64,000 nt of DNA, from assembly GCA_002049455.2 (NCBI GenBank), contig KV918893.1, positions 62,001 to 126,000 of the forward strand, read 5' to 3'. This DNA comes from Porphyra umbilicalis (lineage: Eukaryota; Rhodophyta; Bangiophyceae; Bangiales; Bangiaceae). Position numbers and translations under genes: made by a program. A model generated the notes under the pieces. The model did not search any database. It was not told the DNA's origin and saw only the letters and a list, made by a program, of their open reading frames with translations. Of the stretch, positions 1 through 64,000 are shown piece after piece (the stretch's first letter is position 1; every line of letters starts with the position of its first letter).

Positions 1-319
1 TCCTTTGAGGGTATCTGAGGAGGGTTTTCCGAGGGTCCCTTGAGGGTGTCTGAGGACGGTTTTCTGAGGGTCCGAGGGGAACGGATGGGATCAGAGGGTG
101 ACGCGTGAGTGACGCCTCGAGACCCTCGCCGCGGGCAAGCAAACTTCCAGTCGAACAACTCGTGTTTGTCGCTCGGGGCGCCTTTCCCCGGTCGACGCCG
201 TGCGTGTGTGCTCTTCGGGGTTTTCTTCCGGGGCGGGTTTCTCCGACAGGACTACCCGGCGCCACGGTTTGGCTCGCCCTCCCCCCAACAGGGTGGCGTG
301 GGCTGAGCGTGTTGTCACA
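1..319 (+). repeat. 5' LTR, 3' part only
   Basis: Matches 10568-10886 over its whole length with about 12 substitutions and no obvious indel. It ends in GTCACA, as the 3' LTR does, and internal sequence starts at 320. The first 75 bases contain the end of a 35-bp tandem subrepeat rich in GAGGGTTTT. Confidence 0.93.
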
Positions 320-321
320 TT

Positions 322-339
322 TGGTGGAGCTGCAGGAGA
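322..339 (+). other. Candidate tRNA primer-binding site
   Basis: Two bases after the LTR end, the sequence begins TGGTGGAGCTGCAGGAGA. Reverse-transcription primer sites start TGG because they pair with the CCA end of a tRNA. The cognate tRNA was not identified, so this rests on position and the TGG start only. Confidence 0.4.
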
Positions 340-1209
340 GGAAGGCAACTCAACCTTCCTCGGGGTGGTGAAGGTGCGCCAACCCGCCTCGGGGGGAACC
401 TAGTTGGTCCTGCTCCCCTTGGTGCCTAGCGCTGCGGGCGGCGCCCCGCAACGCCAGGTTTGGCTGAGTCCGGCCGGGTCGATGGCCGATGGGGGGGGGA
501 ATGGAGACCCCCCTGGTGTCGAGGTGCCTGGTGCCGGGGCGGATGAGATGACCCCCCCCGGAGGCGGATCGTCGGTTGACAATCGCCACACAACCGCCGG
601 CACCACGGATGTGAGTGCCCGCAGGGAGCGGACTTTGTTCCAGCCCTAGCCCCCGGGCCTCGATCCGACTGGGACTCGCCCCCCGACAGGCGCTCCCTTG
701 GGTAGTACTCACCCCGAGGCGGTCCTGTCGGGTGCTAGCACTCATTTCGGCGTAGGACAGCTGCCCGACGATACCACGTGGGGTGGTGGGTCTGTGCCAC
801 CACCGGCACGGAAACCTGCGGGTGGGAGCTCTAGTCCTGCTCCCCCAGGTTCACGGAGTGCCAAGGGTGCCCCGGCGCTTGAGAACAGTGCCGGAACCCA
901 CGGTATCGGTCCCCCGGCCCTCGGGCCCGGTGGGGATCCCCTCTCGGTGCTTGGGAGGGGGGGGCGACGCCAGGATCGGCACAGGAGCCTGCAGGCGGGA
1001 GCTCTAGTCGTGCTCCCCCAGGCTCACGGGGTGCCAGGGATGGCCGGGGTCTCGAGTGGCGAGACGCCGTGGCCGAGGTCGTTCGGTCTGAAGTTACCCA
1101 ACCGCTAGTTAAGATGTTGAGGGGCTCTACGCCCAGGCCCGCTGAGCGGCGGGGCCCAGCCCGACGCTCTTCTCGTCGGCGCCGACGCGACAACTCGTCG
1201 TCGTCGTAG
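340..1209 (+). other. Retrotransposon leader and decayed gag N-terminal region
   Basis: GC-rich sequence between the primer-binding region and the recognisable gag. Two similar segments around 810-850 and 990-1030 (AGCTCTAGTC plus CTGCTCCCCCAGG-like) look like an internal duplication. From about 1070 the frame that later becomes gag is already readable, with an Arg- and Ser-rich stretch, until a TAG at 1207. No other feature is visible. Confidence 0.5.
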
Positions 1210-2735
1210 ACCATTGACCTCTCCCGCTCGGGGGACGAGTCCGCTGTTGCGGTCCTACTTGGTGCGTTCCGTGCTACCCCCACGCCGTCGACGGTGAGAG
1301 AGGGCACTCGGGGAATTGACCAGACGGCCCAACCGACTCCTGCCTCGGCGGAGGGTGAGCAAGGCGTGGGAGCGGCGCGAGAGTTACCCCGGGGTATTGA
1401 CCCGGGGTTCCCGACGCAACTCTCCTCCGCGACCGGTCCGGAGGCAGAGGGGTGGCCTATTTAAACCACCCCGACCCCCCCAACTCGGGTGGCGCCGCCC
1501 AAGATTGTGGTGAACCACCCGTACTACCGGTTGATGTTCGATTGTGAGACCTACGCGCTAGACAACAAGTCTGTTGCCTACACGCGGCGCCAGGCCCGTA
1601 CTCTGGGCCGGCGCAAGAAAGAGGTGGCTCAGTCCTTCGGGGTAAACGACGAGTGGGGTGGTTCCCCCCCGGCCAATGTCTTCCAGTTCTTGCAAAAGTT
1701 TGCCAAGGCCTGTGACGACAACAACATCTCCGAAGACGAAGCCTTCTACATCCTTCAAGACTTCACGAAGGAACCTCTAAGTCAGAGGTGATGATGGTTA
1801 TGCCAACTCGCCGCTCGGGTAACCCCGGCGAGGTCACTTCTTACCTGAAGCTCATCAACTGGACGATCCGGCGTCAGGTCGACGAGGCCTCGGTGGCTAC
1901 TCGAGTCGAGACCCTTAACGTCGCGGTCCAACAGGATGACAAGGACGAGTTGTCCTTCGCCGAGCGCCTCCGCCGCCTCAACACCGAGTGCGGGTTCATG
2001 TACGGGGAGGGCGCCCTCAAGGGGCGCTTTGTGGAAGGTGTCCACCCCGCGGCGCGCGCCACTGTGCGCGAGCGAAACACCCCCGGCATGACTATGGCGG
2101 AGCTGGCTCGCGTCGCCCAGACTAAGGGCGACGAATACCGCTGGCTACGACTTGAGCAGCACAAGGAGCGGACCAAGGAGCGAGAAGCGCTCGCGGAGGA
2201 GGCCCGGCTCCGGCGGCAAGCTCGTGGGGCCGCCCTTCCCCGGGTCACCGGGGGAACGCGGGGATACCAACCGCGGGACGCCCCCGTCCGGACCGCCGGG
2301 GCCGTGGGTGCCCCCACTCCGGGCCCCCGATACGATGGTTCCGGACTCAAAGCCCCGGGCGGCTCGACTCCCGGGGGCGGAGACCACCCGCGCTACCGAC
2401 CCCGACCGAGGGATGAGCCTTCCCGACCCAAACCCCGGGCGGGAGAGTACCCTTGCTGGCAGTGTGGCAGGGTGGGTCATTGGGCCGAGGTGTGCCCCGA
2501 CTTTGACGCACGCCTACGCGACCGACTGGCCATAGCCAGTCGGTGGTCCCCTCTCGGTACATCCTCGGGCTCCCGCGATACCCCGCGAGCGGGCCGTCGA
2601 GTAGCCGTTGCCACTTTCCACGAAGAATTCAGCTCAAGCGGCGAGGAGTCGACGCCGCTTGAGAAGGGGGAACCGCAGACCGAGCCCGAGTGCGGACCCG
2701 CCACATCCTCTGAGTCCGAGGAGGGAAACGAATAA
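1210..2735 (+). pseudogene. gag: gag polyprotein remnant with CCHC zinc knuckle
   Basis: Gag coats the element RNA and forms its particle. One frame reads from the TAG at 1207 through a TAA at 1462 to a TGA at 1789. The capsid-like region continues after 1788 in another frame, so there is a frameshift there. The second part has a retrotransposon-gag-like helical region (about 1830-2160), then a basic and proline-rich linker, then the zinc knuckle CWQCGRVGHWAEVC (C-x2-C-x4-H-x4-C) near 2455-2496. It ends at TAA 2733-2735. No ATG was found for the N-terminal frame, whose start is therefore unknown. The zinc knuckle makes the family assignment safe; the reading-frame breaks show it is not functional as written. 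Confidence 0.85.
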
Positions 2736-2879
2736 CCTACGGTGTTGGGCCCTCCCCGCGGCAACCGGTGGACCCAACCCGGGCCGTGCATGTGATGTCA
2801 GTACGCATCCTATCCCGACCCAAGGGGATTCGCCCTCGGGACGCACCCCTCCCGACGGGGGTAGGCGGCCAGAATGTGG

Positions 2880-3246
2880 TGGCCATCTTAACAGGGTCCA
2901 ACTGCCAGGTGGCCAGTCACGTCTGGCTAGACGCGAACGTGAGTTAGCCCTCCGCGTCATAGTCGACAGGGGGTCGTGCGTCTACCTAGTACGGGAAGCG
3001 CTACTCCCCCCGGAGATGGAGGTGGCGCGCTTAGACGCGGCGACCGCCCAGTTGTTTGACGTGAATGGGGGACTCCTCCCCATCACGGGTACCGTGACTC
3101 TTACGGTGCGAGTCGGCACTTACTCCATCCCAGTCATGTGTGGGGTAGTACGTGGCATGTCGGTACCTCTACTCCTAGGGACCGACTACACTGACGTCCA
3201 TGTCCCCAACATTTGCGTGCCCAAATGGGGCACATCCGGTTACTAA
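2880..3246 (+). pseudogene. Retropepsin-like aspartic protease with altered active site
   Basis: Aspartic protease domain that would process gag-pol. The hydrophobic-hydrophobic-D motif reads VIVDRGSC (Asp codon at 2965), and the downstream flap/C-terminal motif PLLLGTDYTDV is present near 3160-3195. The family consensus is D-T/S-G, so the Arg after the catalytic Asp is abnormal and would probably inactivate the dimeric active site. The frame closes at 3246 and overlaps the RT frame (from 3213) by 34 bases in a different phase, as is common for a protease-RT junction or a frameshift. Confidence 0.75.
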
Positions 3247-6200
3247 ACGGTTGTAGGGTCCCCATCCTCCGTCGGGTTAAGACGGTGTCGCATGCCCGGG
3301 AGGACCAACCGCAGTCGGGGGCCGCTAGTGAGGCGGACACCAAGGTGCGCCTGGCACACGAGGTGGTCCTACCCCCGCGGTCCCGCGGATACGTCCCAGT
3401 ACAGACGGCATTCCAAGGGAATGGGGTCATCACCCAGCGCCATCGAGTGTATGAGCGCCACCGCGTGCATGTTGCAACTAGCACCATGGACTGCACCGCC
3501 AACCAGACGGTGTGGGTGGAGGTAACCCACACGGGGAACAAGAGTAAGCGATTCCCCAAAGGCATGGTCATGGGGCATATGTCGGCCTACTCCAGTACGG
3601 TAGCCGCCGTATCCCGAGAGGACTGGGCTGCACTCAGCCCCAGTCCGACCACCGTGCCCGAAGCGGCCGACCCCGTGGAGGAGCCCCACGTTCATCCTTC
3701 GAACGTGCCCGAGGGGCTGCGGCCTCAAGTGCTCGCCCTAATGGAGAAGCACCGAGCCCTCTGGAGTGGGCACTTGGGCTCCATCAAGGCCACGGAGCAC
3801 CGGATCGAGTTGAAGCCGGGCTCCAAGCCCGTCCGGCTCAACCCCTACCGGATGGGTGCCCGAACTAGGGAACTCATAAACGCCCAAGTCGACCGAATGC
3901 TCAAGCTCGAAGCAATAGAGCCCAGCCAGAGTGAATGGGCTGGCCCGGTGGTACTCATCGCGAAGCCCGACGGGAGTCCCCGGTTCTGCATCGACTATCG
4001 GCAGTTGAACGAGCGCACAGTACGCGACTCGTATCCATTACCCCGGATGGACGACTGCCTCGACTCCTTAGGAGACGCACAGTTCTTCTCCACGTTGGAC
4101 TGCAACGCGGGGTACTGGCAGATCCCCCTAGCCGAGAGGGATAAGCCAAAGACGGCATTCACTTGCCACTGTGGGAAGTACCAGTGTACGCGTCTTCCGT
4201 TTGGCCTGTGCAATGCCCCTGCCTTTTTCCAGCGGGCTATTGACATGATCCTATTCGGAGTCAAGTGGCAGAATGTGCTCGTCTACTTAGACGACCTCAT
4301 CATCTTCTCCACCGATGCCGAGTCGCACCTGTCCCACTTGGACACGGTGCTCACCTTACTCGGAAAGCACGGGGTCACCCTCAAGGCCCAGAAGTGCCAC
4401 CTCTTTATCAACGAGGTGGAGTGTCTTGGCCATGTAGTGCGGCCAGGACGCTTGAGTGTGAACTAGAAGAACCTCAAGGCCATCAAGAAGGCCAGCTTCC
4501 CCCAGACCCCAACCCAACCCAGGAGTTTCTTGGGTATGTGCAATGTCTACCGTCGATTCACGGTAGACTTCGCTAAGACCGCGAAGCCGCTGAACAACGT
4601 GAATAGCGTGCAGCTTCCGAAGCGGTTGAGTCCCCCTACCCCGGAGGAACAGAACGCGATCGACAGACTACGCGAACAGCTATGCCACCCGCCCATCCTC
4701 GCGATACCGCGCAAGGAGGGGAAGTACATCATCGATGTGGATGCTAGCTACGACAAGTAGGGCGCTGCCTACTACAGCAGCAACCCGATGGTAAGTACCT
4801 GCCCGTAGGCTACTTCAGTAAGGGCCTACTGCCGGCGGAGAAGAACTACACCGTCACAGATATTGAGGGACTAGGGGTGGTGTGGGCGGTAGATTTACTA
4901 CGACCGTGCATCGAAGGCACCAAGTTCCTCATCCGGTGTGACCACAAGGCACTGAAGTGGATACTAACCACGACGGCCTGCACCAACAATCGACTCAATC
5001 GTTGGCGCATCCTCCTCTCGGAGTTCGGCTATGATGTGGAGTACAAGCCCGGCCCCTAACATGCGGTGGCCGACGCACTGTCCCGCATCCCGACTGAGGG
5101 GCTGGATACGGGACCCATCTCCCAGGAGATCCCCACAGTTGGGGTGACTACTCGATCGGGGGCGGTACTCGACCCCCGACTCCCCGAGAACAGGGAGACC
5201 GTCCGCATACACCTGGGCGAACTAGTCCAGAAGCAGGCGACAGAGGAGATCTGTCAAGGGGTCAAGAAGTTACTTGACACCCCCACGCCCATGCACTTCT
5301 ACGAGAACGCAGACGGGTTGTTGTGCCGTCGTGGACACCGCGAGGGGACCCAGCAGGTACTGGTCCCCCAGCCCCTAGTCAAGGACGTATTACGGGCGGA
5401 GCACTCCTCCCCCTTGACTGCGCATCCAGGTAGAACGCGCATGTACCAGACCCTGCGGGACCAACACTACTGGCCCTCGCTGGCGATGGATGTGTTCAGG
5501 TGGGTGGCAGCTTGCCCCACCTGTGAAAAGAACCGGCTCATGGGTACGCAGAGTAAAGCGTTCATGAGGTTGTTCCCCGCGACGGAACCCTTCGCAGCCC
5601 TGGCCATTGACTTACTTGGCCCGCTGCCCCGGACCCCCGCAGGATATGAGTACATCCTTGTTTTTTGTGACCGATTTACCAAGGTCACTCGGGCGGTCCC
5701 GCTTCGAGACATCACGGCTCTGGATGTTCTCAGCGCGTTCCTCGACATGTGGGTTGCCAGCTCTGGGATCCCCGATTCAGTTCTATCGGATTTCGGACCC
5801 CAATTCGCTGCCGTACTCTGGCAAGGAGTGCTCAAGACCCTGGGTATTGACACTAACTATGCCACCCCTTACCACCCCCTAGGGTTGCACACGACGCCCC
5901 TATTTCGGGGGCGTCAGGGGCGCGCGACGGATATGACACCTTACTGACGCCCCATTAGGCAGCCAAAACGCCCTCACGACGCCCCAAGTAGCACCCTGAA
6001 TATTCGCCATATCGTTCAAGTAGCACCCATATCGCACTCTCATATCTCATTTTTGTGTCCAGACAGGGTGCCTGTCCCCAACCAAGGTGCGCAGCCGCCA
6101 CCTGCTGAATCATGTGGACCCCCCTGAAAACTTCCTCTTCGCGACGCCTTGTTGACGGAGTTGGGGTGTTAGGGGCGCACGACGCCCAAATGACGCCCTG

Positions 6201-7071
6201 GTGACGCCCTTAACGACGCCCTTAACGACGCCCCGGGCGTTCTGAGCAACCCTACCACCCCCAGACTAATGGGCAAGTCGAACGGTTTAATAAGACCTTA
6301 GTCAAACAACTACGACACTAGGTAAGTGACCTTGTGGTTACGTGGTCCCGATATCTAAGCCTGGTAGTAACGGCTTACAATTCGCCAGTGCATAGTAGCA
6401 CCGGGCAAATCCCTTTAGCGTTCGTAAGTCTTCGACGGCTTACTCCCGTGGCAATCGAAGGACTTACAGCGGGCTCCGACCCCGGGGAGATAGTGACCCC
6501 CGGACGAGCCAAGGATAATTTCCTCCAGCGCCTCGACCTCCTGATCCCCCTAGTACGGGATACCGTGGAAAAGGCACAGGCCCGATACAAACGAGCCTTC
6601 GACATGCGCGTGCAAACTCGCTGCGAAGCCCTCCAAGTTGGAGACTGGGTATTCGTGAAGTCCCACGATAACCAGGGGGGTAACTTCGTCTTCAAGACGC
6701 TGGGACCCTACTAGATCTTGAAGACCGTCGGGCGTCGGCTTACCTTCGAAAGTGGCGATGGTATCCGTACCATCAATGGGAACCACGCCACCCGGGCCCC
6801 GAAGCCACCCGAGGGTGACCCGGCGTGGGCACGGGCACTGGCCGCGTGGCGGGTCCCCTCCCTCCCCTCATCGGCAAGTAAACCGATTGAGGCTGTCTTC
6901 GACCGCTTTGTTGGATAGGGGTACGACGACGAGGAGCGACTCATGCTCAAGGTCAGGTGGTTCGGGTATGGACCCCGGGAGGACTCCTGGCACTATGTGG
7001 AGGACCTCCCGGCGGAGAAGGTCCGCCAGCACTGTGCGTGGCACCGGCTCACAATGAGAAGAAGGGTATAA
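3213..7071 (+). pseudogene. pol: pol: reverse transcriptase, RNase H, integrase, chromodomain (broken)
   Basis: RT is nearly complete from about 3770 to 4466, with the catalytic YLDD box at about 4284-4295 and a normal FCIDYRQLN motif. TAG at 4464 interrupts the thumb. RNase H follows (VDASYDK at about 4737) and is broken by TAG 4758 and a frameshift near 4770; it ends at the usual ADALSR motif near 5070 after TAA 5057. Integrase has the HHCC zinc module (about 5400-5535) and the first two catalytic Asp motifs (AIDLLG about 5605, LSDFG about 5785). It is then split by a MITE at 5880-6253, after which the conserved NGQVERFN motif with the catalytic Glu follows at about 6270. TAGs at 6319, 6712 and 6916 follow. 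The last segment (6919-7071) resembles a chromodomain, with LKVRWFGYGPREDSWHYVEDL. Removal of stops was not attempted here. Confidence 0.93.
5880..6253. mobile_element. MITE nested in integrase, MULE-like
   Basis: A 374-bp insertion splits the integrase codons. Its ends are inverted: AGGGTTGC at 5881 and GCAACCCT ending at 6253, with 16 of the first 19 bases matching. It is flanked by identical ACCACCCCC at 5871-5879 and 6254-6262, a 9-bp (possibly 10-bp) target duplication. Nine-base duplications are characteristic of Mutator-like elements. The interior has no ORF and repeats the motif GACGCCC many times, often as clusters near each end. The integrase reading resumes immediately after the second duplication. 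Confidence 0.88.
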
Positions 7072-7406
7072 TACAATTAAAAACCCCCAGTACAGGGTAC
7101 CCCTCACACACACCCCCGACAATAGATCCAACCCAACTAGGGACAAACATGGTAGGGGCCGGGCTACCCATAACTCAGCGCCCCGGCGCCGCACTCGAGC
7201 CAGGGTACCTACTCCCTACCCGGCGAGTGCGGGCGGTCGTCGCGGGCGTACCCACCGAACTGGTCGTAACCCGGGTGGTCCCCCGGGTACTCCTGGGCCG
7301 ACCCCCGGTCCGAGGGGCCCGGCCCCCACGACGAGCGCGGCACCATACTCGGTGCCGCCCCCGCCGCGGCGTACCCCCCAGCGGAGGAGGGGTAGCCGCC
7401 CCCATG
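7072..7406 (+). other. Non-coding spacer between chromodomain and antisense ORF
   Basis: Short AT-richer stretch after the pol stop (TATAATACAATTAAAAAC), then GC-rich sequence. No domain was recognised on either strand. It would hold the 3' untranslated part of both convergent reading frames. Confidence 0.4.
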
Positions 7407-8987
7407 TTAGGGCGCGGCCGAGCCAGCAGGCTCCCCGGCGTACGGGGCCCGACTGGAGCTCCCGCCCGCCGAAGGCCCCGCGGGCCCAGGCGCCACCCGC
7501 TGGCCGTGCCCCTCCAAGCGGGAGGCCATCTGGTACCCGATGAGCTCTGGGGTGGTGTCCACCAAGACCTGCTCAGCTGGGGCAGTCCGGGGGGACGAGG
7601 CGTCCCGCAGTACGGCCCCCGCCCCCCGGGTAACCCACGCGAGAGCGTCCACCAGGGAGGCAACTATCGCCTCCCCATGGGCAGCCCTAAGCTCCCCCGC
7701 CGCACTTGGGTAGGTGGTCGCCAAGGCGTGGGCGCGACGCGGGGTGACGTACCCCCAGCTGAGGCTCTGCCCTGCCGCAAGGGCCGAATAGTACGAGACC
7801 CCCGGCGGGGCAAACGTCGGACGGCCCAACCGTCCCACGGGGGACGCCCCCGCCCGGGTGGTCCGCCGGACAGCGCCCCCACGAGCAGGAAGGCTCTCGG
7901 CAGTACCTCGAGTGTGCCTACGCTGGTGGGGGAATCTGACCCCCGGCGCACCCCAACCCGAGTCGGACGGGGGCGACGTCGCCTTTACCCCCGCAGAGTA
8001 GGGGTAGGCCAGGTCACCCAGGCCCGCAAGGAGGCCTACGCGCCCGGCCACCAGGCGCTTGTCACAGTGGACAAAGGCCCAAGGCGCCTCGCCCTCCTCT
8101 CCGCCAACTCGGCGGGCCAGGTAGGGCCCGGACGCCTCCCAGTCCAAGAACTGGTGGAGGTCCAGCAACTTGCTGAGGTACACATGCGCGTCCGGGCCTG
8201 CCCCCTCCGCCACGTTGGCGAGGCGGAGCCCCACCAGGCGCCCCACTACGGCAGCTGGCAGATGCCAGAGGTATCTTATAGTACGGGCGGAGGCATACCA
8301 CACTCCCGCCACCTCCAGTACCCACTGGGTAGCGAGGATGGCCGCCGCGGACGTAGACTCCCCCCGGCGGAGCGCAGTGCCAAAGTAGGCCACTATGCGC
8401 GGCATCCGGGCCGGAAACCCGAAGGGCACCTCCATGGCCGACCACCAGGACGGCGTCAGGACGTAGTACGCCCGCCGCGCCGAGACGTGGACCTGGGTAC
8501 TCTCCACTTGAGAGTCCTGCACCAGGATGCCCGACGCCGCCCGCACACGGCGCTCGGTGCGGGCGTCCTGGTGGTGGAAGTGGGGATCCCCCTCCCCCAA
8601 GTACGGGGGGGAGGAGCACGCCCACTCCCACGCCACGACGAGCGGCGCGTTGTCGACGGTGGCCCCGTGCATGACGTTGGACAGGCGCACGGCCACGCGC
8701 TCCACCCACGGCGCGTCCCCCGCCTCTTGTAGGGCGGGGACGTCCGTCGCCACTCCGGCAGGCAGTTCGTACTGCACGGGGTGGCGCGCTAGCCAGCGCT
8801 GCCAAGCCGGGCCCTGCTTGGGCAGCGGGACCGCGGAGTAAAGCGTCCGCAAGCGGCACTCCCGCATCTGACTGGGGGCAGCCGAGGGCGACCACCGGAC
8901 CAACGCCCCCGGCCCCGCGAGCCCCGCCTCCTCCACTGACGGGAGGCGCCTCCGGCGCGGCACCGGCGGGGGGGACTCCTGCTCCAT
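7407..8987 (-). CDS. Antisense accessory ORF of the retrotransposon, unknown function
   Basis: A 526-codon ORF from ATG 8987 to TAA 7407, on the strand opposite gag-pol and lying between pol and the 3' LTR. The same frame stays open upstream to 9128 without an ATG. Its composition is protein-like rather than that of a GC-rich shadow: it has many Trp, Tyr, Phe, His and Met residues, for example YYVLTPSWWSAMEVPFGFP and WVLEVAGVWYASARTIRYLW. No known domain, signal peptide or clear membrane segment was recognised. A low-complexity Ala/Ser/Pro/Arg extension is readable further upstream (about 9640-9200) in another frame, so the ancestral protein may have been longer and lost its frame near 9200. 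Some Ty3/gypsy elements carry extra ORFs, sense or antisense, in this position. Its openness while gag-pol carries eight stops is the notable point. Confidence 0.7.
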   Translation of the reverse strand: MEQESPPPVPRRRRLPSVEEAGLAGPGALVRWSPSAAPSQMRECRLRTLYSAVPLPKQGPAWQRWLARHPVQYELPAGVATDVPALQEAGDAPWVERVAVRLSNVMHGATVDNAPLVVAWEWACSSPPYLGEGDPHFHHQDARTERRVRAASGILVQDSQVESTQVHVSARRAYYVLTPSWWSAMEVPFGFPARMPRIVAYFGTALRRGESTSAAAILATQWVLEVAGVWYASARTIRYLWHLPAAVVGRLVGLRLANVAEGAGPDAHVYLSKLLDLHQFLDWEASGPYLARRVGGEEGEAPWAFVHCDKRLVAGRVGLLAGLGDLAYPYSAGVKATSPPSDSGWGAPGVRFPHQRRHTRGTAESLPARGGAVRRTTRAGASPVGRLGRPTFAPPGVSYYSALAAGQSLSWGYVTPRRAHALATTYPSAAGELRAAHGEAIVASLVDALAWVTRGAGAVLRDASSPRTAPAEQVLVDTTPELIGYQMASRLEGHGQRVAPGPAGPSAGGSSSRAPYAGEPAGSAAP

Positions 8988-9189
8988 GAGGTCATCCCCC
9001 GCCTCACCCGGTGCCGCCTCAGCCGCCGGGGAAGTGCCCGGCCGGCTGGGCGGCAGCGGCACGCGCGCCGCCGCCGTGCCGGGCCCGGCCGCGTCCTCGT
9101 CAGCCGACCGCGTCGCCGCACTCGACAAGCGGGAGGCCGACGCCGACCCCGCCGTCGATTTGGACCGGCGTGGGGGCGGCGGGAGTTGA

Positions 9190-9650
9190 GTCGCTTGACT
9201 CCCCGCCGCCCAGGACTCCCGGCTCGGGGGCGCGCCGTGGCCTGGCGCGACCGGCGGGCTGCCTTGCCCCGGGACGCCGCCACGGCCGCGCCACTTGACT
9301 TGGTGGCGCCGGCCGGCGTCGCAGGTGCAGACGCCGCCGCCCCGCCAGCCCGCGGGGTGGCCGCCGTCGAGCCCTTGGCCCTGGGGGCGCCCGTACTGCC
9401 CGACGCCCCGCTCACCCGCGGGGACTCCGCCGCAGGGCTGTCCAACTTGGCCGTAGCCGACGCCGGCGTCCCACTCGGCGCCGGCGCGGCGTGCCCCGCA
9501 CTTGGGGAGCCATCTCCTCGTTCGGCGCCACTGCCGTCGACCGCAAGGAAGCCATAGCCGCCGCGCTCTGGTAACAGGGACAGCGAGGGGGATGGCAACG
9601 GGGAGGGGGGCGCACTGCGCAAAGAGGGACGAGGGGGGGCCGTCAACTTG
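9190..9650 (-). pseudogene. Possible low-complexity N-terminal part of the antisense ORF
   Basis: In a frame different from the main antisense ORF, the minus strand reads a Ser/Ala/Pro/Thr-rich then Arg/Lys-rich stretch (for example ERGGYGFLAVDGSGAERG near 9540-9590). It runs towards the start of the 526-codon ORF. A single frameshift near 9180-9210 would join them. It may equally be chance GC-rich openness. Confidence 0.3.
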
Positions 9651-10160
9651 AGTAGCGGTTGAGGGAACGGTGACGGCCGGTAGTGGACGGCCTCTGCGTC
9701 TGTCCCCCGCCTACCCCCCTTTTCATGAGCCCCTGCGTGCGGACAGGGGCCCTTACCCCGGGCCCGCTCAGCTCCGCCCCGCGGGCCACCCCACCTGGAT
9801 GACTCTTCACAGGGGGGGGCCCGCAAGACAGCCCCCCGGGTGGGGGGGCGGGGGGGGTGCCATGCTGGGCACCGCCCTGTTGGCCCGCCGGGCACGGTTA
9901 GAGGGCCCGCCCCGGACAAGCGGCCGCACCCCTGGCCCCCGCCGCCGTATCCACCGTACGTCGACGGCGCGTACCCCTTTGCCCCGGCGCGGGCGCCCCC
10001 ACAATCCGGGGCGGCCCCCGCTGGCGAGGACAGGGGCAGCACCCGGGCCCCACACTGGGGAGCCCGGCGGCTAGCCGTCCTGGCCCGCCCGCCCTTCTCG
10101 TGCGGGCCCGCCCCCCTGGCTCTGGGCCGCCAAGACGGCGACCCCTTTAGAAGCGGGAAT

Positions 10161-10886
10161 TGTGACGGTCCGTCCCATGGCCCCGACACTCGGGGAACCA
10201 GATTCCCCGGAACTATGCCCCACTACCAAATATTTCAAATTGCTCCGTCGGCGACCCACTTGTGATCACCTCGTGGCTCACCAACCACAACCGCAATCCC
10301 AACACTTCCCTGGGATGTGTAACCCCCGGAGCGGGTCCCTATTTAAGGGCCTAATTTCGTGTAAACCCGACTTAGATTATCGACTTATGTTACTCCGCGC
10401 CCCTGACACCGGGGCGCCGCGAGGGTGTCACGTAGCACCCTTTCCCCGCCTCTACTCAAGGCGGTATTCGAAGCTTCGGCCGTCCTCCGGGTTATGGGCC
10501 CTGTGGGCCCTGAGGGGAGGGTTTTCCGAGTGTCCTTTGAGGGTGTCTGAGGAGGGTTTTGCGAGGGTCCTTTGAGGGTATCTGAGGAGGGTTTTCCGAG
10601 GGTCCCTTGAAAGTGTCTGAGGAGGTTTTTCTGAGGGTCCGAGGGGAACGGATGGGATCAGAGGGTGACGCGTGAGTGACGCCTCGAGACCCTCGCCGCG
10701 GGCAAGTAAACTTCCGGTCGAACAACTCGTGTTTGTCGCCCGGGGCGCCTTTTCCTGGTCGACGCCGTCCGTGTGTGCTCTTCGGGGTTTTCTTCCGGGG
10801 CGGGTTTCTCCGACAGGACTACCCGGCGACACGGTTTGGCTCGCCCTCCCCCCAACAGGGTGGGGTGGGCTGAGCGTGTTGTCACA
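10161..10886 (+). repeat. 3' LTR, 726 bp
   Basis: Starts TGTGAC at 10161 and ends GTCACA at 10886, a perfect 6-bp inverted repeat and the usual TG...CA ends. The purine-rich AGAAGCGGGAA just before it (10150-10160) is the likely polypurine tract. A palindromic TATA-like CCCTATTTAAGGG lies at about 10337-10349. At about 10514-10640 there are between three and four copies of a 35-bp unit (GGAGGGTTTTCCGAG-like). The 5' flank of the element is outside the window, so the target duplication cannot be tested. Confidence 0.9.
10337..10349. promoter_or_regulatory. TATA-like palindrome in the LTR
   Basis: CCCTATTTAAGGG reads as a TATA-type box on both strands, so the LTR could in principle start transcription in both directions. 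That would suit the antisense ORF. Sequence resemblance only. Confidence 0.3.
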
Positions 10887-12404
10887 GAGATGTCATGCTT
10901 CAGTGTGCTATTCTGTCAATCTTCCGCCATGTGGAGAGCTGCTAGCCTGGTGTGTGGACCCAGCACTCCGCACCCTCAGTTGCGTGGCGGCGCTTATCCG
11001 GATTCTCATTTGTTCACACTCTAAGGCTTCCTGGGCGTGCAATGGTCGTTTTTTCTCACTGACAGAGGCTAGGATGGGATCTTCTGTGGCCGCGTTCTGC
11101 CGAATTGTTGCTTCGGGTGATTACCGATTGGTGCTGCATATGTCTCTCTTCAAAGAGTCAGCCGAAGTGGAAGCTCCTCGGGGAATGGCGTCATGTGGGC
11201 CTTCGGCCCCCAATGATACCACCTTGCCGTACCCCCCACCCTCTAGCAGCCCTCGCGAACCTACCCCCCCCCCCGCCTCTTCTGCGCCTAAAGGCGATCG
11301 GCCGCGGGACAGTGGCCGCTTACGGCTACTGGCGTCGTCGCGCGTGGAGGTTCAGCTGCGAGTCACGCCGTTGTGAAGGCTCCCTCTGGCGCGGAACGAA
11401 CCCACCGCACCCGAGCTGGGCATCGTTGATCGCCCTCCTCCTATTTTCGGTTCTCATGTACGTCTGGTGTCGTGCGGAGGAGGACGATGAGAAGAGTGGT
11501 ATGTTGTTTCCACTGTGAATGGTTCAGTCGGCCGTTGTCCCCCCGTAAATATGATCCCGTCCAGTGATATGCTTGAAAGTCTCTGTACATGTCGTCTTTG
11601 CTGCCCCCTTTTGCCCTACTGCCCACATACCCTACCACCTCTTTCTTTTCCATTGCTCTTTCCCCTCTATTGCTTCTTTTTCCCCTGATGGCCATTGTGG
11701 CCGTACTGCCCATTCTTCTCGCACAGCACCATTTCGTTTTGCAGCCTCCCATGATCCTGTCGCCCTTTCTGGCCCTATAGTTGTGGCAGACGGCGCGGAT
11801 GCGGACAGCGAGGGGGGGGGGGGTGCCGCATGTTATTATATCTCCGTCTTTGCTTTGCCCTGGCTTATTAGGTGCCGCTCGGGGCGGGTGGTGAGGACCG
11901 GGCGCGTGGCGGGCTAGGATGAGGTTGCAATACACCCGGTCAAGAGTTGCTATAAATCAATACAAGACGCTTCTATTTTCTGCAACGCATTCAGCTGGTG
12001 AGGACCTGTACAACAGCTCTCCAGCTGACATCACGATCAAACAGCTGCTTGAATGCGAATCATGCCCTCGCACGCTCGCAATCGTGGCACCAAGGGGGGC
12101 CACGTGACTTGTCTCAGCAGGCGCGGTGGTGCCCCCGATTGGAGCTGTGAGAGATGGGGAAGCGGCTCCCAGACATGTGGTTGAACAGTGTCAGAACCGT
12201 GCTGGCGGCGTACTGTAGCTCTTAAATGCGAATATGCCATCTATACGGATTGTGTAGACACTGTGGAAAACCGCGGTCGAATATGCCTCAATACAGCCGT
12301 TTCAGACGTATTGGCTCCAATCTGAAAACCGCTGGGGTACGTCCTCAGGTAGCGTGGCACCTAAACGCGACGATGGACACGCGGCGCCCCGCTGGAACGT
12401 ACAC
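10887..12404. other. Flanking host DNA, no gene seen
   Basis: Base composition drops to a more balanced value after the LTR. Open frames are short and lack recognisable motifs. A G10 run lies near 11812. No repeat boundary, RNA gene or promoter could be supported. Confidence 0.5.
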
Positions 12405-13200
12405 ACAGCGTTTTGTCCCCGATTCCTTAAAACTGAGAACTGCCAGATTCGAACACGCCCACCGACGGTTCGCGGAGCTGTCGCGCTTTGATGATTGGAT
12501 CAAATGATGCCTACTTTTTGTTGATCTTGGATACAGAGCCCGCAGTGGAGTTCAGAAGTGCTCGAAGACTGTTTGCACCGATATTCAGTAGAAATCATCC
12601 TCACACCAGCACCTAGAGATTCGGCAATTGTCCGGCGAAGTTGCTGCCAAATGCTTATGAAGGATCACTCCGATTTGCTGGTTGCGATCTTTCTGCGTAT
12701 CATGCTCAGAACTGTCCTGAAGTCGGAGTAAGATCTTCCTGGCGATCGCGATCAGGACTGTCCTGACGTCGGAGTACGATCATTCTGGGAATCGTCGGCG
12801 TAGATTGAGTAAAGGAGTGCGCAATATTGATCTAGATTCCTGCCTGAAGGACTCGATCGTAGACGATAGCCTGGACTACTTCGAGTGACGTCGTGAGAAG
12901 GGTCTGCCGAAACCCATCGGAAAGCAAGACCTGTCCATGGGGCGTCGCCCCTGGTCCGCATAACGTGTGAAGAGTGAGCCTCAATGTGACTTGGTACTCT
13001 GCGCCGGGCAGCGGCATGTGGATCGCACGAGGGGATGGGAACTGGGCAAACATGCGTGGGCTCGCACATTGACACAAACGCGAAGTCCCGGACGCACCCA
13101 GTCCCCATTTATAAACTATTGGGTCTCGCACGCACGTAATAAAATCGTTCTCAGCTCAGTGGCTATCTCGTCCCCGATCATCCAATCACAGCACGTCTCA
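12405..13200. repeat. Dispersed 0.8-kb repeat, copy A
   Basis: Collinear with 25793-26590 from the shared start ACAGCGTTTTGTCCCC to the shared end CAGCACGTC. Long identical blocks, such as TTAAAACTGAGAACTGCCAG and CAGTGGAGTTCAGAAGTGCTC, show common descent. Neither copy has a long ORF. Inside, two related segments around 12690-12800 (CTGTCCTGA-GTCGGAGTA) form an imperfect tandem duplication. Class unknown: no poly-A tail, LTR or clear terminal inverted repeat was found. Confidence 0.85.
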
Positions 13201-13527
13201 GCCTGCCTCTCTCTCTGGTGTACAAGTACATTTTGAGCATGCGCCTCTGTACTTTCTGTCTCGGTCGGTAGTGGCGCAAGGTGGGTGGGGTGGGAGAGGG
13301 GGGGGGGAGGGGGGGGGATGCGGGGCTGTTCGTCGGCGGCTGAGTGAGGATAGTGTCTGTGAAGAAGGTTGGCCTTGGGATGTAGCGGTAACGTGCACCA
13401 AGGTCAATGAGTGGGCCAGTGTGAAGGAGAAGGGGAAAGCAGAGTCGCTTCTGTCTCCTGTAGTGCTGCATCTTGTGTTTTTGGCACATGTACCTTGCGC
13501 CCATTTCTCTGTACACATTTCCATGTG

Positions 13528-13853
13528 TGGCGGCTGATTTGAGAGTCCGCGATCTAGATGAGCTTCATCGAACGGAGATACGGCGAGTTAAAGATTGTTC
13601 GATCTACAGTCCCACGGGTCAATCCTGAGTCGCGATCCCCCTTCATGGGTGATCCGGCCAGACCTTTCCCGGTTCTGGGCTAAAGTCAGCAGAACGTCAT
13701 GGATCGAGAAAATTACATCCCTGCTCTGGGATTTGATTCACTGCAGATGGCGAAGGCGGCGTTCGACAGTTCTTGACGAGACGATTCTTGAGGTCTGAAA
13801 AGGTCAGAAATGTTGACAGCCCCATAGATCGCGGATTCTAGAATCAGCCGCCA
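13528..13853. mobile_element. 326-bp MITE with 29-bp inverted ends
   Basis: Ends are TGGCGGCTGATT...CCGCGATCTA at 13528-13556 and the inverted copy at 13825-13853, matching at 26 of 29 positions. Both sides are flanked by CATGTG (13522-13527 and 13854-13859), a candidate 6-bp target duplication. There is no ORF of note. A 6-bp duplication is not diagnostic of a common superfamily. Confidence 0.78.
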
Positions 13854-13859
13854 CATGTG

Positions 13860-14403
13860 TCTTCACCTTACAGACAGCCAGCGACTCTCTGCTACTGTAT
13901 TCCTCCCCGTACATGCACCGTCCACCCTTCGCACAAGATGTGTTGCGAAGCCCGAGGCGAAACACGCTTCCCCGCTAGCACCGCCCACCCAACGAGGCGA
14001 GTCCTGCCCGAGGCGCGATCCGCTTCGCATCCAACCCACCCATCCAGCCAAGTAATGAGCCCCGCCCGAGGCGTCACCCGCTTCTGGCTCAACGGATGCT
14101 GCTCGTGTTGGTTCGTCTTCCACTGCCATCTACCTCCACCCCCGTCCACTGACACGAACCCGCGAGCCCCGCCCGAGTGACATTTCCCACTAGGGTTCTC
14201 CCGCATTTAACCAAACGCAACGACGGGTTCCGTCCGAGTGTCAACACTCACCACATCGGACAACCACACGTCACGACAGGCCCAGCCCGAGTTGCCACTT
14301 TCACAGCGTCGTCACTGTCGTTCGTTGCCCACACCGGCGCGTCCCACCCGAGGCGTCGTCGCGACCACCTGTGTCAGACACTTGAATACAATGACTTAAT
14401 TTA
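13860..14403. other. Non-coding, cytosine-rich stretch
   Basis: Contains repeated short phrases of the type CCCGCCCGAGGCG and CCCGAGTG at irregular spacing between about 13940 and 14360. They may be a decayed minisatellite. No ORF with recognisable content. Confidence 0.4.
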
Positions 14404-14652
14404 TTACTCATCACCAGAGGGCTCATCCTCGTCCCCTGAGGCCTCGTCAATTGGAAAAACAATCAAATCAGCAGTGCCCACGATAGCTTTCTCTTCAACC
14501 TCCGCAGCCAGCCAAGGTAGGCAAGTAATGTTGGGTACGTACTGTATATCCCGGTATCCTGACTCCCATATCTGGGATACGGATCTGAGATATCCTCGCA
14601 GTTTTTGTCGGACAGGATGGATATATCTCCATCTCTCTTTCTCGTAAAGCAT
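14404..14652 (-). CDS. Possible terminal exon of an unknown gene
   Basis: The minus-strand frame ends in an acidic tail (DEASGDEDEPSGDE, TAA at 14404) preceded by a normal-looking hydrophobic stretch (VEEKAIVGTADLIVFPI). It may be the last exon or a fragment of a larger gene or transposon, because the upstream part looks less protein-like. No family was recognised. Confidence 0.3.
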   Translation of the reverse strand: MLYEKERWRYIHPVRQKLRGYLRSVSQIWESGYRDIQYVPNITCLPWLAAEVEEKAIVGTADLIVFPIDEASGDEDEPSGDE

Positions 14653-16138
14653 ATGGGATATGCGTCCTCGCCGCGTATCCGAAGTGAATACGAAATTAAT
14701 GCATAGATGTATTCGTCAGGGATGTATCCACGACAACTCCTGATGCACACCCATGTCGAAGCAGGCGCGGGAGTGTGTGTCAAGTCGGGCGACGAAGTTA
14801 TGCAGGAGCCGGCGCCGGTGCTCTCCGCGTGGATGCCTTAGCCGCCGGCCGCTGGCCTCACAGATTGCCTGGTCTCGAGCAGCCGGTACAAGCGTGGCCG
14901 ACAAGGCCAACAAGCGCAGCACTTGCTCACAGCAGCGTTGGAGACACGGCTCTAAAACGAAGTGGGGGATCGGTTAGAAATACACAGGCGGGGAAGAAGT
15001 GAGGCTGAGTGCCGGAGAAAAGGGAAAGAGAGGCGGCGTCTCTGTACCGAGGCCGCCGCCGCGGTCGCTGCCAGCCGCGGGGGGTGGCAGGACGAATGAC
15101 GTTGCCGTGGCAACAAGCAGCACGAAAGGAGCCACCGGGGCACACCTGGCGCCGACTTCCTAAAGCGTCTACCGGAGACATTGCAAAGGGATTGGTTAAG
15201 CACAAGCACCGCGAGATCCGGAGCATGGGCGAGGAGTTGAGGGCATTTGTCACCCTTAGTCCAGAAGTAGCGTGCTTGTCACCTCCGTCGCAGAGTAGAG
15301 AGCGGTCGAAACGACAGCTGAGGCCGCAATCCCCAGCTGAGACATTCCAACAAAGTTGCGACGCACACATTTCATATGTTTGACTTCACGTGGACAGCGT
15401 CAGCAGCATACCCAATACCAGGTCAACCCGTTGGTTGGCGTCCAATGGCCATGACCCACGTCTTGACAGTAGCGCAGGACACCGCGAAGCACCGAGTCGG
15501 TCCTCTCTAATTCATTGATACAGAGGCACACGAGAAATGGATTGCTACAGGGAAAGAAAGGGAGAGTCAGAGCACTACTGTGCGACGCAGAGATACAAAA
15601 TCATCGCACATAAAACTAGGTCGGGTGATCACGGTCACCATCTAGTCGGCCCATAACGGCCAATGTAACTGCTGCCTGGATGGGGTCCTGCTGTCCCTGC
15701 CGTCTTCCATCGCGGAAGAGTCGCTGAAGCTCTTGTCCGTCATTTTCCTCAGAAAGACGAGTACACCAATGATATTCACGCACCACGCGTTTTCTGACCA
15801 TGGCTCGTCGGAGCGATCGCTGTACAAATGCAATTGGATCACGTGTCTATAAGGATGTGATCGTCTCTTCCTTTGCCTTCGACCAAATCGCACGCGCGTA
15901 TATCACTAAAACAGAAAGCGAGAATGAGCACCAGATAAGATCGCACAAAACAACGTGGTCTACTCAAACAGACGAGAAAGTCACTCTTCAGTCATCACGC
16001 CACGCAACTCTCTTCCGCACCCCGCCCCTCTCTCTTCCCAGCTCAACCACAGCATCAAGCAGGTCAAAGATGAGACTGACGAACGTGGCAGGCATGAGAA
16101 GAGCACCAGCAGCAGCCGCCAGTCGCCTTAACGGCCGT
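14653..16138. other. No gene recognised
   Basis: Short overlapping frames on both strands without motifs. No repeat longer than about 20 bases was noticed. Confidence 0.4.
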
Positions 16139-16537
16139 CTACTTGGTGCGGAACTTGAACTCATACGCAACTATCAGGCCTGCCTCAGAGTGTCCCCCCA
16201 AGCCACCGTCCGCGGATCCCGGAGCGCGCCGTGTTGAGGCTTTCGCAACAGTGCTCTGACCCGCTGTGAGCGCAGCAGTCGAGGCCGCGGCGTTGGTGAC
16301 CCCGTCCGCTACTGCCGCACGGCCCGCGTCCTCGATATATTTCTCCCCCACGCGGTCAAAGTCAACAGGGGAGTCGATAGCAGGTGGTGCTGGGGGGTTG
16401 TCGATGACGTAACCGCCGCGCAGGCGGATGCCAATGAGCATCGTGCCGTTCAAAAACTTGACGACAGTGTTGAGACGCTTGACGGAGCCCTTCCCGCGGG
16501 CTTCCTTGATGATGACGGTGGTGAGGGCGCGGGTCAT
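16139..16537 (-). CDS. Hypothetical protein, 132 aa
   Basis: ATG at 16537, TAG at 16139. The first 50 residues are basic and hydrophobic (TTVIIKEARGKGSVKRLNTV), the middle is Ala/Thr-rich, and the end is YEFKFRTK. Codon positions look coding, with a G/C bias at third positions. An AT-rich TTAAAAGG lies about 170 bases upstream on the same strand and could be a TATA-type element. No family recognised. Confidence 0.45.
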   Translation of the reverse strand: MTRALTTVIIKEARGKGSVKRLNTVVKFLNGTMLIGIRLRGGYVIDNPPAPPAIDSPVDFDRVGEKYIEDAGRAAVADGVTNAAASTAALTAGQSTVAKASTRRAPGSADGGLGGHSEAGLIVAYEFKFRTK

Positions 16538-17711
16538 TGCGGCAGTAGGGATCGACCTACGAAGCGGGAGGTAAGGGGACGTCGGCCTGTGTAACTTAGT
16601 GGGTGGTACGCGTGATGTCGAGGAGAGCCCAGAGTTGGAAACGACGGTCGGTGAGCAGGTGTGTGTGTGAACGGAAGTTGTAGAACGAGCATACGCTCCA
16701 CTGAGGCTCCTTTTAAGCCGCTTTAGAGCGAGCCAGAATCGGGAGCCGTGCGATGCAGTAGCAGGTCGCTGCAGTGGCCGCCTACAGCCGCCTGCAGGCG
16801 ACCGCGTAGAGGCTCACGCTTCGTGCGTCGTGTCTACGCCTGTAGATAACACTGCGCGTGTGGTTCGTCAAAAGCATACGATAGCACTGTCCAGACAGGC
16901 CCGCACGGGTAATAGAAGAAACCTGACCAAGAGTTAACCTCAGTAATAAAAGGAGACGTAGCAGTCTTCAGACGGATTGGAATCCACTCCATCGCATATT
17001 GCATGTGCCACCTGCTGTGGCGGTCCCAGAGCGGCTTTCGCAGACGACTGACCAAGGAAAAACAGGAAAAAAAGCAACGCTCGCTGGACGAAGGAGTGCC
17101 ACGGGTTGCCAACGGTCCGCTACAACCGCGTAACGCGGCACTGCATCGCCAACGACTGATGCAGGTTACCCGTCCGCATCACCGCGGAGAGTTCATGTGG
17201 CTGCAGTGACCACGTGGGGCCACGAAACGTTGAGGGCTTCATGGGGCCTCGTCGCCAACGAGCGGGGCCATAATTGGTTGTCCCCCCCACGCGGGGGGAT
17301 GGGAGCAGCCGCGGTGCCACATTGCCGCTGTTCTTGCAGGTGCTCACCCCCGGCGGGGGGGGGGGGAACTGTCGCGGTGCCACCTTTTCGCCGTCCTTGC
17401 AGCTGTGCCCCACGCCCCACTCCTGTTGCCGCATTCCTTCGCCTCTGTCACCACTGCTCAAGCACTATAATAGAGGTGCTGGCCGCACACCATCAACTGA
17501 TCTCACTACAGCCGGCCATTTAACACAAGACCCGTCCTCCACATCACCCCTGCTCCTGACCGTCAGCAGGCGGTCCCCCTTTTCGCCGATGAGCTCGACT
17601 CGGAACCGTCACTGTTACCGCATGCGCACCGTGAACGGAGCAAACAGCGAGTCGGACCCCTCCAACAACGACCAGGCGTGAGAGGCAACCGTCCAGAACC
17701 AGCTTTTCGAC
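16538..17711. other. Intergenic, no gene seen
   Basis: Contains a direct duplication around 17280-17400 in which CGGTGCCAC plus a C/G tract plus CTTGCAG recurs. Open frames here are short and mutually overlapping. No RNA gene was supported. Confidence 0.4.
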
Positions 17712-18443
17712 GTGGCTGAAGACTGCCAAGATCCAGTAGAAGGCCGTGAAAACCCTGCCGTCGAACTCCAAGCCGGAGAACTGATGCCATCTGCCGTGCA
17801 GGTCGCGGCCGTGGACAACACCGTTACCGCGACTAACGAACACTCGGCAATCGCCGCGACCAACGACCACGCGGCCATCGCCGACCGAAAAGCTACTCCT
17901 GACGACCTCCAGGCAGTCTCTGACGACCGCAAGGCCACCTCGGACGGCCGCAAGGTCCCCACCTATGACGACCAGGCCGCCACCAACGACGTCATGGCTG
18001 GCCCAAAGGCAGTCTCGACGACTGCTGGTGCCACTGCCGCCGGCGCCTTTGGTATCCCAGGCCCCTTCGACGGCGCGGGGAGCAACATGGCCGCAGCGGT
18101 GTCCATGAATACAGCCACTGCTGGCTCTACTGTCAACGCCGGCGCGATCGACACCGTCGGGGCCGATGTGGGGGTCGCGGCGCCGCCCGTGAAAACGAAC
18201 AAGGGTCGCAGAAAGTATGTCCTTCCCCTGCCGCATCGTCACCGCCAGAAGAAGCAGTTTTTCCCGAAGGCCCCTCGAATGATTGTGCCCGTCGCGTCCG
18301 AGTCGCCGCCGGAGCCGCCGGCGGCGCCGCGTCGCCAGAGTGACGTGAATGGCAAATGCAAGAAGTGCGAATGGGCGTCGTCCGCTGTGTCTCGCGGCGG
18401 ACCGTCCAAGGACCCTCACAACGGCGCGGAGGGGCGTGCCTGA
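17712..18443 (+). CDS. Hypothetical Ala/Asp-rich protein with degenerate 7-residue repeats
   Basis: ATG at 17712, TGA at 18441-18443, 243 residues. Residues about 35-95 hold a loose repeat around NDHAAIADRKATPDD/SDDRKATSDGRK, which suggests a repetitive, disordered segment. The C-terminal third is basic (GRRKYVLPLPHRHRQKKQFF) and has one CxxC (KCKKC). A long open frame also exists on the minus strand (17544-18503), but its composition follows from the GC pattern. AATAAA at 18523 could serve as a polyadenylation signal. No family recognised. Confidence 0.45.
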   Translation: MAEDCQDPVEGRENPAVELQAGELMPSAVQVAAVDNTVTATNEHSAIAATNDHAAIADRKATPDDLQAVSDDRKATSDGRKVPTYDDQAATNDVMAGPKAVSTTAGATAAGAFGIPGPFDGAGSNMAAAVSMNTATAGSTVNAGAIDTVGADVGVAAPPVKTNKGRRKYVLPLPHRHRQKKQFFPKAPRMIVPVASESPPEPPAAPRRQSDVNGKCKKCEWASSAVSRGGPSKDPHNGAEGRA

Positions 18444-20534
18444 GCTGGCAGACAAGGGTTTGGGTAATGACGCAAGGGATTTTACATTTCGCTGTGTGAG
18501 CATATGAACGTGTCAGGGACAATAAAAATCGAGCGTGAGTTTCTCTTTTCGGCTGTACTCCCGGTGCTCCACCTGTGTCTTCAGAAAAGTACCCGCACTC
18601 GCGGAAGCTGCGCCCATCCAAATACCTACGTAATCCCTACACACGTCCCCTCGACCGGCTTGCTGCTTCAAAGACGGATTCACCGAACGTATTGCTGTCT
18701 TCCCAAATTTGTCCGATGTGGTCAAAGTCAAGAAGGGGTCTGCGTCAACTGCCCATTGGTCAATCGACTGTATCCAGCTGAGTGGATGGCGGAGACGCTG
18801 TTTCACACTGTTGGTCATCCCTCTTGACATCGACGGGATCGGCCAAAATTGGACAGACAGCAATACGATTTGTGATAGAGAAGTAAAGCAACCACTGCAA
18901 GTTCAGATCGGGCTCGCGCAGCTGTGTTGGCCGTCTCGCGCCCACCGTCTCGGACGTTCAAGTGGTAGCGGCCACATCCCGCACCAGCGCGTCAGGAGCG
19001 GTCCGTGACGCTCACGTCGGTTGGCGGCAGCGGAGGAAGCGCCGCCGCTTCTTCCTCCGCGGTGGCGACGGTTGCCCACCGCCCACGCCGTGAGCCCGTT
19101 TACTCGAGTTTTTCGCCACAGAAGGCGAAAGGACAAGGAATAGCGGGAAAATGGGGGGGCAGCAAGGGCGAGGGGAAAGAACTTGCTTATGGCCAGCAGG
19201 CGGCAGGAAATGCATGCGATCAGACGGCAGGGACTGCCTGGGGAAAAGAGCAGCCGGGGAGACATAGGGCACACATGGGGGGGGGCGGGGGGGGGGCAAT
19301 ACAGCAGGGGGCAATCGCACTCAAAGATATCAGGAGCAGTGGCGCAGGAGACAATGTCATTCAAAAACGAGGTCGGCAATGGCGGGATAGCGCGACGTTG
19401 TCGTCCAGCGTGCATGGGCCGCAGCTGCACCTCGCTGTCCTGATGTGCTCGCTGGGAAGGCGGCAGTCTCCAGTTCGTTCGCCGTCGCTCGGCCACGTTG
19501 CTGTCGAAATGCCGAGGCCGCCTTTGGCTGCGCGAGTTGACAATGGATAATGATCAGCCTCAATAAAAGGTAGCACCCCAGAACTACAAGGCGATATCAA
19601 GCTTTCGAGCGAGTCTTGTCTCATTTGAGGAGCTGTTCTGAAGCTGTTCAAAAATGTTGTAGAGTTCGAAGATTTGAATTGCAATTTGGCGCGTTGTGAC
19701 AATAGATGCAATGGGTGATGGCCAGACGAGAGAGCCTGTGCGCTGAGGGCTTGTACCCCCCTTTCAGCGGCATCCCTAGATGCTTGTGTCTCGGTGTCTC
19801 GGTGTCTCGAGTTTGCCTGCGTCTGGCTCCCCGCACGCATCAGCCCGAGGATGGCTCCCCGGATCCATCAAGGGACTCCCACGTGCTTTCGTGGCTGCTG
19901 CACGCCGCACTGTGCGGCCGTCTACCACGGCGAGATGGTGTCGGTCGGCGAGCCGACTCCAAGGAGGACGGCGCCTGTCGTCTGGCGTGGCCGTCGGAGG
20001 TGCGCCAGGGGGGGTCAGGGCGCCTCTAGACAGCTTCGATTGCAAGGTGTCACAGAGGGCGGCGTGCCAAGCCCCGTGCTGATACTGCGCGGGGGTACTG
20101 GACGTCGAATTTCTGCCGGAAAAGGAGCGGGGTCTGGGAGAGTCTAGTCCAGGGGCACCCACCTGGCTGCTGCCGTCGACCCTGGGAAAGGCGGCCGCTC
20201 CAGCCCTGGAGAGAGAGGTTCGAAGGCGTGCATCAACTGTTCTAGCTTGTATCGATACGCGTGGAATTGCTGCCTCCTCTTCAGTCTCTACTTCCCTCTT
20301 TAGCTGCTTCTGTGTCTCCTCGTGGTCTATTTCTTCCATCCCCACGAGCCTGCACGCTCTCCCGCGCCACGCCCCCCTTCACTGAGCACTTGCGGACGAA
20401 CCCCCTCCTGCAAGCGGATTTGGGGGCCTTCCATGGAGGGAAGCGGGCTTCTATGGGCCGGCTGTCACGCTGCTGTTGCTGAGGATGTCGATTCGGTTGC
20501 CATTGGCCGACGCATGATGGTCCAGCGGGTGTAA
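18444..20534. other. Intergenic, no supported gene
   Basis: Several overlapping ORFs of 60-197 codons on both strands, none with motifs. G runs at about 19277-19298 and an imperfect palindrome at 19032-19062 (GGAGGAAGC / GCTTCTTCCTCC) were noticed. Nothing else supported. Confidence 0.4.
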
Positions 20535-23500
20535 GTGCCGGTTGGCGACCCCGATGGAGACGGTTTGCGGACGTGGCACGTCGTTGGGCCGCTGCGGAGA
20601 GAGGTCAACCCCCTTACGTTCTCCTTTGGCGCGCGGGTCGTCACCCACCGGCGATGGGCCGGTAGGGAGATCTTTTCTCGCCTTGTCTCGACGCTTGTGG
20701 ACCGTGAGCGATTCGCCACGACCGGCGACGCATTCGAGTCGCTTCAAGTACTTGCCTGTTCGCCACAGCTCGACGACGATGATGAAGTCAAGCAGCCGTC
20801 GTGGTGAGGTCTTTTGGAGATTGGTCGGGACCTGACACCAACCGTGCGCAAGCGCGATGTGGCGCGTGGGAAGGAGACCGTTAAGCTGGCCAAAATGTCC
20901 AGAGGTCGGCGCAGGGACGAAGATGTAATCATCGTGGCGTTTGGTGACGGGTATGCCCACGTCTGGTCGAGGTACGGCGTGGAGCTAGACCGGAAGCGGC
21001 GTGCCACGAATTCCACCATCAAGTTGTGCAAGGCTGCAGCGTTTGCCTCGCTGCCCGTCAAGCGGCAGCGGCAGATTGTCTCCCTTCTGGGAGCCCGCCT
21101 CTTGAGGAATTTGAGGCAAAAGACCGAGATGATGACGCCACCCACCTCTTCCGACAATGAGGCGGTCGACCTCGATACGGGCGGCGGGGCCACAAGGAAG
21201 CTGCGGCGACGCCGGCGCAAGGCGCCTTGGGGGACGACCGCCCCCAAAATGCTGCCCACCCCGGAGCAGGTGCGCGCCATTGCGCGCGGAGCACTAAGTC
21301 GTCGGTACGGCCAGACTTGGCGGGGGATGTCATATCACTGGGGGCCTGGGGGGGGGTCCTTTGGCGAGGGACGACGAGAATGTGACCGGATCGGTAGACG
21401 CGGCGGACGACGCTGGTGCCAGCCTCACTGGTGTCTTCAACGAAGGCGTAGACGACCCGATGTTCGTGGCCGACTCGGGGCTTGGCGTCGCCGGCGCCGT
21501 CGATACTACCGCCAATGCCGCCGCCGGTGCTGTCATCGGTACTTGTGCCGGCACCAGCGCCGCTGCCACCGCCTATTTCAGCGCCCGCCTCCACATCACT
21601 CGAAGCACATACCTGGAGTATGTTCAACGTTGAGCGAACAACAAGAGGGGGAGAACGACGGAGGGTCGTGCTGGCCGGGGGGGCCGGGGTGGCGGGCGGG
21701 CCGGACGCGTGGCCGGCAGGGGCAGGGAGCTCGTCGTTGCTGTCGAGTTTGTCGCTGCTTTCGCCATCCTTCGCGCCTTCCGGGAAGATACGAAGGCCTC
21801 GCTGCTGGAGGACATCCAGCGGCCTCCAACCGTCCTCTCGCAGGCTGGAGACGGGGGACCTATCCGTCGGACGTCTATGACGGTGTTTACGGTCACGGCT
21901 TTATCTCCGCTTCTGCGGAAAGGGCGCACCGCCCTCATTCCAATTTTGTACATCCTCGCGGGGAGCACGTTCTGCACTTGGCGGTCGGCGACCAGCTATC
22001 CAAGCTTGTCAAGGGTGTCTTCAGCGCGAAATACTCCCCGCCTGTGCGACAGGTAGAGCCTACCGCATGTTCTCCCGCCGTATTCGCGGTTCCCACCACC
22101 GACGCCTCTGCTACGCAGTCACCGCCCGGGTGCGTGGCCGCGACGAACGCCTCAACCACACCGTCAAACCCCTCGTCGCCATCGACGACAGCAGCCGCCA
22201 CCGCCAACACCACCCATGCTGCAGCAGCTCTTAACATTTCAACCGCCACTCCCCCTCTCCCCGCATCCTACACCGACGTGCTCTTTTGGTCGACCGCTGG
22301 GGTGCGGTTTTCGTACCTCTTGCGACTGTGCGGGTAATTGGCCATTCTGGCCCATTTTCTCACCTTGACTAGCAGCAGCGACGTCAACCGGTGCCCCTAC
22401 CGGTGGCCCTGCCTGCCGGTGGCGTACCTGTCCATGGCACTATTGGCGTCAGCATCGGGTAGGGCCAGAGATAGTAGCCTTCATTCAGATCAATGGGAGT
22501 TGGTCATATGGGGCCTGTCGTGGTGGTGCACTTTGCGCGGTGGCTTATGGAGGGCTGCAGGGGGGCGTGTGCTCTGGGCTTGCACTCGGTGCGGAACACA
22601 AAAGGCAAGGGTGCTTTCCGATCACGCGTACACCCCGCTGTCGACTGTGTACCGGCTGCTCCGACGGCACCTGGGCGGAACGCGCGGCTATCCCCTGCTT
22701 TCGGACATCCCACTGTTGATCAAAGCGCCGGTGTTGCATTGCAAAGGAAAGATCACCAAGAGCCTCATGTACTTCCTGTTGGCGCTGCTGTCACCGGATG
22801 ATGAGCTGCGCGCGCGCACCAAGATCTAGGCACTGCTGGGGCCGTCCGACCTCGGGGCTATGTACCTGCGGGTGCTTCATCGTGTCTTCGCCATAGTGGT
22901 AGCACTTCCAAAGGCGCTGGGTGAGGGCGTGACTCCCGATACCGGCGTCGTAGCGATGATGAAGCTCAGACAGCTACTCACTGAATCGTGGCGCCGCGCC
23001 ATCGGCGCCCGGATTTCGGTGGAGCGCGACCGCTCCGCCACCGCATTGCGACTCGCAGCCGCGCTATTGTCGCCCCTGTACGCGGCGCTGAAGCCGCACG
23101 ACCCTGTCACCAAAAAAGCTGGTGTGTTCAACCTTTTCTTGCACACCACGCTGGCCCACGTGCGCCCGTCGATTGGCAAGCTGACCTTCACCGTGCTACG
23201 CTTTATCAGTGATGACCATATCGAGGACAAGATAGCAGAGCTCAATCTGTACTTCAACCGACGCACGTACAACGTCTCCCGTGGCCAGTCATTGATTAGC
23301 AAGGTGGCGCTCATCCCCGCGCGTTTTGATTGCACTAAGGAGGCGTTGACAGCGGAGCGGATGCTCTTCACCCGAGAAATGTTGTTGTGCCGCTGCGTCG
23401 TCCACGTGGCGCCGTTTGCGACTGATGACTACCAGGCCGCCGTGAAGTTTGCCGTGCGGGACGCGGGTTTGTCTGTCGGCGTTGCGCCCTCTACATGTAG

Positions 23501-24656
23501 TATTGCGCCGGTAATTGCTGCGCTTGTGGCAGCCGCCAACGCGGCAGTAGTGACCGATGAGGAGGCAAACGCGGCTCACGTAGGCGCCGCCGAATTTGCT
23601 TCCGCAACCGCTGCCTCGTCTAAGGCGACGCTTGCTGAAGACGCGCCACAAGGTATAACTGAGAATGCGGCGACAGCCGCGGTCAACTCGTCGGCGCCCT
23701 TGGCCAAAGAAGCAGCCGCGGCGGCGGACGTGGCTATTGTGACCGCAAGGGCGGCGCTCGTCCGTCTTTTTGGGCTCGTGCCATTGCAGTTTACTTTGCG
23801 TTCGACCCCGGACGTGGTACGCCCTTACCCGGAGCCTGGTTGTGAAAGGAGCATAGAGGGCGAGTTGCAGAGTCTGCTGGAGGAGGCTCAGCGCTGCCTC
23901 TCGGTTTGCGCATGCGGCGAGTTGACTGCCGGAATAGCCAGCGGTTTTGCGGGCAAGGCTAAGAAGGCGGAAGACAAGGAGGCGGCGGCGGCAGCAGCAG
24001 CTGATAACGAGAAAGATGGCCTAGCGGAGGTGACAGCGCCTGCGGTGAACATGGTGGACGCGACGGTGGCCCTGGTCGCCAACGCCGATTGTGGCAGCGT
24101 CCCCGTGCCTACAGTGCGCCCGGACGACGTCGACGAGCCTGTGGTGGAGAGGGACGAGACGGACAGGGAGAAGGACAGGGAGCAGGAAGACGAGGAGGAA
24201 GGCGAGGAGGAGGGCGAGGAGGACGGCGGCCCCATAGGGGGCGAAGGGGACCCGGAGGACTTTGGCCAGGACATGGGACGCCCCGCGGAGCAGGCCCCGT
24301 ATCATGCCGAGCCTGTCGAGGGGGACTGATTCTTCCAGCTGGAGGAGCTCGACCTTGACGACAGTGATTACGAGTTGGACGTCGAAAAGGCGGGCGCACC
24401 CTCAAGCCGTCAACAGGCTGGCGGGGTGTGCGACGCGGAGTAAGGTTACGCGGTATTTCTCATGCAGGCGGCGGTGGAGGACCCCGATCTCGCCGTCGCG
24501 TTGCCGGAGGAGGAGGTGGTGGAATTGGTTTTGGGTGCCGCCCTCCCCGTACCTGCTTCTGTCCACGCTTGGCGTATGCGCTGTCGGCAGGAGGAAGAGC
24601 TCACCATGATGGAGCTGTTTATCACCCGCTTGCACGGGCCTGCGTTCGTAGCGTAG
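20535..24656 (+). pseudogene. Decayed 4-kb coding sequence of unknown family
   Basis: One plus-strand frame stays protein-like over about 4 kb, interrupted by TGA 20805, a stop at about 22335, TAG 22827, TGA 24327 and TAA about 24441. Between about 21360 and 21860 the better reading shifts frame after a G7 run. Readable parts include a basic N-terminal region (about 20814-21300), an Ala/Thr-rich linker, a helical region at 22600-23400 (KAGVFNLFLHTTLAHVRPS and LNLYFNRRTYNVSRGQSLIS), a long Ala-rich segment and a Glu/Asp-rich tail (24140-24300). No catalytic motif was recognised. Length, single-copy frame and scattered stops fit a dead transposon gene or a host pseudogene. No terminal repeats were found. 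Confidence 0.5.
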
Positions 24657-24659
24657 GCG

Positions 24660-25273
24660 AGGAGGGACGGCGTGTTCTTGAGAGACATCGCCTCCGCGGC
24701 AGAGAGGTTGCGTCACACTTTTCTGTTCAAGATAGTCGAGCTCGAAGGGGACAACGGTTGGTCCACTGTATGATAGGCTGTGACTTGGGCTCCACGAGTC
24801 AAGAAGATGAAGAAAGTGGGATGAAAAGGCCGGCGCTTGTGATGAGTATCGGTCAATCTGATGCGTCGCGCTTCCAGACACGCGTTTCATGCACCACGTT
24901 CGGGTCATCCGTCATCGCCTTCCGCTCTGCTTATTCCGCGAGATTTGCTTCCCCCCCAGCCCGTGTACAGCACAGAACGACCAACAAGAGAACCAACAGA
25001 AGGACACAAGAGCCTACTGATGCCGCGCAATACGGCTGTCCCACGAATATTCCGCTACTGGCTGTGAAGCGCAGCGGAGAGCAGGTGCGCATCCGGGCTT
25101 GCCACTGCCACTCTCGTGATCCTGAGGTGCTCATGTCGGTGTAAAGAACTCCGGCCAACCGCCACCCGAAATTATTGCACCAACATATGCGGCGAAAACC
25201 ACACCGTATCGCCCATTCAGACAGGTTTCACAAAAAAATGCGCCGCCCACATCAGCCAAAAAGGCAATTGTGC
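24660..25273. other. No gene recognised
   Basis: Mixed composition, short ORFs only. It ends at the TA that begins the 135-bp MITE. Confidence 0.4.
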
Positions 25274-25408
25274 TACAGTGCGTTCTCGTTATAAGAGAAT
25301 CGTTTACATAGGAATATGGGTCGCGAGTCTCCCATTCCAGTCCGTAAGGGCCACTTTTTCTTCATATTGAGCCGAATCAGCTGTCTCTTATAACGAGAAC
25401 GCACTGTA
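25274..25408. mobile_element. 135-bp Tc1/mariner-pogo type MITE
   Basis: Perfect 25-base inverted ends at 25274-25298 and 25384-25408 (TACAGTGCGTTCTCGTTATA...). Each end starts with TA followed by CAGT, the pattern left by Tc1/mariner/pogo elements that duplicate TA. Only about 85 bases separate the ends and there is no coding capacity, so movement would need a transposase in trans. Its ends do not match those of the pogo-like element at 41968-43835. Confidence 0.9.
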
Positions 25409-25660
25409 CTCCTACCCCCTTTAAGGACCGCAGCGCTGCTGGACGTCATTTGCCACTCGTCGCCCCCCGCGCCTTCCGTGGCAGGCGAACGGTAGCCCGA
25501 GTACATGCCTTTTGGATCCACTAACTCTAGTGCACTCGCGGGCGGTATGGGACGGCGAGATGCGGAACGACCCGACCATCCAGTGAATAGGGCTTGTCGA
25601 CGTCGACATGAAGAACATCAACTGCGCAGCAGAGAAGAAGGCTGCCAAGGGCTACAGTTA

Positions 25661-25792
25661 CAGCCGTTCTCCCAAAAATCCCGCACTCCAACAGTTGCAA
25701 AAGAGTTCCAAATCGGCCTCTACGACCCCGCAGAGGCCGATTGGGAACTATTTTGCAGCAGTTGGAGTGCGGAATTTTTCGGAGAACGGCTG
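25661..25792. repeat. 132-bp near-perfect hairpin
   Basis: Arms of about 63 bases (25661-25723 and 25730-25792) are inverted copies with only a handful of mismatches around a loop of a few bases. The arm begins CAGCCGTTCTCC and ends near GGCCTCT. It lies directly against the start of repeat copy B and is absent from copy A. It could be a fold-back MITE or a transcript that forms a long double-stranded stem. Confidence 0.88.
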
Positions 25793-26590
25793 CACAGCGT
25801 TTTGTCCCCGATTCCTTAAAACTGAGAACTGCCAGATTCGAACACGCCCACCGACGGTCCGCAGAACTGTCGCACATTGATCATGCGATCAAATTATGCC
25901 CGCATTTTGTTTATCTTGGAGACAGAGCCCGCAGTGGAGTTCAGAAGTGCTCGAAGACCATCTGCACCGATATTCAGTGGGAATCATCCTCACACCAGCA
26001 CCTACAGATTCGGCAATTGTCCGGCGAAGTTGCTGCCCCATGCTCATGAAGGATCATTCCGATTCGCTGGTTCTGATCGTTCTGCGTACCGTGCTGAGAA
26101 CTGTCCTGAAGTGGGAGTAAGATCATCCTGGGGATCGTGCTCAGGACTGTCCTGGCGTCGGAGTACAATCATCCTGGGGATCGTCGTCATAGATTGAGTG
26201 AACGAGTGCGCAAGATTGATCTAGATTCCTGCCTCAAGGACTCGATCGTAGATGATAGCCTGGACTACTTCGAGTGACGTCATGAGGAGGGTCTGCCGAA
26301 ACCGATCAGAGAGCAAGACCTGCCCATGGGGCTTCGCTCCCGGGCCACAAAACGTGTGCAGAGGGAGCCTCAATGTGACTTGGTAGTCGTGCGACCGACA
26401 CGCTGTTTCCCGGCGCAGAGGGGATGGGAACTGGGTAAACATGCGTCGGCTCGCACATCGAGAATACCGTGAAGTCCCGGACGCACCCAGTCCCGATTTA
26501 TGAATGATTGGGTCTCCTCCACGCGCAGTAAATTCGTTCTCAGCTCAGTGGCAATCTCGTCCCCTCTCGTCCTAACACAGCACGTCACAA
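25793..26590. repeat. Dispersed 0.8-kb repeat, copy B
   Basis: Collinear with copy A at 12405-13200, in the same orientation. It includes the same internal CTGTCCTG-GGAGTA duplication (about 26095-26180) and the same 3' end. The hairpin at 25661-25792 abuts its start. Confidence 0.85.
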
Positions 26591-27291
26591 ACTCGCAATG
26601 CCCCGGTTCAATACAAGTCAGATGCACTCGTACCAGATACTCAAGCGCACGAGTGATATATCAGATTCCCCGATGGGCATTGGTCTGAACGGAGGGAGTG
26701 TCAAAAAGTTTTTGTTCACGCTGTTGACGAAACAGGCAGACATTTTGTTTGCGGAAGAGGCAGCCAGACTATCAGTTGAACAAGTCCTCACATTTTTTTC
26801 GAATGACAGTCCCCGAGATGATCTGTGGGTGAGGATGACACTGCTTCTGGAACGATCCCAGAGTCAGTCCCGAAGAAGATCCGTTGAACGAGTCCAGAAC
26901 TGTAGTGATGAACTGCCGAATCACAGAGGTCACTCGAGAATCAGGCAATCTGAAATGTTGGAGTTTTGCTGATCCACGGAACTGTTGTGCACATGATCCT
27001 CCGAATCATGCTGAGGCCATCTCACAGGAGCTTTGCATGGCTATCTCAAAACAGTCTTTCCCGTCTACTCGTTATAGATTTACAAGCCGCCAAATTTAGA
27101 ACTATCCCGGCGATGAAATACCGACCCGCAGTGTGTACGAAGCAAGCAGAAAGCAGAACATTCGTCACGCCCGAACAAAACACAGCTCCCCGTCGTGAAC
27201 GTCACGACGCAACTCATCGAGGAGGTCAGAGGTAGGTCCAACTGCATCCCGCCACAGCGGCACTTGGGACCGAGTCCCCCCTGCCCCAACA
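26591..27291. other. No gene recognised
   Basis: Moderate GC, short ORFs (up to 124 codons) without motifs. It precedes the 10-bp tandem array. Confidence 0.4.
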
Positions 27292-27434
27292 CGTCACAAA
27301 CCGCCACAAACCGCGAGACCACAAACCACCACAAACCACCACAAACTACCACAAACCGCCCACAAACCGCCTCAAACCGCCACAAACCGCCACAAACCAC
27401 CACAAACCGCCACAAACCACCACAAACCGCCACA
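27292..27434. repeat. 10-bp tandem array CACAAACCRC
   Basis: About 14 units of CACAAACCGC or CACAAACCAC, with one 11-base unit and a few substitutions. It is followed by a T-rich tract and TCTCCGCAG. Simple microsatellite-like array. Confidence 0.92.
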
Positions 27435-27961
27435 TTTTTTTCTCCGCAGGTGCTCGCCAGTCTCAAGTGTAGGACTGTTCTGCTTCTCAAACTGATTCCT
27501 AGCACGTATGATACCGTCGAGCACCGGCTGGTGCACGCGGTGCCCGACGAGCGTTCACTCGTGCGCACATGACCATAGGGGGGCTGGCCTGTCAGTGCCC
27601 ACATGCAATAGCCAGAGCGGTGCTCAGGCCACGAGGAGCCACAGAGCAGCCAAAGAGCCGCACATACCCACAGCTTTTTTTTTCAGTTGTTCTGGGGCTT
27701 GGAACCGTGTGACTTGTCATATGACTTGTCACCCTGATGCATCACGGTGGCCATTAACACTTGGGCAAGAGGACGGCTCGGCCAAAAAGAGCAGAAAGGA
27801 ACAAACGCCAAAGGTAACAGCAACAGAATGATCACATAAATACATAGATTGACCACAGCAGCGCATGAAACCGAGATGCTCGTGTACACAGGGCAAGGAA
27901 TGCAGAAAACGAGGGGAGTCGTACGACCTTGGTGGAAAAGGTGTGCCCGACACAGGCGCAC
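27435..27961. other. 3' flank of the zinc-finger gene, no gene seen
   Basis: Short frames only. AATGATCACATAAATACATAG (27826-27846) is AT-rich and may belong to the 3' end region of the minus-strand zinc-finger transcript. Confidence 0.4.
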
Positions 27962-30640
27962 TCAACGGCCTTGCGGCGACCAATAAGGGAGAGCAGGTCG
28001 CGCCACATCCTTGTCGGTCTCCACACGTAGGTTGCCGCCGACTGTCGCGTTAACCAGCCTCGAGGTGTCGTCCGCGATACGAGATGCATGGACATGGTGT
28101 GCAGCGTGCACGCTTGGCGACGGCAGAAGAGTAGCTCCAGTGCTTTTGCCGGCTATCTTGCCCGAGTGCATGCGCTGGACATGCTTGTTGCGGTTACCCG
28201 CTTCGGCAAAAGTCGCTTCACAAAAGTCGCACCGGTGTTGACGCTGCTTGTCGTGGACCGCTCGTACGTGTTTGTTCAACGTCCCTGTCGGATGGGAGAA
28301 AGCCCAAACACAGATGAAGGACAGAGCAAAGAACGAAGCAAAAAGCCAAGCCAAAGAAAACCCAGTCAGTATTTGCATGGTCGCAACGAGCCCATAACAG
28401 CAACTGAACGCAAGGAGAGAGTGACAAGCCCGCTCAGGGCACAGCACAAGAAACTGACACATACCTCGCTGACCAAACGCAGCGTTACATTGTTGGCACA
28501 CGAACGGCCGTCGACGAAGATGAACTGCTTGGGTGTGCTTCACAACATCACAGCGGTGACGAAACCGAGCGTCACAGCTCTCACACCCATAGAGTCGCTG
28601 CGGCTGGCCATGGACACGACGAGCGTGGGTCTGAACAGCAATCAATTGGAAGCAGGGGAAGATGAACAATGCAGAGAGAAGGGAGAAGGCCACACGGGTC
28701 GAGGGGGGGGAGGGAGGGGTCGTCAGTGCCTGGAAGTAGTCACGATAACAGGTACAGATATGTGCAGTAGCATACCAACACCAAGAGAGACACAGCAGTA
28801 AGAGGATGCTCGACGCACCTTCACATCTCGTGGTTGCCGGAATAGTTGGCCGCAGTCGCGACACGGGTAGCGTGCGGCCCCACCTGATCGACCGCCGCTA
28901 CCTGCATCGTCGCCAACGCTCGATTGAGCGTTATCGCTCACGGTAGCAGCCGATGGCGTGCAGGTACCACACGGAGATGCCGTACCACGTTGTGCGGTCC
29001 CACGGGGCGGTGCACCAACCGTGGGGGTCCGTGGCGGCACGTCCGAGTCGACGCTGGGTGTCGCACCACGATGCATCGGCACCGTTGCCTCCGTAGATCC
29101 GGTAGCAGCGCCACTAGCCCGTCGGGCATGATCATTGGTGGAGAGAAGCAGCTCCGTCGGACGAGCAGTTGGGGGGGTCAGCATGTATCGGCGTGATGGA
29201 CTCTCCTTGCCTTCCACAAACACCGGACGTTGCGAGTCCGAGGTGAGCGACGGCTGGAGGCGAAGGAGACCGTCGCGGCCCTGGTGGTGTCCGGCGCCAG
29301 GAGCATGCGGAGCGCTCGGCAAGCTGGGCAGCCACTGCTGCGAGGCTGGTACAGGACCACCAGCCCGTGGCACATGTGTATCCGCAGCTGGTAGGCAGTG
29401 CAGGACACGCGCAGCGCTGCCGCCCGACAACGGCTCTTCCAGCTTGCAGCTGTCGACCGAGGGGGTTGAAGCCGGAGGTACGTCCGCCTCGTGTACGTCA
29501 TTGGGGTGAAGAACGGTCGCCCAGAACAGGCTCCTCGACCCGGTGCCACGACCAGTGCCTACTGTTGGAATGCCAGTGTGCGGGGAGTCTACGAAAACGA
29601 ACCAGAGGGAGCGGGAAAACTCAAAGCCAAGCAGCAAACATGTCAGTGGGTCTGAGACAATGAGGAACGCGCAGCCGACTGCGTTCAACGGACACGCAGA
29701 CAACGAGCCGTGGAAATATCCCGCATGAGATTGTGGACAAGTCGATCAGAGAGAGGCTTGCATGGGAACAACGAGAGAGACATGACGCACCATCTGCCGG
29801 CCGCGGGTACGGCCTGGACGGCAGCGTGTCCGCCAGTGGCACTCGATCGTCCGTTGCCAGAGGCGACAAGATGGCGGACCCAATTTCGTCATGTTGGAGG
29901 TGCGCCTTCGCGAGCATTCCGGGGCTGGACCGCCGTTGTTCTGCCGCAAACAGGGAGCTCCCAGAAGGTGCCCATGCCGCCTTCGTCGATAGCTCCCGTA
30001 CAGGTGGCCGGCCGGCGGAATGTTGAGACTGGCCGACGCGCTCTTCGCTGGCGTCAAGCGTGGCATGACCCGACCGCCAAGCATGGATCGGACCCGCCGA
30101 ATGCGCACGGCCATCGCCTGACGCACCCGTCCCGCCCGTAGGAGCGTGTGCGACGCCCTGCCAGGACGCCTCTCCCCGCCACATGGGAGTATTGAGCTGC
30201 GGCTCTTGGAAGAACACGGGCGGAAATTGCGGGCGATGCCTGCTCCCCCCACTCCCCAGGTGTTCGTGCGATACGCCATAAGTGCTGGCCGCCATCGTAC
30301 TACCGGCAGCACCAGGTACGTCCTCGACCACGCGTCCACCTACGCCCACGTCCCGCTCCAGTTGTTCTACAGGCGGTAGCGACGCCCAACCATGGTGTTG
30401 GGAAGATGGAGACGGCGGCATGCCTAGCGATGCGGCACCACCTGCAGGCCCGAGATCCGTTGGTGCCCGACAAAAGGCACCCCCCCCCCGCAGTAGGTGC
30501 CGCCGCGAAGTCGGTGGCGCCGCCGGTGGGGCAGAAGAGGTAGACCGCAATACGTCAGCCATTCCAGCACCGGTGCCTCGGCCGTACCTGTTGTCGTAGA
30601 CAGAAGGACCCCCACGCCCCTCCGACCCTGTGCTGTGCAT
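27962..30640 (-). CDS. C2H2 zinc-finger protein, four exons, 693 aa
   Basis: Exons on the minus strand: 30640-29791, 29561-28819, 28630-28465 and 28284-27962 (TGA). All three introns (229, 188 and 180 nt) have GT...AG ends and splice in phase. Splicing restores the finger spacing: finger 1 crosses the exon 2/3 junction and finger 3 the exon 3/4 junction. The four fingers (about residues 515-615) all fit C-x2-C-x12-H-x4-H: CRDC..H..H, CESC, CQQC and CDFC. The first 500 residues are Ser/Pro/Gly/Arg-rich and probably disordered. The role is presumably DNA binding in the nucleus; target unknown. The start is the ATG at 30640; another in-frame ATG lies near 30562, and an upstream exon cannot be excluded. 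The x4 H-H spacing in every finger is uniform and less common than x3. Confidence 0.85.
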
Positions 30641-33600
30641 GCCCGAGACGCAGGTCCGACCGGGACGGCCGCGGACCGCAAGTAGATGGGAGCCGGCTGC
30701 ACGATACGCGGACGCAGGAGCGCAGGGTCGACGACGGGGGAGGCGGCCAAAAAGGCCAGCGACGTCGATGGAGACGACGCAAGCGCACACTAGCTGCACC
30801 ACCCGCGCACGCACGCAAGCAGCGCCACCCGCCGAGACAGCCCCCCAACACGGCTCAGTCGTCGCACCTGCAGTGCTATCACACGGGGACGCGATGACCA
30901 TGAGCGCTGTCGGCGGTCGGCAGCGAGAGGGGTGCGCACGGTAGCGGCGGGCCGACGAGCCCAAGATGGCGCCCCGACCAGCGTGTGGCAGGCAGCGGGG
31001 CGGGCGGCGAGCGGCACAAACAACGACGTCGCAGTGACAGGCCGTGTGGTGGCCGGCGCGCGGTGCGGAATGCGACGCGCCGCGCCGCCAGCGCGCGGCA
31101 GCGGTCAGCACAAAAGTGCTAGGCAGCAGCTGCTCAACTGTGTCCCCGTTGGGTGGGGGGGGCGGCGAGGAACCTAGGAAGCGAAGGCGCCATGCAAGAG
31201 AGGCAAGCAGCGGAAAGGTACTGGCCCAGAGTTCAGCTGTGCTCGGTGAGGATCCAACCGCCTCCCCAGGTCGCCCCAATCGTGGCGTGCTCGGTTGGTC
31301 TCGCCGACGCGTGGGTGAAGAATGGCAGGGATCCCACCCGGCCGCGCCGCCACTGGATGGGGACATGCCTAATGGGATAAGGGGGAAACGCCATCCCGCG
31401 AAGGGCGAGTCCCTCCGAGCTACACGCCCGGCTGCCGCTCGCGAGTGAGACGCGGCTAGTCGTCAAATTGGCATAACTTGGATTCCAACGTGGTTGCACG
31501 CGCCAACGACGGCGCACAACGCCAGCCACGGCGCGCTGTGCCTGCCCACACCACCCCGAGGAGCGTACGCCCAGCCAGGAGGTGGCTCTCTGCTGTGGCC
31601 GTCGGGGGACTGCTGTACTGCGGCCAACCCACCAAAACTGCCAATCAAACCGCAGCCCCCCGCGCATGGGGCCCGTTTCGCCCCCAGCCGCCCCGCTGAG
31701 GGCGCAGCGAGCCAGGGCCCGCGCCCGGCCGAGGACGCGCGGTGGTCCGGTCAAGACCCCCACCTGCGACGTCGCATTTGAGCGCGAGCGAGATGCGTTT
31801 AACCCCGCAGGGACCCGCCCGAGCCACGTCAAACGGAATGCCGCTACGCAGCTGGAGTGCTCGGACAGGCGCTGCCGGGACCACGCAGGGACTTGTAAGC
31901 GCCACTCACAGGGCCGGGCCGACGGGCCACGAGGCCGCAACCAACAGCGCAGCGACCCGTGGCCACGTTCCGCTCCTACTTTCTCGCCGGCCGCGTGGAG
32001 GAAAGCGGTGCTCGAGGACGGACGGCTGCCTTTTCCCTGTCCCCCCCGACGCCTCTGGTGCTCCTACTACTTCTCCCACGATTGCTGTGTGGGCAGTCAA
32101 CCACAGAAAATTCGTTCCGCGGCGGCCGTAGCGCTGCGCGGACGCCAGCATACATCGAACGATGGCTGACACCAACGACGCTCGTGTGCAAGGCTCTGCC
32201 GAGCGATCCTAATCCGTGAGAGGCGGGGCAGGTGGCCTGGATGTCACCCGCCGCTGCAGCGAGGGAGAAGAGCTGCGTGTCTTGGTTGCTCGGCGCTGTC
32301 TGGCAAAATGCTCCGCCGCGTCCCAGGTTCCTCGTCCCTCCACGAAGGTGGGTAGACACCGGGTGGGCCAGCTTCCTCGTCGTACCGGGGCCTCCTCAAC
32401 GGAAGAAGAAGTCTTGTGCTCGCCCAGCACCCCCTCGATTGACAGGTAGAGACTGCCCTGGCCTGGCACTCGCCCCCCCCCCCCGGTCTTCCCCAGACCG
32501 CCTCCAACTGTGCACGCCCTCTCGTGACTCCATATCTACGGACTCGTTCCCAATGAGATTAAGTCACCGTGAGCCGGGGGAGTGCGTGCGTAGACGTGCC
32601 GCCTTGCAGCCAGCACACAGTGCGTATTTTCCGCCCATCCATTGGCCCGGAACAAGCCGATCGCCCCGTATCAGTGCCGGCCGGCCCAGCGAACAGCCAC
32701 ACGGTTGTTGCAACGGCGAGGGCCTGGGCTGGCGCTCTTGCTCGTCCGCCGCGGAGGGTGCAATTCCAGCGCCGGGGTGGAGCTGTTGAGGCAGACACTT
32801 GGCCAACCACCACAGGGCGGTACGGTTCCTCCACCGTGTCCGTCGTTGCCCCATCACGCCTCGCTGGGACTGACGACGCACGCGCTAATTAACGCTGGTG
32901 CGTGGGCGGCGTGCTCGTCCGCAAGCGAGTCTGTCTGGCTCAGAGGGTACCCCTTCCTCCCCCCCCCCCACGTGCTCTAGCCGTACACCGCGCCAGGAAC
33001 TGAATGGCTGCGACGACGGGTTCTCCCTCCTCCCTCCAAGGGGCTCCGAAGACGGGTTTCCCAGATGGGCCCGACGAATACCGCGTCGCAAAGGTGTGGC
33101 CGATGGGGCCGCTCTTCTGCACGTCACCTCACCCCGACTCCTGACTTTGGACGCGTCGCAAGCGGCGACGGGTGGTCGTCGTTGGTGCCGGCGTACCGAG
33201 TCTCTGAAAGGGCCACTGGCAGCCACCATTCGCTTCCCATGAGAGGCGATCGCTCTGCCGTGACTGGGTACAGTTGGAGGAGGAAAGAGGGGGGGTTGGG
33301 GGAGTGGTTCCCCGGGTCCGCTGCGTCAGGCCGGCGGCCACCGACTTGTTTGGAGCACGAGTGAAGGAAGGCAGCTTAAACTCTTGGCCAAGTATTTGTC
33401 CTAGTGGATTGGCAGTGGAGCCTTGACGCCGGTCGGCCCCTCCACTCTGTGGCGGGCGCCGTCATCGGCAAGCAGGCCGGCCCGCCGTCGTCGTTGGCAG
33501 CGTGGGGGACGGCGAGGGCCGACTTGCGGTACCCCGGCGTGCCCGACCACCCAAAACAGGTCGTCAGCGCCTCCTTCCCGATGGGCTGGTGAGGCCACTG

Positions 33601-33900
33601 CTCAACGCGCGGCGGACAGCCGCTCAGTTGCAGGCGCCCACAGCCGCTGGCGATGGGGGTCGGCCTGTGTCCTCACTGCTTCAGCGGGACACCGGACAGG
33701 ACCGAGACGCGTCTGCCGTCGAGCGCCCGTCCAGTTTGGGCCCACCCGCTGGCACTCACCCCCACCACCCGCCAGTTGACACCTGGCGGCCCGGGTAAAG
33801 CTTGGCGCCACCGCTACGCGGCGGCGCTTGATCACGGCTGATCAAGCAGCTGGCGCCGTCGGTCACTGGGCAGCTGAGAGCAAGAAGACTCTCGATCACT
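30641..33900. other. GC-rich intergenic region, no supported gene
   Basis: Many overlapping ORFs of 60-235 codons on both strands, all Arg/Pro/Ala-rich as expected from GC content, and none with motifs. The upstream control region of the zinc-finger gene should lie at its left end. No repeat or RNA gene was supported. Confidence 0.4.
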
Positions 33901-35442
33901 CTAGCTAGCGAGCTGATAGTTGACGAGAAACCGAAGTCCGGCCCGCTCAAACAGACCCAGTGAGACCCATAATACTATTCGGTTTGATGTGTGGTCACAT
34001 GCGTGTCTCGAGGAGTACAGATCAGAGGTGGCAGGTGACTCTTATTTGATTATGTTCATGGTGATTGTGATGATTACGTAGAATCATTTTACATCCGGGG
34101 GCTGATGATTAAAATCACATGGGCATGCAGTGGGCTGTACAGCTGGGCTTACATGAAGGGGGCTACAAGATGATAGAGACAGCTGGTTGGCCTGCCAATA
34201 TGAATATTCAAGCTGTTTACTGGCTCTTTGGCAAGTTCACGACTGTCATTCGTGTCAACAATGCTATGGACATGCACTGCTCCACTCACACGGTACGCTT
34301 CTACAGATGGCAGAACTGGCAACGAGCAAGGTAGTCTGATGCTTCTGCGTGCAGGGAAGAGTGAAGACAGAGTCTGAGCGAAGCGATAGAGCGCCGAAGA
34401 GCACCACATGCATATGAAGACAGGCCTTTGCAGAAAAAGCCAAGGGTGCCAGAGCATCAGTACACAATTGCCACATAGCATCGTACACAGTATATCTGAG
34501 CGAGGTTGCCAGGTCTGGTCGATTCACGTTAGCCCGTAGTTCGTTTTCCAAGGCCCGTGAAGCGATTGGAGCGCAGGAGGACGCTTGGTCAAGGCCACGG
34601 CGTCGTCTCGAGCAACCGCTCAGACCAGATCTGAGTCACACTACCAAGAAGAACATGTTGCTTCAGCCCCACTATCGTTTCTCACCATCAGTTGCCGCTC
34701 AGCAGCGGTGCACGCCTAGTCAACAGGCAGTGTTCCTGCTCTTCTGGGGTATACAACGATTTACGGGCCTTGGTTGGCTGCTCCGTCCCATTGTGACAGC
34801 TCATTGGTCACAAGTGAGAGTGTGAGATCGGGCATATGTCTTTTCAAGAGGATGGCAACGTGGCACAGTGGCAGGCTCTCACTGACCTCTCCGGCGCGTG
34901 CGCGAGGAGTTTTGGCCATGCTGCGCCTCGAAGTGCAGCCTGCTTGGAACCCCTTGGCCTTCTCGCAACTTGCACAGATTCGGGGGCAAGTCCAACACGA
35001 GATGGTCCTACTCATGTCCACAGGAGTGAAAAGCCCCTTTGTCCAGAGATACATTGACTAGCCGAAAGAGAGACCTATGGTCAGATAGCCAGACTGTCTC
35101 CCAATGCTGAAAACAGCCTAGATAGTTGGAGGGTGTACGAGCAGGTCGGCGCGTTGGGGGCTCCGCTGCGAATCCTGTCGGTCTCGCGACAAAGCGCGAG
35201 CGCCATGGGTCGCTCAGAAAGCCGAGACACACGCCCGCGATCGTGTCCACTTGTCGGCGGAAAATTGCCGTCGGCCGTGTGTGCGTCGTCCATCGTCTCG
35301 CACAGTCTGCAATGTGCGCTCGCCTGATGAGCGGGGCCGACGTGGCGTCAACAGGCGCGGCTGGCGGTGGTGCCTGCCGAGGCTCATCTTCTTCTCCCCC
35401 CCCCCCCCCCCAAACCCTCCTGCTGGAACAGCTTCTAAATTT
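33901..35442. other. AT-richer intergenic region, no gene seen
   Basis: From about 33950 to 34500 the sequence is much richer in A and T than its surroundings (for example GTGATTGTGATGATTACGTAG). Short ORFs only. A C16 run lies at 35396-35411. Confidence 0.4.
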
Positions 35443-35772
35443 AGTGTCTATACTACCATGAGCTAGGATCAATTGGTCAAGAAAAAGGATCATTTGATAC
35501 GGTTAGGAAATCGTCGATTCCAGCGTTTCTTCATGTGAGAATGGCCGATCTGGTGCCTACAAACTCGCTTGGTTGCGCTTCCTCGCGTATCCATACGGAT
35601 TTAAAGCATCAGCCCAAGGTTGGTGGGGGGGCAACCACCTCAGCCTGGCTGCTACGAAGAGACCCGCTCTTTATGCACCAGGCAAGCCCGTTCTGGCTCG
35701 CCCGACGTCGACCACCTCCCTCCCCCCCCCTCCAGAAGACATGTAAACAGCGATTTAACCGTGCAACACCGC

Positions 35773-36340
35773 TCAGTCGCACTCCACCGCCGGGGGCGGC
35801 GCACCAGCCGCCACCGCTGGCGCAGCGGCGACGGGCGCGGCGGCGGAGTCATGCAGCGCCGACGGTGGCCGTCCGGCGGCGGGTGCGGCTTGCGGCGGCG
35901 GCGGCGACACCTCATCCCCTGGCGGCGGCTCGGCCGGCCGCACAGCTGCAGCAAGCGGGTCTCCGGCACCGTCCCCCCCCCCCCGTCAGCGCCACCGGCG
36001 GCGGCGGCCCGACCGTCCACCACACCACCTCGACGCGCACAGCCGCGACCGGCCCGATCGCCGCCAGGTCCGCGTCGAGCGCGCCCAGGGCGGGGGCGGC
36101 GACCCCCCCTCCCCCATACGCGTGGAGGAGTCACTGAAAGTCGAGGCACGCCACCCGCACTGGCGCCGCGAGCGTGTCGCCCGGCCGGGCGGCCGCCACC
36201 ACCGGGTTGTCGAGGTCAAAAACGGCGGCGGGGGGCGGAGGCGGGGCCGTCCCCGCCGCCGACGCGCCCGCCGACGCGCGGTGGCGGCGCCGCCGCCGAG
36301 GCGGGACGCTGTGAATTGTATCTGTATTTCTCTGTGTCAC
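35773..36340 (-). pseudogene. Unknown ORF remnant with one in-frame TGA
   Basis: On the minus strand a frame reads protein-like sequence on both sides of a TGA at 36131-36133. Before it are AVFDLDNPVVAAARPGDTL and VRVACLDFQ; after it are LLHAYGGGG, LGALDADLAAIGPVAAVRVE and VVWWTVGPPPPVAL, then a Pro/Ala-rich tail to TGA 35773. The TGA may be a CpG mutation of CGA. The sequence AATTCACAG just upstream (about 36312-36320) could be an intron acceptor. The opposite strand is Arg-rich and looks like a shadow. No family recognised. Confidence 0.4.
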
Positions 36341-36646
36341 AGCTCCTTATGCGATATGATTTGGCATGAGCACTGCAGACCTAGCACAGAGGGTGGGCAC
36401 ACGAACGAAGGCCATGAACCCGCACGCGTGCATAGGCGCCGGGCGGGGTGAGGCTGGACCCGCTGGACGAGACCGCTGCTGCTACTTTACGGAGCGCACA
36501 GCGGCCATGTGGGCGGTCCTCGACCCTCATCTCAGCCCACTTCATCGCACCAGCGCCACCCTCACAAATCTGCGCTCTTTGCTTGTGCGCCAGCCTTTTC
36601 TCTCTCCGACAGCCCCTGCAGGCACACCCCTCTGACGTCTTGGGCA

Positions 36647-37380
36647 CTACCTCACCAAACCCACACCATGGGCTTCGTCGGCCTCACGGGCGCCCGCCGC
36701 CCAGCCTTCGGCCTCACCGGCGCCGGCTGCCCAGCCGTCGGCCTCACCGGCGCCGGCTGCCCAGCCGTCGGGCCTCACCCGGTCTGGGGGCGACAGGGGG
36801 GGGTCCCTCTTGGACTCGGATTCGGAGGGGGCGGGGGGGGGGGGGCGGCACCCCCCGCGGACCGCGGGGGCTGGGCGGCGGAGGCTCCCCGCGGCCGACC
36901 GCCATTGAATCGTGGGTCGGTCCGGGGGCCGGAGGCGGCGGCGCCGCCGCCGCCATCCACTGGTCGCCATACTTCACACTGTCGACGGCGACCGAGTCGA
37001 CGGCGGCGAGCACCCTCCCCGCCGGCGGAGGCGGCTGGGGCGAGCGCACCGGTGGCGGCGCGGCGGGCTTTTCCGACACACCCCCGCCGTTGGGCGGCGG
37101 CGGCAGTGGCGGCGGACACGGCGACGGCGGCGGCGGCGGCGGCGGCCCGCCGCCGTTCCCCGGTCGGCACGCTCAAGCGTCGAAACGAGGCCCGGCGGAC
37201 TACACGGCGGCTGCGGCGGCCCGCCGCCGACGCCGTGGTCGGCGCGCTCAAGCGTCGACGCGCGGCCTGGCGGACCGCACGGCGGCGGCGGCGGCGGCGG
37301 CGGTGCGTTCCACCGCCCCGCTGCCTCCGTGGGCGCTGTCGACGGCACGCGCGGGGGCGGGGCGTTTTGTTTCCCGACCT
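36647..37380 (-). pseudogene. Proline-rich repetitive protein remnant
   Basis: The minus-strand reading moves between frames at C/G runs (36825-36842, about 37134-37147, 37270-37300). Visible parts are two copies of a STLERAD-containing Pro-rich unit of about 75 bp (37163-37310), the segment LAAVDSVAVDSVKYGDQWM, and a C-terminus made of three GWAAGAGEAE-type repeats of 30 bp (36690-36770) before TGA 36647. It may be a secreted or structural low-complexity protein, but no signal peptide was identified and coding status is uncertain. Confidence 0.35.
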
Positions 37381-37490
37381 CCTTGTTGTTTATTCTAACA
37401 ACGGAACATGAGTTCTCGAACGCCCCCCCACCCCACTTTGGCGCCTTCATGTGTCTTCTCTGACATTCTTCCCCCCACTATGGCGCCTCG

Positions 37491-38740
37491 TCACTTTGTT
37501 TCTCTCCTCTTGCGTCGTCGGGCCCGCTTGCGAGCCTCGGCGTCGAGATCCGCGTCCAAGTCGCGCTGCGTGCGCCCCGGCGTAAAGCCCAAGGCGCCGA
37601 AAGGGTCTGCGATGCGCAAAGGCATGTTCTCCCAGTACGTACGCACACGTATCACTCTCACGGCCAAAGACTTCTCCTTTCGCGTGGCCGCGCCCGCATA
37701 GCGGCGCGGCAGCTCGTGGTGCTCTGCTAGCCACTTCTTCCAGTCGTTGTACACCGCCATCGTGGTCCGCTCAGTGTCGCGAGCACGGGAGCGTTCCTCC
37801 CACGTAGAACCGATTGCCGTCAGCTGGCGACCGAGGGCCGACTCCTTGCCCAATGGCTTGCCAGTTGTACCCTTGTTGCTCTTGCCTACGCGATCCGCGT
37901 CGAGTGCCAGAACATGCGCGAAGATGCCGCCCGCGTAGTCGGGGTTGCACATGGGTTCTTCGCGTAGCCTCGATGACGTTTCGACAATGGTGGGTAGAGG
38001 CGTCGCCCGCCCGATGCACCCCCCCGCTGGAGGCGATCAGTGCCTTCTCTGCGGTGTAGGTGCGCCACGCGCATCGGACGCTGAGACGTGTCGGGTCGTC
38101 CCACCTGCGGATGATGAAAAAGTAGCAATCGTCAGGATGGAGGACGGCGCGCCAAATGAAGCTACGTCTCACGGGGCGGCGGAAATGGGGAAGGCGGGAA
38201 GGGGGGTCCCACGTCGACGCCCTGGAACCGTGCTGTGACAGGCGCGCCATACCGTCCATTGAGTGCCCATTTTACTCCAGGCACTGGCCGTCCCTGAAGC
38301 AGAATATGGTGTAGACAACGACAGCATGCCACTTCGATATGAGCGGCTCTTGTTCGATGGCACTGGGGTGCTCCACACCCCAGCCCGGCGCGACGTACGG
38401 CCCCACGGCGCGGTGCACCACCTCACGCTTTGTCAGCGTACGTCGCCATATCTCTCTCCGCCGGTCGGGTGGAGGAGCGCTGCCTCTCAACGAATTTATC
38501 GCATCGCACTTGGTGGGCTCACCGAGGCCGAAGAAGATGGCCCCGTTGCGCAGGTACCCATCGCTCGCGCCGACGCTCCCTTGCCGCCAACCTCGCCGCC
38601 AAAGTCCCCGGGCTCCATGTCGGGTTCTGGTTCTGACGTCGCCGTGTTGGTGTTGTCTTCACTCGAGCTCCACTCTGCCCCGCCGTCGCCGCCATACTCC
38701 TTGGGCTCCTAGGCAAAGTCTGACACCGCAGCCGTGTCAA
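37491..38740 (-). pseudogene. Unknown minus-strand gene, 3' part, probably decayed
   Basis: Good protein-like sequence runs from about 38740 to TGA 37491. It includes an acidic linker (SEDNTNTATSEPEPDMEPGD), DGYLRNGAIFFGLGEPTKCD, VVVYTIFCFRDGQCLE, FIWRAVLHPDDCYFFIIRRW, then HVLALDADRVGKSNKGTTGK and a Lys/Arg-rich tail. A 54-nt segment (38275-38222) with GT...AG ends removes a TAA and keeps frame, so it is a plausible short intron. Breaks remain: TAG at 38711, a frame change near 38560 and another at the G7/C7 tract 38019-38025. No family recognised. The minisatellite at 38880-39255 could be its 5' coding repeat. Confidence 0.45.
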
Positions 38741-38879
38741 TAGATACTTCCACGTCCAAGTTGGGCGCGTCGGCGCCGCCGACGACAACGCGCGGCGGCC
38801 TTGGCGAAGCGCGACCGAGTCACCCTCCCCGACCACAGGGACGGCGGAGCCTTGTCGGCTGCCAAAAGAAGGAGGGCAT

Positions 38880-39255
38880 CGGCCGCCCTCGGGGGCGGCG
38901 GTGGCGTCGAGTTGACCACCGTGCGGCGGAGGGCGTCGGCCGCCGTCGTGGGAGGCGCCTGTGTCGAGTTGACCGCCGTTGGGGGGGGCGGCGGTGTCGA
39001 GTTGACCGCCGTGCGGGGGAGGGCGCTGGCCGCCGTCGTGCGAGGCGGCGGCGTCGAGTTGACCGTCTCGGCCGCCATACGGGGGAGGGCGTCGGCCACC
39101 GTCATGGGAGGCGACGGCGTCGAGTTGACCGCCGTGCGGGGGAGAGCGTCGGCCGCTGTCGGGGGGGGCGGCGGCGCCTAGTTGACCGCCATGCGGGGGA
39201 GGGCGTCGGCCGCCGTCGGGGGGTGACGCGGTGTCGAGCTGACCGCTTCGGCCGT
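38880..39255. repeat. Minisatellite, about 55-bp unit
   Basis: About seven imperfect units containing GTCGAGTTGACCGCC and GGGGGAGGGCGTCGGCC. Unit length varies, giving Arg/Val-rich readings on the plus strand and VNSTPPPP-type readings on the minus strand. Either strand could be coding; the array itself is certain. Confidence 0.88.
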
Positions 39256-39379
39256 CATGTGAAGGAGAGCGTCAGAACCAAGATAAAAAGGGAATTCCCA
39301 AGCCCTCGGCCGTCGCAGCCGCAAGTATCGTGCTCTTCATAGCGTTTCGAAACATGAGAGTGTCACAGAGTGTGGCGTG

Positions 39380-40551
39380 ATGTACGTCCCCCCCTCCGAG
39401 GTAGACACTGGTCCAAAAGGCCAAGAACACACAACAGTCACCTCGCACCTGCTATTTCAGCTGTGCAGGTGATGCCAATACCCGCCACTCGGCAGCATCA
39501 AAAGGCGCCCCCGCGTCAGCGGCCATCAAGGCCATCCACCATAAAAACAGCGCCGCATGCCGCCTTTCCGTGGCGGTGTGCACCGCGAGACGGGCGTCGT
39601 CACGCGCACTCGGCCGGAGACTGTCCGTCATGCGCAACGTCGGCGGGCGCGCCGCACCGTCCACGCAACAGACGGTCTAGTGTCCCGATTCTCTGCTTCC
39701 ATCGTGGATGAGGACGGAAAACCGCCCCCATTCGACAGGGTTCAGCTGCGCCGACAGAGTCGACGGCGGAGTGCCCGTCAGGGACGACAAGCAAAGCTCC
39801 CTCTGCGCCAGTGGGACAATGGCCGGCCAGATGAATGTTGACACTCACCTACCGAAAGGAGCAGTGCCCAGTACACGCCTCTCACATGCCTACGCGTGGC
39901 CGTACGCGTTTAACACGTTGTCGTCGAGCCACCGGGAAAGCGTGTTCTTGGTGAAGATGGACGACATCGACGTCGCGATGTCGACGCCATTGACGACACA
40001 CTTCGTCGACGTTGGTAGCAGGGCAGGCACAGCCGCCCAGGGATCTTCATCCTCGATGATGAACACGGCGTCGTCTTCGCCCGCATCGCGGGACGCCCGA
40101 GGCGTGGGGGGGGCCTGCAAGGCGTAAGCGAACGCGGGGAAGGGGGTTTGCCAACATGCACTGCTGGCGTTGGATAAGAAATGGGGGAGGAAGGGGCAGG
40201 AAATGTAGTCAACAACCAATTTTCATCCATACAGTTGTTATACGCCCGCGCTGAGAGTCTCTGACGGACCGTCAGCCCCAGCGCACGATTGTGATGGGAG
40301 ACATGGGAGGTCGGAGCTTCGAGGTGCTCCCAGTTCCGCCACGCGGCATCGCGAGCGGCTGTGGCCGCAGCACGCCGGCGCCGCTGAGAAAAACGCTTGC
40401 GCTCGCGGCGCGCCAGCCTTCGCTCCACGGTTTGCCGGCCGTATCGCTTCTCCTCGCTACCTCCATCTCGCTCCTCACCACCCCCCTTATCTCTTGACCT
40501 CTTGGAAGTGGATGACCCGTCGGACCTCCAAATGTCTCGGTGCCTCTCCAT
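39380..40551 (-). pseudogene. Ulp1/C48-like cysteine protease remnant
   Basis: ATG at 40551 begins a charged, Arg/Glu-rich N-terminus (about 40551-40240). A likely intron ends at a CTTGCAG acceptor near 40119. The next exon reads EDDAVFIIEDEDPWAAVPAL and then LSRWLDDNVLNAY near 39900-39930, which resembles the conserved W-L-N-D-x-V-I-N-x-Y start of Ulp1/SENP SUMO proteases. Much further on, QVRGDCCVF near 39440-39470 resembles the Q-x-x-G-x-D-C-G-V-F segment with the catalytic Cys. The His motif is not clear (VEWGRFSVLIHD), and TAG triplets sit at about 39883 and 39462, so this is either highly diverged or dead. Identification is by motif only. Confidence 0.35.
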
Positions 40552-40819
40552 GGTTTGACAGTGCACTAGCGTCGGTACCATGGGATGCGGTAAGCGAGGA
40601 AGAGCAAGTCGATCTCGCACGGACGCCGTGCGTCGCCACGACGCGCTAGCGCGTGGTTATGACGCCTGGCGGTCGTCAGCCAGCTGGCCTCTGCCTGCGT
40701 TACCGAGGTCACGGGCCGTCTCACCCGTTTTGTGCGGCTGAGGGCACCGTGTTTGCAAGGAAGCAGCAGACGCATGAGGCCACCCTGCCAGGACACCCTG
40801 CCGACTGGCCTGGAAGGAA

Positions 40820-41067
40820 GAGGCCACCCTGCGGGCTGGCCTGCACGGACGAGGCCACCCTGTGGGCTGGCCTGCACGGACGAGGCCACCCTGTGGGCTA
40901 GGCTGGACGGACGAGGCCACCCTACTGGCTGGCCTGGACGGACGAGGCCACCCTACCGGCTGGCCTGGACGGACGAGGCCACCCTAACGGCTGGCCCGGA
41001 CGGACGAGGCCACCCTGCGGGCTGGCCTGCACGGACGAGGCTAGCCGGCAGGGTGGCTGAAGCCACT
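40820..41067. repeat. 31-bp tandem array, eight units
   Basis: GAGGCCACCCT starts units at 40820, 40851, 40882, 40913, 40944, 40975 and 41006, with a further GAGGC at 41037, exactly 31 bases apart. The unit includes GGCTGGCCTGGACGGAC. Since 31 is not a multiple of 3, the reading frame rotates between units, so it is unlikely to be coding. Confidence 0.95.
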
Positions 41068-41967
41068 GCCCGGCTGGGTTGCACGGCTGAGGCCGCCGCC
41101 AGGCCAGTTTGACTGTGTGATACTTGCACTCGCGGCTGTGTGGTGCGCCGGGATGCACTCGCGGATGGCGCGAACGTGTGACTAGACGCGCGCGCCCCCC
41201 CTGTGAACCGGGTGTATAAGCCCGGGATTGGCGCCGGCGGCGGCGGCGGCGCCTAGATTAGATGCGGGATGGATCCGGTCGGTTGCGCCGGTGTGCTTCG
41301 GCAGGAAGATACAGCATTTGATATCACACCCCCGATTGCAGCCTTCCTTTCCCGCCACTGTACCGTGCCGCCGTCACCCCCACCCACACGCTACTGGTGC
41401 TCCCCCCCCTCGCACCGTGGGTGCAGCACACCCCCACCGTGGCGGCCGGCTGGCCTCCGAGTTTGACTTTGTGGTACCTGCAGGCGCTGATTTTGATGCG
41501 TGTGGTGACATTAGAAGTGCGGAGGAAAGTGGGATGCTTGGCGGCGCGTAAGCGGAACTTTCGTACGGTGACGGCCGCGTGCGTGTGTGATGGGCGTCTT
41601 TCCCGAAGGCACCCAGCTCACTAGACTGGTGCTCCGTGCGTATGCATGTGTTCATGAGCCTCGTTTCTGTTTCTTTCTGACTCTTCGGCGATCTTGGTAC
41701 AGTTTTTTTGCTGCCCGCACTGCGCTTTGCACCCCCTGCTTGCCCATATGTGCGTTCCCGGAGGCGCTGGTCACAACCCTACTGAAAAGCGGGGTAGTGG
41801 CGGGAACTGAGCTGGCGCGGGCATGCTGCCTCCTCCAGGGGCCTGCCATAGGTACTTCCTCTCTCTCTGGGGCGAAGTGTAGCCCAACACCTTCTAGAAA
41901 ATGGCCCTCCCCCCCCGCCATGGACATCCTGGGCGTGGAAAACATTGACGCTCCCTGATTTCCCAAG

Positions 41968-43835
41968 GAGTCACCCGCGAAAAATGCCAATTTGAAAATT
42001 AAAATGCCACTCGGCGATCTCCGGTTTTCCCGCTCGGTGTTGCACCGCCGCGCTACAAACGCCCCCCCTACCCACCATGAAGCCGATTGAAGCCGTACCG
42101 CGCTTCCAGGAGGTCCTCTCCGACTACCCGACCCTCGACAAGGCCGCATTTGCAGTGGCTGCTGAGTCCAATGTCGGTAAGGAGACCCTGAAGAGAGCCT
42201 ACCACCGCCACCGAACGGACGCCGGCCACGTCCATGGCAACAGCACCCTGACCGCCCAGCAGGACGCGACGCTGGTGGGGGTCGTCCAAGCTTTTAGTAT
42301 CAACAACCTGCCCATGTCGACGCGGCAGATAGCCGACTTGGTCCAGACTCACTGGCGTAAGGGGGTGTCTTTGGACTGGGTGCAGCGGTGGGTGGGGGCG
42401 CATCGACGGTTACTCAGCCTACGTGCCTGCACGGCGTTGGCCGACAAGCGCGCTGGTCCTCAGGTGGTTTGTGACGTCCAGGCCTTCTGCGGGGAGCTTG
42501 AGTTGTTCCTCACTGAGCACTCCTTCTTACCTGACGCCGTCTTCAACTACGATGAGACCCGCGTCGTCCAGCGAGGCGGCCGCCTGACAACCCACCGCGT
42601 CGAGGCGGTCTTCAAGGACCGCGACAATGCGGTTTCTACACGCCACAACACGCTGGCTTCCCTGCTTACGTTTGTGGCAGCGAGTGGCACCGTGTTTTTC
42701 AGCGTGTATGAGCTCAAGGCCAAGTTTGGGGATGGTACGTCGGCAACGTTCAACTTTTCCATGGAGAAAGCCCCCACCACCACCCGCTCTGCCTGGCCTC
42801 GCTTTTTTTGTTGGAATGATACTGGCTACCTTAATGCTGTGACTTTCCGCTCGGTAGTGGACCACTTTGCGGCTGAGTGGACGGTGCGCAACCCCGGTCG
42901 CCAGGCTCTGCTCTTTGGGGACCGTTTAGGCCGCCACATGCAGGTCGCAACCATCCAAGCGGCGCTGAACAAGGGCTGCTTCCTGTTCTACTTGCCTCCC
43001 AACAGCTCCCACATCAACCAGCCGTTGGATGAGGCGCCTTTTGCCAACCAAAAGAGCATCACCGTCTCGCGCAGCGAGCAGGGCAACATGGACGCCGTGT
43101 TGACGGGCACGTCGGCCCGTGACACGCTTCTACACTGCGCCTACTGGGCCGAGCGGCACTCCTCCACCCCCGCTGCCATTAAGGGTGCTTTTCTACGGCT
43201 GGGGCTTTGGCCTTTCAACTCGGCGGTGATGTTGGCGCGGACCAGCTTGGCGCTAGGTCGGGGGCCCCCCTGCGAGTCCATCCACGGCGATGCACGCGAT
43301 GCGGCGGCGGTGGTCATTCGCCAGGCCACCGAGCGTGTTGCTGACGTCAACAAACGGGCGGTACGGGGCAAAGCCGTGGTGGAGCGCAACATTTTGCAGT
43401 CGCCTCAGTCGCTGCTGGACATGGACGCGGCGGAGAAGGCCGCTCAGGCTCGGCGCGCGGCCGTGCGGGCCCGAGCCGCTGCCGAGATGGAGGCAAAGAG
43501 AGCTGCCCGTGAGGTGCATGCGGCGGAGAAGGTGGTTGCTCGTGCGAACAACACCTGCCGCGTGTGTCGTACGCGTGTTCGACGGGGGGGTGAGAGTTGA
43601 ACGCGGTGTCCTTGTGAGACGTTTTGGGTATGTCCAGTCTGCTATAAGGCGCCGTCGGCAGGCCTAGTCCTCGCGGAGCATTGTGAAAAGTGTTCTGGCG
43701 AGGTTACGCCGGTACAGGTTGCTCGTAGCAGTGGTGGTGGGCCCTCGAGTGCGTGACATGTTCTTTTTCTCTTCGTTGCATCGCATCTCCAGTTGTCATT
43801 TTAGTTTTCAAATTGGCATTTTTCGCGGGTGACTC
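41968..43835 (+). mobile_element. Pogo/DDE_1-type DNA transposon, apparently complete
   Basis: Terminal inverted repeats of 41 bases (41968-42008 and 43795-43835, GAGTCACCCGCGAAAAATGC...) match at 39 positions. AAG flanks both ends (41965-41967 and 43836-43838), a possible 3-bp target duplication. A single uninterrupted transposase ORF lies between them, with short flanks. Length 1,868 bp is typical for a pogo-like element. It appears intact and is therefore a candidate autonomous copy, nested in the larger block 35443-44016. Confidence 0.9.
42077..43600 (+). CDS. Pogo-like DDE_1 transposase, 507 aa
   Basis: Cuts and rejoins DNA at the element ends. ATG at 42077 (context CACCATGA) to TGA 43598-43600, with no break. 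Residues 1-130 form the DNA-binding part (helix-turn-helix of psq type followed by a CENP-B-like segment ending WVQRWVGAHRRLL). The catalytic triad is visible: D159 in NYDETRV, D282 in LLFGDRLGRH and D318 in NQPLDEAPFANQK, giving DD35D. The PPNSSHINQPLD motif before the third Asp is the classic DDE_1 signature. The C-terminal 100 residues are Arg/Ala-rich, predicted helical, and end with CRVCRTRVRRGGES, which has a CxxC. Usual DDE_1 transposases are 400-600 residues. Confidence 0.93.
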   Translation: MKPIEAVPRFQEVLSDYPTLDKAAFAVAAESNVGKETLKRAYHRHRTDAGHVHGNSTLTAQQDATLVGVVQAFSINNLPMSTRQIADLVQTHWRKGVSLDWVQRWVGAHRRLLSLRACTALADKRAGPQVVCDVQAFCGELELFLTEHSFLPDAVFNYDETRVVQRGGRLTTHRVEAVFKDRDNAVSTRHNTLASLLTFVAASGTVFFSVYELKAKFGDGTSATFNFSMEKAPTTTRSAWPRFFCWNDTGYLNAVTFRSVVDHFAAEWTVRNPGRQALLFGDRLGRHMQVATIQAALNKGCFLFYLPPNSSHINQPLDEAPFANQKSITVSRSEQGNMDAVLTGTSARDTLLHCAYWAERHSSTPAAIKGAFLRLGLWPFNSAVMLARTSLALGRGPPCESIHGDARDAAAVVIRQATERVADVNKRAVRGKAVVERNILQSPQSLLDMDAAEKAAQARRAAVRARAAAEMEAKRAAREVHAAEKVVARANNTCRVCRTRVRRGGES

Positions 43836-44020
43836 AAGGACACTTGACCATGAGTTACAGCTCCAGCTGCTCGCTCAAAACTAAACCGGCACCGCTGATC
43901 CCATTTCTGCCGTCAGAATCGAGTTGCGCTCAGCGGTTTCCGCAGCACAGCCCAGCCAAAACCAGGATCAATTGGCCCTTTTAGGATCATTCGATCCAGA
44001 TGGTGGAATAGACACTATTT

Positions 44021-44662
44021 AGATAGAAAGCTAAAGCGCTTCTGAACTCCCAACGAGGATGCTTGTTGGTCAATCCAGCCTTGCGCTGGTTGCGCGATCG
44101 TGCCACGCTGCGTCGTGTTGTGCCGATCCAAGATTCCCACGTGACAGGCAAGCGACCTGTCCAGTTCAAGCCTGCACGCGAGGGAGACTGGTCGGCGACA
44201 CAATGGTATTCGCGCTGCTGCGCTGTGAAGGTCGTGGTGGCGATAAGCACCGCAAAAGTCCTCCTCTAGCGCAAGAGCGAGAGCGGGCCTATCCCAAGCA
44301 CATGACCGCGATGCCTGGATGACCAGCTTGTTGATTTCGAGCCAGAGGCGTGGTGCTGTCGGGTGACAAACGAGGTCATCTAGCGCTATAGCTGCGCTAC
44401 TGCTTGTTCTTCTTAATGCATGTAGAAGGCAAGAAGGGCGTGTGCTGCGCCACCGTCAAGCAAGAAGATGGAGCGCACGGGCGACAGCAAGCAAGATGAT
44501 GAGTAGATGGCACGACCACCACTGACAGAGGTTCAGCGCGGCCGACAGCTGTAGCGGCTGCGACTTCCAACTTCCTTTCTCTCGCACAGTACCTCGAATC
44601 TCCAACAGCCGGCTCTGCAAGACCTCCAAGATGCAGAGGACCGCAGCAGCGACCAAGCAAGC
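44021..44662. other. No gene recognised
   Basis: Balanced composition, ORFs under 92 codons without motifs. Confidence 0.4.
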
Positions 44663-45362
44663 CTACAACCACCCGAAGGCAGCCTGCTCGAGTGCGTCGA
44701 GGCTGTTGGGGAGGGTGCCCCCCGTCGACCGCCGCGCCAGCCCCGCGAAATATTGAAAGGGCAGGAGCTCATAGAGGAAGAGCGCCGCGTCAGCATCTAC
44801 AGCGCGTCCCGCGCTTGAATACACCCACAGCGTGCATGTTAAATACACCCACAGCACGACGCGGGGGTCGAGACACACGTTTCCCATTCGTGGTGATGGG
44901 GGTGGTGGCCGCCGCAATCTTCTCCAGCTCTCGGCGGGGTCAGGCAGAGAAGCGGTGATCTTCAGTGCCACGGCGGCAGGAATGGCCCCCAAGCCGGCGT
45001 CAGTGTGGCCTGTCGGCGCAGGGGTGGTGGCCGCCCCAACCGAGGCCACGTTGCTGAGCGCGCGCCACCCACTGCGATTGAAAGGGCGGGACGGTCGTGA
45101 AGGACTCCCCCAAAGGCAAACACGAGGCCGGCGGGGATCACCCTAAGGCGCAGAAGGTGGAAACTGGCGAGGAGCGCCCGCGCCTCCGTCAGGGCAGCGG
45201 TCGCCGCCAATGTGACCGCTGTCTTCGCATGCTAGGAGGAGCGAGAGGCAAAATAGAGGAGGGAGGGGGCGGAATGCTCACGGGAAAGACATCTGAAAGA
45301 GAGGGGGGGGGAAAGCGTGGAGGTGTCGCGGCAGCTACCGCCAGGGCGAGCGCCTCAGACAT
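44663..45362 (-). CDS. Possible spliced gene of unknown function
   Basis: Minus-strand ATG at 45362 gives MSEALALA, then a GT...AG intron (45338-45223, 116 nt) splices in phase to TAVTLAATAALTEARALLAS. Further protein-like segments follow in other frames: ASVGAATTPAPTGHTDAGLG with ALKITASLPDPAESWRRL, and the end ALFLYELLPFQYFAGLARR to the stop at 44663. More introns or errors are needed to join them, and the second junction could not be made to fit. A 20-base direct repeat (GCTGTGGGTGTATT) lies at about 44818-44855. No family recognised. Confidence 0.33.
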
Positions 45363-45429
45363 GACCACTGCGCGAACTGCGCGCCGCCGCCAGCAGCGAG
45401 GCCGGGCGACCCCAGCGAGCGCCACTCGC

Positions 45430-45866
45430 CAGGTGGGGCTATAACTGGCGGGCCCAAGACGTGCCTGTTTGCCGCAGGCGCAAGGCCACTTCAGTCATGA
45501 TGGATGAAGAGAGGGGCGGGCAGGCGTGCAGGGGACGAGTCAGCTCTGGGCCCGCCTCCATCGTCAGCGTCACCTCTCCATAGCTCGCCACCGCTGATAC
45601 GCTTCAGCCTATTCAACTGTTGAATGCTGACACCAACTGCAGTTGACTGACTATCCTATTGGCATGACCAATCATCAGTCGCTCCATTTATGCGAGACAA
45701 TGGGCGAGTTCATTGTTCAGCGAGCTGCTCCGAACTCCATGTCTGGGTCTTGCTCTCCTGTCTCGCGCATGGCCAGACCCTCCGTGGTGTCCTTTTTGCC
45801 TTTCACGTGCCACCCGGCTCTCGACGGTGCTTTGTTTCTTCATTGTCGTGCCCCCGCACCTTGACA
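45430..45866. other. Upstream region of the PDI-like gene
   Basis: No ORF of interest. It should contain the promoter and 5' untranslated region of the gene starting at 45867, but no TATA box or other element was certain. Confidence 0.4.
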
Positions 45867-47496
45867 ATGGCGTCGCTGGGCCGGAGATGTCGGCGGCCGC
45901 TGTCCGTGTCGCTTGTCTTGGCCGCTACTGCGACGGTGGCTGCAGTGATTCACTCTGCGGCGGGCGGCATGTACAACTTTGACACCTCCAAGGTGGTTCA
46001 ACTCACGGATGACAACTTCCGGTCTATGGTGTTGGAATCGAAGGAGACCTGGTACGTGGATGCGGCAGCTGTTGTCGGCGCCCTGGCGATACATCCTGGT
46101 CAGTCATGTTGTACCCCCTGCTTTGTCTTTCCATACTCCTCGATTTTTCTTTGGTTCATTCGCCTGACTACTTGTGATATGTATCGTGGCCTGTCTCTGG
46201 TGTTTTGTTTACTCTGTTTGTGCGTGCGCTTCTCTTACTGTTCCTGTTTTCTGTCGACGCTTTCCAACTGTGTTCTGGATGTGCAGGGCTGTCGAGTTCT
46301 ACGCAGACTGGTGCGACCACTGCAAAGAGCTCGCGCCCAAGTGGGAGCGCTTGGCCACTCGGTTGGACGGCGTGGCCCGCGTCGGCGCCGTCGATGCTGA
46401 TGCATCCTCCAAATTGGTCGCACGCCACTCCGTCCAGGGTTACCCCACCATCCTGACCTTTGCTGGCCGTGTCGTTGGCGATGCGCGCCCGTCCGTCGAG
46501 TACGAAGGCGACCGGTCGGTCGTGGCGCTGGCCAACCACGTCAAAGCGCACCTTCCGACCTACGTGGCGGTGGTCCGGCCGAGCGGAGTGGACGCGTTCT
46601 TTGATGACGCCCGCCGCCTACCACACGTGCTGCTGTTTTCCCCGAAAAATACCACCTCTCCCCTGTACAAGGGGCTGTCGGCGGCCTACGCCGGGCAACT
46701 GTCGCTGGGCGAGCTCCGCACCGCCAACAACCCGGACGCGGCGGCGACTTTGGCGCGCTTCCGCCTGACAGGGCGGGACACGCCGCGCCCCAAACTCCCT
46801 GCGCTCCTGGCTTTCCCGCCGTCTTCGTCGGCGCCCGCTGAGGCCGTGTGGCATACAGGAAAGATGGACCCCCCGTCGCTACGCTCTTTTCTCGACGACA
46901 TTGTCGCACGCATGGGGCCGTCTGCGGCGGGCAGTGCCGCGGCTGGTGGTGGCGGCGGTGCGGGTGCCGGCGGCGACGCGCCGACCTTTGAGCAGCCGAC
47001 CGTGGCCGACACGGGCGTGGCGGTCCTGTCCAGCCGTGCCGACTATGACGCTCACTGCGGCGCGCGGGAAGACGGCCGCCTGTGTGCGCTGTCGCTCGGC
47101 GCCGGGCTTGCCTCTGAAAGTGGGCGCGCAGAGGTGGAAGCACTCGCGGAGCGGTTCCGGTTTGACAACCTGGCGTTTGCGGTGGCCGACACAGGCGCTA
47201 GCGCCGGCGCGGCGGCGCTGGCCGAGGTGCTGGGGGTGGGACCGCGGAGCGAAGGGGAGACCGCCACTGGCCCGCTAGCCGGCTTTGTGGTCGTGCGTCC
47301 CAAAAAGGGCCGCGTTGCCGTCATGGAGGGGACCGACGTGGGGTCCTTTTTGGACCGGGTCGTCGGCGGGGATGCCAGGTACAAGCGGCTTAATGAGGAT
47401 TTGCCGGTTTGGGTTGACGAGACGGCGGCAGCCGTCGAGGGCGAGAGTGCTGGTGATATTGAGAGTGGTGCTGAGGGCGCCAAGACTGAGCTTTGA
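45867..47496 (+). CDS. PDI-like ER thioredoxin protein with CDHC active site
   Basis: Exon 1 is 45867-46051 and exon 2 46287-47496 (TGA); the 235-nt intron has GTACGT...GTGCAG and splices in phase (TG|G), giving 464 residues. Residues 1-32 are a signal peptide (basic start, then a hydrophobic core ending near HSAAGG). A thioredoxin domain follows, with VEFYADWCDHC (Cys71 and Cys74) and the cis-Pro loop GYPTI. Later regions look like one or two inactive thioredoxin-fold domains and a Gly/Ala linker (about residue 290). The C-terminus KTEL is a KDEL-type ER-retrieval signal. The protein would oxidise or isomerise disulfides of secretory proteins. Classical PDI has CGHC and two active domains; CDHC and a single active domain are less usual. 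Confidence 0.88.
46052..46286 (+). other. Intron of the PDI-like gene
   Basis: GTACGT donor, a pyrimidine-rich 3' half and GTGCAG acceptor. Removal joins the signal-peptide exon to the thioredoxin active-site exon in phase 2. Unspliced reading gives no thioredoxin motif upstream of the acceptor. Confidence 0.85.
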
Positions 47497-48433
47497 GTGC
47501 GAGGATACTTGTAGAGACGGCCTGCATCGGTTGTAGGGGAGCGCTGCAGCACCAAAAACCGACTGCTCTGCCTCCCAGTAATCACGTCAGTATATGGAAC
47601 ATAAGCCCCGACGGCGCAGTTGACTGCATGCAGCCCTCGGTTAGTGGCTGTGCTTCTCCGCCATAGGCGGCAGTGGAGGAGCCGTATCTTGCACCCTGCT
47701 GTGGGACACCGCTGTTGTTCTCGTGCGCTACCGCCGGTTTAAGAAGTGACTGGAGGGCTGCCAGAGGCGGGCCTGGACGCCGTGGCGGCGCCGGCGGCAG
47801 AGGCGCCGAAAGTGCGGGCGTCCACGTTTGGAACGGAGAGAGGACAATGGCACTATGGACAGGGCAACAATCTCACACAGAAACCCCTTCTCTATATAGT
47901 ACATACATACACACAGGCGGTTATCATCGCCAGGTGCGGCTCCGCTGCTACTCACACGGGGGAAAGAACATGAGCAGAGGCGAGCAGCGGCGGGCAAACG
48001 GGCGACGGAGCGCCACCCACACTCGCTCCACCCACACCATCTAGACTCACACGCAGACGCACCCACGCGTGACGCGGGTCACGAAACAAAGCACGCGTGA
48101 AACGTGCTTCACACCACCTCCTAAAACGCGCGCCACGGCCGGCCAAAGGCAGAGCGCAGCACACGTACCAGTAGCCGACTGGGATCACTAGCAGCTGCAC
48201 GCTGGTGGCACACAACCACCCGTCGCAACCACCCCTCCGTCGTACCGCCCGCCGCCCCGTGCGACGGTACCCGAGCCGCCCAGCCGCGAGACACCCAGCG
48301 TCCAACGCGGCGCGAGACGTTGGCAAACCGACGACCAATGGAAAAAGGAGGGAAAAAACCGCCCCCGCGCAAGCCCGGCCTCGGCCACCCCACCGGCGCC
48401 TCCGCGTCCACAGCGCCGCCGCCGCGGCGGGAG
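47497..48433. other. Intergenic between convergent PDI-like and CBM20 genes
   Basis: No recognised gene. The CBM20 frame could extend to TAG 48121 if the C8 run at 48508-48515 is counted as written. TATATAGTACATACATACAC (47891-47910) is an AT-rich patch. Confidence 0.4.
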
Positions 48434-49040
48434 CTAGGACTCGGCCTGCGCGATGCCATTGGCTGGTTGGGCCGACGCAACGTCGTGGCCGTCGCCCTTG
48501 CGGTCGCCCCCCCCAACGCACGCAGCAGCGACGAGACGCCCGAGGAGAGGTGCTTAAACAGGTTGACGTCGCCCTCCTTCTTCCCCGGCGAGGCTCCCGC
48601 AGCGGGCGCATCCTCCGCCGTCGGCGTCGCGTCGGCCGACGTGGCCGCCTCGGCGGCCGCCTCTGCCGGCGGCGGCGGCGGCACGGCCGCCTCGACGGGC
48701 GCGTCGACGGGCGCCGGCGGCGGCGCCTCCCCCACCTCGTCGGCGGGCGCCGGCGGCACCGGCGCGTCGGCGGCGCCACCGTCGGCGGCCGCCGGCGGAT
48801 CGGCGGGCGCAGCCGCCGTGGCGGCAACCGCCTCGACCGGCGGCGGCACCTCAATGCCGCCGCACGGCTGCGGTGGGGACTCCCCCCCGACCCACGCTTC
48901 GGCCACAACGGCGCCCGGCGTCACGTGCAACCGCCGGTTCTCCCCGCCCTCCCACGTGACCGTCCCGGCGGCCGCGTCGACGCGCGCATACTTGTACTCG
49001 ACCGCCTCGCCGGGGGGGAGGGAGAGCGTCACGGCCAGGG

Positions 49041-49086
<46 letters not shown>

Positions 49087-49232
49087 AGCGGCGGCAGCGC
49101 CGGCGGCGGGGGCGACCAAAGTCGGCGCCGTCGCGGGCGACCAGTCGCCCAACGCGGGGTGTCCGCCGACAATGCGCACGTACGTGTCGGCGGGGGGGGG
49201 GGGGCCGACAACCGAAAGGTCACCTCCGCCAT
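48434..49232 (-). CDS. CBM20 starch-binding-domain protein
   Basis: ATG 49232 gives MAEVTFRLSA, the usual first strand of a CBM20 domain. A G12 run at 49191-49202 then shifts the frame, after which TYVRIVGGHPALGDWSP, LPPGEAVEYKYARVD and VTWEGGENRRLHV follow: the conserved G-x-x-x-x-L-G-x-W, E-Y-K-Y and W-E-x-G-x-N-R motifs that hold the starch-binding tryptophans. A GTCGCC hexamer array encodes a Gly-Asp repeat inside the domain. The rest is Ala/Pro-rich, then GDVNLFKHLSSGVSSLLRAL. A shift at the C8 run 48508-48515 gives a short natural-looking end at TAG 48434; without it the frame runs to TAG 48121. No amylase, glucan water dikinase or phosphatase domain is present. Possible roles are binding floridean starch or anchoring a partner. 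Confidence 0.8.
49045..49086. repeat. GTCGCC hexanucleotide array, seven units
   Basis: Seven perfect GTCGCC units inside the CBM20 gene, read as alternating Gly-Asp on the minus strand. Length variation here would keep the frame. Confidence 0.95.
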
Positions 49233-49854
49233 GGCGCCCCACACACGGCGGCGGGGGGACCGCGCGGCGCCCGGCGGGGCGGGGGGGGAGCGCACACGCC
49301 GCGGGCGCCGGGCGACTTGGGGGTGGGGGGCGTGGGGGGGGGGGGGGGGGTCAAGGTGCCGCCCGACGATGGAATGCGAGCCGCGACAGCGTCGGCGCAG
49401 GCGACCGTCGGCGCGGTGGGTGGTGTCCGGACGCGACCGCGGCGGCGGCGGCGCAGCGGCGCCGGTGCCGCGTGCCACGGGGGCGCCCCCAGACGGACGG
49501 CACCGTGTGAGCGGACACGCGGGCCGACGCCGGGCTCCCTCCAATGACCGGCGCGGCGGCAGGGCGGCCGCGAGACGGGCCGGCCAGGCACACCGCGGCT
49601 GACGAGCGGGTTTGCAGGCCGCGGGCCGGCCCTCGGACGCGCGGCCGGCCGCGCGTTCGAGGGGGAGGAGGGGTGGTCGTCGTGTGCGCTGTCGCGAAGC
49701 CCACCCTCTGCGAGTTGATCCAAGCGGGCCCCGTGAGCGGACACAACGCGGCCACGCTGAATGAGAGCTCTGTCAACGGTCTCGTGAGCACCCCATTCCG
49801 TCTGCAATGAGCCGTTGCGCCAGAGATACTCAACGGGTGGCTGGGAAGCGCCGA

Positions 49855-50421
49855 TCAAACGGTGGGTGGGATTTTCTCAGTGGTACTTGCCTCTGTGTTC
49901 AACCAGTTTGAGTAAGTCTTTATGTCGACCGCGTCGCCGCGACTTTGGGCGGCAGACCTCTGGTGTCTCCCAAGCGGATGGCGTCCGCCGCCCCCGTCGT
50001 TGCCACAGGCCGCGTCGGCCAGCGGCGCGAGCAGCGCCGCCACGAGCCCATTGTCGGCGCAGCCGTAGCGCCTCGTGGCGGCCGGGCGCACCGTGCGCAC
50101 ACCCGGCAGCCGCCCGTCAGCGTCTGCAAACGCGCGGGCCCCAGTCGCCGGCCGGCGCGGCGGCCGCATCCCGGCCACTCGGGACGCGTCCGTTGCGGGC
50201 GCCGCCGCTCCACCCGCGCGTGCGCCGACGCTCCGTCGCTCAGGGCGCGGCGGCGCCGTCGGCGCCACGCCAACGTTTGGCGATCGGTTTGGGCACACAC
50301 CCCCCTTCACCCCCAAAAAAGACCGCCACAGCGTCAAAAAGGATGGACACAGCAACCCGCCGCCACCACCGCCGTCGCCGCCCCCGCCACACGCGTCGTT
50401 TACCGCACAACGGCGGCGCAC
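49855..50421 (-). CDS. Hypothetical small ORF
   Basis: Minus-strand frame of 188 codons with a more varied C-terminal half (RRYGCADNGLVAALLAPLAD, DAVDIKTYSNWLNTEASTTE) and a Gly/Arg-rich N-terminal half. No ATG before residue 80 is convincing; an internal Met lies near 50178. It overlaps no recognised gene. It may be non-coding. Confidence 0.28.
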   Translation of the reverse strand: MRRRCAVNDACGGGGDGGGGGGLLCPSFLTLWRSFLGVKGGVCPNRSPNVGVAPTAPPRPERRSVGARAGGAAAPATDASRVAGMRPPRRPATGARAFADADGRLPGVRTVRPAATRRYGCADNGLVAALLAPLADAACGNDGGGGRHPLGRHQRSAAQSRGDAVDIKTYSNWLNTEASTTEKIPPTV

Positions 50422-50451
50422 TGCCCCCCCCCCACCCTCACCCCCCCCCCC

Positions 50452-50807
50452 TCACGCGTTGACAACCGTATCTGCCAGTGGCAGGTTGCGTCCCGGCGGG
50501 GCGTCCCCCCCCTTCCCCCCCCCTCGAGGTACTCATCCACAAACGCGTCGAGGCGGCTCGTCGCCGCCGGCGGCGCGCCCGCCGGCGGCGCCACCACCAA
50601 CGCCCCCCGCAGCGCGAGCAGCAGCTTTCCATACTGCCGCCCATACGCGCGGGCGAGGCCGTAGCCCCCGACCTCCAGCGCCGCAAACGCGAGCGACGCG
50701 GAGAGGCGGCGGGGGCGGCCGACGGCCAGCCGCGCGAGGAGCGACCACAACTCGTCTGTGCGGGGGGGGGGGGGGGGGGGGGGAGGGCCGCCGCGGGCAC
50801 GCCCCAC

Positions 50808-50840
<33 letters not shown>

Positions 50841-50851
50841 AACGGGTCGCG

Positions 50852-50883
<32 letters not shown>

Positions 50884-51885
50884 GGCCAAACGGGTCTGCG
50901 CGCGCACCCCCCCCGGCGGCGCCCCCCCCCGGCGGCGCGTCGAGGCGCCCCGGCGGCGCGGCGGCGGCGGCGGCCACGGCGGCGACCACCCCGGCGGCAC
51001 CTCTGTCTGCGCCATGGCCGCGTACAGCGCCATGTACCCACACATGCGGTCCGTGTAGGCGTCGAGGCGCTCCCCGTCGCGAAAGCCGAGCGCCGCCCGA
51101 AACGCCGCGTCGGCGGCCGCCGCGTCGGCAGCCGGCGCCCCCCCCCCCCCACCGGCGGGCGCCCCGGAAAGTGCGGCATAGTGTACGGGCACGCGCGGTG
51201 GAGGGCGCCCGCAATGGCGTCGGCGAGGCCACCGCCGCCGTCCCCCCCCCCCCCCCCCCCCGCCGGCGCCGCCGCGCGCCGCCCCGCCGCCGCGGCCGCG
51301 GCACCTGCCCCCCCCCCCCCCCCCCCCCCCGCCGCCCACACGGTCGGCAAACAGACGCCCGCCGCGACGGCGGCGACCGCGTAGGCGGCGCCGACGGACG
51401 AGGCGACGCGCGCGTCGCCTTCGGCGGCGAGGCGCTCTGCGAGCGCCGACGCTGCAAAGGCGCCCGCCGCGTCGCTGTGCGCGGCGGCGGCGGCGAGGAG
51501 GGTGACGAGCTCCGCCGCCTTGGCGCCGACTTGCCGCACCGACCCCGCAATTTGGTTGACCGCCAAGTTGAGCCGCTTCTTGATGGCGAGGCGCGCGCGC
51601 CGCTCCGCGGGCGCCGCCGCGGTGCGAAAGGGGGCGGCGGCGGCCTCGAGGGCGGCGAGGTGCGCGAGCCGCGCGGCGGCGGGGGGGGGGGGGTGCCGAG
51701 CACGTCGCGGCCGCGGGGGGGGGGGTGCGCGGTGCGCGCCACCGCGTTGGCGCCGCCGGCGGTGGCGGCGGTGGCGGCCGCTGCCGCGGCGGACCGGGCG
51801 GCCGCCGCCGCCTCGGCCGCCGCCGCCGCCACCGCCGCCGCCTCCCGCCGCGCGGCCGCCGCCCGGTCGGCCACCGCCGCCCGCT

Positions 51886-51917
<32 letters not shown>

Positions 51918-52601
51918 GCCGCCGCCGCGCCCGCAGCGGCCGCCGTGCCCCGCGCGGCCGCCTCGGCGGCGCCGACCACCGCCGCGCGGCGGCGGCGGCG
52001 GTCGGCGCGCTCCGCGGCGGCGGCGGCAGACGTTGTGGGGGCGTCGAGGGGGGGCGCCCCCCCCCCCCCCCCCCCCCCCCCAACCCCCCCCCCCCCCCGT
52101 CCAAACCGGCGGCCGCGGCGGGGGCGCGCGGCGGCGGCGGCAGCAGCAGCCGCCGCCGCTTGGCGCCCGCCGCCGCCGCCGCCGCCGCCGCCTCGTCCAC
52201 GGCGGCGAGGCGGTCGGCGAGGCGCAACGCGGCGGCGGCCGACGCGGCCACGGCCGCCGCGTGCGCCGCCGCAGACCGCCCGTGCGACGCGGATTGGGCG
52301 GCGAGCCACGCGGCGGCGGCCGCGTCGGGGGGGGGGCGCCGGGGGGGGGGGGCGGGGGGGGGGGGGCGCCCCGCCGCCGCCGCCGCGCAGAGACACGCGT
52401 CGGTTGGTCGCTCGGCGGGCTGGGCGCGGCGGACGGGGGTGCGCGCGGCATAGGGGCGGCCGCAAAGTCAAACGGGGCGGGGGGGGGGCGGCGTTGCCCG
52501 GGGGCGGATGGGGGGGGGGGGGGTCACCCCGTTGACCGCCGCGGGGGGGACATTGGGAAGGAAAAAGGGGAGGGGTGGGTGGGGGACGTGACCTCTTCCA
52601 T
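50452..52601 (-). CDS. GLE1: GLE1-like mRNA export factor
   Basis: GLE1 acts at the cytoplasmic face of the nuclear pore, where with IP6 it activates the DEAD-box helicase DBP5 to strip proteins from exported mRNA. Conserved blocks of the GLE1 C-terminal domain occur in order on the minus strand: LAIKKRLNLAVNQIAGSVRQ (about 51590-51530), ALAERLAAEGDARVASSVGA with YAVAAVAAGV (about 51450-51360), HRACPYTMPHFP (about 51210-51170), DAYTDRMCGYMALYAAMAQT (about 51070-51010), and LAFAALEVGGYGLARAYGRQ, YGKLLLALRG and RLDAFVDEYLEGG (about 50690-50530), ending NLPLADTVVNA at TGA 50452. Upstream is an Ala/Arg/Glu-rich coiled-coil region (about 52030-51730). The blocks lie in three frames, changing only at C/G runs (50762-50783, 51139-51150, 51242-51261, 51308-51330, 51680 onward). 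The start is uncertain; ATG 52601 (MEEVTSPTHPS) is the best candidate. Confidence 0.82.
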
Positions 52602-54344
52602 GGTCGCGTAGGGCGACATTGCGAAAGGGGGGGAGGGGGGGGGGGGTCGACACGACGAGGGGGTCCGCCGCCGTCGGCAATGGCGGGCCACGCATGTCGG
52701 GACGCAACAATGCGCGAAGAAGAAGCGGGCGCAGGCCGAGACTGAAAAAAGCCCGCCTGGGCGAGTCATCAAAGTATTGTAGTAGTACCCCTCTGGATTT
52801 GCCAACATCGAGCGTATCGAAGGTTTGCTAAACGTTTACTCTGAGGCAGGGATGTGAGTCGATAATTATCACTCGATAATGATCGTCATGATTATTGCGA
52901 CATCATGGAAATCATGCCAGCACGCACTGATAATGATCGTCGGTGGACTACGTGTTCGCATTTAATTTGAAGAAAATACATGTCATGCCGCAAGTGGAAC
53001 AAGCGGATCTTGGACTCACTGACACCGCCTCCGTCGGTCTTTGTTTCCGGAGCTCGCCTGCTCAATGTCCCTGCTGCACCACCGGCATGTGCGCACCCGA
53101 CCGCCGCCATGCAGGTGGGAAGAGCACTGCTATATACCATGCTACACTCCTGCCGGGCCGCACGCCGCGTGGCAGCGGTCGCTGCTATCGCCGTCTTGAT
53201 GGTGTGTGTCGGTTCGGCGGTCGTCGCCGCCGCGTTCCCGCTCACATGCGTGCCATCTCTTCGCAAGATGGTCGCCATTTCTCCTCCCCCCTGCATTTCC
53301 GAGGGCAACGCCTCACACACCCCAACCCTGGTGAGGGTGGCCGTGTGGCGATCGCGGTCGGCCCACAACCACCCCCCCCTCCGACCCCCCCCCGTCCGCC
53401 GCAAACGCGGCGGCAGCCGCCGCGCGAGCTGTCCCCCCCGTCGCCCCAATGACGGCGAGCACGTGCCGCGCGGTGGAGGCGGCGGCCCACCCCCATAGGC
53501 ATTGTGTGGAGGGGCGAGAGAGACGCAACGAAGCAGAACGAACAGGCTGTTAGACGAGACATGATTCAGGTCGTCCATCAAGTACTCTCAGAAGAAGTCG
53601 GGCTGATGGTTTCTGTAACCACGAACGATAATTATTAATAATTACTTCTTCGAAATCTTATAACCCTGCTCTGAGGCTGCCTGAGCGCGCTGTGCACTGG
53701 ATGTCAAATCGGTGACCTTTGCACGAGAATCTTGCGTGGCCCCGCGAGCAGCTCGAGCGACCCCACCCGCGGCGGCACGACGGCCGATCCACTCGAGCCG
53801 CACCGCGCTCGAGCCGCTTTTCGAGGGAGATTCGCCCGCCCCTCACGGCCCGCCCAGGGGCGACCTGTACGGCGCAGCCCCGTTGAGGGGGGGGGGCAGC
53901 CGTCCGCCACCTGGAGCCTCCACCCCCCTGCGGGTCGTGCTCGGGGGGCGACCGGGACGGTGGCGCGGGCGCGCCCCCCTTTTCCCTCCCTCACGCGGTG
54001 CGGCTGCGGCGGTGGCCGGCGCGGCGCCAGGTGCCCCCCCCCCCCCCCCCCCCCCCGGTCGGCCCCCGCTCGTCGTGTCGCCCGTGAAGACGACGACGGC
54101 CGCGACGCTGCCGCAGGCCGCCGGCGGGAGGGGGGCCGCCCCCCCCCGGCGCGCCGCCGCCGCCGCCAGCCGCTGCCACCGCCGCCGCGCGGGCGGCGGC
54201 CGTGAGGGCGCGTGCCCTCTGGACCCTGCTTTTTTTTTTTTGCTCTGTTGTGTTTATTGTGTTTTTTGGGTCGCCGCTGCGCGCCCTCGCCGCGCGCCCG
54301 TCACGCTCCCGGCGGCGACGTCCGCCCCCCCCCGCCCCCCTGCC
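52602..54344. other. Intergenic between divergent GLE1 and FAD4-like genes
   Basis: Likely holds both promoters. AT-rich patches occur at 52858-52935 (ATAATTATCACTCGATAATG, ATAATGATCGTC repeated) and 53628-53645 (GATAATTATTAATAATTAC). A plus-strand frame at 52980-53498 has one hydrophobic segment (about residues 57-82) but no other support. A T11 run is at 54231-54241. Confidence 0.4.
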
Positions 54345-56082
54345 ATGGCCTTTGCCGCCGCCGGCGCACTGGCCGCCTGCCCGTGGGCGGCGGGCGGGGC
54401 GCCGCCGCCGCCCCCGCGCCGACTGGCCGTGTGCGTGTTGGCCTCCCGCCGGGGGGGACCCGGCGGCGGCGGCGGCGGCGGCGGCCGCCGCCCGGCAGAC
54501 GCGCCCGTCTGGCACCACGGGGCGGCCGGCGGCGCGTGGCCGGCGACCGCCGCGGGCGGCGGCCGCCACTGGAGCGGCCGCCGCGTGCACGGGCGTGTCG
54601 GTGGCAGCGGCGGCGGCAGCGGCGGCGGCAGAAGTGGCGGCGACGGCGGCAGCGGCGGCGGCGGCGGCAGCGGTGTGCCCACCGACGGGGCGGCGGTCGA
54701 CGCGGCGGCCGCCGCCGCGGCCGGTGGGCCACGGCGCGCGCTGCCAACGCGCACCGCCGCCACGGCGGCAGCGTCCGTGTCGTTTCGGCGACCGGGCGCG
54801 TCCCCCGGCGACGGGCGCCTCGGCTGCGGCTGCGCGGCGGGCGGGTGCGCGTGTGGCGGGCGGCCACCGCCGTCCTTGGCGCCGCCGCCGCTGCCGCCGC
54901 GGTCGGCCGCGTCGACCGTAACGACGGCGGCGGCAGCCGGCGGCGCTGCCGCCGGCCGCCGGCCGCCGGCGGCGCCGGCGCCCGGGTCGCCCCCCCCCCC
55001 CCCCCCCCCGCCCCCGTCGCCGGCGACGCTGCCGCCGCCGCGTGGCTACCTCTCCTCCCTTGCCGACGCGATGGCGGTGTTGGCGCCGTACCCCCCCCCC
55101 CGCCCGGCCCCCTGTACGACCGCTCCTCCGAGTGGGTCGCCGGCGAGCGGGTGCCGCCGTCGCCGACGTCGGCGATTCCCCGCCCCCACCGCCCCGCGGT
55201 CGTCCTCCAACGCATGACGGTTATTGTGGCCGACTACCTGTCGGATTTGGTCGTCCTCGACGTCCTCTGGCGCCTGCACTCGCCCGCCGAGGCGGTGGCG
55301 GCGGCGGGCGGCGTCTTTGGCGCGTGGCTCACCGCCGACTTCCTCTCGGGCGTCGTGCGCTTTGCGCTCTCGGCCGGCTACGTGACGGACGCGCCGCTCG
55401 TGTTTCCCGTCAAGCACGGCACGGACGGGTCGGGCGGGGCGGGCATATTTTTCAACGCCGTCAGCGACTGGTGTGCGGTCGCGCTGCTGCCGCTGAGCGT
55501 GTTGGCCGGCGCCACCCCGTCGTCGGTGTCCCTCCAAGCGTACGGCGTGGCGCTCGTCGGCCTGCTGGCCGTGTTGCCGCTCGCCACCCCCCCGCCGGCG
55601 CGCACGCGTGTGGGGTGGTGCGCCTGTGCCGCCGCGTCGGCCTCCTCCGGCCCGTGGCCACCACCACTACCGGCTGCTACTGTGGGTTGAGTGGGGTGTG
55701 GAATGGGCTCCTCGACGCGGGGGGGGTGTGGCGGCGCCTCGAAGCGGCCGTCTATGACGCGTCCGCGGGGCGCGTCGTCTCCCGCGTGTGGATGCACAGC
55801 CCGGGGGCGGTCGTTGAGGCGGCACGCTACAGCCGCCGCCTCCGCCGGGATTGGCTGTGGCAACAACGGCGGGGGGGGGAAGGGGGGGGGGGGCGGGGAA
55901 AGCCCCGGCGCCGGGCGCGGGGGGGCGCACGGGCGGGCGCCGCCGCCGCTGGCACGGCGTCGTCAAGGGGCGGGGGGGGTGAGGGGCGTCGGCCGCGGCC
56001 GACGCGGACCCGTTTTTTTCTTTTTTGGTTGCAGCGGCCACGCACGCGCCCCGCACGGGGGACCCCCATCGTTGCCTCGTAG
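54345..56082 (+). CDS. FAD4-like plastid lipid desaturase homologue lacking histidines
   Basis: ATG 54345 opens a Met-Ala-Phe-Ala leader, then a long Gly/Ala/Arg-rich, transit-peptide-like region broken by C19 at 54989-55008 and C10 near 55091. The domain follows: two membrane-like stretches including WLTADFLSGVVRFALSAGY (about 55325-55385), FNAVSDWCAVALLPL (about 55455-55500), a hydrophobic helix, then after a shift at C7 55587-55593 YCGLSGVWNGLLDAGGVWRR and ALEAAVY-type sequence (about 55675-55760). These align with FAD4/Kua (TMEM189) lipid desaturases: ADLGSGVYHW, the LPL helix and the NNNYCIVSGAWNNVLD motif. FAD4 puts a trans double bond into plastid phosphatidylglycerol using His-rich metal sites. 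Here the His of the first motif is Arg, the H-H motif is not preserved, and the H-x2-H-H motif reads ATTTT. The 3' end is unclear because of G runs at 55868-55892; TAG 56080 is the first stop of the domain frame. Confidence 0.55.
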
Positions 56083-56702
56083 GGGTGCGGCGCGGCCCCG
56101 GTTTTTGGTGTGCGTCGGTGCCCGATTGCTGTGGCTTGCCGCCGTGCAAGCGTCCCGTTCCCCGTGCCCCGCCGCAGCGTACGATTACGAGTATTAAACC
56201 TAGGCGGCGCATACGCGCCGGCCCTGCTACCGCTTGTTGGGCGACGGCGGCGACCTGGGCGACGGCGCCACCGTCCCCGCGCCCCACGCCCGGCCCCGCC
56301 CCTCCGTGGCCGTGCGCGCCCGTCACAGCCGCCCGTGGGGTGGCGCTTGGGGGACCCCACGGCCGCCCCCGTGGTGCCTGTGCACCACCCGCCGCCGCTG
56401 CGGCGGCCGTCATCCTCCCCTCTCCGCCCTTTGGAGGGGGTGGCGGCAGCGGCTTGGCCCCGCTTGCGCCCACGCCCGTGCCCGACGCGCCCTGCTCCTC
56501 CCACGGCAGGGGCACCCAACAAAGCGGCGGCGCACCGCGGCGCCAACGCCGCAGACCGCGTCCGCGCGGGAGCGGCGCCTGCCCCCGGCGGCCCGCCAAC
56601 GCGGCACGGCGGTTGACGCCACATGGTAAAAACATCAGCCGCCGCGGCGGCGCGCGCCGCCCAAAAAAAAACTGCACGCCACACACCCCGTCGCCCCCCC
56701 CC
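56083..56702. other. Intergenic, convergent gene ends
   Basis: Long shadow ORFs only. GATTACGAGTATTAAACCTAGG (56183-56204) is a small AT-richer patch. Confidence 0.4.
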
Positions 56703-57885
56703 TCACCCGCCGTCGAGCCCCGCGTCCACCTGGTAGTGCACGCCCGGCACGCGCGCCCACGCGCGGAGGGTAGCCTCCCCCGCGTCGCCAATCCCACCGC
56801 CGTCGGCAGCGTCGTCGTCGACCTCCTCCCCGTCGCCCCACCCGCCGCCATCGTCGTCGGCATCGTCGTCGGCATTGTCGTCGGCATCATCGTCGGCATT
56901 GGCGTCGGCATCGTCCTCCCCCTCTCCGTGTCCCACCAGGCGCCCGTCCGCGTCGCCGAGCAGCTCACCGCCGGCGCGGTCGCCGCCGCCGCCGTCGCCG
57001 CCCCCGCCCACCGCCACGTCCAGCCGCACGAGCAGCCGCAGCGCGCGCGGCCGCACGCCGAGGGCGGCGGCCACGCCCGCGCGCGCAGCGACGGCAGCCG
57101 CGGGCGCCACGCCGGGCGCCACGGCCAAGCCGACGACCTCCAGGTGGGGGCACTCCCCCGCAATCGCCGCCGCCAACCGCACCGCGTCGGCGGGCGCGTC
57201 GCCACCACCCGCGCCCGCCGCCCCGACGCGCAGCAGCAGGCGCACGCGCGGGGGTTCCCCCCCCCCCCGCCCCCGCCCCCCCCCCTCCCCCCCGCGGGGG
57301 CGCCCCCCCCCCCCCCCGGGGGCGGCGGCTCGCCACGCCCGCGGCGGCGGCTTGGAGCTCGGCCGCCTCGGCGGCGGCCGCCGCGGGGTCCCCCCCCCCC
57401 CCCCCCCAGCACGACGCCGACGCGCGCCCCGACGGCGGCCTTGGCGCGCCGCCCGACGGCGGCGGGCGCCCACCACACCTCCCCCGGGGGAGCCCCCGGA
57501 CGGCGGCGAGGGACGGGACGACCCACCCCCCCGCCCCCGCGTCGGCCCACACTTGGGGCAACACCCACGGGGTGGCGGGCGGCACGGGGCCGACGAGGAG
57601 GGGGGCGCCCGCCGGCACCGCCGCCGCCGCCGCCGCCGCACGCGCGGCGAGGCGCGTCAGCGCCGCGACGGGGAGGGAGAGGCCGTCGAGTTCCGCGTCC
57701 CCGTCGGTGGCGGCGGTGGCGTCGGGGGGGGGGGGGGGTGGGGGAGGGGGGGGAGGGGGGCGAGCCATACACGTGGGGGGGGGGGGCGGGGGGGGGGGGC
57801 GCGCGTGGGGGGGGGGACCCCGCCGCCCGCCGCCTGACCGCGGGCCGGGCCAGGGGGGGGGGGCGACAAACGCGCCCGTCGTCAT
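56703..57885 (-). CDS. Diverged group IV PLP-decarboxylase-like (ornithine decarboxylase fold) protein
   Basis: ATG 57885 gives a leader with GAFVAPPPW, resembling a rhodophyte plastid transit peptide, although another ATG at about 57768 starts MARPPPP. Protein-like blocks follow in changing frames separated by C runs (about 57730, 57395, 57302, 57262): LSLPVAALTRLAARAAAAAA, PLLVGPVPPATPWVLPQVWA, GGWVVPSLAAVRG, EVWWAPAAVGRRAKAAVGAR, VRLLLRVGAA, RLAAAIAGECPHLEVVGLAV and RALRLLVRLDVAVGGGG. Their order and spacing resemble the PLP barrel of ornithine/diaminopimelate decarboxylases (substrate-channel strands, YANPCK-type, LLLRI, VGVSFHVGSG, LDIGGG). The PLP lysine expected in AVK is absent (LLVGP), as is the His of FHVGS, so catalysis is doubtful. 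An Asp-rich repeat (56850-56915) and VPGVHYQVDAGLDGG end at TGA 56703. The similarity is weak and by eye. Confidence 0.38.
56850..56915. repeat. 12-bp array ATCGTCGTCGGC, coding for Asp-rich repeat
   Basis: Five to six imperfect 12-bp units read on the minus strand as (D-A/N-D-D)n. Length changes keep the frame. Confidence 0.9.
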
Positions 57886-58271
57886 GACGTGAGTGGCCCG
57901 AGGCGGGAGCAGGGAAGGAGGGGAGGGGGGTCGTACGTAGGGCGAGGCGGGAGCGTCAATGGCCGGCGTCGAGCCACGGGGTGCGCGGCGCCGCAGTGCG
58001 CGGCGGCGGCGGCGCGGCTCCCGCCACACCCGCGGGTGGCGAGGCGGGGATCTGGACAGACGGCACGAATCGCGCCCCAACCGCAAAACACGCGCGACGA
58101 AACGGGCGCGCGCGGCGCGTCCACGCCCGCCGCGCCCTTTGTCCGTGACAACCCTCAAGCCGCAGCCGGCGGCGCCTGCGCACCGCCGCACGTTTGGCAA
58201 ACCAAAAAAAAAAAAAAGGGAAGGGGGGAAGCCCCCCGACGGCGACCGGCCCGCCGTCGCGCCCGCCGCCC
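57886..58271. other. Short intergenic spacer between two minus-strand genes
   Basis: No feature except an A14 run at 58205-58218 followed by GGGAAGG. It should contain the upstream region of the PLP-decarboxylase-like gene. Confidence 0.4.
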
Positions 58272-59322
58272 TCACACCCGCGCCGCCCCGTCCGCGTCGG
58301 TCGACACGGCGAGCAGCGCGACGCCGTCGCCGTCGCCGCTGTCGGTGGTGGGGAGGCCCCTGCCCCCCCCCCCCCCCCCCCCCCCCCCGGCCGAGGGCAC
58401 CCCCCCCCCCCCCCCACCAGGCGGCCCAGCGACTGCCGCCCGCCGCCGCCGCCGCGGCGGCCTGCGCCGCGACTTCGGACCGTGGCCGGCCGACCGCGTG
58501 GTAGGCGAGCTCGGCGTAGAGGGCCCCCCCCAGGAGGTCGGCAAAAAAATGGTGCTGCAAGTAGAGCGCCGCCCACCACACGAGGGCGACGTAGCCCCAC
58601 GACACGAGGCGGCCGGTCCGGCTCGACGCGGCCGGCGCAAAGAGCGCCATCAGGTACGGCCACGCGCCGTGGAGGCTCGGCCACGTGCCAAACACGACCT
58701 TGCCCCCGTCGTGGTACATGTGGTGGAAAAAGGCGCTCCCCGTGCGCGCGTCGAGGCGGCCGAGGCCCGCCGGGTCCCCCTTCATCGCGTACGTGGCGGG
58801 CGTCAGCCCGTACTTGTCAAAGTACCACGGGGGCGCCGTCGGGAAAAAAAAGTGCGTCGCGACCGCCGCGCAGTTCATGACGCCGAGCGTAAAGGCAAAG
58901 GTGCCGACGCGCGACGGCGAGCGGCAGCGCGCGAGGAGGAAGGGCGCGTAGAAGAGGGGCACCACCGAGTGGATGGTGTAGGGCACCGCCGCGAGCACGT
59001 CGAGCACCGCCGCCGTCGGCGACGCAAACCACCGATAGCTCCACCCAAAGCGCGCGTCGAGCGCCGGCAGCGCCGTCACGTTGATGGTCGGCTTGAGGGC
59101 GACCGGCACGAGGTCGTGGACAAAGGCAAAGGCAAACAGCCAGACGGCGAGCGGTGCCAGGTAGCCGCCCAGGGCGGCGACGCTGCGGATGCCGCCGCGG
59201 CGCACGTCGGCCGCCCAGTCGGCGACCGACGCGTACGCGCCATCGTCGCTGTCGGGGGGGGGGTCGGTCGCCCACGATCGGCTGGTGGAGTGGGAGCGGG
59301 GTGGTCGCCGCGGGCGCGACAT
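58272..59322 (-). CDS. AUR1: AUR1-like inositol phosphorylceramide synthase (PAP2 superfamily)
   Basis: Transfers phosphoinositol from phosphatidylinositol to ceramide in the Golgi of fungi and other eukaryotes. ATG 59322 starts MSRPRRPPRSHS; the frame upstream stays open to 59442. The body is a multi-span membrane protein (about residues 55-270). Family motifs are clear: KGDPAGLGRLDARTG, then VVFGTWPSLHGAWP (His218) and LYLQHHFFADLLGG (His257, Asp262), equivalent to the fungal VVFGAFPSLHSG and THHYFVDLVGG motifs that carry the PAP2 catalytic His and Asp. After the domain, C runs (58361-58388, 58402-58415) shift the frame, and LPTTDSGDGDGVALLAVSTD to TGA 58272 is the most natural C-terminus. 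Land plants use a different synthase type; AUR1 type is typical of fungi. A related PAP2 lipid phosphatase role is the main alternative. Confidence 0.8.
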
Positions 59323-60212
59323 TGTCGACCACGTCGCCGCAGGGTGCGGAGGGGGCGCAGGGAAGAGCGAGGCGGGGGGGCCGCCGAAAAGAGCGAGGGA
59401 GGCGGCGCAGCAGGCAGCAGTGAGGGGGGGCACCGCAGGCAACAGTGAGGGGTGGGCGTCTCAGGGAACAGCCCAGAGGTTGGGTGCAGAGCAGAGTGAC
59501 GGGGGCGAGTGCACTGGAGAGTGCGAGGGGTGGGTGCAGGGCCCTGCAGGTATGGAGCCAAGTGTGACCAGGTACCGGGAACGCCGCGGCTCGGAGGCAG
59601 GGACGGCAGAGCGCAGTGCGGGAAGGCGGCTCCCTCACTCGATGAGTGGGAAGGCGGGGATAGCAGAGGCAGGGCGGACCGCCGGCAGCGGTGACGGGGA
59701 CGGCTCGGGACGGTACAGGTCGTGCTCGGGGGAACAGCTGACGAGCCACAAGCAGGCGGCAGCCTTGCCTTCCCGCGCGTCGACATCACAAAGCCAGCAC
59801 GCCGTCCACGTGGCTTCGAGCCACAAACTAAAATTCGGCGACAAAAGGTGGAATCAAAACAGAAAGCGCGTTCGCGAAAACACCCTGGACTTGCAAAACG
59901 ACAAAACCGTTTTCACAAGACGAAAGATTGACGAGAGCGTCACGTGCATCTTTTGAGGGTGCTGACAAGAGGCAACGCTGCTCAGACACAATACCACCTA
60001 CACCTACGCCACTGTCTCGCCACACCAGAACAGCTTCTTTGTCTTTTTTCCACCCCTTTCTCACCCACACCACAGGGCGGTCACCACGAAAGCCCAGTAC
60101 AATCGCGCCCTCGCGCAGTCTCCGCCACGCAGACCACGCGAGTGGACGGTGGACCAGCGGGGCGACCGCGGGGGGCTTCGACCCCCCCCCAACCCTGTCA
60201 CCACGCGCTCCC
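59323..60212. other. Intergenic, no supported gene
   Basis: Contains a loosely repeated AACAGTGAGGG/GGGAACAGC phrase at about 59408-59475 upstream of the AUR1-like gene. ORFs on both strands lack motifs. The section 59840-60060 is AT-richer. Confidence 0.4.
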
Positions 60213-61329
60213 ATGACCTTTGCGCCAGTGGAAACCCCGGCATCCCCCTCGTCGGCGTGGCGCTCGGCGCCGGCGCCCACCGCGCCGCCGTGCCCCCACA
60301 GAGCCGCCGTTGGCGTCGCGGCCGTGGGTGCGCGGCGGCGGCGGCGGGCCATTTCCGCCGCGCCCGCGCGCACATGCGCGACGCCTCGGTGCGGGAGGCG
60401 GCTCGGGGTGCGCCCGACCGGGGGCCCCTGCCCCATCCGCCGGCGGGTCGGCCGCTGCGTGCCCATCGCCGCTGCCAGGTCGGGCGGGGGGGTGCCGACG
60501 CTGCGGCAGCGGCCGCCGTCGGGGTGGCCGCCACAGGCCGAACCGACGCGCGCACACGCGCAGCGTCAACCGGGCGCACCCGCCGGCGGGGGCGATGACC
60601 ACCGGCAGCGAGGGGCAGGGTCGGGAGTGACCCAACCCCGTCCCGGCGCCACGCCGTCAGGAGGCGGGAGCGAAGCCAGCGATGGTGCCGCCGTGGGCGG
60701 CCCGACGGCGCCCCACTGCGGGCAGCCGTGGCGGCGCCCATCGGCCGGCCTCCGTCACGGCAGTCGCGCGCGACCGCCGACGCCACGGCGGCGGGGCGGA
60801 AACGCAGCTGTGGCTTCGGCCACTGCCCTCATGGGCACGCCAGTGGACGCCGCGGCGACGGCGGTGGCGGCGGTGGCGGCGAGGCGTGGCGGCTCGGGCG
60901 CCACCAGCCCGTCGGGGGGCGCGCGGCCCCCCGCGCCCCACCAGCGCGGCGGCCGCCGCGCGACGGGCGGTGGTGGCTGCCGCGCCGCCGCCGCCGCTGC
61001 GCCCGCGCCACGCCACCACGGGGGATACGACCGCCGCGGCCGCCGCCGCCACCGCGGTCACCACCGACGCGGCCGCGGCCGCGGCCGCCGCCGGCCGCCT
61101 CGTGCGTGTGCGTGTCGCGCGCGAGATCTTCGACCGCCCATCGCCGGGTAGGCGGCTTGCGCGGCGGCAACGCCGCCAGCGGCGGTGGCCGCCCCCCCCA
61201 CCCGCCGCGCGCGGGCGTGCCGCGCTTGGCTCGCGGCGCGAGGCTGGGCGGAAGAGAAGAAAATCGGGCAGGTGGCCTGGCACGCGGCGCACGGCCGGTC
61301 GGCGCACGGACATGGGAGCCACCGACTGA
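60213..61329 (+). CDS. Possible plastid-targeted low-complexity protein
   Basis: ATG 60213 (CCCATGACC) gives MTFAPVETPASPSSAW followed by an Ala/Arg-rich stretch, which looks like a transit peptide with an early Phe. Later segments such as GGNAAVASATALMGTPVDAA and, in another frame, GRLVRVRVAREIFDRPSPGR look mildly protein-like before TGA at 61327-61329. No domain was recognised and the middle is Arg/Pro-rich in every frame, so coding status is weak. Confidence 0.28.
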
Positions 61330-62063
61330 CAGAGTACAAGGACGCCGCCCTGCCCCAGTCAAACATTGAACAACATGCCCATCAGAGCGCACAAGCGCAT
61401 CTTTTTCAAAGTACGGCTGACTGCTTCGACCGAGTGCAGCAGGAATCGTCGTTTCTAGCCTGTACAACGCACTCGACCGCGTTTTTGACCCCATTGAGAG
61501 CGATTCGTTGCTGGAAACCGTACAAGCGTCCCTCACAGACAACATGGGCACTTGTTCGAAAAAAGAAACACATGGGCGACATTGCCCAATGCTTGCGGAC
61601 CTGTTCATGCCAAGAACGTACAGCGCAACGTCCCGCGTCATTGCCACGGTCTCGTTTTTCGTGCATAGCGTCTCGTTCTCAAGTACTCCCGCAACGTGCA
61701 CTGGCCTCAGAAAAAGATTAAAAGGGGCTCATGGGGTGGTCGGCGGTCAGTGTTTGCTCATCTTGAACAGTACCCTGAACTAAATTCAGGAAATTATGGT
61801 GTGAATGAGTGCAGGCGAGACTTTCTGCGGCCTCCAAATGAGGCTGTCATCAATCAACGGAAGAACCCCCATAAATCAAGAAAACTCGCTGGAACCCCCA
61901 ACCCACGAAGAGGGGGCCCTCGGACGGGCACATGGGGCGCGCTCGAAGCTCACACGTCACATAAGCGATTCCCTATCACCCACTGTTAGGCGGGGCCCAC
62001 GAGTCTCGCGCAGAGTTCCTTGCTGGGCGTCACCACCCCCAGGAATATTCGTTTGACGAGCAC
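61330..62063. other. No gene recognised
   Basis: Balanced composition, ORFs under 100 codons without motifs, ending at the inverted-repeat element. Confidence 0.4.
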
Positions 62064-62831
62064 CATCGTCTACTTGGGACTTTTTCTCCATCGAAGCCTC
62101 ATCGAGGCTTCGATGCGCCATCCACCCATCGAAATATGGGTCGATGAGGGTTATCGAGGTTCTCATCGAGCCCATCGAACCGATGTGACTTCGGCTGGAC
62201 AGCCCGAGCAGGGACCCATCTGATTGGACAACTCGATGATCCTGTGTATGGATTTCAGGAATACTGTTTGCTCAGTTTGCACATTGTCTGTATTTGCCAC
62301 GCCAGGAATCTCAGCAGACATCCGTTCCGCCGTCGTCGAGACCATCTTCCTCACGAGGACAGGTGCCACGAGCGCATTTGACTTGGTCTCTGCAAGCAAA
62401 AAACCCACAACGTCCCCGCACGCTGAGCACCGCGAAGAACAAGTCAGAGGACTGCGAGCATCCAAAAAATCCATCGTTTGTGCAGTCAAGATGTCGAGCG
62501 ACCGTCTCTCATGAATGAAGGCCGATGCCCCGAGCGTGTGCATGTCACCCGCGAAGCTTCACGAAGCGGTGCCCGCACCTCGACAAAGCGATGTCGACCT
62601 TGGCTGCGTTGAAGGTCGCGATGTGATGAGGTGTCAGGCAGTACATGCACGTGAATTACTTATATAATTCTTGTAAATGTGTCGTCCCGATGACATCACG
62701 CTCATCGAAACAGTTCTCATCGAAGGTCTCATCTATGTCCATCGAAACCCCCATCCGATGCCCAGATCCTGTCGGGTCCCGATGTCATCGGAAAAGGGCC
62801 TTCGATGGGAAAACGTCCGAAGTAGACGATG
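62064..62831. mobile_element. 0.77-kb non-autonomous inverted-repeat element
   Basis: The left end CATCGTCTACTTGGGAC at 62064 and the inverted right end at 62831 match over about 32 bases with two substitutions and one 1-base gap. Inside each end, many CATCGAA/TTCGATG motifs occur in both orientations, including a perfect 12-bp-arm hairpin at 62089-62115. No transposase ORF and no certain target duplication were found. It resembles a fold-back or other non-autonomous DNA transposon. Confidence 0.75.
62089..62115. repeat. Perfect short hairpin
   Basis: CATCGAAGCCTC, three-base loop ATC, GAGGCTTCGATG. It is part of the left end region of the inverted-repeat element. Confidence 0.95.
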
Positions 62832-63762
62832 AGGATACGGGAAGAATCCAGACGTGTATTTATTCCTCGGTCGTTGTTGGTGGCTTCGGCTTGACTGACC
62901 CTGCTGCCGGGCGATCATCGAGCACCATGCTCAGCATGACCATGACGATGTGTCATCCATGGGTGTGCGTGCGGCTGCTGTATTCGAAGGCCCCTCAGCT
63001 CTTACGAGTGAGCTGCCCCCGCGGCAGTTTTCGAGCTCCGTGTACAGCCATGACATGCGCTTCTGGCCGAGAACACTTTTGCCACGCCGCATTGGGCGTC
63101 CATGAGGCTAACTTCACTGCGGACCTCTCATTCGACCGAGGCGCATCTGTGATGGCACTGATGCCGATACGTAGGCGCTACCAGGGTCGCTGTTAGAACC
63201 GCCTGACGGAGAGAGAGCCACTGTTGATCGGCTCTAGGTTTTCTCGGTGCGCCCCGCCTGGTCCGATTGCTCCATTGACGGCTGACATATCGTCAGGTGC
63301 GCGCCGCGGCACTGTCTTGGCCAGCACAGGACGTATCATAAGTGCATGATGCACGCATTGGGGCCCGCCCCCCACCATGGAAGGTTCATATCGCACTCAA
63401 GCGAGGACTACGCTGTCAACACTGGCTGAAGCTGCCGAAGCGTGGCACGTCGGCGTGGTCGCGCGGACACATTGGAACCCTCGCACACGCGCGCTGTGCG
63501 TCGATCTGCGCAGCGTCTCAAGCAGCAGCGTGCGCGCCCGAGGGACACGACGCACAGAAGCCGCCCCGACGAGCCCTACAAAAGGGCAACGCGCGCACCC
63601 CACGGTCGGCAACTTGCATCGAACTGTCGTGGACAGCAGCTGTGCGCCTCGGCACTGACGAGCACACCGCGAACGTCGCAGCAGCAGTGCTTGTCGCCCC
63701 ACCCTTCCCTACGCGGAGACGTGCACCCGCGCGACCGCCTCGCCGTTGCGCCCTTCCGCACC
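62832..63762. other. Intergenic, upstream of the partial gene
   Basis: Short frames on both strands, none with motifs. It probably contains the promoter of the gene beginning at 63763. GTCCACGACAGTTC and similar short motifs carry no recognised meaning. Confidence 0.4.
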
Positions 63763-64000
63763 ATGCCCGGAACGGCTGCAATGGCCCTGCGCCACCACCG
63801 TCGCCGCCGCGCGGCAATGGCGGCCGCCCACCACCCTCGCCTGTCGCACACGGTCGCGGTCGCGGCGTCCGCCGCTGCCGCTGTCGCCGCCGCTGCCGTC
63901 GCGTCGGGCGTGACGCCCGCCGCCGCCTCTCCCGCGTCCTCCATGTCCACCCTCCTGCAGCCGTTGGCGCGCACGCTGCGGCCACAGGATGTGGCCACAA
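63763..64000 (+). CDS. 5' end of a gene with targeting peptide, truncated by window
   Basis: ATG 63763 (CACCATGCC) opens a frame that remains open to the window end (79 codons). The N-terminus is basic (MALRHHRRRRAAMAAAHHPR) and leads to an Ala/Val hydrophobic stretch (HTVAVAASAAAAVAAAAVAS), followed by Thr/Pro/Ala/Ser and then STLLQPLARTLRPQDVAT. This is what a secretory, plastid or mitochondrial leader looks like. The mature protein is outside the window, so no function can be given. The opposite strand is also open for 160 codons but is Arg-rich and shadow-like. Confidence 0.5.
   Translation, partial: MPGTAAMALRHHRRRRAAMAAAHHPRLSHTVAVAASAAAAVAAAAVASGVTPAAASPASSMSTLLQPLARTLRPQDVAT

Follow-up and report, generated by a model that had tools for sequence, protein, structure and literature searches.

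The window, i.e., the whole stretch of 64,000 nucleotides of the red alga Porphyra umbilicalis that we analysed, contains an LTR retrotransposon whose gag and pol frames lie on the forward strand and which carries a long stop-free frame on the minus strand (Table 1). The two LTRs show 25 differences over 724 aligned bases and are flanked by GAAAT and GAGAT, an imperfect target-site duplication. Pol is spread over several broken frames. With two LTRs, a reverse transcriptase (RT), an integrase (INT) and a zinc knuckle below the Pfam threshold, the carrier would be classed by its sequence as a chromovirus-like Ty3/gypsy LTR retrotransposon. We scanned three sister elements for the Chromo domain (PF00385; Pfam cut-off 25.1 bits), leaving out the window's own stop-bearing tail. 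Two of them gave sub-threshold matches (L043, 24.3 bits, E 3e-5; L041, 23.1 bits, E 7e-5) and the Pfam scan of the third (L042) gave none.

Table 1. Features of the carrier element and of its antisense strand (window coordinates).
Feature	Position	Strand	Remarks
5' LTR end	1..319	+	LTR starts ~406 bases before the window (-406..319); 726 bases in total
gag frame	1788..2735	+	Zinc-knuckle match, E 0.004, below Pfam cut-off
pol frame with reverse transcriptase	3213..4466	+	PF00078, E 7e-34
pol frame with integrase zinc-binding and core domains	5066..5947	+	Broken at about 5877
Dispersed-repeat insertion, 369 bp	5878..6246	.	Splits the integrase region of the window copy
Integrase C-terminal part and chromodomain-like tail	6334..7072	+	Contains an in-frame stop
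Overlapping sense ORF, 591 aa	6957..8732	+	Judged a shadow from dN/dS and stops of its frame
Full antisense gene as in longer copies, projected on the window (approximate)	7209..9556	-	Stop near 7211 in six copies
Antisense ORF as first noted	7407..9128	-	What remains (middle and C-terminal part) of a ~780-aa family protein
Core domain common to the protein families (boundaries approximate)	8021..8870	-	From alignments
Non-coding spacer, antisense gene start to 3' LTR	9557..10159	-	Putative promoter site
3' LTR	10160..10886	+	727 bases

Other repeats and open frames are present in the window. The GACGCCC-rich insertion in the integrase region has at least 40 other near full-length copies in the genome at 93-96% identity, plus one partial copy, and a short piece of target sequence is nearly duplicated at its ends; it resembles a small non-autonomous element. 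The LTRs contain a 35-bp tandem repeat unit, with three overlapping register matches at 10516-10640 in the 3' LTR and one at 19-73 in the within-window part of the 5' LTR. Several very GC-rich stretches (0.79-0.85) at 50403-52765 and 55670-59460 contain, on either strand, frames that stay open over 634-831 codons, which are likely composition effects.

Extent and decay of the antisense frame

The minus-strand frame is present as the sequence-only reading described it: it lies opposite to gag-pol, flanked by the integrase/chromodomain-like tail on one side and the 3' LTR on the other, and counts 573 codons from a TTG or 526 codons from the first in-frame ATG at ~8987. When the start codon is ignored, the frame is even open from 9710 to 7410, i.e., over 767 codons. 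GC content at its codon positions 1/2/3 is 0.74/0.61/0.84, and the positions rank as they do in gag and RT. Order-1 Markov sequences (2000) modelled on region 7081-9710 had, over all six frames, a median longest open frame of 264 codons; a single sequence reached 573 codons or more and none reached 767. This region was picked because the antisense ORF lies there, and the 64-kb window holds two longer frames, of 831 and 775 codons, where the GC content is 0.79-0.83. Therefore the Markov test is weak on its own and the comparison of copies is the stronger proof.

Twenty copies were compared over the ORF. The stop was mapped in 19 of them: six end at 7211, one at 7166, two (window copy included) at 7409, and ten earlier in the protein, so that 7 of the 19 mappable copies read past the window stop, to about 7211. 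The first ATG is found at 9514 in three copies, at 9555-9556 in six, at 8987 in four (window copy included) and elsewhere in seven; the position near 9514-9556, found in nine of the 20 copies, marks the approximate start of the antisense gene in its longer form. Relatives retrieved from databases likewise start earlier than the window ORF and run beyond its stop. Since other copies and relatives carry later stops and earlier ATGs, the window copy is decayed and truncated: its end and its joined-up beginning are lost, with a broken start region and an early stop at 7407. The frame had at first been called intact, a description that these copies contradict.

Alignments of 15 of the 19 other copies to the window start before pol ends and continue unbroken into the 3' LTR; the exceptions are L034 (aligned from 7387), L035 (from 7248), L039 (extra breaks) and L040 (aligned to 10111). 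With L039 and L040 left out, mean pairwise nucleotide identity is 0.943 in the core, barely above the 0.941 of the 3' LTR, and 0.917 in the spacer, which is lower than in the ORF.

Homologous proteins and their arrangement in the host genome

ORFs homologous to that of the window are found in Pyropia vietnamensis and, within the host genome, in three or more diverged families. The window ORF shares 34% identity with the Pyropia protein and 42% with the 648 aa protein of a divergent family (L043). Window-type and third-family proteins are about 26-27% identical, and a third-family protein compared with a profile of window-type and Pyropia-type proteins gives a probability of 99.7 (E 5e-27, 288 columns). 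The third-family element L041 has an antisense ORF of 735 aa; in L042, the corresponding antisense frame is fragmented. The RT frame of the window is 58-64% identical to that of divergent families and 49-52% identical to that of the third. ORF and RT therefore diverge in the same order, as expected if both genes were inherited together.

Family members share a layout of a Pro/Ala-rich N terminus, a conserved core and an Arg-rich variable linker, followed on the C-terminal side by a helical segment and a Gly/Tyr-rich tail. Two AlphaFold models suggest that the protein is mainly helical; because both are of low confidence (mean pLDDT 38 and 42), we limit our statement about the fold to this. A profile comparison with the window's gag (probability 0.2%) led us to reject the idea that the antisense gene is a copy of gag.

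The protein had initially seemed to match nothing. This holds for Pfam, where the lone match of 25 family members at E up to 10 was one member at E 0.05, and for PDB sequences, among which no relative was found (one match at E 0.6). It does not hold for sequence databases, where we found 48 relatives, then five more, of which four are named proteins of P. vietnamensis, and, for another family, 58 relatives. PHROGs gave no useful match to the antisense-ORF protein, and no relative was confirmed among IMG/VR viral contigs. The TRP28 domain (PF04195) was absent from the 25 members at E up to 10, from P0055, P0064, P0051 and the protein of L043, and from the search of the host genome; HMMER filters can drop very weak matches, and the antisense-ORF protein may have a very remote kinship with TRP28. 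In abstracts, mainly of open papers, searched for red-algal cases, no description of this antisense ORF was noticed.

We searched the host assembly (83.8 Mb in 665 contigs, one of which, C665, holds ten of the eleven phycobilisome-family matches and is evidently the plastid genome) with proteins of the different families. Matches were found at a minimum of 80 places with the window ORF protein, and at at least 75, 64 and 91 places with the Pyropia, third-family and L043 proteins (the last at E up to 10), while a 126-residue core piece had 150 matches (best 150 of 256 candidates scored). These places are aligned pieces, some of them from one copy, and the lists from different queries overlap.

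The layout around these places is uniform wherever pol was found. An integrase tail lies within 6 kb on the opposite strand, on the 3' side of the ORF, at 111 of 159 ORF places, i.e., at 61/80 window, 9/15 divergent and 41/64 third-family places. For this comparison, we used 146 of the 150 listed integrase-tail places (98 and 48 in two rounds), and the 15 divergent places exclude five small tail fragments found in the Pyropia protein search. No tail within 6 kb was found for the remaining 19, 6 and 23 ORF places among the integrase-tail places listed, and no other arrangement of tail and ORF occurs among the 159 places compared. In most cases, tail and ORF lie 693-705 bp apart in the window's family and 591-605 bp apart in the third.

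Seen from pol, we considered 88 tails that are at least 66% identical to that of the window: 65 of them are followed within 9 kb by an ORF piece on the opposite strand, and none by one on the same strand. The ORF list used for this count was without the third-family and 558-aa-group rows from the core search and without three C4 pieces from the search with the window ORF. ORF-bearing copies include stop-free pol frames of 1324 aa (C69, C189, C204). At the other 23 of the 88 close tails, no ORF piece was detected within 9 kb downstream, and stop-free pol frames of 1341 aa with no antisense ORF detected downstream are found at C340:61629, C9:52644 and C124:43631. Given that close relatives with long stop-free pol lack the ORF, the antisense gene is thus common yet not indispensable, or was lost in sublineages.

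Of the third-family copies other than the query, 11 among the matches listed are stop-free at 95-99% identity over residues 2-735 or more, and one further copy at 95% carries two stops; for pol, six places have matching frames of 1395 aa, stop-free within the match. On account of these near-identical stop-free ORF copies and stop-free pol frames, the third family was probably active recently.

Two more distant groups were found. One is a pol class about 41% identical to that of the window, with eight places on C59, C249, C28, C14, C150, C220, C322 and C13 and several long stop-free pol frames, in which no ORF was found by homology with the window, Pyropia, third-family, L043 and core queries. 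The other consists of seven distant ORF-core places (C374:9335, C14:328026, C22:350799, C147:155705, C170:11045, C17:115565 and C155:45045) that are 32-37% identical to the window's core, four of them with stop-free open frames of 558 aa. Neither an integrase tail nor an integrase zinc-binding domain was found near these seven among the places listed (for the zinc-binding domain, best 150 of 679 candidates scored). They could be a further element family or stand-alone genes.

Selection across copies

Selection was assessed on the 20 copies that best match the ORF, a sample chosen by ORF similarity; alignments per region contain 13 to 20 copies. Pooled dN/dS is 0.54 for the antisense frame (20 copies), 0.41 for RT (16 copies), 0.43 for INT (17), 0.50 for gag (13) and 0.34 for the integrase tail region (18). 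By dN/dS, selection on the antisense ORF is weaker than that on pol. Among the six frames over the ORF, the antisense frame has the lowest dN/dS and the fewest stops: four of the five other frames are at 1.11-1.18, and the mirror frame (0.58), which has its third positions in common with the antisense frame, carries 13.3 stops per copy. The overlapping 591-aa sense ORF was considered as a gene and rejected as a shadow, its frame over 7410-9128 having a dN/dS of 1.11 and 3.25 stops per copy.

We then separated variant sites shared by at least two copies from singletons. Shared sites are distributed over codon positions 1/2/3 as 48/52/102 and singletons as 185/153/159, giving a third-position excess with p 4e-7 for the former and p 0.75 for the latter. 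In the antisense frame, the ratio of nonsynonymous to synonymous changes (N:S) is 106:105 for shared variants and 482:230 for singletons (Fisher p 6.6e-6), the singletons corresponding to a ratio of 0.81. The same contrast is found in pol (p 0.008 for RT, 9e-5 for INT and 2e-4 for the tail region) and is not significant in gag (p 0.12), while the control sense frame shows the opposite (shared N:S 160:49, singletons 486:228, p 0.02). Purifying selection on the shared variants acted while the element moved, not after its death.

Changes private to the window copy comprise 43 nonsynonymous and 16 synonymous changes in the ORF, i.e., a per-site ratio of 1.04, compared with ratios of 0.55-0.62 in the gag, RT, INT and tail segments (26-35 changes each). 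Given these pol and gag values, neutral change does not correspond to exactly 1 on this scale, and part of the private changes arose before insertion. Either way, the antisense ORF of the window copy shows no more constraint than pol. The antisense frame contains a mean of 1.15 stops per copy over 572 codons and nine of the 20 copies, including that of the window, are stop-free; the stop-free stretch in the window is therefore not remarkable. Expressed per 1000 codons and copy, stops number 2.0 in the antisense frame, 1.0 in gag, 1.1 in RT, 1.6 in INT and 2.8 in the tail region. Among the signs that would speak against it, the sequence-only reading had named stops as frequent as those of pol and a dN/dS near 1: stops do occur at about the rate seen in pol, but for the shared variants dN/dS departs from 1.

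A candidate accessory gene and the alternatives

We conclude, with a probability of about 0.77, that the frame represents a decayed version of an accessory gene that is carried by several red-algal Ty3/gypsy families with a chromodomain-like integrase tail and likely acts for the element in the nucleus. This reading builds on the position and orientation of the gene, its homology between families and its selection during transposition. The gene lies antisense to gag-pol, in the stretch from pol to the 3' LTR, and is inherited with the element. Its transcription, convergent with that of pol, may start at a promoter of its own in the spacer or run in antisense out of the 3' LTR. By analogy with Grande gene23 of maize, and given the Arg-rich linker, the Pro/Ala-rich N terminus and the Gly/Tyr-rich tail, the product would serve the element, with the nucleus as its most likely place of action, either in the control of element expression or on the incoming pre-integration complex as a help to integration. 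It would be helpful rather than indispensable to the element, and, once inserted, each copy decays under no visible constraint.

We considered whether GC-rich DNA could have produced the frame by chance or as a shadow ORF, or whether the frame merely accompanies sense-strand coding, as the GC content of 0.74, the longer frames of the window and the overlapping sense ORF might suggest. With just one of 2000 Markov sequences reaching 573 codons, with the lowest dN/dS and fewest stops of six frames, and with homologous proteins in diverged families and in Pyropia, this explanation retains next to no probability. A gene kept by selection after the death of the element was one of two options offered by the sequence-only reading. 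Such a host gene, captured or domesticated, would agree with an ORF that outlasts gag-pol in the window copy, stop-free over 572 codons, and with the seven distant ORF places for which no integrase tail was found nearby among the places listed. We regard it as highly improbable, however: 9 of 20 aligned copies, that of the window included, are stop-free over the same codons, the window copy is truncated, its private changes (43:16) give a ratio of 1.04, and all 111 places with a tail found have one layout. The other option, an accessory protein of the element, is borne out by the constant position and orientation where a tail was found, the homologues in diverged families and Pyropia, and the selection on shared variants.

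Two further explanations concern the nature of the block and of its product. A separate transposable element nested antisense inside the retrotransposon would fit the opposite orientation, and the block is missing at 23 of 88 close pol tails, as an insertion in some copies would give. Yet the distance to the pol tail is near-constant at many sites in both the window's and the third family, diverged families keep the same layout, and 15 of 19 other copies align unbroken from the pol end into the 3' LTR; a nested element is distinctly unlikely. Alternatively, selection could act on an antisense RNA or a double-stranded RNA regulator, the protein being secondary. The convergence of the gene on pol is compatible with such a regulator, a possibility raised for plant antisense ORFs (PMC7264820, by its description), but selection is patterned by the codons of a single frame, and families that differ widely still have similar proteins. 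We consider RNA unlikely as the selected product, although it could still act in addition to the protein.

The accessory gene that we favour resembles the aORF-3R of plants (maize Grande gene23, rice RIRE2, Silene Retand and Phaseolus PvRetro13), which are long ORFs that run against gag-pol in the stretch separating pol from the 3' LTR, present in many copies and several families and with no assigned function. Presence in most copies of a family and conservation similar to that of pol are marks of this class; here, the ORF accompanies 65 of 88 tails, with a dN/dS of 0.54 compared with 0.34-0.50 for pol and gag. For Grande gene23, an own promoter and a nuclear protein have been reported (PMC7264820). 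TRP28 antisense ORFs are described in nearly all young Retand clusters, with DNA binding suggested (PMC11963269, 2025), and the same source gives LTRs of 315-1,194 bp and a pol-to-3' LTR interval of 2.9-6.6 kb for Retand. The red-algal element is similar in size, with an LTR of 727 and a pol-to-3' LTR interval of about 3.1 kb. It differs from the plant cases in its red-algal host, and from Retand, described as a non-chromovirus, in the chromodomain-like tail of its integrase and in having no TRP28 (PF04195) match. Likened by description, Boty of Botrytis cinerea has an antisense ORF outside plants (PMC7264820), and the antisense genes of deltaretroviruses (HTLV HBZ type) lie near the 3' end with their own promoter (PMC7264820, PMC11963269); the nuclear role of the latter is the one that the red-algal ORF may have by analogy.

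More tentatively, at somewhat less than even odds, these proteins may form an ancient accessory family without known relatives that has been passed on together with pol in no fewer than three diverged families and in one or more further red-algal species, and that has the same position, convergent with pol, as TRP28 in Retand elements of flowering plants. If so, the layout of a backwards accessory gene at the 3' end would have been invented more than once, or would predate the split of plants and red algae. The gene would also give the element a real though not absolute advantage, for which the ORF-less relatives in the same genome would be a natural control.

In the account of PMC7264820, antisense accessory genes are known mainly from flowering plants, with one fungal case named. 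The red-algal family provides a second system for testing expression, localisation and benefit to transposition. A single 84-Mb genome holds a young near-identical stop-free group, an older decayed group and close ORF-less relatives, and the profiles can be used to annotate 'hypothetical' proteins of Pyropia.
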